A stretch of 38,436 bases of DNA from a virus: positions 1 through 38,436 of the IMG/VR virus record IMGVR_UViG_3300034019_000437. One strand, 5' to 3'. Under the pieces are notes generated by a model. The model did not search any database and had not been told where the DNA came from. It was given only the letters and a program-made list of their open reading frames with translations. Position numbers and translations under genes: made by a program. Each line of letters begins with the position of its first letter. Position 1 is the stretch's first letter. Of this stretch, positions 1-38,436 are shown one piece after another.

Positions 1-2
1 TT

Positions 3-1010
3 TCGAAATCGAAATTCTTTAATGAGAAAGATATGATTCCTACGGGAATCCCTATGGTAAATGTAGCATTGAGCGGAAGACTGGATGGCGGTCTTACTCC
101 AGGTTTAACTATGTGGGCTGGTCCTTCTAAACATTTTAAATCAGCATTTAGTCTTCTTATGGCTAAATCGTACATGGAGAAATATGAAGATTCTGTTCTT
201 TTATTTTACGATTCTGAGTTTGGTACTCCTCAGTCTTATTTCAATACATTCAGCATCGATGGTGAGCGAGTCCTTCACACTCCCATTACCGATATTGAAC
301 AATTAAAGTTTGATATCATGAAACAATTGGAAACAATTGAACGGGGTGAACGTGTGATGATTATCGTTGACTCAATTGGTAATCTTGCTTCAAAGAAAGA
401 AGTTGAAGATGCACTTGATCAAAAGTCTGTTGCTGACATGAGCAGAGCGAAACAAGTTAAAAGTTTGTTTCGTATGGTTACACCTCATCTCACACTGAAA
501 GATATTCCAATGGTTGTAGTGAATCACACTTACAAAGAAATTGGTATGTTTCCGAAAGACATTGTTGGTGGTGGAACAGGTTCGTATTACTCAGCAGACA
601 ATATCTTTATTCTTGGTCGACAACAAGAAAAAGATGGCACTGAAATTACTGGCTATAACTTTATTATTAACGTGGAGAAATCTCGCTATGTCAAAGAAAA
701 ATCAAAAATTCCTATCTCTGTTTCGTTCGAAGGTGGTATTCAAAAATACTCCGGGCTCCTGGATGTAGCACTTGAAGGTGACTTTGTAATTAAGCCAAGT
801 AATGGGTGGTATTCCAAAGTTAACAAAGAAACAGGTGAAATTTCTGACAAGAAATATAGATTCGATGCAACACAGACCGAAGAATTCTGGAAAGAAATGT
901 TAAATAATCCAGAGTTTAAAGAATATGTGAGAAAGAAATATGAAATCGCTTACGGAAACATTATGGGAAATGCTTCAGTTTTGGAAGAAGCCCAAGAAAC
1001 TGAAGCTTGA
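3..1010 (+). CDS. uvsX: UvsX-type recombinase, 5'-truncated by the window edge
   Basis: Phage RecA/Rad51-family strand-exchange protein, which forms the presynaptic filament on single-stranded DNA in T4-like recombination and recombination-dependent replication. The frame is open from base 3, and the residues before the first ATG (position 33) read SKSKFFNEKD, matching the body of T4 UvsX rather than an N-terminus. I therefore treat the gene as cut by the window edge and not as starting at 33. The Walker A loop is GPSKHFKS, the T4-type variant, and the Walker B strand is VMIIVDSIGNL. The C-terminal tail is acidic (EEAQETEA), as in UvsX. The next gene overlaps its 3' end, and the gp41 helicase follows, the T4 gene order. 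Confidence 0.95.
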   Translation, partial: SKSKFFNEKDMIPTGIPMVNVALSGRLDGGLTPGLTMWAGPSKHFKSAFSLLMAKSYMEKYEDSVLLFYDSEFGTPQSYFNTFSIDGERVLHTPITDIEQLKFDIMKQLETIERGERVMIIVDSIGNLASKKEVEDALDQKSVADMSRAKQVKSLFRMVTPHLTLKDIPMVVVNHTYKEIGMFPKDIVGGGTGSYYSADNIFILGRQQEKDGTEITGYNFIINVEKSRYVKEKSKIPISVSFEGGIQKYSGLLDVALEGDFVIKPSNGWYSKVNKETGEISDKKYRFDATQTEEFWKEMLNNPEFKEYVRKKYEIAYGNIMGNASVLEEAQETEA

Positions 1011-1308
1011 TGAAGACTTTCAGTTTCACGATTTTCCCGATACTGATTTAACTGGCATAAGGATTCTTAAAGGTCCTTATGCTGGTGTTTTATATTATTA
1101 TACGAATGCTGCTGTAGAAGAGCAAGGTTACCTAGCTACACTTCGATTTGGATATATGGTCGTTGACTCTGGTAATCTTAACAAAATGGACTTGGAAAAA
1201 GACGAAAATTTTGTTACAATGCTTGGTGACATTCTCTCTGAAATTATTTTAATGGAAGGTAATTTTGAATCGCCTCGAACATTCTATTCTGAAAAATCTG
1301 ATCTATAA
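940..1308 (+). CDS. Small protein in the T4 gene 40 position
   Basis: A protein of about 122 residues encoded between uvsX and the gp41 helicase, the place T4 uses for gene 40, a head-vertex assembly chaperone. I do not recognise the sequence well enough to assign gp40. The first 24 or so codons lie inside the end of uvsX in another frame, with a weak purine-rich site (GAGAAAG) before the ATG at 940. ATG 970 is an alternative start. The likely folded core begins near LDEDFQFHDF and has a beta-strand pattern (GPYAGVLYYYTN, YLATLRFGYMVV), then an acidic helix. The 3' end overlaps the helicase start by 44 bases, which suggests translational coupling. Function unknown. Confidence 0.7.
   Translation: MKSLTETLWEMLQFWKKPKKLKLDEDFQFHDFPDTDLTGIRILKGPYAGVLYYYTNAAVEEQGYLATLRFGYMVVDSGNLNKMDLEKDENFVTMLGDILSEIILMEGNFESPRTFYSEKSDL
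1254..1259 (+). promoter_or_regulatory. Ribosome binding site that sets a TTG start for gp41
   Basis: GGAAGG stands five bases before a TTG at 1265. An in-frame stop (TAA, 1250-1252) lies just upstream, so the helicase can only start between 1253 and the next ATG at 1331. That ATG would remove N-terminal residues that look like the gp41 family. The site therefore supports initiation at TTG. Confidence 0.65.
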
Positions 1309-2665
1309 TGAAGAATACACTCGAAAGGTTATGCCTTTCATCAATCATGAATATTTTTCCGACTCTACAGAAAAATATATTTTCAAAGAAGTAAAAGACT
1401 TCATTGAGAAATACAAAACGATGCCAACGAAAGAAGCGTTGGTAATTAATTTTGTAGAATCTAAAACTTTAACTGAAGAGCAGGTGAGGAGTTGTGTGGA
1501 TCTTGTAAATGAGATTCACAAGCACAAAGATGAACCTACAGAAACTCAGTGGCTAACTGAACAAACTGAAAAGTTTTGCCAAGATCGAGCATTGTATAAT
1601 GCAATCATGGAATCAGTTAGTATTCTTGATGATAAGAAAACTAATAAATCAAAAGGTGAAATTCCCAAGATTCTTTCCGATGCACTGGGTGTTTCTTTCG
1701 ATAACAATGTTGGGCATGACTATATTAACGACTATGAAAGACGTTTTGAATTCTACCATCAAAAAGAAGAACGAATTCCGTTCGACTTGGATTACTTTAA
1801 CAAGATTACAAAAGGTGGGCTACCTAACAAAACACTCAATATTGCTCTTGCTGGGACTGGTGTTGGTAAGTCTCTCTTCATGTGTCATGTTGCTGCATCG
1901 TGTATTTCTCAGGGTTATGATGTTTTGTATATCACAATGGAGATGGCTGAAGAAAAAATTGCAGAAAGAATCGATGCAAACCTATTGAACATCAGCATTA
2001 ACGATTTGCATGTAATTCCTAAAGAAGATTACACCAAAAGATTTTCTGCACTCCAAAGTAAAACTCAAGGTAAACTTATTATCAAAGAATATCCGACTGC
2101 ATCAGCTAGTGCATTACATTTCCGTTCATTGTTAAATGAACTTCAATTGAAGAAGAATTTCAGACCAAAGATTATCTTTATTGACTATTTGAATATCTGT
2201 TGTTCCAGTCGGCTGAAGATGGGAAGCAGTGTCAATTCTTATACCTATATCAAATCAATTGCTGAAGAACTTCGTGGTCTTGCTGTAGAGTTTGGTGTTC
2301 CAATCGTTTCTGCTACACAAACAACTCGATCTGGCTTCAGTAACTCTGACGTTGGGCTAGAAGATACTAGTGAATCATTTGGTCTTCCAGCGACGGCTGA
2401 CTTCATGTTTGCACTTATCAGCACAGAGGAATTGCAACAACTTGGGCAGATGATGGTCAAACAGTTGAAAAATCGATACAATGATCCAGGTGTCAATAAG
2501 AAATTTGTCATTGGAGTTGACAGGGCTAAAATGAGACTGTATGATGTAGAATCTAATGCACAAGACTTGATTGACTCTGGAATGGATGATGATAAGCCCA
2601 TCAATACATTTGGAAATAGAGATAGAAAAGACTTTGGATCTAAATTTGGAGGAGTAAAAGTATAA
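1265..2665 (+). CDS. 41: Replicative DNA helicase, gp41/DnaB family
   Basis: Hexameric 5'-3' helicase that unwinds the fork and pairs with the gp61-type primase encoded at 25207. The protein has 466 residues, close to T4 gp41. Residues 1-130 form the helical DnaB N-terminal part (RLEHSILKNLIYNEEY). The RecA-like motor follows, with Walker A AGTGVGKS at 196-203 (K202), a DnaB-type ITMEM strand and the Walker B strand IIFIDYLNICCSS. The polar QTTRSG segment fits motif H4. The chosen start is TTG, with GGAAGG five bases upstream. Choosing the first ATG would delete a conserved helix. It follows uvsX and the gp40-position gene as in T4. Confidence 0.95.
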   Translation: MNRLEHSILKNLIYNEEYTRKVMPFINHEYFSDSTEKYIFKEVKDFIEKYKTMPTKEALVINFVESKTLTEEQVRSCVDLVNEIHKHKDEPTETQWLTEQTEKFCQDRALYNAIMESVSILDDKKTNKSKGEIPKILSDALGVSFDNNVGHDYINDYERRFEFYHQKEERIPFDLDYFNKITKGGLPNKTLNIALAGTGVGKSLFMCHVAASCISQGYDVLYITMEMAEEKIAERIDANLLNISINDLHVIPKEDYTKRFSALQSKTQGKLIIKEYPTASASALHFRSLLNELQLKKNFRPKIIFIDYLNICCSSRLKMGSSVNSYTYIKSIAEELRGLAVEFGVPIVSATQTTRSGFSNSDVGLEDTSESFGLPATADFMFALISTEELQQLGQMMVKQLKNRYNDPGVNKKFVIGVDRAKMRLYDVESNAQDLIDSGMDDDKPINTFGNRDRKDFGSKFGGVKV

Positions 2666-2668
2666 ATA
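2661..2668 (+). promoter_or_regulatory. T4-type late promoter element TATAAATA
   Basis: An exact copy of the T4 late promoter core TATAAATA lies at the helicase stop codon, 23 bases before the ATG at 2692. In T4 this element is recognised by the late sigma factor gp55 with the sliding clamp. Its position at the join between replication genes and accessory genes suggests that the genes from 2692 onward are transcribed late. The assignment is by motif match only. Confidence 0.6.
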
Positions 2669-2691
2669 CCCAATAAACTATTGGAGTCTTT

Positions 2692-3474
2692 ATGCCCGGA
2701 TCGTTAAAAGTTCACGGACTGTTATTTAAACATAGTACACTAGATAAATCTTATGTTTTAAATTCTCCTTCTCCTACAGAAAGAGGTGAACTAGCAGTTT
2801 TAGAACAAATTAATGGGTATATTATGAAAATAGGATCTCCAATTACTGTGAAAGCTGGGCGACATACATTTAAAAATATTTACGGGGCAAATAAAGTAGA
2901 AGGCACTCCTAAGGCTGATATTGCTCTAGTTACATTTAATGCTAAGACCAAGAAGTTCGAAGATGTATGTTTCATATCTCATAAAATGGGATCCGATGCT
3001 GGAGGCTTTCAACAATATAGCGGTATTACTCCGAAAGCTGACGGCCAAAAGACAGGTTCTATCTCAAAAGACAAGAATGTGGTTGATTTTTTGAGAAAAT
3101 TGAGTGGCTATCACAATACTATTGTCGGAGCTAAAAAAAGATTCTATGCAGTAGTTAAGGATAGAAAATTAATAGGTAAGTCTATATACGGTCCTCAGTT
3201 CGGTGAAACTAGATTTGGAATAGATAACATTCATCTAATAGGTCAAGGTGATGTTAGAATGTCTGTTGTTGGAAATGCACACAAATTAGATTTTACCGCA
3301 CACGCAAGCTACAACCCAGATGTTTCAGAATTCATGAAGAACGGATACACAACTATTATAGGTGCTCGTTATTCTTCAGGAAGAAATTATGAAGTAGATG
3401 GAGTAACCTATAAAAGTGTTAGGGTTTTAATTATGCCGAAAAAATTAATTGGTTCTAAGGCTGAAGAAATATGA
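2692..3474 (+). CDS. Uncharacterised protein, possibly PD-(D/E)XK nuclease-like
   Basis: A 260-residue protein that I cannot name with confidence. Residues 71-98 read as a strand with PKADIALV (D76), followed by FISHK (K98). A D then x-x-K pair on consecutive strands, followed by a glutamine-rich turn (GGFQQYSG), is the layout of restriction-endonuclease-like (PD-(D/E)XK) folds. The usual Glu/Gln before the Lys is Ser here, so activity is doubtful. The rest alternates strands and helices, with no signal peptide or membrane segment. It sits behind a late promoter motif and overlaps the next gene by four bases (ATGA), suggesting co-expression with the ligase-like protein. The nuclease reading is inference. 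Confidence 0.75.
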   Translation: MPGSLKVHGLLFKHSTLDKSYVLNSPSPTERGELAVLEQINGYIMKIGSPITVKAGRHTFKNIYGANKVEGTPKADIALVTFNAKTKKFEDVCFISHKMGSDAGGFQQYSGITPKADGQKTGSISKDKNVVDFLRKLSGYHNTIVGAKKRFYAVVKDRKLIGKSIYGPQFGETRFGIDNIHLIGQGDVRMSVVGNAHKLDFTAHASYNPDVSEFMKNGYTTIIGARYSSGRNYEVDGVTYKSVRVLIMPKKLIGSKAEEI

Positions 3475-4709
3475 ACTTCAAAGATTTTATAGTTGAGTCT
3501 TCGAAGGAAGGAAAGAATGTTCATCTAGAACATATCGAAGATGAAGTAATCAATCGCGGTGTTCCTGGTGCAAGGGATGCGATTAATTTTTTGCGATCTT
3601 TAAGAGACATGCTTGCAGGTAATGCAGATTCGAAAGTAAATGTCACAACAAAATGGGATGGTGCGCCAGCAGTCTTCGCGGGTGTTAATCCAGAAAATGG
3701 AAAATTCTTCGTTGCAACTAAAGGCATTTTCAATGTTGATGCAAAACTAAATTATACTGATGAAGACATCGACAGAAATCATCCAGGTGAAGGCTTGAAT
3801 AAAAAACTCAAGACAGCACTCACCTATCTTCCTAAATTGGGTATCGATGGTATTCTTCAAGGTGATATGATGTTTGGTGAAGATGATTTAGGAGAAGCAG
3901 AAAAAGAAATAGATGGGCAAATGTATTTGACATTTAAACCTAATACGATTGTCTATGCTGTACCAGTCGAAAGCAAATTGGCTAAATCGATGAAAGCAGC
4001 TAAGATGGGTATTGTATTTCATACTTCATATACAGGTAAAACTATAGCATCATTGAAGGCATCATTTAATATCGACATAAACAATTTAAAGAAAACAAAA
4101 GATGTTTGGTTCAGGGATGCATATTTTATTGATGCCTCAGGTACAGTAACTTTTACCAAAGAAGAAACTAAACAAATTACATCTATTCTATCTCAAGCAG
4201 GTACCGTATTTTCTAGAATCAATTCATTATCAATGAATCGTATCGCTGCATCAGACATTATACAAACTCAAATTAAAACATTTAACAACACCAAAGTTCG
4301 TTCAGGGCAAAAAATTACTAACCCAGTATCACACGCTGTTGAGTTGACTAAATGGGTTGAAGATAAACTGAATAAAGAAATTTTATCTGCTAAAAAGAAA
4401 GACACAAAAGAAAAGAGAATGGCAGAAAAAAACGAATTGGTGAGATTCTATAGAGGAAACAACTCCGATTTGGTTGCAATATTCACATTACAAAATCTAT
4501 TAGTTGATGCTAAAAATATGATTATTAAAAAACTTCAACAAATAAAACAAGTGACAAATACTTTTGTTCAAACCGATGATGGATATAAAATTACTAATCC
4601 AGAAGGTTTCGTTGCGGTAGATAAACTAAAAGGAAATGCAGTTAAGTTAGTTGATAGACTAGAATTCAGCCATCTAAACTTCACTGCACAGAAAAACTGG
4701 AGTAAGTAA
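3471..4709 (+). CDS. Ligase-like nucleotidyltransferase with capsid-targeting-like leader
   Basis: A 412-residue protein that carries the landmarks of covalent nucleotidyltransferases (DNA and RNA ligases): motif I KWDG at 61-64 (K61 would take the AMP), a strand GDMMFGED at 131-138, a motif IV-like PEGFVAVD around E378, and a motif V-like NAVKLV with K392. Motifs III and IV are about 240 residues apart, longer than in ordinary ligases, because a lysine-rich helical segment is inserted. The first nine residues, MNFKDFIVE, resemble the T4 capsid-targeting leader ending at an I-x-E cleavage site. The ATG overlaps the previous stop. Ligase activity and packaging into the head are inferences. The motifs are seen directly. 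Confidence 0.8.
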   Translation: MNFKDFIVESSKEGKNVHLEHIEDEVINRGVPGARDAINFLRSLRDMLAGNADSKVNVTTKWDGAPAVFAGVNPENGKFFVATKGIFNVDAKLNYTDEDIDRNHPGEGLNKKLKTALTYLPKLGIDGILQGDMMFGEDDLGEAEKEIDGQMYLTFKPNTIVYAVPVESKLAKSMKAAKMGIVFHTSYTGKTIASLKASFNIDINNLKKTKDVWFRDAYFIDASGTVTFTKEETKQITSILSQAGTVFSRINSLSMNRIAASDIIQTQIKTFNNTKVRSGQKITNPVSHAVELTKWVEDKLNKEILSAKKKDTKEKRMAEKNELVRFYRGNNSDLVAIFTLQNLLVDAKNMIIKKLQQIKQVTNTFVQTDDGYKITNPEGFVAVDKLKGNAVKLVDRLEFSHLNFTAQKNWSK

Positions 4710-5020
4710 TGTATAACTTTAAGCAATTTGAAGTGTTACATGAAGCAGCATATGCTGGTAATATAGGTATTATGGAACTAATTAAATTTAAAAAACATGC
4801 TAATGAAAATCAAAAGAAATCTTTCGATGATCATGTTAAAAATAAAAGACATAAAGAAGCATGGGATCTAGTTCAGAAAGTTACTGGAGTTAAACTACAT
4901 AAAAGTGTCAGTGAAGAAAAGAAGTCGCCAAATCCTGATATCTTACCTGTAGCAGGAGCAGGGCAATGGGGCACAAAACACCTGGTAAAGAAGTATAAAA
5001 AGGACACACCAGGCCAATAA
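4709..5020 (+). CDS. Small phage protein with possible prohead-protease site
   Basis: A basic protein of 103 residues. It starts at an ATG overlapping the previous stop by one base. The N-terminus MYNFKQFEVLHE is followed by AAYAGNIG. L-H-E then A fits the (L/I)-x-E rule of T4 prohead protease, and the first seven residues fit the capsid-targeting pattern shared with 3471, 13023, 15728 and 20914. The middle is helical and rich in Lys and His (KRHKEAWDLVQKVTGVKLHK). The tail is Pro/Gly/Lys-rich. I recognise the type as a small protein common in T4-like phages of water habitats, but know no function. It is the last gene before the sugar block. Confidence 0.75.
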   Translation: MYNFKQFEVLHEAAYAGNIGIMELIKFKKHANENQKKSFDDHVKNKRHKEAWDLVQKVTGVKLHKSVSEEKKSPNPDILPVAGAGQWGTKHLVKKYKKDTPGQ

Positions 5021-5050
5021 ACGTACTATATAAAATGAAGGAGCTATATT

Positions 5051-5887
5051 ATGAAAGATTTGATTATAGGATGTGCGAATAATTACACATGGGAAACCCT
5101 AAAGTATTGGGTTAACTCTATCAATAAATGCGGTTTTGAAGGTGAGAAAGTTCTCATTCTAATGAACTGCGATAACGAATCTGCAAGAAAAGTAATTGAA
5201 GCGGGATTTAAAGTCATTGGATTCGGTCAAGACGAACAAGGAAATCTTAAATATGAGCCTGGAAGAATTCCTGTTCATGTAGAAAGATTTATTCACATTT
5301 ACGATCATCTCTGTAGGAACGATTATCGTTATGTTATTACAACCGATGTCAAAGATGTTGTATTCCAACAAAATCCCATCGATTGGCTAGAAAACAATTT
5401 AGGTGATAAAGGTTTAGTCTTTGCTTCTGAAAGCATGAAGTATAAAGACGAGCCTTGGGGCAATCAGAATCTTTTAGAGACTTATGGTCCCTACATTCAC
5501 GAAAAATATAAAAACAACACTATCTACAACGTCGGCGTTCTAGCTGGTCGTGCCACACAAATGCGCGATTTGATTATCAATATCTTTACCGCAGCAATCA
5601 ATCGCCCAATTCCTATTTGCGACCAATCTACATTTAATTTTATGATTTCTATGACACCATATACGCACACTTGCAAATATATGAATTCTGAAGATGGTTG
5701 GGCAGCACAATTAGGTACAACAGCAGACCCATCTAAAATAGAACAGTTTAGACCTTTTCTTTTAGAAGCAGAACCTAAGATGGTCGAAGGTAAAGTTACT
5801 ACTTCGACTGGAAAAGAGTTTACAATCGTTCATCAGTATGATAGAGTACCAGAATGGCGAAAAGTTATTGAGGCGAAATATGGTTGA
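5051..5887 (+). CDS. Glycosyltransferase-like protein (GT-A type)
   Basis: First gene of the sugar block, 278 residues, with a strong AAGGAGCT ribosome site upstream. It opens with a Rossmann-like strand (DLIIGCANNYTWETLKYWVNSI). The central YVITTDVKDVVFQQNP resembles the metal-binding DxD loop of GT-A glycosyltransferases (here D-V-K-D). A later NVGVLAGR strand and CDQSTFNFM helix also fit such enzymes. It probably transfers a sugar from a nucleotide donor, perhaps onto a phage or host surface glycan. No membrane segment is visible. The following gene starts inside its last eight bases. Family and direction of transfer are inferred, and the substrate is unknown. Confidence 0.75.
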   Translation: MKDLIIGCANNYTWETLKYWVNSINKCGFEGEKVLILMNCDNESARKVIEAGFKVIGFGQDEQGNLKYEPGRIPVHVERFIHIYDHLCRNDYRYVITTDVKDVVFQQNPIDWLENNLGDKGLVFASESMKYKDEPWGNQNLLETYGPYIHEKYKNNTIYNVGVLAGRATQMRDLIINIFTAAINRPIPICDQSTFNFMISMTPYTHTCKYMNSEDGWAAQLGTTADPSKIEQFRPFLLEAEPKMVEGKVTTSTGKEFTIVHQYDRVPEWRKVIEAKYG

Positions 5888-6566
5888 TGGTGTGTTTTTT
5901 GTTAGTTCTGCTTTAAATGTTAAGCAGTTATCTGTTTTTAATAATCATCAAAGATTTGAACAGACGGTAGAAACCGTAAAATCAATACAAAAGTATTGCC
6001 CAAACAACAAGATTATTATGTTCGATGCTTCTTATGATATGCCTTTATCAGAATATGTTGGACAACTAGGTCTTATGGGTGTACATTTTTTGTATGTGGG
6101 ATCAAATCCTCAAATCAAACACTTTTCGAGTGTTGGTTTGAGGAGTCTCGCTGAAACATTGAGTTTTATCATTGCACTCGATTGGTATTCAAAAAATAAA
6201 ATTGAAACTAAACGATACTATAAGATGTCTGGAAGATACAAGTTAAATGATAATTTTGTATTAAATCAAGATGATTTTAAAGACTCATTTGTGTTTCTTC
6301 CCACGGTAAATTCTTGGATGACAAAAGACAAACAAGAGAGAGCGGGTGTCGATACAATTTTCGAATTGAGACTTTGGCACATGGATGCTTCTTTGTTTGA
6401 TACATTTCAATCTAAGCTGCCTATTATTTTTAATGATTGTTTGGAATATGATATTGATGTTGAGCATTCTTATTACAAACATTTAAATAAATTTAAATGG
6501 GTACAAATTCAACCTATTGGATTAGAAGGTGTTATAGCACCTACAGGAGCAATTATTAATGAGTAA
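5880..6566 (+). CDS. Uncharacterised sugar-block protein, glycosyltransferase-like
   Basis: A protein of 228 residues. I chose the ATG at 5880, which overlaps the previous stop by eight bases, over an upstream start that would lie deep in the neighbour. It begins with a strand (GVFFVSSAL), then a helix and the strand KIIMFDAS, a nucleotide-sugar-binding type of arrangement. KRYYKMSGRYKLND is a segment I associate with phage and bacterial glycan-modifying proteins of glycosyltransferase type. There is no obvious DxD. The next gene overlaps it by eight bases. Its position between a glycosyltransferase and an NDP-sugar dehydratase supports a role in glycan building. The enzymatic activity is unproven. 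Confidence 0.65.
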   Translation: MVDGVFFVSSALNVKQLSVFNNHQRFEQTVETVKSIQKYCPNNKIIMFDASYDMPLSEYVGQLGLMGVHFLYVGSNPQIKHFSSVGLRSLAETLSFIIALDWYSKNKIETKRYYKMSGRYKLNDNFVLNQDDFKDSFVFLPTVNSWMTKDKQERAGVDTIFELRLWHMDASLFDTFQSKLPIIFNDCLEYDIDVEHSYYKHLNKFKWVQIQPIGLEGVIAPTGAIINE

Positions 6567-7593
6567 ACATGTTTTGATTACTGGTGGTGCAGGCTTCATT
6601 GCACACCATGTTATTGATCTTTTGATTCGAGTCACAGATTGGAAAATTACAACGATTGACCGGCTAGATTATTCTGGCAATTTAAATCGTCTACATGAAG
6701 TTTTGGAGAGTTATGATAGAGAAGTTCAGAAGAGAGTTAATGTAGTCTTTCATGATTTGAAAGCAGAGATTAATCCTATCACGCAAAACTTTCTCCATAA
6801 ACACGGAAATATTGATGTGATTCTTCATTTGGCTGCATCTTCGCATGTAGATAGGTCGATCACCCATCCGATGGAATTTATTTTCGATAACACTATCGGT
6901 ACTGCTCATCTTCTTGAGTTTGCAAGAAAACTTCCATATCAGTTAGAAACTTTCCTGTATTTCAGTACCGACGAAATCTTTGGTGTTGCACCTCCTGGTG
7001 TTGCATACAAAGAGCGTGATAGGTATAATTCTACGAATCCATACTCTGCATCAAAAGCTGCTGCTGAAGAATTGTGTGTTGCATATGAAAACACATATAA
7101 ACTTCCAATGATGATTACACATACAATGAATGTATTTGGTGAGAGACAAACACCAGAGAAATTTATTCCTTTGTGTATTGATCGGGTGCGTAAAGGTGAA
7201 AAAATCTTTATTCATTCAGATCATACTAAAACTCAAGCAGGCAGTCGATTCTATATTCATGCCGCAGATGTTGCAGATGCACTTTTATTCTTGGTCAAAA
7301 ACAAGCCAGTTCCAGAAATGGATTATGGTAATGCAAGATGCCCTAAGTTTAATATTGTTGGTAAAGAAGAAGTTGATAATCTAACGCTTGCTAAACTTGT
7401 TGCTAAAGCACAAGGAAAAGATTTGATTTATGAAATGGTAGATTTTCATTCGAGTAGACCAGGGCATGATTTGCGTTATGCACTTGATGGTGAATTGATG
7501 AGAAGTCTCGGATGGGAACCTAAAGTTGCCTTCTCTCAAAGAATTAAACAGGTGAGTGATTGGTATTTGGAGAATGACAGATGGTTAATGTAG
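6559..7593 (+). CDS. NDP-sugar 4,6-dehydratase/epimerase (RmlB-like, extended SDR)
   Basis: An NAD(P)-dependent short-chain dehydrogenase of the extended type, 344 residues, closest in feel to dTDP-glucose 4,6-dehydratase, which makes the 4-keto-6-deoxy sugar that branched sugars derive from. Seen directly: N-terminal TGGAGFIAHH (dinucleotide loop, last Gly replaced by Ala), HLAASSHVDRS after the fourth strand, FSTDEIFG with D138-E139 (the dehydratase acid/base pair), and catalytic Y162-x-x-x-K166 in NPYSASKAAAEE. NVFGERQTPEKFIP also fits RmlB. Its product would be a natural substrate for the C-methyltransferase in the next gene, which it overlaps by 13 bases. Confidence 0.88.
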   Translation: MSKHVLITGGAGFIAHHVIDLLIRVTDWKITTIDRLDYSGNLNRLHEVLESYDREVQKRVNVVFHDLKAEINPITQNFLHKHGNIDVILHLAASSHVDRSITHPMEFIFDNTIGTAHLLEFARKLPYQLETFLYFSTDEIFGVAPPGVAYKERDRYNSTNPYSASKAAAEELCVAYENTYKLPMMITHTMNVFGERQTPEKFIPLCIDRVRKGEKIFIHSDHTKTQAGSRFYIHAADVADALLFLVKNKPVPEMDYGNARCPKFNIVGKEEVDNLTLAKLVAKAQGKDLIYEMVDFHSSRPGHDLRYALDGELMRSLGWEPKVAFSQRIKQVSDWYLENDRWLM

Positions 7594-8786
7594 AAGCAAT
7601 TAGTAATTGTATTGCATGTGGGCACGACACTTTAATTCCTGTTTTGGATTTAAAAGAACAGCCCCTTGCAAACTCTTATAAGAAAAGTCGAGATGAAGTT
7701 CAGGAAACTTATCCTCTAGCAATTGTTCGGTGTGATAACTGTTACCATGTCCAATTGACGCATCGAGTTAATCCTGATTTGATGTTTAAGGATTATTTGT
7801 ATGTTTCCGGTACAGCCAAATCTCAATTGGAATATTTTGATTGGTTTTCACAATTCACTGCTGAAAAATTTGGAACCAAACCTCGCACAGTTTTAGATAT
7901 TGGCTGTAATGATGGAAGTCAGTTAAACTATTTTCAGGATCAGGGAGCACAAACTTATGGTGTGGATCCTGCTGAAAATCTTTATGCAACATCTTCTCAG
8001 AGACATGAGGTTGTTTGTGGTTACTTCACAGGTAAAGAGTTTAGCCAAAGTTTTGATGTGATTGTTTGTCAAAATGCATTCGCACATAATTATGATCAAT
8101 TAGAGTTGTTGCAAAATATTCGTAATGTAATGCATAAAGATAGTTTACTTTTTGCAACCACATCTCAATCTGATATGATTTTAAATGGCGAGTTCGATAC
8201 GATTTACCATGAGCATTTGTCTTTCTATAATATCAAATCTATTGATGCTCTTTGTAAACGTGCAGATTTACATTTAGTTGATGTTGTAAAATCTCCTGTG
8301 CATGGAACAAGTTACATTTTCATCATCTCTAAGTTTTCAAAAGCACCAAAAACTATCGAGAATCTAATTGCATTGGAAACTAAATCTGGTCTTTATTTTC
8401 CAGAAACATATGTTCAATATTATGAACGATGTAACGATATATTGAAGAAATTTAAGAATATTGTTCAGGAAATGAAAGAACAAGGAATTACTACTGTTGG
8501 CTTAGGTGCTCCAGCAAAAGGAAACACTCTACTAAATGCAGCAGAAACTTCTCTGGACTTTATCATCGATGAAAATCCTTTGAAACAAGGATTGTTTACA
8601 CCCGGAAGTTCTGTGCCCATCTATGGTATGAATCATCTTGACAATTTCAAATATTTTGATACAATATGCTTTATTCCTCTTGCATGGAACTTTTATGGTG
8701 AAATGAAAAGAAAAGTTCAAACATATAGAGTTGGAAAGAAAGACGTTTTTGTTAAATATTTTCCTGAATTTAGTATTGAAAAATGA
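7581..8786 (+). CDS. Sugar C-methyltransferase (TylC3/NovU-type architecture)
   Basis: A 401-residue SAM-dependent methyltransferase with the three-part layout of NDP-sugar C-3 methyltransferases. An N-terminal zinc-binding part has C-x2-C pairs (CIACG, CDNC) and the conserved LKEQPLANSY. The SAM domain follows, with motif I VLDIGCNDGSQLNYF and then GVDPAENLY. The C-terminal Rossmann-like domain has the GLGAPAKGNTLLN loop. Such enzymes methylate C3 of a 4-keto-6-deoxy sugar to make branched sugars, which fits the RmlB-like neighbour upstream. It overlaps that gene by 13 bases and the next by four. Family assignment is strong. The exact sugar is unknown. Confidence 0.9.
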   Translation: MVNVEAISNCIACGHDTLIPVLDLKEQPLANSYKKSRDEVQETYPLAIVRCDNCYHVQLTHRVNPDLMFKDYLYVSGTAKSQLEYFDWFSQFTAEKFGTKPRTVLDIGCNDGSQLNYFQDQGAQTYGVDPAENLYATSSQRHEVVCGYFTGKEFSQSFDVIVCQNAFAHNYDQLELLQNIRNVMHKDSLLFATTSQSDMILNGEFDTIYHEHLSFYNIKSIDALCKRADLHLVDVVKSPVHGTSYIFIISKFSKAPKTIENLIALETKSGLYFPETYVQYYERCNDILKKFKNIVQEMKEQGITTVGLGAPAKGNTLLNAAETSLDFIIDENPLKQGLFTPGSSVPIYGMNHLDNFKYFDTICFIPLAWNFYGEMKRKVQTYRVGKKDVFVKYFPEFSIEK

Positions 8787-9475
8787 GAATAGGTTTTGGT
8801 TTTTATGGAATCTCCCATGGTCTAGACAAAAAAACTGGCTACTACAGAGACTTTCGTGATTGTTGGGAAAACATAAAAGAAAATGTGATTCAACCTTTCG
8901 TTGATTTGAAAAACGAAGCTGTGATTTATGCCTCCACCTATAGGATGGAAGATAAAAAGGCCGAAGAAGACTTTTGGTCTTATGTAAATCCTAGAAAAGT
9001 TATTTTTAGCCAACTTGAAGGTTCGGATGCATTTACTGCTAAATCTGCTCTGCATAATGCTTTTGATGGAGAGGATTTAGACTTGGTGGTTTTCACCAGG
9101 TTTGATATTCTCTTTCATCAAAAGATTACTACTTTTCCAATTGATTTCACCAAAGTTAATATATTTTTTCCGGAAGACCCGATGTGGTGGCAATCGCATA
9201 GATTTGTTTGTGATTGTTTCTATATTTGGAATCACAAATTTAGCGATCAGGTTAAATGGGCTATGAGAGAAACATATGGATGGCCCAGAGGCACAATGTA
9301 TCCGGATACACACGGTATACTAAATTTCTTAGTTCCAAGAATCGGTCCAGAAAATATTAGTTTCATGAGTAATCAAAATCATATTAGTAATGTGAATGAT
9401 TTTTATACTTTATGTAGACCTAATGTTCCAGAACACCCAAAGAAACACCCTTTCGTGAAGGCAAAATATGGCTAA
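8783..9475 (+). CDS. Uncharacterised sugar-block protein
   Basis: A protein of 230 residues with an ATGA overlap to the methyltransferase. It starts with a short strand (MRIGFGFYGISHG) and contains DLVVFTRFDILFHQ, where R-F-D sits at the end of a strand much as a DxD loop does in GT-A folds. Further on are Trp- and Cys-rich stretches (DPMWWQSHRFVCDCFYIW). This strand-acid-strand layout and the location between sugar enzymes suggest a glycosyltransferase-like fold. I recognise no family firmly, so the role is inferred from context only. It ends eight bases inside the next gene. Confidence 0.65.
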   Translation: MRIGFGFYGISHGLDKKTGYYRDFRDCWENIKENVIQPFVDLKNEAVIYASTYRMEDKKAEEDFWSYVNPRKVIFSQLEGSDAFTAKSALHNAFDGEDLDLVVFTRFDILFHQKITTFPIDFTKVNIFFPEDPMWWQSHRFVCDCFYIWNHKFSDQVKWAMRETYGWPRGTMYPDTHGILNFLVPRIGPENISFMSNQNHISNVNDFYTLCRPNVPEHPKKHPFVKAKYG

Positions 9476-10214
9476 TAATTTGATAGTGTGCCCCGCTGGA
9501 ATGTACATTCCAAAAGATTCAAGATGGAAACATGAAGATCATTGGCGATGGGTACATAATGAGAGAGATTATGAAACTCTCGTTATTGTTTATAACGATT
9601 TTGAACCTGAGCCAGGATCATATGATCATATTGTTCACATTAAAGGGCATAAGTGGCAGTTGATGCAGAAGGTCAAAGATATTATTGATATTGAACGATT
9701 CAAGTATATCGGTTGTGTTGATGACGATTTGATTACTGGATATCAAGACTTCAATACTGGATTAAAATATGCACAAGCATACAACTTCGGATATTGGCAA
9801 CTATCGATGCCTCACGATTCTAGTTTAATTTATGAGCCACTATTCAATGACCCAGCGTGTGATTTTTCTGAGACAAATTTTATTGAGATGGGGTCGTGCT
9901 TCTTTAGATTAGATTTGTTTAAATTTTTGATGGAGTTTATTGGGCACTGGAATCTAGAAATAGCATGGGGTATCGATAAAACCTTTTACGATTTGTTCCA
10001 ACAGCCCGCATATGTCATTCACTCTGCAATGATTCATCAACCATTTAGAGACAGTTATTATGATAAGACTGCTGCAATGAATGAAATGAACGATTATTTG
10101 TTTAGAAGATATCCAGAAATTCTTGAGAAACATTATGGCAGAAAATCTAATTTTGTCGATAGACAAGTGACTTTTAGAAAGTTTAAATTAAATGATAAAA
10201 CTGATAATTCTTGA
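9468..10214 (+). CDS. Glycosyltransferase-like protein with DDD motif
   Basis: A protein of 248 residues. YIGCVDDDLITGYQDF places three acidic residues at the end of a hydrophobic strand, as expected for the metal and nucleotide-sugar site of a GT-A glycosyltransferase. The later segment NLEIAWGIDKTFYDLF, with Trp-Gly-Ile-Asp, resembles DUF707-type glycosyltransferase-like proteins. The tail is Lys/Arg-rich. The gene overlaps its neighbours on both sides (8 and 23 bases), so it belongs to the sugar operon. It probably adds a sugar to a surface glycan. Acceptor and donor are unknown. Confidence 0.7.
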   Translation: MANNLIVCPAGMYIPKDSRWKHEDHWRWVHNERDYETLVIVYNDFEPEPGSYDHIVHIKGHKWQLMQKVKDIIDIERFKYIGCVDDDLITGYQDFNTGLKYAQAYNFGYWQLSMPHDSSLIYEPLFNDPACDFSETNFIEMGSCFFRLDLFKFLMEFIGHWNLEIAWGIDKTFYDLFQQPAYVIHSAMIHQPFRDSYYDKTAAMNEMNDYLFRRYPEILEKHYGRKSNFVDRQVTFRKFKLNDKTDNS

Positions 10215-10728
10215 TGTTGATGGAGTTTTAACTGATGGTAAGAAGTATTATGATAGAGATGGAACTGTCAGATTAAAAACTTTTTGTGATAAAGATTGGA
10301 CTGCAATTAAGAGATTTAGAGCACAAGGAATTAATGTCATATTCTTAACTGGTGATCCTTTTAATGTTTCAATCGCAGAAAATAGAAAGATTGATGTTAT
10401 AGTCAATCGTCAGAATGGAACTCACACCGACAAAGCAGATTACTTGAATGAAATATGTCAGGAGTATGGTGTGAATTCAGACGAAATTCTTTTTGTTGGT
10501 GATGATATTTTCGATTATGGATTGATGTCTTTAATAGGATATAAGTTTTGCCCATTTGATGCGGTAAATGAATTGAAGAATATTTGTATCGTTTTGAAAA
10601 ACAATGGCGGTAATAATTTAATATCTGAATTGTATGAATACCTTACTACTAAAGATATGATACCTCCTTACGATTTAAAAGAACATTTGAATCGAGTTTA
10701 TGAATTAGATAAAAAAGAGAAGTTTTGA
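10192..10728 (+). CDS. HAD-family sugar phosphatase, KdsC-like
   Basis: A 178-residue capless HAD hydrolase. Motif I DVDGVLTDG occupies residues 8-16, with the nucleophile and acid/base aspartates D8 and D10. Motif II is the FLTGD strand, and motif IV is VGDDIFDYGLM. The DGVLTDG signature and size match KdsC (Kdo-8-phosphate phosphatase) and relatives that strip a sugar phosphate in nucleotide-sugar pathways. The next genes encode a PfkB kinase and a nucleotidyltransferase-isomerase fusion. A phosphatase between 7-kinase and nucleotidyltransferase steps is the GmhB role in NDP-heptose synthesis, so that function is plausible but inferred. The start overlaps the previous gene by 23 bases. Confidence 0.88.
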   Translation: MIKLIILDVDGVLTDGKKYYDRDGTVRLKTFCDKDWTAIKRFRAQGINVIFLTGDPFNVSIAENRKIDVIVNRQNGTHTDKADYLNEICQEYGVNSDEILFVGDDIFDYGLMSLIGYKFCPFDAVNELKNICIVLKNNGGNNLISELYEYLTTKDMIPPYDLKEHLNRVYELDKKEKF

Positions 10729-11411
10729 TGTTTGATTTTGCAATTTATGGGCAATTAGTTGTAGATAATATCTTTGATGGCGATTTTAATACAATGAATC
10801 TAGGAGGCATAGCGAATACCGTTCGTGCCTTTAATGAGATTGATAATGGCTTGCAAATAGGAATATCACCTATGACTTTGGGATATGCTGATATTTTCAT
10901 AGAAAGATCGAAAAACAATCGAAGTTCTGTTGCAAGTTTGAACGAGCATTTAATCACACCAATCAAACTACTTAATTCTAGAGTTCACCATTTCATGTAT
11001 ATTAATGAACTTGAGAATTTACAAATGATTCCTTTTTTAGAAGGAGTTTTAACTGCTGATACCTGTAAAGGTAAAGAAATGAAGGATCAGGATCTAATTA
11101 AATTATTAGATTACATCTTTGTTTCTGATGAAGATTGTCAGAATGTAGATTTTCTAGTCAGTAATATTAAGAGAGGAGTATTCTTTCACACAAAATATGG
11201 TTGTGATTATATAAGCAGAGAAAACAAATATACATACAATATACCGCAAAATATGATAGTTAAAAATGCAAATGTGTTGGGTGCGGGTGATATGTTTGCT
11301 GCCGGCGTTCTGTATTCTCTATACTATATGAATTTAACTGAAGAAGATGCGATTCAGAATGCCTGCATTTTTACTTCGAATATGATTAGGAAATATAATG
11401 AAAAAGTATAA
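10728..11411 (+). CDS. PfkB/ribokinase-family sugar kinase
   Basis: A 227-residue carbohydrate kinase starting at the ATG of a TGATG junction with the phosphatase stop. MNLGGIANTVRAF matches the first PfkB signature (GGxAxN, substrate side). VLGAGDMFAAGVLY near residues 188-201 matches the second signature, whose Asp in GAGD is the catalytic base. It is shorter than the usual 300 residues, with much of the lid region missing or reduced. With the HAD phosphatase and nucleotidyltransferase next to it, it resembles the kinase half of HldE or HddA, which phosphorylate heptose-7-phosphate. The exact sugar is unknown. It overlaps the next gene by 14 bases. Confidence 0.85.
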   Translation: MFDFAIYGQLVVDNIFDGDFNTMNLGGIANTVRAFNEIDNGLQIGISPMTLGYADIFIERSKNNRSSVASLNEHLITPIKLLNSRVHHFMYINELENLQMIPFLEGVLTADTCKGKEMKDQDLIKLLDYIFVSDEDCQNVDFLVSNIKRGVFFHTKYGCDYISRENKYTYNIPQNMIVKNANVLGAGDMFAAGVLYSLYYMNLTEEDAIQNACIFTSNMIRKYNEKV

Positions 11412-12555
11412 TTTGTTACTACCTATTGCTGGTAAAGCACAGAGATTTTTGGATGCTGGCTATACAATGCCCAAGCCTCTGATTTTAGCAAAACACAAAC
11501 ACGTTATTGATTGGTCATTATCATCGATCAATACTAGAGAATGCAATCTAATTTTTATTGTTAGATTGGATCATATCTACAATTTCAGTATTGATAGAAT
11601 TTTAAAAAAGAAATTCGGATCCGACATTCAAATCTTTGTGGTCGACAAAGTAACTAGAGGAGCACTTGAAACCTGTGTTCTTGCTGAAAACTATATTGAT
11701 AACGATTTACCTCTCTTCATTTATACACCAGATGTTTATTTTGAACCTGTGTTTGATCCTGCAACCATCGATGAAAAGTCTGATGGTTTTCTCTTAACAT
11801 TCTTGGCTAATAGCCCAGATCATAGTTATACAGAAAAAGATGAATTTGGAAAAGTGACCAGGGTTGTCGAAAAAGAAGTCATATCACAAGAAGCTAATGT
11901 GGGTCTCTACTACTTTAAAAGCGGTAAAATGTTTTTGAAGTATGGGCGAGAAGTCATCGAAAAGAATATGTTGGTCAAAAATGAATTCTATATTGCACCA
12001 ATGTACAATTTAATGATTCGTGATAATCTACATGTTACTGCTGAAAATACAGAGAAAATGCATATTCTTGGGACACCAGAAACATTTGAGTTTTTCTGTA
12101 AAAGAGTTATCTCTAGATTTGGAGAAAAACCTATTGCATTAGCTTGCGATCATTCTGGATATGAAATGAAAGAGATTGCTAAAAAGCTTCTGATAAATAG
12201 AAATTTACCAGTTATTGATGTTGGAACATATGTAAATAAGCCATGTGATTATTTTGATTATGTAAGTCAATCAGCTAGATTAATCAATAATAATGATTGT
12301 GATTATGGTATTTCTTTTTGTAGGTCTGGGCAGGGTGTTAATATCGCAGCAAATCACTGTGAAGGATTAATCTCCGCTTTGACTTTTGATGAGTTTACTG
12401 CTGAATATGCAATAAAACACAATTGTGCCAATCACTTCGCAATTCCATCAAAATATGTTGATGAAAATATGTTTACTAAGATGATTGATATTTGGTTGAA
12501 TACTACTTTTGATGGAGGTAGACATTTCACTAGACTGAATAAGGTACTAAAATGA
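11398..12555 (+). CDS. Fusion of sugar nucleotidyltransferase and RpiB-like isomerase
   Basis: A two-domain protein of 385 residues. Residues 1 to about 235 form a nucleotidyltransferase that would activate a sugar phosphate: LLPIAGKAQRF is the nucleotide loop, followed by AGYTMPKPLI with the conserved Lys, and YTPDVYF holds the metal Asp. Residues from about 243 to the end match the RpiB/LacAB isomerase fold: ALACDHSGYEMK (D251, H252), CRSGQGVNIAANH with the catalytic Cys at 308, and HNCANHFAIP. RpiB enzymes interconvert aldose and ketose phosphates. Fusing isomerase and activation steps beside a kinase and a phosphatase suggests a compact pathway from ketose phosphate to NDP-sugar. The fusion is seen in the sequence. 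The pathway is inferred. Confidence 0.88.
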   Translation: MKKYNLLLPIAGKAQRFLDAGYTMPKPLILAKHKHVIDWSLSSINTRECNLIFIVRLDHIYNFSIDRILKKKFGSDIQIFVVDKVTRGALETCVLAENYIDNDLPLFIYTPDVYFEPVFDPATIDEKSDGFLLTFLANSPDHSYTEKDEFGKVTRVVEKEVISQEANVGLYYFKSGKMFLKYGREVIEKNMLVKNEFYIAPMYNLMIRDNLHVTAENTEKMHILGTPETFEFFCKRVISRFGEKPIALACDHSGYEMKEIAKKLLINRNLPVIDVGTYVNKPCDYFDYVSQSARLINNNDCDYGISFCRSGQGVNIAANHCEGLISALTFDEFTAEYAIKHNCANHFAIPSKYVDENMFTKMIDIWLNTTFDGGRHFTRLNKVLK

Positions 12556-12998
12556 TTCTAATATCTCATCGCGGGAATCTTGAAGGTCCTGATTCTACGA
12601 AAGAAAATGAACCTTCTTATATCGATAAGGCTTTAAGAAATTATTTTGTCGAAGTAGATTTTCGTGTTTATGAGAATGGATTTTATTTGGGACATGATAC
12701 TCCAGAATATAGTGTTTCTAAAAGTTGGTTGGAAGAGAGAAAAGATAAACTATGGGTTCACTGTAAAAATATAGATGCACTAAATTTTTGCATGGAGAAT
12801 TATTTTCATTGCTTTTGGCACGATAAAGACAGTTATACATTGACATCAAAAGGTTATATTTGGGCATATCCAGGAAAAATAACAATGGGTAAATGTATAA
12901 CTGTCATGCCAGAAAAAGTGTGGGATAAAGAGAAATATCTTTTAGAAAAATATTATGGAGTTTGCTCCGACTTTGTGAAAATGATAAATAAGAAATAA
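12552..12998 (+). CDS. Short GDPD-like (glycerophosphodiesterase-fold) protein
   Basis: A 148-residue protein with the opening motifs of the glycerophosphodiester phosphodiesterase barrel: ISHRGN near the start (His-Arg), ENEPSYIDKAL, then VEVDFRVYENGFYLGHD with Glu, Asp and a second His. A full GDPD has about 250 residues, so the barrel is either very small or incomplete. The second half (FHCFWHD, GYIWAYPGK) keeps strand-like segments. In surface-glycan loci such proteins are found beside transferases and may cleave or make phosphodiester-linked decorations. It is the last gene of the sugar block and overlaps the previous stop (ATGA). Activity is uncertain. Confidence 0.75.
   Translation: MILISHRGNLEGPDSTKENEPSYIDKALRNYFVEVDFRVYENGFYLGHDTPEYSVSKSWLEERKDKLWVHCKNIDALNFCMENYFHCFWHDKDSYTLTSKGYIWAYPGKITMGKCITVMPEKVWDKEKYLLEKYYGVCSDFVKMINKK
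12983..12990 (+). promoter_or_regulatory. Candidate late promoter element (one mismatch)
   Basis: GATAAATA differs from the T4 late core TATAAATA at one base and lies 32 bases before the ATG at 13023, at the end of the sugar block. It would place the head-internal-like gene cluster under late control. It overlaps the last codons of the previous gene and the region is AT-rich, so chance is possible. Confidence 0.3.
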
Positions 12999-13022
12999 AA
13001 CTACTTGCTGTAGAGGCAGGAA

Positions 13023-15731
13023 ATGAAATTTAAAGATTTTTTAGCTGAAAAAGCACAGAAAAAGTGCGTTTTTGCATTCGGAAGAATGAATCCTCCAACC
13101 ACAGGTCATGCAAAACTTGTGGAAAAAGTCAAAGCAATCGCAAAAGAGAACGATGCCGATCATCTAATCGTTCTATCACACTCTCACGACTCAAAAAAGA
13201 ACCCTCTTAGTGCAAAAGAAAAGCTAAAGTACGTTAAAGCTTTCTTTCCTGGTGTCAATTTTTCCGTATCTTCTTCTGAACAACCAAACTTTTTAGCACA
13301 AGCAGCATCTTTGTATAAAAAAGGTGTGACTGAACTTCATATGGTCGGTGGATCAGATAGAACCTCAGAATATGAACGTTTATTGAATCGTTACAATAAC
13401 GTAAAAGGTCCTCATGGTCTTTTCAATTTCACGAAAATTCAAGTACATTCTGCTGGCGAAAGAGATCCTGATGCTGAAGGAGTTGAGGGAATGTCAGCAT
13501 CTAAAATGAGAGAAGCAGCAAGCAAAAGTGATTTTGCTAAATTCAAACAAGGTGTTCCATCTAATGTTTCAGATAAAATTGCAAGGGAAATGATGATGGA
13601 TGTTAGAAAAGGTATGGGTATTAAAGAAAACTTTGAAAATATGATTCAAGTCATTTTGTCTGAAGGTGTTCACGACAAAGGTATTTTCAAAGCAATGTTT
13701 CTAGCTGGTGGTCCAGGTTCTGGTAAAGATTATGTTCTTGATAACACACTAGCTGGGCATGGGCTAACCGAGATTAACTCCGATAAAGCACTTGAATTCT
13801 TGATGGACAAAAAGAATCTTGATAAGAAAATGCCAGAATCGGAAAAAGAATTAAGAAACGTTGTTCGTGGTCGTGCCAAAGATATTACTGAATTACGCCA
13901 AAAATTAGCTCTTCTTGGTAGAAACGGGCTTATTATCAATGGAACAGGTGATGATCCTAAGAAAATAGCTAGAATTAAGAAAGAACTTGAAGAATTAGGA
14001 TATGAAACAGGTATGGTCATGGTCAATACTGCTGATGAAGTATCGAAGCAGAGAAATATTGAACGTGGTCAGAGAGGTGGTAGAACTGTTCCAGAAGAAA
14101 TTCGTAAAGAAAAATGGGATGCTGTTCAAGCTGCAAGACCTGAGTTAGCAAAGATATTTGGTGACAAATATCGTGAGTTTGATAATTCAGAAGATTTGCG
14201 TACAGCATCACCTGAAATTGTAAAAGCAAAAAAAGAAGAAATGCTTGACATTTTTAAAGGCGTTCAAGAATTTGTCAAAAAACCTGCTGAACATCCAAAA
14301 GCAAAAGAATGGATTGCTGGTGAATTGAGTAAGAAAGACACTTTAGGTGTTCCCAGAAAAGGCACAGAGATGGTTGCTCCTCACGGAGATACTGCTGCTG
14401 ATGAGGCTAGAAAACTAGGTCTCCAATATTACGGCTATGGGCGCTACGGTAAGAACGGAAAAGTTACTCATCATTCTGTCCACGGTAAATTGGTACAAGA
14501 TCCAACCCATGTTCAACAACAGAAAATGGAAAAGAAGGCAGCAAGTATACCTGTAAGTGCTTCTTCACAACCATTGAAGATGAAAGAGTCTTTGGATAAT
14601 GAATTCGAACAATTATTTGAAGCTATAACTGTTAGTGTTACTGCTGATACGCCAGAAGAATTGAAACAAGCTTTTGGTATGCTTACAGGTAACGGTGAGA
14701 AAGAAGTAGAAGAAGAAACAAATGAATTTTCAGATACGAGAGCATTTGATGCATTAACTCTAGGCAAAAAAGTTCCAGTTTTTGAAGATTTGAGAAATTG
14801 GTTTAATCCGAAACATCCAGAAGGTGGATGGAAGAGAATCAATAGTAAAGGTGAAGCAATTGGTCCTTGTGCTAGAGAACCTGGTGAAGCTAAACCAAAA
14901 TGTATGTCTAACGAAAAGAGAGCACAATTAAGTAAAAAAGAACGTGCATCTGCTGTTTCCGCAAAACGTAGGCATGATCCTAATCCAGAAAGAAAAGGAG
15001 AACCTATTAATGTCTCCAATTATGGAAAAGGAAAGATTAGTGAAGAGTATACTGGCATTAAAAAAGTAAAACATGACGGATCGGTTTTTATTGCTTTGAA
15101 TGGTAAACCGAGAATCTATATACTCAGGAATGCTGCTGCGAAAGATGCACATCGAAACAACGGTGAAGTGGTCAAAGCAGAAAAAGGTTACATGGTTAAA
15201 TTAAAGGAGAGCTTAAATGTTCAATTTTCTGAAGAATTTGTTTCGCCCAAAGAATACGACGGAACCACATCCATTGGATGGAGCAATAAGAGCGGCACAG
15301 GACAAAATATTGATTCTACCCACACCATCGACCAAAGTCGAAGAGAAGAAGGAAGAATTACCATCACCGAGCATTGCGGTTGCCCCGAAAGTCACGGAAC
15401 CAGTGAAGAAGGAAGAACCGAAGAAAGTAGTGAAGACAGAGGCACCGAAACAGGTAAAAAGACCAAAATCACCCTCACAAAGATCAAAGAAAACTTCAAA
15501 CAGAAAATCAACGAAATCGACAAAGGCATAGAGCCTGGGCTTTCGATGGCTGGTGCTGGAGAAAGTCTAGGTCGCGATATGGGTGAGAAGATTAATAAAA
15601 AAGGTAAAGTAACACCTATCAAAGAATTAACTGGTGATGAAACAGGTGCAAGCATAGGTGATCAAAAAGCAGATGAGTTACAAAAGAAAGGTATCAGTCT
15701 TTCAACATTTAAAAAGAGAAATTACCTATGA
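13023..15731 (+). CDS. Multidomain protein: capsid leader, NMNAT-like domain, P-loop kinase, basic modules
   Basis: A 902-residue protein. The leader MKFKDFLAE ends at an L-x-E site. Residues 15-200 are a cytidylyltransferase/NMNAT-like domain (FGRMNPPTTGH at 19-29; MSASKMR at 157-163). L212-S213-E214 is a second possible cleavage site, followed by a P-loop kinase (AGGPGSGKD, K235) resembling zeta-toxin/polynucleotide-kinase types. Around 468-492 is a Gly/Tyr/His module. L531-F532-E533 is a third site. About 600-665 is a Cys/Lys-rich basic module (GWKRINSKGEAIGPC). Residues 732-836 are unusually rich in Ser/Thr/Glu/Gly and overlap another gene in a different frame. The tail (EPGLSMAGAG to FKKRNYL) looks ordered again. 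I infer a head-packaged polyprotein. Confidence 0.85.
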   Translation: MKFKDFLAEKAQKKCVFAFGRMNPPTTGHAKLVEKVKAIAKENDADHLIVLSHSHDSKKNPLSAKEKLKYVKAFFPGVNFSVSSSEQPNFLAQAASLYKKGVTELHMVGGSDRTSEYERLLNRYNNVKGPHGLFNFTKIQVHSAGERDPDAEGVEGMSASKMREAASKSDFAKFKQGVPSNVSDKIAREMMMDVRKGMGIKENFENMIQVILSEGVHDKGIFKAMFLAGGPGSGKDYVLDNTLAGHGLTEINSDKALEFLMDKKNLDKKMPESEKELRNVVRGRAKDITELRQKLALLGRNGLIINGTGDDPKKIARIKKELEELGYETGMVMVNTADEVSKQRNIERGQRGGRTVPEEIRKEKWDAVQAARPELAKIFGDKYREFDNSEDLRTASPEIVKAKKEEMLDIFKGVQEFVKKPAEHPKAKEWIAGELSKKDTLGVPRKGTEMVAPHGDTAADEARKLGLQYYGYGRYGKNGKVTHHSVHGKLVQDPTHVQQQKMEKKAASIPVSASSQPLKMKESLDNEFEQLFEAITVSVTADTPEELKQAFGMLTGNGEKEVEEETNEFSDTRAFDALTLGKKVPVFEDLRNWFNPKHPEGGWKRINSKGEAIGPCAREPGEAKPKCMSNEKRAQLSKKERASAVSAKRRHDPNPERKGEPINVSNYGKGKISEEYTGIKKVKHDGSVFIALNGKPRIYILRNAAAKDAHRNNGEVVKAEKGYMVKLKESLNVQFSEEFVSPKEYDGTTSIGWSNKSGTGQNIDSTHTIDQSRREEGRITITEHCGCPESHGTSEEGRTEESSEDRGTETGKKTKITLTKIKENFKQKINEIDKGIEPGLSMAGAGESLGRDMGEKINKKGKVTPIKELTGDETGASIGDQKADELQKKGISLSTFKKRNYL
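15203..15210 (+). promoter_or_regulatory. Strong ribosome binding site inside the 902-residue gene
   Basis: AAAGGAGA, with an ATG at 15217 after a seven-base gap from its AGGAG core. It lies within the coding frame of the 13023 gene, where no start for that frame is needed, so it points to a second gene in another frame. Confidence 0.55.
15217..15531 (+). CDS. Nested small gene, Pro/Lys-rich protein, overlapping another frame
   Basis: A protein of 104 residues read in the +1 frame within the 13023 gene. It has a near-ideal ribosome site upstream. The product looks natural: an amphipathic start (MFNFLKNLFRPK), a helix DGAIRAAQDKILIL, then a Pro/Lys/Glu-rich stretch (PVKKEEPKKVVK) and a very basic tail. 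Over the same bases the host frame gives a composition unlike the rest of that protein. Either the two are truly overlapping genes, or one frame arose by overprinting. A basic, proline-rich tail suggests DNA or scaffold contact, but that is speculation. Confidence 0.55.
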   Translation: MFNFLKNLFRPKNTTEPHPLDGAIRAAQDKILILPTPSTKVEEKKEELPSPSIAVAPKVTEPVKKEEPKKVVKTEAPKQVKRPKSPSQRSKKTSNRKSTKSTKA

Positions 15732-16093
15732 AACGCTATAAAGATTTTATCGCAGAGAGATGCTGGCCTGGGCATAAACCAGTACCGGGTAAAAAGCCAT
15801 ACTCTCCAGGTTCTTGTGTGAAAGAAGAAGTCAACGAAGATTGGCAAAAAGTAAACAAGGCTGATAGAACTGATGGTCTTTCACAAAAGGCTGTAAATGC
15901 ATATCGTCGTGAGAATCCTGGTTCTAAGTTAAAAACTGCTGTCACTGAAAAGAATCCAACTGGTAAGAGAGCATCACGCCGCAAATCTTTCTGCTCAAGA
16001 ATGGGTGGTATGAAAAAGCGTTTGACTAATCCAGAAAATGCGAGAGACCCGGATAGCCCAATTAACAAGGCTCTACGCCGTTGGAATTGCTGA
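15728..16093 (+). CDS. Small basic phage protein with capsid-targeting-like leader
   Basis: A 121-residue, very basic protein, ATGA-overlapping the previous stop. The leader MKRYKDFIAE is almost identical in form to the T4 internal-protein leader and ends at an I-x-E cleavage site. The mature part has a Cys-Trp-Pro-Gly start (RCWPGHKPVPGKK), then SQKAVNAYRRENPG and a KSFCSRMGGMKKRL segment, ending in RRWNC. Four cysteines spread through it suggest metal binding. I recognise it as a conserved protein of unknown function seen in many T4-like phages (I believe the DUF6321 family, named from memory). Its charge and leader fit a DNA-associated protein inside the head. That is inference. Confidence 0.8.
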   Translation: MKRYKDFIAERCWPGHKPVPGKKPYSPGSCVKEEVNEDWQKVNKADRTDGLSQKAVNAYRRENPGSKLKTAVTEKNPTGKRASRRKSFCSRMGGMKKRLTNPENARDPDSPINKALRRWNC

Positions 16094-16096
16094 TAA

Positions 16097-17413
16097 ATGG
16101 CACAGTTTAGGACCGATAAAAATAAAATAGACTCGGGGCAAGTATTCACCCGTTATGAGGTGAATATGTTGTCTGATAGTCTAACACCATCTGGTGCTAT
16201 GGTGGATGCATTCGGGCGTTTACGTTTTTCACAACCATTTACACTCTTTGATAGTTCACACAGATTTTCTGATAATGGTTTATGGGTATCGGCAAACACC
16301 GCAGGTAACAGTTCGGTTACTTTTGTAGAGAATCAAAGTACAATTGATTTGACTATTGGTACAACTGCAAATGCTGAGGTGATTCGAGAAACAACAAAGG
16401 TGTTTTCATATCAGCCAGGTAAATCTCTGTTAATTTTGAATTCTGTTACGATGAATGCACCAAAAGCAAATCTTCGTCAGAGAATTGGTTATTATAATCA
16501 AAGCAATGGTATATACTTAGAGAATGATGGCACAACAAATTATCTTGTGTTAAGGTCAAATACTTCAAGCACAGTCACAGAAACAAGAGTGTCACAATCT
16601 AATTGGAATATTGATAAGTTTGATGGTACTGGTTATTCAACACAAATTGGTGGTCCCGAACACGTTAATGGATTGGATGTAAGTAAAACAAATATTTTTT
16701 GGATGGACATTGAATGGTTAGGTGTTGGTGATGTTCGTTGTGGTTTTGTTGTGGATGGAAAAATGATACCAGTGCATATATTCCACAATGATAATAGAAA
16801 TACTGTGCCTTATATGACAACGGCATCATTACCTTTAAGAATCGAAATAAAAAATACAGGTATAACCACAAGTAATTCAACACTGAGTCAGATTTGTTCC
16901 TCTATAATGTCTGAAGGAGGATATGAATTGTTTGGCTCACAACAAGCAGTTCAAGTACCAATTACATCACCAGTAGATTTGCCCACAGCAGGAACATATT
17001 ATCCTGTTATTTCAATAAGATTAAAAACAACACCTAATCGTTTGGATGCGATTGTTATTTTAACAGCATTATCAATTTTGGGAATTTCAAATGCATATTA
17101 CAATTGGCAAGTAAGAGCAGGTGCGAATACCTCTGGTGGTGGAACATGGGTGAGTGCTGGAGATAATTCTGCGGTAGAATATAAGATAGATGGTGGATCG
17201 GTTACTGGTGGTAGAGTTTTAGCTTCAGGTTTTACTGCATCAACTAATCAAGCATCAGCACCAATTGATATTCTAAAAGAAGCATTATTCAAATTTCAGT
17301 TAGAAAGAAACGGTTTGACAAACACTCCATATGAATTAACCTTAGTCGCAGCCGCAAGTTCCAATGGTGCAGACATATATGGTTCTATGGACTGGGAAGA
17401 AGTTACTAGATAA
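16097..17413 (+). CDS. Virion structural protein of unknown role
   Basis: A 438-residue, beta-rich, Ser/Thr/Asn/Gly-rich protein with few charges, typical of a phage structural component. The start has MLSDSLTPSGAMVDAFGRLRFSQPFTLFDS, an opening I associate with structural proteins of aquatic T4-like phages. The centre alternates polar and hydrophobic residues as in beta sandwiches (YLVLRSNTSSTVTETRV). The last third (RLDAIVILTALSIL, ending SMDWEEVTR) may form an assembly surface. No signal peptide or membrane segment is evident. It begins three bases after the previous gene. It could be a baseplate, neck or decoration protein. I cannot decide which. Confidence 0.7.
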   Translation: MAQFRTDKNKIDSGQVFTRYEVNMLSDSLTPSGAMVDAFGRLRFSQPFTLFDSSHRFSDNGLWVSANTAGNSSVTFVENQSTIDLTIGTTANAEVIRETTKVFSYQPGKSLLILNSVTMNAPKANLRQRIGYYNQSNGIYLENDGTTNYLVLRSNTSSTVTETRVSQSNWNIDKFDGTGYSTQIGGPEHVNGLDVSKTNIFWMDIEWLGVGDVRCGFVVDGKMIPVHIFHNDNRNTVPYMTTASLPLRIEIKNTGITTSNSTLSQICSSIMSEGGYELFGSQQAVQVPITSPVDLPTAGTYYPVISIRLKTTPNRLDAIVILTALSILGISNAYYNWQVRAGANTSGGGTWVSAGDNSAVEYKIDGGSVTGGRVLASGFTASTNQASAPIDILKEALFKFQLERNGLTNTPYELTLVAAASSNGADIYGSMDWEEVTR

Positions 17414-17433
17414 AAACTTAAAAAGGGGCAACC

Positions 17434-18840
17434 ATGTATAACGATAAGATTCTAAAATCAGTAGCAGAGGCAGTAAAACAAGTCATGGAAGCAGAACTTT
17501 CATCAAAACAGAAAGCTATTGCTAAGATGAGTGAACCAAAACACAAGATTGATGCTGGCGATCTATCCAAACTTCGTGCTGGTCATAAGCCAGTTAAGGA
17601 AGCAGTTGTCAAAGGTAAAGGCTATGACAATCCAGAAAATGAACGTAAGGCTCCTGAAGGTAAAGTTCCAATGACAAGTTTGATGCCTGGTCATGATGAA
17701 CGTGCTGCTAAATTCCTAGCTCGTCAAGCTAAAGGTACTTTAGTTAAAGGTAAAGCAGGGAGCGCACCACAAAAAGAACCTGGAATGAAGAAAGAAGAAG
17801 TTGAGCAGGTTGATGAAGCACAAAGTCATCAAGCTAAAACTACAATGAAGCACATCAAGAATCCTACTAAAGGTGAGATGGAAGCCTCTAAGCACATGAA
17901 GTCAGGGACCGGTGGTTATCGTGATCGTATCGCAATGCTTAAATCGGCTGAAGCTCGCGGTGGTTTGAAAAAAGAAGAAGTTGAAATTGCCGAGAGTGAT
18001 GATTTAGGTCCAGTAAAGAAAAAACAAAAAACAGTTATGCTTGTTCATAAGACATCTGGAAGAGAAAAAGTTATCGTTGATACTCCAGAAAATAGAAAAA
18101 GACATGCAGAGATGGGTTTTCATCCAATCAAAGAAGAAGCTTCACAAGATGAGTTCAATGCTGAAATCAAGAAAGCACAAGATAAATCTCAGGGTAAAGC
18201 AAAAGCTGAAGTTGCAAAGCCCGCAGTTCAGGCTGTAAAACAAGAATCGGTTGAACAAACATTTACTATTGAAGATATCGAAAACTTCATGCAAACTGAA
18301 GAGTATCAACAATTAGATGAATTATCTAAAAACCTTTTAAGTCGTTATAAAAAGGCTGCTGCAAAGGATCAGTATGATGCCTTTGACAAAGATAATAAGT
18401 TAGGTATAGAACATCAAAAAGTAAAACGTTTAATGGCAAATACTAATAAGGGTGCTCCAGGAATGAGAGGTGCTAATCCTATTTCCAAAACAAACGCACC
18501 TGCCGTACACAAGGCTCTCTCAAAAGCTTCCGATGAAATCCAGAAAATGAGAGATCCTCATCAAGCTAGATTTGCCAAAAGAAGGTCAGGTATGGAATTA
18601 GCTACTAAAAAAATGGGTATTGGTGCTGGTTCCAGAGGTGTCGTAAGAGGCACCGGTAAATTAAATAAAGAAGAAGTCGAACAAATTGATGAGCGCACAT
18701 TATCTTCAGGTGAAATGGAAAAGCGCGAGAAATATGTCAAGTCTATGAAAAAGGGGCTTGAAGGATTCAAACAGCGTTATGGTGAAAGAGCAAAAGAAGT
18801 TATGTACGCTACTGCTACCAAAATGGCTAAGAAGGACTAA
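17434..18840 (+). CDS. Repetitive head-internal-type polyprotein with EEVEQ linkers
   Basis: A 468-residue Lys/Glu/Ala-rich protein with an AAAGGGGC ribosome site. It opens with a helical region (MYNDKILKSVAEAVKQVME). It contains repeated linkers that end at possible prohead-protease sites: KKEEVEQVDE (ending 128), KKEEVEIAE (187), QQLDE (296) and NKEEVEQIDE (420). After the third and fourth sites come helical repeats of the form LSKNLLSRYKKAA and RTLSSGEMEKREKYVKSMKK. Between linkers are basic, glycine-bearing modules. Similar linkers occur in the next gene, so the two are related in design. Most likely these are capsid-core or packaged proteins cut during head maturation (inference). The exact functions of the modules are unknown. 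Confidence 0.8.
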   Translation: MYNDKILKSVAEAVKQVMEAELSSKQKAIAKMSEPKHKIDAGDLSKLRAGHKPVKEAVVKGKGYDNPENERKAPEGKVPMTSLMPGHDERAAKFLARQAKGTLVKGKAGSAPQKEPGMKKEEVEQVDEAQSHQAKTTMKHIKNPTKGEMEASKHMKSGTGGYRDRIAMLKSAEARGGLKKEEVEIAESDDLGPVKKKQKTVMLVHKTSGREKVIVDTPENRKRHAEMGFHPIKEEASQDEFNAEIKKAQDKSQGKAKAEVAKPAVQAVKQESVEQTFTIEDIENFMQTEEYQQLDELSKNLLSRYKKAAAKDQYDAFDKDNKLGIEHQKVKRLMANTNKGAPGMRGANPISKTNAPAVHKALSKASDEIQKMRDPHQARFAKRRSGMELATKKMGIGAGSRGVVRGTGKLNKEEVEQIDERTLSSGEMEKREKYVKSMKKGLEGFKQRYGERAKEVMYATATKMAKKD

Positions 18841-18842
18841 GT

Positions 18843-20291
18843 ATGAAAAAATTTTCGAAAGTTGCAGATTCGGTGAGAGGCATCACCGAATCCAAGGATG
18901 AAGATAGAGGCGAGTACGACTACGAAGGTGATATGGCTATGTCCGATCTTCGTAGTATCATGCATAATGCTCAACGTCTTCATGATATGCTAGAGCCAAA
19001 CACTAATTTGCCTGAATGGTGCCAGTCTAAGATTACTTTAGCTGAAGATTATATTTCTACAGTTGCAAACTATATGACTGCTGAAATGAACGAAGAATAC
19101 ATTAAAGAGTCGGGTGGTGAAGTTGTATTCAAAAAAGGTGAAAATCATATTGAAAAATATGGTGAAGATGCATTTGCGTTATATAAAAATGGCAAAAAAC
19201 AAAAATATTACACTTCTATTGAAGCAGCAAAATCTGCGATGAATGAAGAAGTTGAATATCTCGAAGAAAAAAATGCACCAACAAATCCTGCATTGTGGTC
19301 CCGCGCAAAAGCACTAGCTAAATCTAAATTTGATGTGTATCCTTCTGCTTACGCAAATGGTTGGGCTGCTAAGTGGTACAAATCAAAAGGTGGTGGCTGG
19401 AAGTCTGTAAGTGAAGAAGTTGAACAACTCGATGAGATGCCTGGTGCAAATATGGATACTCGCGCAGTTCATTCCCATTTGAAGAAAAAAGGATGGAAGT
19501 TGTCGAGATCATCAGGCAGCCATGATGTATACACACATTCTGAAGCTGAACATCATATTTCCGTTCCTCGTCACAAACAATTAAAAGCTCCTTTAGTGAA
19601 AGGCATTTTGAAGCAAGCTGAGATTAAAGAGAGTGAAATTATTGTGACACCCAGAAAGAATATTAAAGCACCGGCTGCACCAGGAACTTATGCTCATGAT
19701 CTTGCAAGCGGCAAATATGCAAAATATGGTTTCACTAAATCTGGCAAAGAAACTGCTGCTGCAAAGCGTGAAAGAATGAAAAAAGAAGAAGTTGAACAAC
19801 TTGATGAAATCAGTCAAGAAACAAAAAAATCTTATGTTCAAAAGGCTAAAGCAGAAGTTAAAGAATTAAAGCCTCATGTAAAAGGTGAATATGGAAGTTT
19901 TGCTAAAAATATTATTGCTCGTAGACAAAAAGGTATCAAAATGGCTACCGAACAAGCTACAGCATCCGGTGCACATGAGGGTCGTTTCATATCTGGTCAG
20001 CCAAAAGTTCCTTTTAAGAATCCCACAATAGTTTCTTCAGAAAATAAAAAAGATCCTATGCAGAGGGTTAAAGAACTAGCTAAAGCCGCAGCGAAAAGAC
20101 AAGCTGGAATCAAAGAAAATATGGAGCCAGAAGACGCTGAAGATAAAGTGAACACTGCTGCTAAAAGAAGCCTTTCAAAGACGGCAGGTATGGTAAAAGA
20201 TTTAGCTAAAAAAGGTAAAGATAATAAAAAAGAAAAGCCAGAAACTTTTCAATCTGAACCTGAACTCTCTTCACAAATCGTAAAAGTATAA
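18843..20291 (+). CDS. Repetitive polyprotein containing a HicA-like module
   Basis: A 482-residue protein starting two bases after the previous stop. Modules in order: an acidic helical N-terminus (DMAMSDLRSIMHNAQRLHDM) with I-T-E at 14-16; I-K-E at 87-89; a small module ending at EEVEYLEE (142); a module rich in Trp and Tyr (ALWSRAKALAKSKFDVYPSA, 150 on) ending at EEVEQLDE (198); a HicA-like RNA-binding module at about 204-261 with the GSH histidine at H227, followed by I-K-E at 263; a Gly/Ala region ending at EEVEQLDE (322); then a helical repeat (ISQETKKSYVQKA). The acid-ended linkers fit (L/I)-x-E protease sites. I infer cleavage into small packaged proteins. Confidence 0.82.
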   Translation: MKKFSKVADSVRGITESKDEDRGEYDYEGDMAMSDLRSIMHNAQRLHDMLEPNTNLPEWCQSKITLAEDYISTVANYMTAEMNEEYIKESGGEVVFKKGENHIEKYGEDAFALYKNGKKQKYYTSIEAAKSAMNEEVEYLEEKNAPTNPALWSRAKALAKSKFDVYPSAYANGWAAKWYKSKGGGWKSVSEEVEQLDEMPGANMDTRAVHSHLKKKGWKLSRSSGSHDVYTHSEAEHHISVPRHKQLKAPLVKGILKQAEIKESEIIVTPRKNIKAPAAPGTYAHDLASGKYAKYGFTKSGKETAAAKRERMKKEEVEQLDEISQETKKSYVQKAKAEVKELKPHVKGEYGSFAKNIIARRQKGIKMATEQATASGAHEGRFISGQPKVPFKNPTIVSSENKKDPMQRVKELAKAAAKRQAGIKENMEPEDAEDKVNTAAKRSLSKTAGMVKDLAKKGKDNKKEKPETFQSEPELSSQIVKV

Positions 20292-20294
20292 ACT

Positions 20295-20302
20295 CATAAA
20301 TA
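20295..20302 (+). promoter_or_regulatory. Candidate late promoter element (one mismatch)
   Basis: CATAAATA, one base off the T4 late core, ends 21 bases before the ATG at 20324, with AAGGAGA in between. The spacing leaves just enough leader for the ribosome site, as in many T4 late genes. The downstream gene looks like an abundant structural protein, which fits. Confidence 0.4.
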
Positions 20303-20323
20303 TAAAAAATAAGGAGATTTTAA

Positions 20324-20914
20324 ATGTCACTTTGGGCAAAATCAGATTCAGCTAATGCTGCACCAAAATTTACCGGTATTTCTACTGGTATTGCAGCAAG
20401 CGCCAATGGTGAGACAGTATTTGGTAATACACAAATCGGCGCGTTTCAAACAGGATACAAAGGTACTGTCGGTATCTTCGGTGTTGACGTTACTGAACAG
20501 TCCGTCGCACAAACAAGCAATGTCAAACCGCAACATGCTGGTTGGGTTGCTGTAATGAAAGGAACAGGTCCTATTGCATCACTCACTGCAAATGCGAATT
20601 CTTATTCACCAGATTCGATTACTGGTACAGTTTATTTGACATTTACTGGTGGTGGTACAGGAACAACAGCAGCCAATGCACAAATCGTTGCAAATGCTAC
20701 AACAGGGTTAATCACCGGTATTCAAATCAATAGTGGTGGTAACTACGAACGTTCTCCAGTTGTAGGTACAGTTGCTAACTCTAACGTTGCTATCACGATA
20801 ACAATGGGTGGTCGTGCAGGTAGAACGCAAGTCGAAACTCTTGTTGCTATGGGTACTATCGGAACTCAAGGTATTGTTGATGCTTCCGATGATACGATTT
20901 TTAAAGATAGCTGA
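20324..20914 (+). CDS. Virion structural protein (Gly/Thr-rich, beta-type)
   Basis: A 196-residue protein with a textbook AAGGAGA ribosome site and a candidate late promoter. The start MSLWAKSDSANAAPKF is a pattern I recognise from conserved structural proteins of aquatic T4-like phages. The body is rich in Thr, Gly, Ala and Asn (YLTFTGGGTGTTAANAQIV), with low charge and strong beta tendency. TGIQINSGGNY resembles glycine-turn repeats seen in phage surface proteins. The C-terminus GGRAGRTQVETLVAMG is the other conserved-looking part. A head decoration or tail-associated role is likely but not decided by the sequence. The next gene starts on its last base. Confidence 0.72.
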   Translation: MSLWAKSDSANAAPKFTGISTGIAASANGETVFGNTQIGAFQTGYKGTVGIFGVDVTEQSVAQTSNVKPQHAGWVAVMKGTGPIASLTANANSYSPDSITGTVYLTFTGGGTGTTAANAQIVANATTGLITGIQINSGGNYERSPVVGTVANSNVAITITMGGRAGRTQVETLVAMGTIGTQGIVDASDDTIFKDS

Positions 20915-21300
20915 TGAATTTTAAAAACTTTATTAAAGAAGATTATGAGCAATCTACCGGTGATGTGCCGGTAGATTCATCTTCATTAGACTCTTCGGTT
21001 GTTGAAAAGTTGAATCTGATGTTGAATGTTGTATTGGAAGATCCAGTTTACACACCAGAAACTGGAATTACTTTGGTCAGAAAAATACTCATGGTTGAAA
21101 ATTTAGATTTTCATCCAATATATGATTTAAGTTCTGAAGGAGAAGAAATAGTTGAAGCTATTGATGGTACAGATAAGTATATTTACATTCTGTATTATCC
21201 AACCGATGATGGTTATTACGATTTTTACGCTGAAGTGACTGATGAAGAAGGTGCAGAAGAGATGCTAAATTCAGGAGTCGAAGGCGAATCTGAGAAATAA
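20914..21300 (+). CDS. Acidic small protein with capsid-targeting-like leader
   Basis: A 128-residue, strongly acidic protein starting on the last base of the preceding stop. The leader MNFKNFIKE ends at an I-x-E site, followed by DYEQSTGD. The rest has a hydrophobic helix (VEKLNLMLNVVLED), a beta region (KYIYILYYPTDDGYYDFYAEV) and an acidic tail (EGAEEMLNSGVEGESEK). The acidic character contrasts with the basic leader-bearing proteins at 15728 and 4709. Codons 13-22 form a perfect 10-base-pair stem. The function is unknown. The leader suggests targeting to the head interior. Confidence 0.75.
   Translation: MNFKNFIKEDYEQSTGDVPVDSSSLDSSVVEKLNLMLNVVLEDPVYTPETGITLVRKILMVENLDFHPIYDLSSEGEEIVEAIDGTDKYIYILYYPTDDGYYDFYAEVTDEEGAEEMLNSGVEGESEK
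20951..20977 (+). other. Perfect 10-bp inverted repeat near a gene start
   Basis: AATCTACCGG, a seven-base loop TGATGTG, then CCGGTAGATT, forming a perfect stem. It lies 37 bases into the gene at 20914, just past the strongly expressed-looking structural gene. There is no U-run behind it, so it is not a standard terminator. An RNA processing, stability or attenuation element is possible. Confidence 0.5.
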
Positions 21301-21695
21301 TGTCTTTTGATGATTTAACAAGTGACAATTTTGTCATGTATGCAATTAAAGCATATGACAAACCTAATTGCATAATGAGTGAGTTTAGAGAAGACATGAA
21401 GAAGTTCAATTATTTGAAGAGGCTTTTTCGTAGGTATAGAAAAGAAGGTGAGTTAAAAGAGAGACTTGTAATAAATCATTTGATTGTTTTATATAATGTG
21501 TTTGGAGTTGAACCTGCGACAAGAATGTTGTTCTATAAAATTATTGAAGATGATTATTCAGCGTTAAAAACGTATTTGTTATTTCTAAATAATATGCCGA
21601 ATGTAGTAAAAGGAATAAAAGGAAGAGATATTCACTCTTCGGATATTCCAGTTGATATGAGAATAGCAGAAGTATTGAGGAATAATATTATATGA
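21300..21695 (+). CDS. Conserved phage protein of unknown function
   Basis: A 131-residue, mostly helical protein whose ATG overlaps the previous TAA. The first half (DNFVMYAIKAYDKPNCIMSEFREDM) and the centre (ERLVINHLIVLYNVFGVEPATRMLFYKI) look highly conserved. I recognise this as a protein found in many T4-like phages of aquatic bacteria, without a known role. It ends RGRDIHSSDIPVDMRIAEVL. No catalytic motif, signal peptide or membrane span is apparent. Its placement among structural and small late genes suggests a virion-assembly task. That is only context. Confidence 0.78.
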   Translation: MSFDDLTSDNFVMYAIKAYDKPNCIMSEFREDMKKFNYLKRLFRRYRKEGELKERLVINHLIVLYNVFGVEPATRMLFYKIIEDDYSALKTYLLFLNNMPNVVKGIKGRDIHSSDIPVDMRIAEVLRNNII

Positions 21696-21919
21696 TGATT
21701 CAGTTGAACCCACCGATACCGATGGTGACACCAAAAGGAAGCGGATGGGCATTTTTTATGATAGAGAGAAGTCAAGAACACCATATTGAATGGGTGGTGT
21801 TTCTAGATGATAATGGGCAATGCTGGACATTTCAAAATCCAGAAATTAGATTGCAAACAAACTATACAATGAATAGAAGAAATAAAGACACAACATTTAG
21901 GTTTGCAAATGAAGATTAA
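21692..21919 (+). CDS. Small protein of unknown function
   Basis: A 75-residue protein starting at ATG ATG, where the first ATG overlaps the previous stop by four bases. The core is GSGWAFFMIERSQEHHIEWVVFLDDNGQ, a beta-hairpin-like sequence, followed by CWTFQNPEIRLQTNYTMNRR. Small proteins with this look are common in T4-like phages, between the conserved 131-residue protein and the next gene. I cannot assign a function. The next gene starts 11 bases before its end. Confidence 0.7.
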   Translation: MMIQLNPPIPMVTPKGSGWAFFMIERSQEHHIEWVVFLDDNGQCWTFQNPEIRLQTNYTMNRRNKDTTFRFANED

Positions 21920-22241
21920 AGAAGATGCAGTACCAACAAATGCAGTCGCCGGTGGTGCGATTGCTGGTATTGGTGTTCCTAATCCAAATCTACCCAATCA
22001 AGCAGAACCTGGAATTAAAAAGAAGTTTGCAGGTTCTAGAGTATTTAAAGTTCCAACAAAAAATTTCGTAATGGCAAGAATGCTCAAACGAAAGTATGCA
22101 CGATTCGAATCGTATCTAGGTGATCCAGTAATTGCAAAAGAGATTTCAGAATATGCAAATAAAAACTGGAAAGAAGGCATTGTACTTGAAGATGAACAGA
22201 CAGGCGCAATGATGTACCTTAGATATGGTCGAGGGCGGTAA
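21909..22241 (+). CDS. Small basic phage protein of unknown function
   Basis: A protein of 110 residues. The ATG at 21909 is preferred over the TTG two codons upstream. It starts with MKIKEDAVPTNAVAGGAIAGIG, a Gly/Ala-rich segment found near the start of a conserved protein of T4-like aquatic phages. This is followed by KKKFAGSRVFKVPTKNF and a mixed helix-strand core (EGIVLEDEQTGAMMYLRYG). It is rich in Lys and Arg. The role is unknown. It contains a 14-base palindrome (22100-22113) that its codons explain. The stop overlaps the next ATG by one base. Confidence 0.72.
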   Translation: MKIKEDAVPTNAVAGGAIAGIGVPNPNLPNQAEPGIKKKFAGSRVFKVPTKNFVMARMLKRKYARFESYLGDPVIAKEISEYANKNWKEGIVLEDEQTGAMMYLRYGRGR

Positions 22242-22675
22242 TGTGGATATTAGAGTGGCTTCCTAACTGGATATTCTACGCAATACTGTTTATAGGTGTA
22301 ATAGGTTTCTTAATAACCTATTTGCTTAAATTCATTCCAATCCCCGCACTTTACATGTACAAAGCTCCGATACAAATCGTATCGGTTATTTTTATTGTCA
22401 TTGGTGTTTATATGGCGGGTTCAATAGCAAACAATGAATCGTGGCTTGCAAAAGTAAAAGAAGTTGAAGCTAAACTTGCTGAAGCAGAAGCAAAAGGTGC
22501 AGTTGAAACAGTTAAGATTGTTGAAAAAGTTGTAGTTCAACAGAAAGTTATAAAAGAAAAAGGTAAAGATATTATCCAGTACGTTGACCGCGAAGTTGTT
22601 AAATTTGATAATAAATGTGAAATACCTCCTGCATTCGTAGATGTACACAATAAAGCAGCAGAGAAAATACAATGA
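22241..22675 (+). CDS. Inner-membrane spanin-like protein
   Basis: A 144-residue protein with two hydrophobic stretches (about 8-30 and 41-62) followed by a long charged coiled coil (EVEAKLAEAEAKGAVETVKIVEKVVV) and a soluble tail with one Cys. It directly precedes, with a four-base overlap, a small lipoprotein gene and then the endolysin. That is the arrangement of an i-spanin and o-spanin pair that fuses inner and outer membranes in the last step of Gram-negative lysis. Classical i-spanins have one membrane span. Two spans here leave the topology open, so the spanin role is probable rather than certain. Confidence 0.7.
   Translation: MWILEWLPNWIFYAILFIGVIGFLITYLLKFIPIPALYMYKAPIQIVSVIFIVIGVYMAGSIANNESWLAKVKEVEAKLAEAEAKGAVETVKIVEKVVVQQKVIKEKGKDIIQYVDREVVKFDNKCEIPPAFVDVHNKAAEKIQ
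22367..22385 (+). other. Stem-loop with U-rich tail inside the spanin-like gene
   Basis: CCGATAC, loop AAATC, GTATCGG, then TTATTTTTATT. This looks like a weak intrinsic terminator but lies inside a coding region, ahead of the lipoprotein and endolysin genes. It could reduce read-through into lysis genes or be a by-product of the codons. Confidence 0.25.
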
Positions 22676-22935
22676 GAATTGTTTTATTATGCACACTTTT
22701 ATTATTAGCGGGATGTTCTACGCCAGTGCCAATAAAACCTAAATTTCCTACTGCACCGGATATGTTGCTTGAGCCTTGCGCGGAACTTAAAAAATTAGAA
22801 ACAGAAGTTAAATTGAGTGATATTGCAAAAACTGTAACTGATAATTATATGTTATATCATGACTGCTCATTGAAATCTAAAGCATGGATTGAATGGTATA
22901 AAGTACAAAAAAAGATTTTTGAGGATGTCAAATGA
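22672..22935 (+). CDS. Small lipoprotein, probable o-spanin
   Basis: An 87-residue lipoprotein. The signal peptide MRIVLLCTLLLLAGC ends in a lipobox LAGC, with the lipidated Cys at 15. The mature part begins STPVPIKPKFPTAPDM, proline-rich as in Rz1-type proteins, then is helical and Lys/Glu-rich. It starts four bases inside the spanin-like gene and ends four bases into the endolysin gene. With its neighbour it would bridge inner and outer membranes at lysis. Lipid attachment is clear from the motif. The o-spanin role rests on context. Confidence 0.78.
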   Translation: MRIVLLCTLLLLAGCSTPVPIKPKFPTAPDMLLEPCAELKKLETEVKLSDIAKTVTDNYMLYHDCSLKSKAWIEWYKVQKKIFEDVK

Positions 22936-23552
22936 TTACACAAGAACAATTAAAACAATTATTGCCAAAGAATCCTTATGTCTCACACTGGCACAAGGCA
23001 CTTGAACAATTATTTCCTGACTACGAGATTAATACACCACACAGAATGGCTGCATTCATAGCGCAATGTGCTCACGAATCCGCAGGATTTACTGCACTGG
23101 TTGAGAATTTGAACTATCGTTGGCAATCATTGAGAAAAGTATTTCCAAAATATTTTCCAGATGATGCAATCGCACAAGATTACGCAAATCGTTCAAACAA
23201 ACAAGAAGCAATAGCAAATAGAATCTATGCAAGCCGTATGGGTAATGGTGATGAAGCATCAGGTGATGGCTATCGTTTTAGAGGGCGTGGATTAATTCAA
23301 CTTACTGGTAGACATAATTATACTTGGTTTGCTGCATCACTTGAAATATCTCCAGAAGAAGCTTCCGAGTATCTAACAACATTTGAAGGTGCTGCACAAT
23401 CTGCTTGTTGGTTTTGGGAAAGCAACAAACTCAATCAATGGGCTGACAAAGGTGATATTCTTACATTAACAAAAAGAATCAATGGTGGGACGATAGGTTT
23501 AGATGATCGTATTAAACATTACGAACATGCTCTACACGTTCTGGGGGTATAA
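22932..23552 (+). CDS. GH19 chitinase-like endolysin
   Basis: A 206-residue peptidoglycan hydrolase of the glycoside hydrolase family 19 fold, which cuts the sugar backbone of murein. AAFIAQCAHESAGF carries the catalytic Glu (E49). The signature YRFRGRGLIQLTGRHNY follows, then the SACWFW segment and LTKRINGGTIGLDDR near the end, all typical of phage GH19 lysins. There is no signal peptide, so it would need a holin to reach the wall. Several candidate membrane proteins follow. It overlaps the lipoprotein stop by four bases and ends one base before the next gene. Confidence 0.93.
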   Translation: MITQEQLKQLLPKNPYVSHWHKALEQLFPDYEINTPHRMAAFIAQCAHESAGFTALVENLNYRWQSLRKVFPKYFPDDAIAQDYANRSNKQEAIANRIYASRMGNGDEASGDGYRFRGRGLIQLTGRHNYTWFAASLEISPEEASEYLTTFEGAAQSACWFWESNKLNQWADKGDILTLTKRINGGTIGLDDRIKHYEHALHVLGV

Positions 23553-23846
23553 ATGGTGAGCGATAGAAAACTATTTCTTGGGCTTCTTATTTTATTATTA
23601 CTTCCTCTTACACTTGCGATATTTGGTGGGGATCGTTTTAGATATCCTTGTCAAGACCCTAAGAATTGGGATAAAGAAATGTGTAAGATGCCGCAGTGTG
23701 ATGTAACGAGAACCTGCCCAGAGCATATTTTTAAAGGTCAACGTGATCCAAGACTAGGACCACCAGAAACGAGAACTCAGCCAATGTCACAAACTGGGCA
23801 AACGTGTCAAGCCTGCCCACCGCAAGGAGCTAATAATGCAAAATAA
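23553..23846 (+). CDS. Small protein with one membrane anchor, Cys-rich tail
   Basis: A 97-residue protein. After three basic/polar residues comes a strongly hydrophobic segment (LFLGLLILLLLPLTLAIF), then a Cys- and Pro-rich soluble part with CQDP, CKMPQC, TCPEH and TCQACPP, giving about six cysteines. The tail would face the periplasm, where disulfides could form. It follows the endolysin and precedes other membrane proteins, so a role in lysis timing or in the envelope is possible. No family is recognised. The TATAAATG just before its start is probably only the ribosome spacer. Confidence 0.68.
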   Translation: MVSDRKLFLGLLILLLLPLTLAIFGGDRFRYPCQDPKNWDKEMCKMPQCDVTRTCPEHIFKGQRDPRLGPPETRTQPMSQTGQTCQACPPQGANNAK

Positions 23847-24291
23847 TGCACCAATAGTTTATACTGAAGAACAGTTGATGGCAAGATTGAAATTCTTCAT
23901 TGGAGTTTGTCTTGCACTAACATTAACAGGTATCGTATTCGTTGTATTGTATTCGATTATCTTTGTAACACAACCATTGAATGCAATGTCACCAATCGAT
24001 CAAAAGTTCTTTGAGTTGATTGTTCCGATTGCAACATTCTTGACAGGCACCTTATCAGGTATCATGTTAGCTGGATCAAAGAAAGAAGATCAAGAAGCAA
24101 TGTTGGCAGCACAAAAGCAGGCTACTGAATCTTTCAAAACTACAATGGAAGAAACAAGAAAGCAAGCACCAGAACCCAGACCTGAAAAGAAAGAACCCTC
24201 ATTAGGAATACAGTCGGTTCCAGCGCAACAACCCTCACCAGGATTTGGTGGTAAATTAGCACCACCTGCTGCTCCTCAGCCGGAGATTTAA
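23836..24291 (+). CDS. Membrane protein with Pro/Gln-rich tail, holin-like candidate
   Basis: A 151-residue protein with two predicted spans (FFIGVCLALTLTGIVFVVLYSII, and FELIVPIATFLTGTLSGIML), then a Lys/Glu/Gln helix and a long proline-rich tail (PEPRPEKKEPSLG, APPAAPQPEI). Two spans plus a charged cytoplasmic tail is a known holin layout, although the tail is longer than usual. It starts 11 bases inside the previous gene. I recognise such proteins as recurrent in lysis regions of T4-like aquatic phages. Direct evidence of hole formation is lacking. Confidence 0.68.
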   Translation: MQNNAPIVYTEEQLMARLKFFIGVCLALTLTGIVFVVLYSIIFVTQPLNAMSPIDQKFFELIVPIATFLTGTLSGIMLAGSKKEDQEAMLAAQKQATESFKTTMEETRKQAPEPRPEKKEPSLGIQSVPAQQPSPGFGGKLAPPAAPQPEI

Positions 24292-24292
24292 A

Positions 24293-24529
24293 ATGTTAGA
24301 ATCTATTTTTCAAGATAGCATTAATGGTTCAATAAGTAGCAAAAGAGTTGTCACTTTTCTGGCTTTTCTAGTCTGTGTAGGAGGTTTTATTGCTGATATT
24401 ATGGGACATAAAGTTACTCCAGCATTATTTGATTCAATGATGTATATCGTAGTTGCTGGTTTAGGATTCACAGCATCCGAGAAATTTGCTCCAAAATCAC
24501 CACCACCTTCACAACCATTACTAAAATAA
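24293..24529 (+). CDS. Small two-span membrane protein, holin candidate
   Basis: A 78-residue protein with two hydrophobic spans (VVTFLAFLVCVGGFIADIM and DSMMYIVVAGLGFTASEKF) around a short polar turn, ending in a Pro/Ser-rich tail. Size and layout suit a class II holin or a related phage membrane protein. It starts one base after the preceding stop. Of the small membrane proteins here it has the most classical holin size, but the sequence carries no unique holin motif. Confidence 0.68.
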   Translation: MLESIFQDSINGSISSKRVVTFLAFLVCVGGFIADIMGHKVTPALFDSMMYIVVAGLGFTASEKFAPKSPPPSQPLLK

Positions 24530-24539
24530 GGATATAAAT

Positions 24540-24755
24540 ATGAAACTGATTATCACAGCAGCAATCATAGGTTTAATTCCTATTCTGAGCTACCATAATA
24601 TTTCTTTTGCAGCAGAAACAAAAAGAGTTTGTGTCGATAAAGTGACAAACGATGGTAAAAAAGTTCTCGATAAAGAAGGAAAGCCAGTGCAAGATTGTAA
24701 AGAGATTAAAGTTCATCAAAAACTAGAGGGTACGAAAGTTCCTGAAAAGAAATAA
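24540..24755 (+). CDS. Small secreted protein of unknown function
   Basis: A 71-residue protein with a signal peptide (MKLIITAAIIGLIPILSYHNISFA, likely cut after SFA) and a short, Lys/Asp-rich mature part with two cysteines (RVCVDK and VQDCKEI) that could form a disulfide in the periplasm. AAGGA lies just upstream. The sequence TATAAATA overlaps the start codon and cannot serve this gene as a promoter. It is located in the lysis region, between the holin-like gene and the coiled-coil protein, whose ATG overlaps its last base. Confidence 0.68.
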   Translation: MKLIITAAIIGLIPILSYHNISFAAETKRVCVDKVTNDGKKVLDKEGKPVQDCKEIKVHQKLEGTKVPEKK

Positions 24756-25189
24756 TGGACGAGAAAGAGGCAATTCAAATGAAGGTTGACGTAGGCGTAC
24801 TTAAAACACAAGTCGCCTCGTTGACCCAACTCTGTGATAAAATGGATAAGGTTATTGAGAAACTTATGGACAATCAAGATAAAGCAGTTGATCAAATCTA
24901 TACCGATATGGACAGAAGAAAAAATGATACTGTCATGGATATAAAAGAATTGCACTCTCGCATAACAACAGTTGACAGAAACCTATCAGATAAGATAGAA
25001 TTAACAGAGCGAAGAATTATGGAAGAATTTAAATCGCTCCGTGAACATATCGAAGAACACAATAAAAAAGAAGACGGTGAAATTAAAAAGATTTTGGAAT
25101 GGAAATGGATGGCTGCCGGAGGTATTGTTGCTCTCGCATGGTTGCTTTCTAACGTAAATCTTGATATGATTACTAAAATCTTTAAGTAA
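24755..25189 (+). CDS. Coiled-coil protein with C-terminal membrane anchor
   Basis: A 144-residue protein made of long heptad-like helices (VDVGVLKTQVASLTQLCDKM to LREHIEEHNKKEDGEI), ending in one membrane span (WMAAGGIVALAWLLSNV). This resembles XhlA-like or tail-anchored lysis accessory proteins. The tail anchor would leave the coiled coil in the cytoplasm or at the membrane face. It is the last gene of the lysis region. The 17 bases before the primase gene hold only a T-rich stretch. Confidence 0.68.
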   Translation: MDEKEAIQMKVDVGVLKTQVASLTQLCDKMDKVIEKLMDNQDKAVDQIYTDMDRRKNDTVMDIKELHSRITTVDRNLSDKIELTERRIMEEFKSLREHIEEHNKKEDGEIKKILEWKWMAAGGIVALAWLLSNVNLDMITKIFK

Positions 25190-25206
25190 CCTTTTCTTTT
25201 TATATT

Positions 25207-26235
25207 ATGAGTCTAAGTGTCGATCTAAAGTATACCCTCCTTTTATCTCCACGTTTTGAAAAGTTTCAGAGAAAGTCTGATTACCTTTTCAATGTGCGTT
25301 GCCCAATTTGTGGAGATTCCCGCAAAAACAAAAGCAAGATGCGCGGGTACATTTACCGCAAAGGTAATGATTTGTTTTATAAATGCCATAACTGTGGTGC
25401 TGGTATGTCTGTGGGTAATCTCATCAAACAAGTTGATGATTCAATCTATAAGTCTTATGTACTAGAGAGATATAAATCGGGTGAAATTAACGGTGCTAAT
25501 ACTCGGGCACAAGTATTCAATGTACCCTCACCTAGATTCGGTAAAATAGATGCACCTACGTTCGATAATGCTGAAAGATGTGATTCTCTAGCTGATAAAC
25601 ATTTCTGTAAAATATATTTGACACGCAGACATATACCTACAGAATATCATAACAAACTATACTTTACCGCAAATTTTAAAAAGTTTTGTGATGAAGTATA
25701 TCCTAATCACGACAAAGAAATTACACCCGATGCAAGGCTAGTAATTCCGTTTTTTGACGAGTATAATAATCTGATTGCGGTATCAGGTCGCGCATTGGTT
25801 ACATCCGATGAGAAACTTCGGTATGTCACCATTCGCACAAATGAAAGTGAAGGTAAACTAATCTACGGTATGGATCGTGTAGACTTATCTGAGCCAGTTA
25901 AGATTGTAGAAGGTCCTATTGATTCTTTATTTCTGAAAAATTGTGTTGCTTCAGGTGATTCAAGTTTGAGCATTGCAGGTAAAAATATTAACTCAAATAA
26001 AAAAATATTAATTTTCGATAATGAGCCTCGGAATAAGGAAATCGTGAGTCTCATGGAAAAAGCAATTAAATCAATGAATTATGTTGTTGTTTGGCCAGAT
26101 AATATTCGACAGAAAGACATCAATGAGATGATTATGTCGGGAATTTCAACAGATGAAATTGAAGCGATTATAAGTAATAACACATTTTACGGTTTGGAAG
26201 CGATTACAAAATTTGTTTTTTGGAAGAAAATATAA
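25207..26235 (+). CDS. 61: DNA primase, gp61/DnaG family
   Basis: A 342-residue primase that lays the RNA primers for lagging-strand synthesis and acts with the gp41 helicase. The zinc finger is CPIC at 32-35 and CHNC at 60-63. The Toprim catalytic core has KIVEGPIDSLFL with the conserved Glu at 235, then KILIFDNEPRN for the metal-binding acids. Length and order match T4 gp61. It lies about 22 kb downstream of gp41 rather than beside it, a common distance between these two genes in T4-like genomes. The thyX ATG overlaps its stop. Confidence is high. Confidence 0.93.
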   Translation: MSLSVDLKYTLLLSPRFEKFQRKSDYLFNVRCPICGDSRKNKSKMRGYIYRKGNDLFYKCHNCGAGMSVGNLIKQVDDSIYKSYVLERYKSGEINGANTRAQVFNVPSPRFGKIDAPTFDNAERCDSLADKHFCKIYLTRRHIPTEYHNKLYFTANFKKFCDEVYPNHDKEITPDARLVIPFFDEYNNLIAVSGRALVTSDEKLRYVTIRTNESEGKLIYGMDRVDLSEPVKIVEGPIDSLFLKNCVASGDSSLSIAGKNINSNKKILIFDNEPRNKEIVSLMEKAIKSMNYVVVWPDNIRQKDINEMIMSGISTDEIEAIISNNTFYGLEAITKFVFWKKI

Positions 26236-26918
26236 TGAAAGTAAAGTTAATTAGTTCAAGTAAACCATCTGCTGAATTTCAGAAAGAAGGTATCTATACG
26301 GCACAAGAGTTGATTGCGTTTTGTGCTAGAGTTTCTAACCCAAGCAATCAATTCAATTTGGAAACATCTGAAAAATTGATTCGTTATTTGATTAAACATA
26401 AGCACTGGAGTCCCCTGGAGATGGTATCTGCTTGTTTGGAAATCGAAACGACCCGAGATATTGCTAGGCAAATTCTCAGGCATCGTTCATTTTCCTTTCA
26501 GGAATTTAGTCAGAGATATGCAGATCCCACTAAAGATTTGAATTTTGTTTTGCGTGAAGCACGGTATCAAGATACTAAAAATAGGCAAAACAGCGTTGAT
26601 ATTGATTTAAGAAACGATGCGGATCGACAAATCGCATATCAATGGGAAATGATGCAGCAGCGTGTATTGACGGAAGCCAAATCTGCATATGAATGGGCTA
26701 TCAGTAAAGGTATTGCAAAAGAGCAAGCAAGAGCCGTTTTACCAGAAGGTCTTACAGTGTCCAGAATTTACATGAATGGCACCTTACGTTCATGGGTCCA
26801 TTTTATTGAGTTGCGTAGTGGTAATGGCACACAAAAAGAGCACCGTGAAGTTGCTAGAGAATGTGCGAAAGTGATTGCTGAGGTGTTTCCTCTTTCATCT
26901 GAATTTGTAGAACAATAA
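26235..26918 (+). CDS. thyX: Flavin-dependent thymidylate synthase
   Basis: A 227-residue ThyX, which makes dTMP from dUMP using FAD and methylene-tetrahydrofolate. The hallmark RHRSFSFQEFSQR at 82-94 is the ThyX motif with Gln in the place of the more usual Asn. RAVLPEGLTVSRIYMNGTLRSWVHFIELR near the end carries the other conserved part. The start is the ATG in TAATG at the primase stop. A TTG five codons upstream is less likely. It belongs with nrdA, a thioredoxin and nrdB that follow, a set that redirects nucleotides into phage DNA. Confidence 0.93.
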   Translation: MKVKLISSSKPSAEFQKEGIYTAQELIAFCARVSNPSNQFNLETSEKLIRYLIKHKHWSPLEMVSACLEIETTRDIARQILRHRSFSFQEFSQRYADPTKDLNFVLREARYQDTKNRQNSVDIDLRNDADRQIAYQWEMMQQRVLTEAKSAYEWAISKGIAKEQARAVLPEGLTVSRIYMNGTLRSWVHFIELRSGNGTQKEHREVARECAKVIAEVFPLSSEFVEQ

Positions 26919-26936
26919 AAATAATCTGGAGTAAAA

Positions 26937-28730
26937 ATGGATATCATTCACGGTATAAAGGTGGACTATTCTCGGGATAGTCTATTTGATGAATTGGGAA
27001 AAATCAGACTAAAAGAATCCTATATGAAGGACGAAGAAGTATCTCCACAAGAAAGGTTTGCATATGTCTCAAAAGCTTTCTCTTCCTCGCCGGAACATGC
27101 TCAAAGGCTATATGAGTACAGTAGTAACCATTGGCTCAGTTATTCTACTCCCATTTTGTCTTTTGGGCGTTCTCGTCGTGGCTTGCCTATTTCATGTTTT
27201 CTACCCTACCTACACGATAGCGCAGAAGGTTTGGTGGGCTGTTTGTCGGAAGTAAATTGGCTCTCAATGTTAGGAGGTGGAATTGGAATCGGTCTTGGAA
27301 TACGTTCTGCTGATGATAAGTCTACTGGCATTATGCCTCACTTGCGTACTTACGATGCCTCCTCGCTGGCATATCGTCAAGGTCGCACTCGCCGCGGTTC
27401 TTATGCTGCATATCTTGATGTTTCCCACCCTGATGTTCCTATCTTCCTTGAAATGCGGAAACCAACAGGTGATCCTAATATGCGAACGTTGAATTTGCAT
27501 CACGGTATTAATATTACTGATGACTTTATGCAAATTATCGAACGATGCATGTTAGATCCAAATGCTGATGATTCATGGAACTTTATTGATCCACATAATG
27601 GTGAAATTCGTGATACAGTATCAGCAAGGGAACTATGGCAAAAGATTCTCGAAACAAGAATGCTCACTGGTGAGCCTTACATCCACTTCATTGATACAAG
27701 CAATCGTCATTTGCCTTGGTATCAAAAAGAAAAGGGTCTATCAATTAAACAATCAAACCTTTGTAGTGAGATTGTATTACCAACCGACAAAGATCGAACC
27801 GCAGTATGCTGTCTGTCTTCATTAAATTTGGAGTATTATGATGCTTGGAAAAATGACAAACTTTTTCTTCGGGACGTGGCCGAGATGCTTGATAACGTTC
27901 TACAGTATTTCATTGATAATGCTCCTGATAGCATATCGCGAGCAAGATATTCTGCTACTATGGAACGCTCTATTGGTATTGGTGCCCTCGGTTTTCATGC
28001 ATATCTACAAAAGAAAAACATCCCCTGGGAATCACCACTCGCAGTAAGTGTCAATAAGAAAATCTTTAAACATATTCGGGAGTCACTTGATGTTGCAAAT
28101 AGAGAATTGGGTACTGAACGCGGCGAAGCCCCTGATTGCGCTGGCTCTGGGAATCGTTTTGCCCATCTTATGGCTATTGCTCCCAATGCAAGTTCATCTA
28201 TTATTATGGGCAATACCAGCCCTAGCGTTGAGCCTTATCGCGCTAATGCTTATCGTCAAGATACTTTATCGGGATCTTTCCTGAATAAAAACAAATTTTT
28301 AGATAAAATCATTTTTGAAGCTTGTCAAGATGATGCTTCAATTGATTATGATAAAACTTGGAGCAGTATCATTGCAAATGATGGATCAGTTCAGCACCTA
28401 GAGTGGATGTCAGAATGGGTTAAAGAAGTATTCAAAACCTCTATGGAGATTGACCAACGATGGATTGTAGAACATGCAAGTCATCGACAGAGTTACATCG
28501 ATCAAGCGCAATCCATTAACCTGTTTTTCAGACCAGATGTTGACATTAAATATCTTCATGCTGTACACTTTCAAGCTTGGAAACAAGGGCTAAAGACATT
28601 GTATTATTGTCGTAGTGAGAAGTTAGCTAAAGCAGATAAAGTGTCTAATAAGATTGAACGAAATGTAATTCAAGAAATTGACCTGAAAGCACTAGCTGAA
28701 GGTGAAAACTGTTTAGCTTGCGAAGGATAA
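26937..28730 (+). CDS. nrdA: Ribonucleotide reductase large subunit, class Ia-type, no ATP-cone
   Basis: Catalytic subunit that reduces ribonucleotides to deoxyribonucleotides, 597 residues. Active-site parts seen: C87 in ISCFLPYL; NLCSE with N274, C276 (thiyl radical) and E278; C291/C292 in AVCCLSSLNL; the tyrosine pair Y556-Y557 of the radical path; and a C-terminal CLAC (C592, C595) for reduction by thioredoxin. It is shorter than T4 NrdA (about 750) and starts close to the core, so the N-terminal ATP-cone that mediates dATP inhibition appears absent. Cyanophage NrdA proteins share this trait. The first third uses more G/C-ending codons than its neighbours. Confidence 0.93.
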   Translation: MDIIHGIKVDYSRDSLFDELGKIRLKESYMKDEEVSPQERFAYVSKAFSSSPEHAQRLYEYSSNHWLSYSTPILSFGRSRRGLPISCFLPYLHDSAEGLVGCLSEVNWLSMLGGGIGIGLGIRSADDKSTGIMPHLRTYDASSLAYRQGRTRRGSYAAYLDVSHPDVPIFLEMRKPTGDPNMRTLNLHHGINITDDFMQIIERCMLDPNADDSWNFIDPHNGEIRDTVSARELWQKILETRMLTGEPYIHFIDTSNRHLPWYQKEKGLSIKQSNLCSEIVLPTDKDRTAVCCLSSLNLEYYDAWKNDKLFLRDVAEMLDNVLQYFIDNAPDSISRARYSATMERSIGIGALGFHAYLQKKNIPWESPLAVSVNKKIFKHIRESLDVANRELGTERGEAPDCAGSGNRFAHLMAIAPNASSSIIMGNTSPSVEPYRANAYRQDTLSGSFLNKNKFLDKIIFEACQDDASIDYDKTWSSIIANDGSVQHLEWMSEWVKEVFKTSMEIDQRWIVEHASHRQSYIDQAQSINLFFRPDVDIKYLHAVHFQAWKQGLKTLYYCRSEKLAKADKVSNKIERNVIQEIDLKALAEGENCLACEG

Positions 28731-28732
28731 AA

Positions 28733-28975
28733 ATGAAAAAGATTTTTAGATTTACCGCTTCATGGTGTCAGCCATGTAAATCATTAGCCAAAAATTTAGA
28801 ATTGGCTAAATTAGATATTCCCATTGAAGTTATTGATATTGATGTGTTTGATGAGGTTGCTGTTGAATATGCAATTCGGTCTGTGCCAACATTGATTCTA
28901 ATGGATGGTGCGAATCAAAAGAGATTAGTCGGAGTACACACACCAGAACAAATAAGAGAGTGGGCAAATGGTTAA
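28733..28975 (+). CDS. Thioredoxin-like redox protein
   Basis: An 80-residue thioredoxin or glutaredoxin-fold protein with the active site WCQPCK (C12, C15), a following helix, the cis-proline motif SVPTLILM, and an end helix (TPEQIREWANG). The ATG at 28733 follows the nrdA stop by two bases. The TTG start upstream would overlap nrdA needlessly. It lies between nrdA and nrdB and most likely recycles the reductase disulfide. The Q-P centre and short length make thioredoxin-like the safer name over glutaredoxin. Confidence 0.9.
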   Translation: MKKIFRFTASWCQPCKSLAKNLELAKLDIPIEVIDIDVFDEVAVEYAIRSVPTLILMDGANQKRLVGVHTPEQIREWANG

Positions 28976-29957
28976 GAAAAAATTAAAACTAACAGATGAA
29001 CGAAATTACTTTAAACCCTTTACATATCCATGGGCTTATGAAGCATGGCTCAAACATGAACAGAGCCATTGGCTTCATACTGAAGTTCCTATGCTTGAAG
29101 ATGTTAAAGATTGGAAGAATAGGTTGACACAAAATGAAAAAGAATTTCTCACGCATATTTTTAGATTTTTTACGCAGGGAGATATTGACGTTGCTGGCGG
29201 TTACGTCCGTAATTATTTACCTCATTTTCCTCAGCCTGAAATTCGCATGATGCTGTCTGGCTTTGCTGCAAGAGAGTCTTTGCATGTTGCTGCATATAGT
29301 CATTTGATTGAAACCCTTGGGCTACCAGAAACTACATATAATCAGTTTCTTGAATATCAGGAAATGCGTGATAAACATGATTACATTTTGAATCAGGCTA
29401 ATGGTGTTGTAAATGCATCAACAGTCGCAACCAACATTGCATTATTCTCTGCATTCACCGAAGGTATGCAATTGTTTAGTTCGTTTATTATGTTGCTAAA
29501 TTTTCCAAGACATGGTAAAATGAGAGGAATGGGTCAGATTGTAACTTGGTCGATTGTTGATGAGACAATGCATGCCGAATCTATGATTAAACTGTTTAGA
29601 ACTTATATAGAGGAAAATCGTGAAATTTGGAACGATAATCTCAAATCTAAAATCTACACTATTGCAACAAGAATGGTTGAACTCGAAGATAAGTTTATTG
29701 ATTTATCATTCAGCATGGGCGATATGCATGATCTATCTGCTGATCACGTTAAACAGTATATTCGTTATATTACTGATCGTCGGCTTATTAGTCTTGGCCT
29801 CAAGGGTATAATGAAAGTCAAAAAGAATCCATTGCCTTGGGTTGAAGAAATGATTAATGCACCTACGCACACTAATTTCTTTGAGAATCGCGCAACTGAT
29901 TATGCAAAAGGTGCATTGAGTGGTAATTGGGATGAAGTTTGGGGTAGAGCAGCTTAA
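28968..29957 (+). CDS. nrdB: Ribonucleotide reductase small subunit, tyrosyl-radical type
   Basis: A 329-residue di-iron protein that makes the radical for NrdA. The six metal ligands can be placed by spacing with the E. coli enzyme: D72, E103, H106, E165, E199 and H202. The radical tyrosine is Y110 in RESLHVAAY, so this is the classical tyrosyl-radical form rather than a Tyr-less variant. The segment DETMHAES carries E199 and H202. Start ATG 28968 overlaps the thioredoxin end by eight bases. The three genes form one redox unit for dNTP supply. Confidence 0.94.
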   Translation: MVKKKLKLTDERNYFKPFTYPWAYEAWLKHEQSHWLHTEVPMLEDVKDWKNRLTQNEKEFLTHIFRFFTQGDIDVAGGYVRNYLPHFPQPEIRMMLSGFAARESLHVAAYSHLIETLGLPETTYNQFLEYQEMRDKHDYILNQANGVVNASTVATNIALFSAFTEGMQLFSSFIMLLNFPRHGKMRGMGQIVTWSIVDETMHAESMIKLFRTYIEENREIWNDNLKSKIYTIATRMVELEDKFIDLSFSMGDMHDLSADHVKQYIRYITDRRLISLGLKGIMKVKKNPLPWVEEMINAPTHTNFFENRATDYAKGALSGNWDEVWGRAA

Positions 29958-29975
29958 TTTTTGAAAGGAAAAAAA

Positions 29976-30983
29976 ATGAAGAAACTATTATTTTTATTGA
30001 TTGCTACTTTTTCAATGTCAGTGAATGCACAAATCATTACTGGGGCTGGTGCAACATTTCCATATCCGATTTATGCGAAGTGGGCTGAATCGTATAAGAA
30101 AGAATCTGGTGTTAGTTTAAATTATCAAAGTATCGGTAGTTCAGGAGGCATTCGACAAATCAACTCTGGTACAGTTACATTTGGTGCATCGGATGCTCCT
30201 GTGAAAGGTGATGAACTAGAGAAAAGAGGGCAGATACAATTTCCTGCAATTATTGGTGGTACAGTACCAATCATTAATCTAGATAATTTTAGCCCAGGTG
30301 AATTGAAGATCAATGGTGTGGTTCTTTCACGAATTTTTATGGGTACGATTACTCGATGGAATGATCCTCAGATTAAAGATTTGAATCCCGGAAAGAATCT
30401 TCCAAATTCTGCAATCACTGTTGTTCATCGTGCAGATGGATCGGGAACGACATTTAACTTTACTGATTACTTAACTGTCGTAAGTAAAGAATGGGAAGAG
30501 AAAGTTGGGCGTGGTGCTGCTGTGAAATGGCCCGCAGCAAGTTCAGTTGGTGGTAAAGGTAATGAAGGTGTTGCAGCTAATGTGAATCGTATTAAAGGTT
30601 CTATTGGTTATGTTGAATATGCATATGTTAAGAAAAATAATATGACATATATGAAATTGCAAAACAAAGATGGTGTTTTCGTGGATCCTGATGACACCGC
30701 TTTTGCTGCTGCTGCTGCTGGTGCAGATTGGTTTAGTGTTCCGGGTATGGGATTAAGTATTGTTGAACAATCAGGAAAAAATACTTGGCCCATTAGTACA
30801 GCAAGTTTTATTATTATGTACAAAGAGCCTAAAGATACAAAGGCAAGCAATGATGTACTAAAATTCTTCGATTGGGCATTTAGAAATGGTGCTAAGATGA
30901 GTGAAGAATTAGATTACGTTCATTTACCAGAATCACTACAAAATGAGATTCGCAAACGTGTATGGTCACAAATTAAAAATTGA
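29976..30983 (+). CDS. pstS: PstS-type phosphate-binding protein
   Basis: Periplasmic binding protein of the phosphate ABC transporter, 335 residues, a host-derived metabolic gene carried by many aquatic T4-like phages. It has a signal peptide (MKKLLFLLIATFSMSVNA), then ITGAGATFPYPIYAKW, the QSIGSSGGIRQI and FGASDAPV loops and ADGSGTTF, all typical of PstS phosphate binding. The ATG at 29976 with GAAAGGA before it is preferred over TTG 29961. It would raise phosphate uptake by the infected cell while phage DNA is made. No PHO-box is apparent upstream. It ends 8 bases before the next gene. Confidence 0.93.
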   Translation: MKKLLFLLIATFSMSVNAQIITGAGATFPYPIYAKWAESYKKESGVSLNYQSIGSSGGIRQINSGTVTFGASDAPVKGDELEKRGQIQFPAIIGGTVPIINLDNFSPGELKINGVVLSRIFMGTITRWNDPQIKDLNPGKNLPNSAITVVHRADGSGTTFNFTDYLTVVSKEWEEKVGRGAAVKWPAASSVGGKGNEGVAANVNRIKGSIGYVEYAYVKKNNMTYMKLQNKDGVFVDPDDTAFAAAAAGADWFSVPGMGLSIVEQSGKNTWPISTASFIIMYKEPKDTKASNDVLKFFDWAFRNGAKMSEELDYVHLPESLQNEIRKRVWSQIKN

Positions 30984-30991
30984 GGTTGATT

Positions 30992-31396
30992 ATGAGATAT
31001 ACATTAGAACCTATTTGGAAAAAATCAGTAACAGACATTCAAAACTGGTTTAAAGAAGATGGTGAGAGAAAACTTTGGTTTGAGCGAGAGTATGGTTGGC
31101 GCTGGGGTTCTGCATCATTTGAGTCTGAAGAATTTCCTGATATCGATTTAAAAAATGAACATGGTTTTAATGTCACAGAAGATTTAGAATATCCAGACAT
31201 GTATGCTGATGATGGTTGTTGGTCATTCAATAACTTTTGTGATGAATTGACCGAAGAAGAAAAAGAGCAGATTCAATATATGGATGATGAAGAACTTGAA
31301 GAGAATGGATGGTCACTTCATTACATAGATACATATTATTCAGGACCACTTAAACTCACAGACGAAAATGGAAAAGAATGGAGAGGAGATGAATAA
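30992..31396 (+). CDS. Acidic protein of unknown function
   Basis: A 134-residue, very acidic protein. The ATG at 30992 is preceded by GAGGT and is better than the TTG further upstream. Segments include WFEREYGWRWGSASFESEEFPD, DDGCWSFNNFCDELTEEE and GWSLHYIDTYYSGPLKLTDENG. No known motif, signal peptide or membrane span was seen. Two nearby cysteines are the only candidate metal residues. Acidic small proteins in T4-like phages are often early host-takeover factors, but there is no direct evidence for that here. The stop overlaps the next ATG by one base. Confidence 0.65.
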   Translation: MRYTLEPIWKKSVTDIQNWFKEDGERKLWFEREYGWRWGSASFESEEFPDIDLKNEHGFNVTEDLEYPDMYADDGCWSFNNFCDELTEEEKEQIQYMDDEELEENGWSLHYIDTYYSGPLKLTDENGKEWRGDE

Positions 31397-31572
31397 TGGC
31401 TGAAGAAACTAAACCTGAAGTGAAACAAAAAAGAAAACCTGTGCAAATATCATCCGCAGTAACTAATACGGGGCAGGTAGTATTGTTTGCTTTGTGTGAT
31501 GATGGTACAATCTGGCAAACACGACCTTTGCTGGATGAATATAATTGGACACCAGTTAAAAAGATGGGGTGA
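31396..31572 (+). CDS. Very small protein (58 residues)
   Basis: Reads MAEETKPEVKQKRKPVQ, then a beta-type core (QVVLFALCDDGTIWQTRPL) and ends DEYNWTPVKKMG. GGAGATG lies just upstream and the ATG sits on the last base of the previous stop, as elsewhere in this operon. The core looks like the short sheet proteins common in phage early regions (VVLFALCDDGTIW resembles a small WD- or SH3-like strand pair). Function unknown. Its natural composition and tight spacing make it a credible gene despite its size. Confidence 0.65.
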   Translation: MAEETKPEVKQKRKPVQISSAVTNTGQVVLFALCDDGTIWQTRPLLDEYNWTPVKKMG

Positions 31573-31574
31573 CT

Positions 31575-31775
31575 ATGAATACAATTGTGGATCAAATACG
31601 AGATTATGGTTATTACATTCGGGATCCTAGAATGGATGGATTTACACAGTTTGGTGCTAAACAGAAACTCTATAAGATTCTATGGGAAACTCAGAAACAA
31701 CTAGAGGATAGCCCAGAATTTCTAGGTGAAAAAGAATGGGTTGACTCTAATATTTGTGCAATGCAGCATAAATAA
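31575..31775 (+). CDS. Small protein (66 residues)
   Basis: Starts at the ATG two bases after the preceding stop (a GTG two codons upstream is weaker). The product begins MNTIVDQIRDYGYYIRDPRMD and continues as a charged helix (KQKLYKILWETQKQLED), ending in CAMQHK. No motif is recognised. It is the last gene before a spacer that holds a late-promoter-like element. Confidence 0.6.
   Translation: MNTIVDQIRDYGYYIRDPRMDGFTQFGAKQKLYKILWETQKQLEDSPEFLGEKEWVDSNICAMQHK
31767..31774 (+). promoter_or_regulatory. Candidate late promoter element (one mismatch)
   Basis: CATAAATA, the same one-base variant as at 20295, starts 37 bases before the ATG at 31804 and is followed by AAGGAGA. It may open a late unit running into the fibre genes. 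Confidence 0.35.
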
Positions 31776-31803
31776 TATCATAGGTTTTTATAAGGAGAGA
31801 ACC

Positions 31804-32022
31804 ATGGTCGCTAAAGAACAACTAAAAACTTTTTCTCTTGCAGTTATTGATATGCAAGAAAAAGTATCGAAAGAATTTGTATCTGCATTCGAGAAGATGG
31901 TAGGTCCCGATTTTGCTACATATACAAAAGGTGTCAATTACATGAACGGATTGTATTTTACTAATGCAAGAAAAGTCGTACAAGAACTCGAAAACATCCC
32001 TTTCGGATCAAATAAGGGATAA
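31804..32022 (+). CDS. Small helical protein, phasin-like appearance
   Basis: A 72-residue protein with a strong AAGGAGAGAACC site before ATG 31804. An earlier in-frame ATG at 31726 lies within the previous gene and is unlikely. The sequence is helical (QLKTFSLAVIDMQEKVSKEF, FEKMVGPDFATYTKGVNYMN), then NARKVVQELENIPFGSNKG. The amphipathic helices resemble phasin-like or structural helpers in general shape, without a firm family. It may be expressed late, in front of the fibre genes. Confidence 0.65.
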   Translation: MVAKEQLKTFSLAVIDMQEKVSKEFVSAFEKMVGPDFATYTKGVNYMNGLYFTNARKVVQELENIPFGSNKG

Positions 32023-32218
32023 TTTAGTATGTTTCCGCCCGGTCGTAAGGAACGGGTGGATCATCAAATTTTCCATCTTTGAAAGTGAAAAAATACTTTT
32101 GATGGTAGTTTCTAAATACACAGCACAAACTTTCATAAGATATTTTTGTTTGGAAGATGATGCGGTAGAGTTTATAAATATGATGGTAATGAAAAATTCA
32201 CACGAAATACAAGAGTAA
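31964..32218 (+). CDS. Small protein, start uncertain, probably frameshifted
   Basis: The frame ending at 32218 encodes GWIIKFSIFESEKILLMVVSK and YFCLEDDAVEFINMMVMK, a clearly protein-like small beta-alpha domain. Its only upstream ATG in that frame (31964) lies in the previous gene with no ribosome site. A better start, ATG 32029, has AAGGGA nine bases before it (32014-32019) and begins MFPPGRKE, but that frame stops at 32082. Skipping one base near 32050-32054 would join them as MFPPGRKDGWIIKF. So the gene is broken, read by frameshifting, or carries a sequence error. Confidence 0.45.
   Translation: MQEKSYKNSKTSLSDQIRDNLVCFRPVVRNGWIIKFSIFESEKILLMVVSKYTAQTFIRYFCLEDDAVEFINMMVMKNSHEIQE
32173..32180 (+). 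promoter_or_regulatory. T4-type late promoter element TATAAATA
   Basis: Exact late core 41 bases upstream of the ATG at 32222, the first of three fibre-type genes. The distance suits a late transcript start ahead of its ribosome site. It lies within the 3' end of the preceding small gene. Confidence 0.55.
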
Positions 32219-32221
32219 AAT

Positions 32222-33376
32222 ATGACGATTACAATGTCAACGGACAATATTGTATTACCTGCCGGTAGTCTCGGGAACGATTTTACCACAACTAGGAATG
32301 TTCTTTATAATGGAGATTTTCGTGTAAATCAAAGGGCTGCGGCTTCATATACTTCCTCCTCCTTTATGAATTTAGATAGGTGGTCCACTGGATTTAATTA
32401 TGGAGGTGTATCAGTTTCTCAACAAACAACAGCAAACTTTCCTGGATATTTTTATAGAGCTACAGTGACGAGTGCAGCAGCGGTTACTTCAGGATCATTT
32501 TTTTGGCTTGCAACTCAACTGTTAGAAGGTGCTGATGTAGTATCACTAAATTTAGGAATAGCAGCAGGATATTCAAAAAAAGTTACTGTGAGTTTTTGGG
32601 CTAGAAGTTCTATTGCAGGGACTTATAGCGTAATGTTGGGAGCTAGAAATAGTGCAGGAACATGGTACTATTCTTTTCAGACATACTCAATAACAACTGC
32701 TAATAAATGGCAATATCAATACTTATCTTTTCAGGTAAGCTCGGCATATACTTGCCCTGCTCCACCAGTTGATAATAATTTTCAATTCGGTATTTGGTTT
32801 GTTGGTGGTATAGGTTCGACATATCAGGGTACCGTACAAAACACTTTTTCAACATCAGTTTTTGCAGGAACATCTTCTAATGTGAATTTGATAGGAACAA
32901 ATGGTGCTACATTCGATCTAGCTAAGGTACAAATAGAACCCGGTTCCTATCCAACACAATTTGAGTTTGTTCCATATGCCCTAGAATTGAAAAGATGTAT
33001 GCGGTACTATCAGAAAAGTTATGCATATGCAACCACTGTGGCTACTAGCACCTTCGATGGGGCGTATGGTTACACATGGACTCAGCAAAGAAGTCATTCC
33101 TATTCAACATTTTCATTTTGGTACACGATTCCATTTCAAACTAGAATGAGGGTTGCACCCACTGTAACTGTTTACGGTGCAAGTGGTGGAACAGCAGGAG
33201 TTTTTTCTATAGATAAGGGTTCGTATGTAAATGGTACTGCGACTTTTAATCAAATAAGTGACAGCAATTTTCAAATATATGGCCCAAATCCAGCAAGTTT
33301 AGGTAAAGCTGGTGTTGAACAATTTTATGGCGCTTATATACAATATCGTGCAGTATGCGATGCCGCTACAAATTAA
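32222..33376 (+). CDS. Tail-fibre-type protein, paralogue 1
   Basis: A 384-residue beta-rich protein. RNVLYNGDFRVNQRA opens a jelly-roll-like carbohydrate-binding segment that includes LDRWSTG, a SFWARSSIAGTYSV strand pair and the closing VQIEPGSYPTQFEFVPY. After this, LKRCMRYYQKSYAYA links to a C-terminal tip-like region of Ser/Gly/Tyr strands. The same order occurs in the genes at 33389 and 35296. This layout is known from phage tail fibres and other receptor-binding proteins. It likely binds surface glycan. A late promoter element lies just upstream. Confidence 0.78.
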   Translation: MTITMSTDNIVLPAGSLGNDFTTTRNVLYNGDFRVNQRAAASYTSSSFMNLDRWSTGFNYGGVSVSQQTTANFPGYFYRATVTSAAAVTSGSFFWLATQLLEGADVVSLNLGIAAGYSKKVTVSFWARSSIAGTYSVMLGARNSAGTWYYSFQTYSITTANKWQYQYLSFQVSSAYTCPAPPVDNNFQFGIWFVGGIGSTYQGTVQNTFSTSVFAGTSSNVNLIGTNGATFDLAKVQIEPGSYPTQFEFVPYALELKRCMRYYQKSYAYATTVATSTFDGAYGYTWTQQRSHSYSTFSFWYTIPFQTRMRVAPTVTVYGASGGTAGVFSIDKGSYVNGTATFNQISDSNFQIYGPNPASLGKAGVEQFYGAYIQYRAVCDAATN

Positions 33377-33388
33377 AGGAAAAAGTAT

Positions 33389-35284
33389 ATGGCAATTACT
33401 TTAACTGCAAACGGCGGTATAATTTTCGATGCAACAGGATCTTCTCAAACTTATCCATTAACGACTATTGGTGCGGATCCAAGCCCATACAGAAATAGAA
33501 TCTCTAATGGAAACATGGTTCTTTCTCAAAGAACTGTTGATAATACCACCACACACCCTAGCAGTACGACCGATAGTAGCGTTAAACATTTTGCTGCCGA
33601 CAGATTTAGATTTTATAGTTATTTTGCTTCCGCATCGAATGTAACCAGTTATAAAAGAGTATATGGTACTACATCTTCAACTCCGGAAGGTCACGATTCT
33701 TATATTCAAATACAAAATTTAACGAATACAGCAAGCGCATCCGGAGATTATTGTGGAATTCAAACCGGAATCGAACTTGGTGATTTTTATGATGGATATT
33801 TTGGTAGCCCATATGGAGTTCCTTTTGTTTTATCTTTCTGGGCTAGAACATCAGTTGCAGGCACATACTGTGTCTCATTTAGAAATGCGTCCAGTAATAA
33901 ATCATTTGTAACTCAGTACACATTAAGTCCATACACATGGACAAAAGTTTATATTCCTCTTCCACCCTGCGGTGATGGAACTTGGACTGGTACATTTTCA
34001 TTGAGAATCTTTTGGGCCTTGTCCTCAGGATCAACGTTTAGCGTCCCTTCAGGATCAGAATCTTTGTGGGTAGATGGAAACTATTTGATCAATCAATATC
34101 AAACAAATTTTATAAATCAGACTGCGGGGCATACATTTGATCTCACTGGTGTTTGTTTAGAAAGAGCGACAGCTTCAGCAATACCCATGTATGTAATGAG
34201 AAATACTAGCGTTCCAACAAATGGAACTACAGGTTTAACATTACTACAGAATGGGGATTTTGATGATACATCATTCACAGTATCTATAGGTTTCCCTATT
34301 AGAATGTTTGGGCAAACAACTAGTACATTATATGTTAGTACGAACGGAACTCTCGGTACAAATTCGGCAGGAAGTTGGGGTAGTGTTCCCACTGCATTAA
34401 ATCCTACTACACCCTCTGTGCCACATGTTGGGTTTTTTAAGGGTGACAAAAGATTATTGACCTTGTATGGCGGATCAAGAACGGTTACACAACCAGATGG
34501 GTCTAGTTTAACTGGATATGTGTTAAGATGGGAAGGATACAACTTTGGTGGTAGTAGTGCTAATAAAACTATTGTAGAGTTTACTTTCTATGGAACATCT
34601 GAAACTTATGAAGGATATAACTTTTTTGATGTTTTATATACAACAAACGCAAACGGAACAACATATCTTGAGTTAAATCCAGGTTACAATAATAATGGTG
34701 CTAACTATCCCTATGCTAGAGCAATCGTTACAAGCACCGTAGGATATAGATGTTATACGAAAGCTTTAACCGCAGTTCAAGGCACAATAGAGACTACTAG
34801 TCCTGGTATTTGGTGGAATACATCTTCTCAGTTATATAACTACGCATATACTGCAACAACAATACAGGATGATAAGCAATTTAAACTGGGTGTTTCATCG
34901 GGCACATCTAAAATGGACTCTGGTGTAGATCATTTAAGATGTTTAAGATATTTCGAGAAAACTGCTGATGAAAGTCTTGTGATTCCTGCAACAGGAAATT
35001 CTGCTGGTGGTAGTTTAGGAATCTATTATAGATTTAAAACTGCATGTTCAACAACAACATATATTCCTCTACAATTTACACCTAAGGTAGCAGCACCTAC
35101 TATTACATTATTTTCTAATAACGGCACTAGAGGTTATGTAACATTAGATAATGGGGGGCAAACTGTTGTAGGTTATACTTTCAATTCTTCTGAAAGTTCT
35201 TGTTTAACGCGAGTAGATTATAACACGGGGATATCCCACTATGGTTATTATGGTTGTGCTGCAATCGATGCTGATACTATCTAA
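33389..35284 (+). CDS. Tail-fibre-type protein, paralogue 2, with inserted domain
   Basis: A 631-residue relative of the proteins on either side. The common parts are RNRISNGNMVLSQRT, DRFRFYSY, SFWARTSVAGTYCV, FDLTGVCLERA and a late HLRCLRYFEKTADES. Between residues about 282 and 459, where the others pass straight to the CMRY segment, there is an extra domain starting LLQNGDFDDTSFTVSIGFP and including STLYVSTNGTLGTN. It resembles strand-rich adhesion domains with a YVSTNG turn. The Cys-poor, Thr/Ser/Gly-rich composition is typical of fibres. The insert may change receptor choice. An AAAGGAAAAAG site precedes the start. Confidence 0.78.
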   Translation: MAITLTANGGIIFDATGSSQTYPLTTIGADPSPYRNRISNGNMVLSQRTVDNTTTHPSSTTDSSVKHFAADRFRFYSYFASASNVTSYKRVYGTTSSTPEGHDSYIQIQNLTNTASASGDYCGIQTGIELGDFYDGYFGSPYGVPFVLSFWARTSVAGTYCVSFRNASSNKSFVTQYTLSPYTWTKVYIPLPPCGDGTWTGTFSLRIFWALSSGSTFSVPSGSESLWVDGNYLINQYQTNFINQTAGHTFDLTGVCLERATASAIPMYVMRNTSVPTNGTTGLTLLQNGDFDDTSFTVSIGFPIRMFGQTTSTLYVSTNGTLGTNSAGSWGSVPTALNPTTPSVPHVGFFKGDKRLLTLYGGSRTVTQPDGSSLTGYVLRWEGYNFGGSSANKTIVEFTFYGTSETYEGYNFFDVLYTTNANGTTYLELNPGYNNNGANYPYARAIVTSTVGYRCYTKALTAVQGTIETTSPGIWWNTSSQLYNYAYTATTIQDDKQFKLGVSSGTSKMDSGVDHLRCLRYFEKTADESLVIPATGNSAGGSLGIYYRFKTACSTTTYIPLQFTPKVAAPTITLFSNNGTRGYVTLDNGGQTVVGYTFNSSESSCLTRVDYNTGISHYGYYGCAAIDADTI

Positions 35285-35295
35285 GGAATAAAAAA

Positions 35296-36525
35296 ATGGC
35301 AATGGTTCTATCAGACAAGTATCTTGGGCACTACTCAGCGACCGATGCTGCGCTGAAAGAGGGTAGGACAGCAACGGGTGCTACTTTTTTTCCGCTGAGA
35401 AATAGAATAATTAACGGAGATTTCCGTATAAATCAGATAGCACCAGGTGTTACTGGAACTAATTTTACAACGAGATTCTTTACTATTGATCGTTGGTATA
35501 CAATAGGATCTGTTGCAAGTACATTCACAACTCAAATCGTCAGTGATGGACCTACTTCAACTACAGTGTATTATGGTGGTCGTAGGAATATCAATTTATA
35601 TCCAAGCAGTACCTTCGATAAATGTGTGGAATTAAAATGTACTGCTGCAAGAACATTAGGATCAACTGATGTTTATGCTTTTGGACAAAATATTGAGGGT
35701 AGACATATTGCAGATATGCAATTTGGTGAAAGCATCAATTTAAATTATATGATGCTTTCATTTTGGACTAAAGCTTCGAGAACTGGAACTTATACTGTAC
35801 GATTACAGAACAGTGCTCAGAATAGAACATTTCATCAAGTTTATACTGTGGCTACAGCTAACACATGGGAATACCAAGAAATATTAATTCCTGTTGATCA
35901 AACGGGCACTTGGTTGAATGACATTAACACCGGATTAAGATTAATATTTAATTTAGGTATAGGTACCACTTATAGAGGAACAACAGGGCTAGCCGCTTGG
36001 GCAGCAACATCAACTGTATTGGCCACCAATGCTACTTCAATTCAATTAGTTGACACTTTAAATTCAACTCTGAGATTGACGGGTATTCAACTAGAATTTA
36101 TAGGAACAGGGCAATTTCAATCTAATTTTTATGCTAGCCCATTTGAGGTGAGACCATTTCAGCAAGAATTGGATTTGTGTATGAGATATTTTCAAAAGAG
36201 TTGGGCATATGGTACTGCACCTGGAACACAATCGATTGTCGGTATGTTATTGCATACCGATTTGCAGTATACTACCGTTCAACAATATCTTAATTGGAAA
36301 TGGCCTACTCCTATGAGGGCAGCGCCTACTGTACAAAATTTTGGATATAATTCTCCGGGAAACGCAGGTTATGGAGCAATATGGAATCAAAATATCAGTT
36401 TTATAGGTGATTCTGCTGCGGCCACTTCTGGTGTCACTCGACATGGTGCAATGTTTTATCTAGCAGGAAATCCTACCCATGCTCTAGCTGGTTATCATTT
36501 TAAAGCTGATGCAGAGCCAACATAA
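35296..36525 (+). CDS. Tail-fibre-type protein, paralogue 3
   Basis: A 409-residue third copy of the fibre design: RNRIINGDFRINQIAPG, TIDRWYTIG, SFWTKASRTGTYTVRL, WEYQEILIPVDQTG, LTGIQLEFIGTGQFQ, then ELDLCMRYFQKSWAYG and a C-terminal tip. The NGDFRINQ and CMRYFQKS stretches are closest to paralogue 1. Its first 30 residues (MAMVLSDKYLGHYSATDAAL) differ from the others and may attach it to a different part of the tail. A small gene that follows resembles fibre-associated partners. Receptor binding is inferred from family features. Confidence 0.78.
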   Translation: MAMVLSDKYLGHYSATDAALKEGRTATGATFFPLRNRIINGDFRINQIAPGVTGTNFTTRFFTIDRWYTIGSVASTFTTQIVSDGPTSTTVYYGGRRNINLYPSSTFDKCVELKCTAARTLGSTDVYAFGQNIEGRHIADMQFGESINLNYMMLSFWTKASRTGTYTVRLQNSAQNRTFHQVYTVATANTWEYQEILIPVDQTGTWLNDINTGLRLIFNLGIGTTYRGTTGLAAWAATSTVLATNATSIQLVDTLNSTLRLTGIQLEFIGTGQFQSNFYASPFEVRPFQQELDLCMRYFQKSWAYGTAPGTQSIVGMLLHTDLQYTTVQQYLNWKWPTPMRAAPTVQNFGYNSPGNAGYGAIWNQNISFIGDSAAATSGVTRHGAMFYLAGNPTHALAGYHFKADAEPT

Positions 36526-36539
36526 TAAGAGAGGAAGAA

Positions 36540-36827
36540 ATGTACAAATTAGTTAGTAACCCATTTGGTGAACCAAATGTTGTATTACGTTTAGCTGACA
36601 TGGCTAATATTCCAATGGATGAGAATAATGGAGATTATCAGGTTTATTTGAAGTGGTTGGATGGCTATGAATATAATGGTGTTGAATATGTAAAGGTAAG
36701 TGAAGGTAATACTCCTGAACCTGCGGATCCATTACCACAACCAGAATCACCTCCGAATGATATTGAAACACTCCGACAATTAATAACCCTATTAGAACAA
36801 CAATCAAGCAACACTTCGGGTTCTTAA
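36540..36827 (+). CDS. Small fibre-associated protein candidate
   Basis: A 95-residue protein with GAGAGGAAG before the ATG. The first part (MYKLVSNPFGEPNVVLRLADMANIPMDENNGDYQVYLKWLDGY, given here in two joined pieces of a recognisable pattern) matches small proteins typically encoded right after fibre genes in T4-like phages. The end has a Pro-rich linker and a helix (DIETLRQLITLLEQQ). It may help fold or attach the fibres. The family match is by memory of pattern, and the role is inferred from gene order. Confidence 0.65.
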   Translation: MYKLVSNPFGEPNVVLRLADMANIPMDENNGDYQVYLKWLDGYEYNGVEYVKVSEGNTPEPADPLPQPESPPNDIETLRQLITLLEQQSSNTSGS

Positions 36828-36828
36828 A

Positions 36829-37386
36829 ATAACTATATCATATTGGAAAAGAGTAGAGTTATTAAACTTCGAGAAACATTCTAGGGATTTTTATTATTAT
36901 TATAATTTAAATCCCAAGAAGTTTAATGTAGAGAATACATTTTGGAAGGAGTTTAAGACCGAATATTATGAGGAGTATTTTTCTACTCATAGAGAATTTC
37001 ATGGTGAACTTCAAAAGTTTGGTGAGGTGAAGCAGATTACATTACTGACCATATACAATAGTCAATCAAATTTGCATACCGATCACACTACAGGATTAAA
37101 CAGTGGTGTGAATATCAGATTAAATCTTCCCATATTGAATTGTGAAGAGTCTTTGACTTGTTTTTATGATATACCCGAGGAGTACAGAGACAAGTATCAG
37201 ATGACACCCGGAGGTACAAAGTATTGGGACAGTAATTTGATTAAAAAGATTCAGCCAGTTTCTTCTTTTCAGTTGAGTGAACCTACCTTAATTCGAACAT
37301 CATTTCCGCATATTGTTTTTTGTTTAAAAGTACCTAGAATTGCCATGACTATTTCCTTTCAGGAGGATCCGGTGCTTGACAGTTAG
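36829..37386 (+). CDS. 2OG-Fe(II) oxygenase-like phage protein, start codon missing
   Basis: The frame is coding from just after the previous stop (36827) to 37386, giving about 185 residues that begin ITISYWKRVELLNF. A conventional tool might start at the GTG at 37027, but that would remove KHSRDFYYYYNLNPKKF and other natural-looking sequence. LHTDHTTGLN carries an H-x-D pair, INIRLNLPILNCEESLTCFYD is the conserved strand pattern of phage 2OG-oxygenase or cupin-like proteins, and FPHIVF supplies a later His. No ATG, GTG or TTG sits near the natural start. An ATA at 36829 is the likely position, perhaps a mutated ATG. Confidence 0.6.
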   Translation: MTISYWKRVELLNFEKHSRDFYYYYNLNPKKFNVENTFWKEFKTEYYEEYFSTHREFHGELQKFGEVKQITLLTIYNSQSNLHTDHTTGLNSGVNIRLNLPILNCEESLTCFYDIPEEYRDKYQMTPGGTKYWDSNLIKKIQPVSSFQLSEPTLIRTSFPHIVFCLKVPRIAMTISFQEDPVLDS

Positions 37387-37425
37387 ATGATTAGTGTGTA
37401 TGATATGATTTTTTAGGAGATGATT

Positions 37426-37605
37426 ATGAACCGATGGAATATTGACACGACGTTTCGAGTGATGCATGTAGTTGACATGAGCAAGCCACATCCTCAGCCA
37501 GATTATACATTGACCGTGATTGATTTTGAATCGATTGAGCGGAAATTAAGTTCAGGTATTTTTCCTGAGGCTTCAGAGGTACTGAGTAGGTTTACTGGGC
37601 GATAA
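37426..37605 (+). CDS. Small protein (59 residues)
   Basis: AGGAG at 37415-37419 gives a good spacing to the ATG at 37426. The ATG at 37420 is too close. The product MNRWNIDTTFRVMHVVDMSK continues with strands (YTLTVIDFESIERKL) and ends in SEVLSRFTGR. It has a mixed alpha/beta look and no known motif. It lies one base before the DexA gene, with which it probably shares a transcript. Its codons prefer AAG and GAG, unlike genes further left. Confidence 0.6.
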   Translation: MNRWNIDTTFRVMHVVDMSKPHPQPDYTLTVIDFESIERKLSSGIFPEASEVLSRFTGR

Positions 37606-37606
37606 T

Positions 37607-38188
37607 ATGTTTATGTTTGATGTTGAGACATTGGGCAAGCGATCCAATGCTGTGATATTATCTCTTGCTGTGACTCATTTTGATCCTGATGGTAAGCCTA
37701 GCCCAGAGGATTTAAGGCGAAATACTAAGTTTATCAAATTTGATGCAGAGGATCAGATTAAGCGATTAAAGCGATCCGTGACGCCATCATCGATTGACTG
37801 GTGGAAGAATCAGTGTGAGAATGTAAAGCATAAGTCGGTGTATCCCACGCCGATTGATGCTAAGTTTGAGGATGGGTATCATGAGTTAAGACAGTGGGCT
37901 GCACAGTATAAGGAGCCCAAGTCTTGGGTATGGGCTCGGGGTAATTTAGATCAATTGGTCATGGATGATATAGAGGAGGAGTTAGGATTAAATCCTGTAT
38001 TCCCCTTTTCCCGGTGGCGTGATGTACGAACAGCGATTGATTTTTTATATGGAACTGATACAGGGTATGTAAGAGTGGATTATCCGGGCTTTAGTAAAGA
38101 CCTTCACATTACGAAGCATGATCCTGTTGATGATTGTATTTTAGATGTAATGATGTTATTATATGGGGTGAAGAGTGGAGACGAGTGA
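37607..38188 (+). CDS. dexA: DexA-like 3'-5' exonuclease
   Basis: A 193-residue DEDD-type exonuclease related to T4 exonuclease A. FDVETLG supplies the first Asp-x-Glu. SSIDWWKNQ, WARGNLDQLVMDDI, RWRDVRTAIDFLY and KHDPVDDCILDVMMLLYGV line up in order with T4 DexA (which has STIEWWKNQ, RDIRTAIEAL and AHDSIHDCAKDILMM). The last segment carries the His and Asp of the active site. In T4, DexA degrades single-stranded DNA 3' to 5'. The start could be 37607 or the ATG two codons on. The gene prefers AAG over AAA for Lys, unlike most of the window. Confidence 0.88.
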   Translation: MFMFDVETLGKRSNAVILSLAVTHFDPDGKPSPEDLRRNTKFIKFDAEDQIKRLKRSVTPSSIDWWKNQCENVKHKSVYPTPIDAKFEDGYHELRQWAAQYKEPKSWVWARGNLDQLVMDDIEEELGLNPVFPFSRWRDVRTAIDFLYGTDTGYVRVDYPGFSKDLHITKHDPVDDCILDVMMLLYGVKSGDE

Positions 38189-38408
38189 TATTATACGAAT
38201 TGTGGAGTTAATTGAATCCACGAAGAGTGAAACCTTGAAGAGAATACTTACTGATTACCTTGCTGGTACTCTAGCTAGGAATAATATTATTCATCCTGAC
38301 AATTCTTGGAGTAGGGGATGTAAGGTATGTGGTATAGGTTCGGATGGTAAACCAATGGGTTATGTATGTTCAAGAACCGATTGCCCAACAAGGATTACTT
38401 GTTTGTGA
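38175..38408 (+). CDS. Small zinc-ribbon-like protein
   Basis: A 77-residue protein with a GTG start, overlapping the DexA end by 14 bases. The N-terminal half is a helix pair (IIRIVELIESTKSETLKRIL). The second half has CKVCGIG, then GYVCSRTDCPTRITC, with five Cys spaced as a probable zinc-binding knuckle. Proteins with the GYVC-x-x-x-x-CP pattern occur in many phages without known function. The remaining 28 bases of the window hold no further feature that I can support. Confidence 0.65.
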   Translation: METSDIIRIVELIESTKSETLKRILTDYLAGTLARNNIIHPDNSWSRGCKVCGIGSDGKPMGYVCSRTDCPTRITCL

Positions 38409-38436
38409 TAGGGTATATTTTAAGAGTTTTAGGTTC

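Follow-up and report, generated by a model that had tools for sequence, protein, structure and literature searches.

Residues 199-263 of a 482-aa phage protein almost certainly constitute a HicA domain, and the polyprotein in which this domain is embedded is, very probably, head cargo that is cut by a gp21-type prohead protease, as judged by comparison with the sequences of relatives. The protein is encoded in the window, that is, the whole stretch of DNA analysed here, a 38.4-kb IMG/VR fragment of a T4-like phage that lacks a gp21 gene of its own. The borders within the 482-aa polyprotein are suggested by (L/I)xE sites after E16, E89, E142, E198, E263, E322 and E425, and its parts are as follows (here and below, a slash within a sequence marks a predicted cut).

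18843..20291, + strand: HicA-bearing modular polyprotein, 482 aa (ORF; Pfam)
18891..19109, + strand: module A (EYDYEGDM..., residues 17-89), predicted helical hairpin, shuffled independently between polyproteins
19269..19436, + strand: module B (KNAPTNP...YPSAYANGWAAKWYKSKGGGW, residues 143-198), also shuffled independently, with a related segment in the S-CREM2 virion protein gp160
19413..19436, + strand: N-terminal linker EEVEQLDE (residues 191-198), predicted gp21 cut after Glu198 (LDE/M)
19437..19631, + strand: HicA module, residues 199-263, 65 aa, 7.3 kDa, pI 10, net charge of about +6 (Pfam, PHROG, AlphaFold, Foldseek)
19515..19517, + strand: codon of Gly225, counterpart of the essential Gly22 of Burkholderia HicA (alignment; PMC3969222)
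19521..19523, + strand: codon of His227, counterpart of the catalytic His24 of Burkholderia HicA (alignment; PMC3969222)
19623..19631, + strand: C-terminal predicted gp21 site IKE263/S (E-I-K-E at 260-263)
19785..20117, + strand: second EEVEQLDE linker (residues 315-322) and the next module (ISQETKKSY..., residues 323-425)
20118..20288, + strand: C-terminal tail, residues 426-482, ...FQSEPELSSQIVKV, common to most HicA polyproteins and a possible docking signal

Identity and distribution of the HicA module

The translation of 19437-19631, MPGANMDTRAVHSHLKKKGWKLSRSSGSHDVYTHSEAEHHISVPRHKQLKAPLVKGILKQAEIKE, corresponds to residues 199-263. The Pfam profile HicA_toxin (PF07927) matches the 482-aa protein with 49.2 bits (cut-off 27; E=5.5e-13) and the 65-aa module alone with 53.7 bits (E=2.3e-14), and PHROG 353, labelled 'toxin', is matched as well (E=2.1e-14). 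The AlphaFold model of the module, built from 14 relatives (pLDDT 82.8), has a predicted alpha-beta-beta-beta-alpha fold (H8-17, E21-26, E29-33, E40-44, H51-61) of the dsRBD-like type that is characteristic of HicA (PMC3969222). In a Foldseek search, the best seven PDB matches of this model are all HicA proteins, the top one being the Burkholderia HicAB complex 6g26 (TM 0.79/0.84, rmsd 1.0). The toxicity of Burkholderia HicA requires Gly22 and His24 (Butt et al., PMC3969222). A profile search against PDB sequences aligns H227 (module residue 29) with position 24 of Burkholderia HicA(H24A) (PDB 4c26), the mutated catalytic histidine, and Gly225, His227, Pro242 and His244 are unchanged across 36 distinct modules. 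The preliminary description of this DNA had read residues 199-263 as a complete HicA-type domain with H227 as its characteristic histidine, and the profile match, the fold model and the structural matches all agree with this assignment. Codon comparison of the cassettes yielded a median dN/dS of 0.17 over 509 pairs, indicative of strong purifying selection, and the cassettes contain no stops.

IMG/VR was scanned with the full 482-aa protein and then with the module alignment. The second scan detected the module in 57 loci which, after merging of duplicates, amount to 44 distinct flanked HicA cassettes. These occupy varied positions in polyproteins of varied composition, encoded by at least two different genes, and the polyproteins belong to T4-like phages. 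One gene type has the shared tail ...FQxDPELSSxI... at its end; the DUF6321 gene forms the second type, and in L020, L027, L094 and L095 the cassette sits there rather than in the long polyprotein gene. The cassette tree, which is based on 62 columns and is poorly resolved, mixes these gene contexts. Exactly one HicA domain per genome, always embedded, was found in 15 of 15 relatives, and many polyproteins of the same class come without the module. The cassette is absent from the cultured phages in INPHARED. The 1432-aa HicA polyprotein of L005:4411-8706 seemingly carries an intein-like insert inside module B (KFDVYP/CVPLDSLAIAKSG...ENETWVMIQNGLITITGN/SAYANGWAAKWYK, with slashes here marking the junctions).

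The cassette appears to lack a partner antitoxin, as the preliminary description had also held. No HicB-like neighbour was noticed in the window; among the relatives, several of which exceed 130 kb and the records of which may be incomplete, no HicB above the cut-off was detected with PF15919 (19 relatives; a single stop-interrupted match scored below the threshold) and no match with PF05534 (15 relatives).

Predicted gp21 sites at the module borders

The T4 prohead protease gp21 cuts after Glu in L/I-X-E (PMC9026906). As had been noted from the ORF, the HicA module of the 482-aa protein is preceded by EEVEQLDE (191-198) and ends with E-I-K-E (260-263). The (L/I)xE rule is loose, and the protein contains nine matches, two of which (E58 and E68) lie inside the predicted helical module A, so that the case for gp21 sites rests on comparative evidence and not on the single protein.

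All 44 cassettes begin with Met directly after (L/I/V)-x-E, and [LIVM]xE occupies the same C-terminal place in 28 of the 33 distinct junctions. The ends of shared segments fall within three residues of [LIV]xE in 44% versus 16%, and the starts in 26% versus 16%; the weaker enrichment at the starts is explained by the linker itself being shared, and therefore each module border was tested separately, for HicA and for four unrelated modules (GRxSQRHPLEGH, xNxPTxPxxW, DLRNWF and LSxxTLxxY). Upstream of these five modules, every one of the 140 distinct contexts, which are not independent events because of shared ancestry, has Glu at P1, whereas P3 is nearly always Leu or Ile and P2 is variable; the background composition of the polyproteins is 9.6% Glu and 8.9% Leu plus Ile. 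Modules that are preceded by differing residues (LQE/GR, LSE/GR, IKE/DLRNWF, ITE/S) retain P3 and P1 only. Inside the HicA module, there are no (L/I)xE matches, either here or in 36 distinct relatives, compared to a mean of 4.9 in shuffled sequences, which seems only mildly unexpected.

The protease itself (PF03420) is encoded in 10 of the 19 relatives, including every record of at least 87 kb (one such gene, L144, shares a contig with the HicA gene L095), and gp23 is present in relatives, with an N-terminal region that contains LxE-type propeptide sites followed by Ala or Thr. At the HicA border, P1' is Met, versus Ala or Thr in gp23, which counts against release by gp21. Sites of the kind that typifies T4 internal head proteins are thus found at the module borders, as sites in the sequence. 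The earlier claim that HicA is framed by prohead-protease-type sites stands as far as the cassettes, the junctions and the invariant P1 Glu are concerned, and is weakened by the looseness of the rule, with its nine matches in one protein.

Capsid-targeting sequences and virion context

Upstream of the 482-aa protein, the window encodes the following companion proteins.

17434..18840, + strand: upstream companion polyprotein of the same class, with linkers EEVEIAE, EEYQQLDE and EEVEQIDE
16097..17413, + strand: virion structural protein, PHROG 1645, head and packaging
15728..16093, + strand: DUF6321 protein with the T4-like capsid-targeting sequence (CTS) MKRYKDFIAE/R, without a HicA cassette
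13023..15731, + strand: 902-aa polyprotein with the CTS MKFKDFLAE/K, an NMNAT/cytidylyltransferase, a zeta-toxin-like kinase, and then modules after LSE/G and LFE/A

In the T4 CTS, residues 4 and 7 are involved in targeting, and residues 8 and 10 in processing (PMC9026906). The CTS motif is present at the N termini of four window proteins (starting at 3471, 13023, 15728 and 20914), with 4 observed versus 0.03 expected. In L094 and L095, HicA is located directly behind a CTS (MKTFKAFISE and MKSFTQFINE) that matches the T4 positions 4, 7, 8 and 10. The 482-aa HicA protein starts without a canonical CTS (MKKFSKVADSVRGITE). The products of 3471-4709 and 20914-21300 have the CTS-like N-termini MNFKDFIVE/S and MNFKNFIKE/D, which make their packaging likely. 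Another candidate for head cargo is the 13023-15731 product, in which a second domain of the toxin-antitoxin type, a zeta-toxin/AAA_33 kinase (E=3.7e-10), follows the NMNAT-like domain and the CTS.

Over 13023-29957, the window shares synteny with the gp154-gp164 region of S-CREM2, a cyanophage available in culture. Published mass spectrometry of S-CREM2 virions identified both gp154 and gp160, the latter a multi-module protein (PMC10665884). The gp154 protein is homologous to the N-terminal part of the 13023..15731 polyprotein, with its NMNAT region, and gp160 has two module types in common with the HicA-class polyproteins (72 aa at 43% identity, and the YPSAYAxG module) as well as an ISE/G joint, and contains no HicA module. 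Several cyanophages have relatives of gp160 that bear the annotation 'structural protein'. Hence the head-type context of the 482-aa protein that had been proposed from its sequence is backed by homologous modules in the S-CREM2 virions and in genes annotated as structural. The authors of the S-CREM2 (PMC10665884) and S-SCSM1 studies warn that such proteins were possibly co-purified.

Six of the seven S-CREM2 proteins with the CTS motif are virion proteins (p=7e-4), among them a SAM hydrolase, a Cas9-like protein, a kinase and an NMNAT, with the caveats that the match in one of the six, a baseplate protein, may be due to chance, and that the pattern was set after some of the N-termini had been read. 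In the S-CREM2 genome (OR473000; L162, L164, L166), a T4-like CTS is located near the N-terminus of gp6 (SAM hydrolase), gp12 (Cas9-like), gp13, gp14 (kinase) and gp154 (NMNAT), all of them detected in virions, and the passages of the published account that were consulted contain no mention of a CTS on these proteins. A search of S-CREM2 for EEVE-type linkers found few, so this consensus belongs to the uncultured relatives.

Elsewhere in the window, by eye, 5051-12998 is a long sugar/surface-polysaccharide cluster, apparently an uncommon feature for a T4-like genome, with genes for an epimerase, a methyltransferase, a HAD phosphatase and a nucleotidyltransferase whose C-terminal part is RpiB-like. 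The gene of a PstS-like phosphate-binding protein lies at 29961-30983. The phage PstS was uninformative with respect to the host, the best match among pattern-selected hits being to Rhizobium, at about 51% identity. The late promoter TATAAATA shows no enrichment near the 482-aa gene, and PADLOC returned no credible defence match.

Proposed mechanism, alternatives and known systems

The HicA fold, the catalytic residues, the conserved sites, the shuffling of cassettes, the lack of HicB and the presence of gp21 in relatives jointly support the following account, in which packaging and cleavage of the 482-aa protein, injection, RNase activity and the target are what we infer. The cargo polyprotein of a T4-like phage would be made late and join the prohead core, where, inside the head, a gp21-type protease would cut at (L/I)-x-E between the modules. 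Cuts after Glu198 and Glu263 would free a 65-residue, strongly basic HicA mRNA interferase that would enter with the DNA and cleave host or host-defence transcripts at the start of infection. The phage would need no HicB because HicA acts in the next host. We consider this account as a whole, a capsid-delivered mRNA interferase released by gp21, reasonably probable, and the balance tips modestly towards the module being both injected and enzymatically active. Against an enzymatic role, a protein with the HicA fold might bind RNA yet leave it intact.

The module might instead be packaged and freed by gp21 only to serve as a basic nucleic-acid-binding head protein that aids DNA condensation or head loading. 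Its strongly basic character (pI 10) and dsRBD-like fold would suit such a role, and the internal proteins of T4 are likewise basic, as well as abundant (PMC9026906). However, charge neutralisation needs no catalytic pair, and yet Gly225 and His227, together with Pro242 and His244, are invariant in the 36 modules; furthermore, a structural role fits poorly with a single copy per genome and with the many same-class polyproteins that lack HicA. The invariant catalytic pair combined with purifying selection speaks for an RNase rather than a simple DNA-binding protein, and we regard the DNA-binding role as unlikely.

An injected HicA could also be a counter-defence decoy that binds host HicB or competes with host HicA. 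The active site of HicA is covered by HicB in complexes that are known or modelled (PMC11373665), HicAB contexts point to phage defence (PMC10865869), and the internal proteins that T4 injects inhibit enzymes of host defence (PMC12373910). But a decoy does not require strict conservation of the catalytic His, and titration of HicB would free the host toxin, which makes this a rather improbable function.

Whether the EEVEQ(L/I)DE linkers are cleavage sites at all can be questioned as well, given that they are longer than gp21 requires and are conserved in the EEVEQ part too; they might be capsid- or scaffold-docking motifs of a polyprotein that stays whole. The modules that follow LQE, LSE, IKE or ITE and keep only P3 and P1, and the LxE propeptide sites in gp23 of the same phages, speak for cleavage, so that we deem docking linkers quite improbable. 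If HicA were translated separately in the infected cell, as a free toxin that starts at the internal ATG of Met199, this would account for the invariant Met at the module start, perhaps an ancestral start codon, but a Shine-Dalgarno-like tetramer was found in 0 of 37 upstream sequences versus 16% of control internal ATGs, and this very improbable explanation was rejected for want of a ribosome-binding site. That the cassette is an inert relic or an assembly artefact, as could be suspected from the window alone, a metagenomic fragment, is scarcely conceivable in view of 44 distinct instances over many contigs, the dN/dS of 0.17 and the lack of stops.

If capsid delivery of HicA as an active enzyme is correct, the host would receive a ready mRNA interferase from the phage ahead of any phage gene expression, and the capsid proteases of DNA phages would have a polyprotein-processing role much like that of the proteases of RNA viruses. 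Injected effectors among the many 'hypothetical' proteins of T4-like phages could then be sought by a simple sequence rule, based on the (L/I)xE linker and the CTS, and HicA would gain a context beyond toxin-antitoxin operons. We lean slightly towards a still broader view, in which environmental T4-like phages possess a general plug-in cargo system: interchangeable cassettes (HicA, NMNAT, zeta-type kinase and others) between prohead-protease sites would be co-packaged at a fixed ratio, diced in the capsid and injected together, with HicA as the first known example of an RNase toxin that is carried as such cargo without an antitoxin. The cassettes also suggest a natural route for loading capsids with several proteins.

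The HicA mRNA interferases of hicAB modules (PF07927; 6g26, 4c26, 4p78, 1whz, 5yrz, 6hpb) resemble the cassette in fold, size, the Gly/His pair and basic charge. In contrast to these, the cassette resides within a polyprotein, between predicted protease sites and next to several kinds of partner modules, and lacks the adjacent or fused HicB that defines a hicAB module. The Gerdes 2024 survey lists 14 HicA contexts, none of which is a polyprotein cassette, and its text is silent on virions, polyproteins and proheads (PMC10865869). In the literature searched, no report of HicA in virions was found, nor any virion proteomics of a phage that bears the cassette.

The T4 internal proteins IPI-IPIII and Alt share with this system the CTS-type N-termini (in the companion proteins and the HicA genes of L094 and L095), the L/I-X-E sites for gp21 and the presumed injection; however, each of the T4 IPs is a small stand-alone protein from which a propeptide is removed, whereas a polyprotein of the present type holds several cargoes with sites between them. 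Neither HicA nor toxins are mentioned in a study of the T4 proteins that are injected (PMC12373910). The polyproteins described here combine several disparate domains in one chain, as do the polyvalent proteins of phages (Iyer et al. 2017, PMC5512222), which contain conflict domains and for which packaging and injection are likewise presumed. For polyvalent proteins, processing is predicted to be mainly by embedded zincin peptidases (PMC5512222), whereas the present polyproteins point to a prohead protease that is separate from them, and have cassettes of about 60 aa; neither in the 482-aa protein nor among the listed families of 64 polyproteins did Pfam identify an embedded peptidase domain, although not all polyvalent proteins need to have one. 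HicA is not mentioned in the text of the polyvalent-protein paper (PMC5512222). Thus, T4 internal proteins and polyvalent effectors are known, and what is new is the HicA payload and the site-delimited cassette layout.
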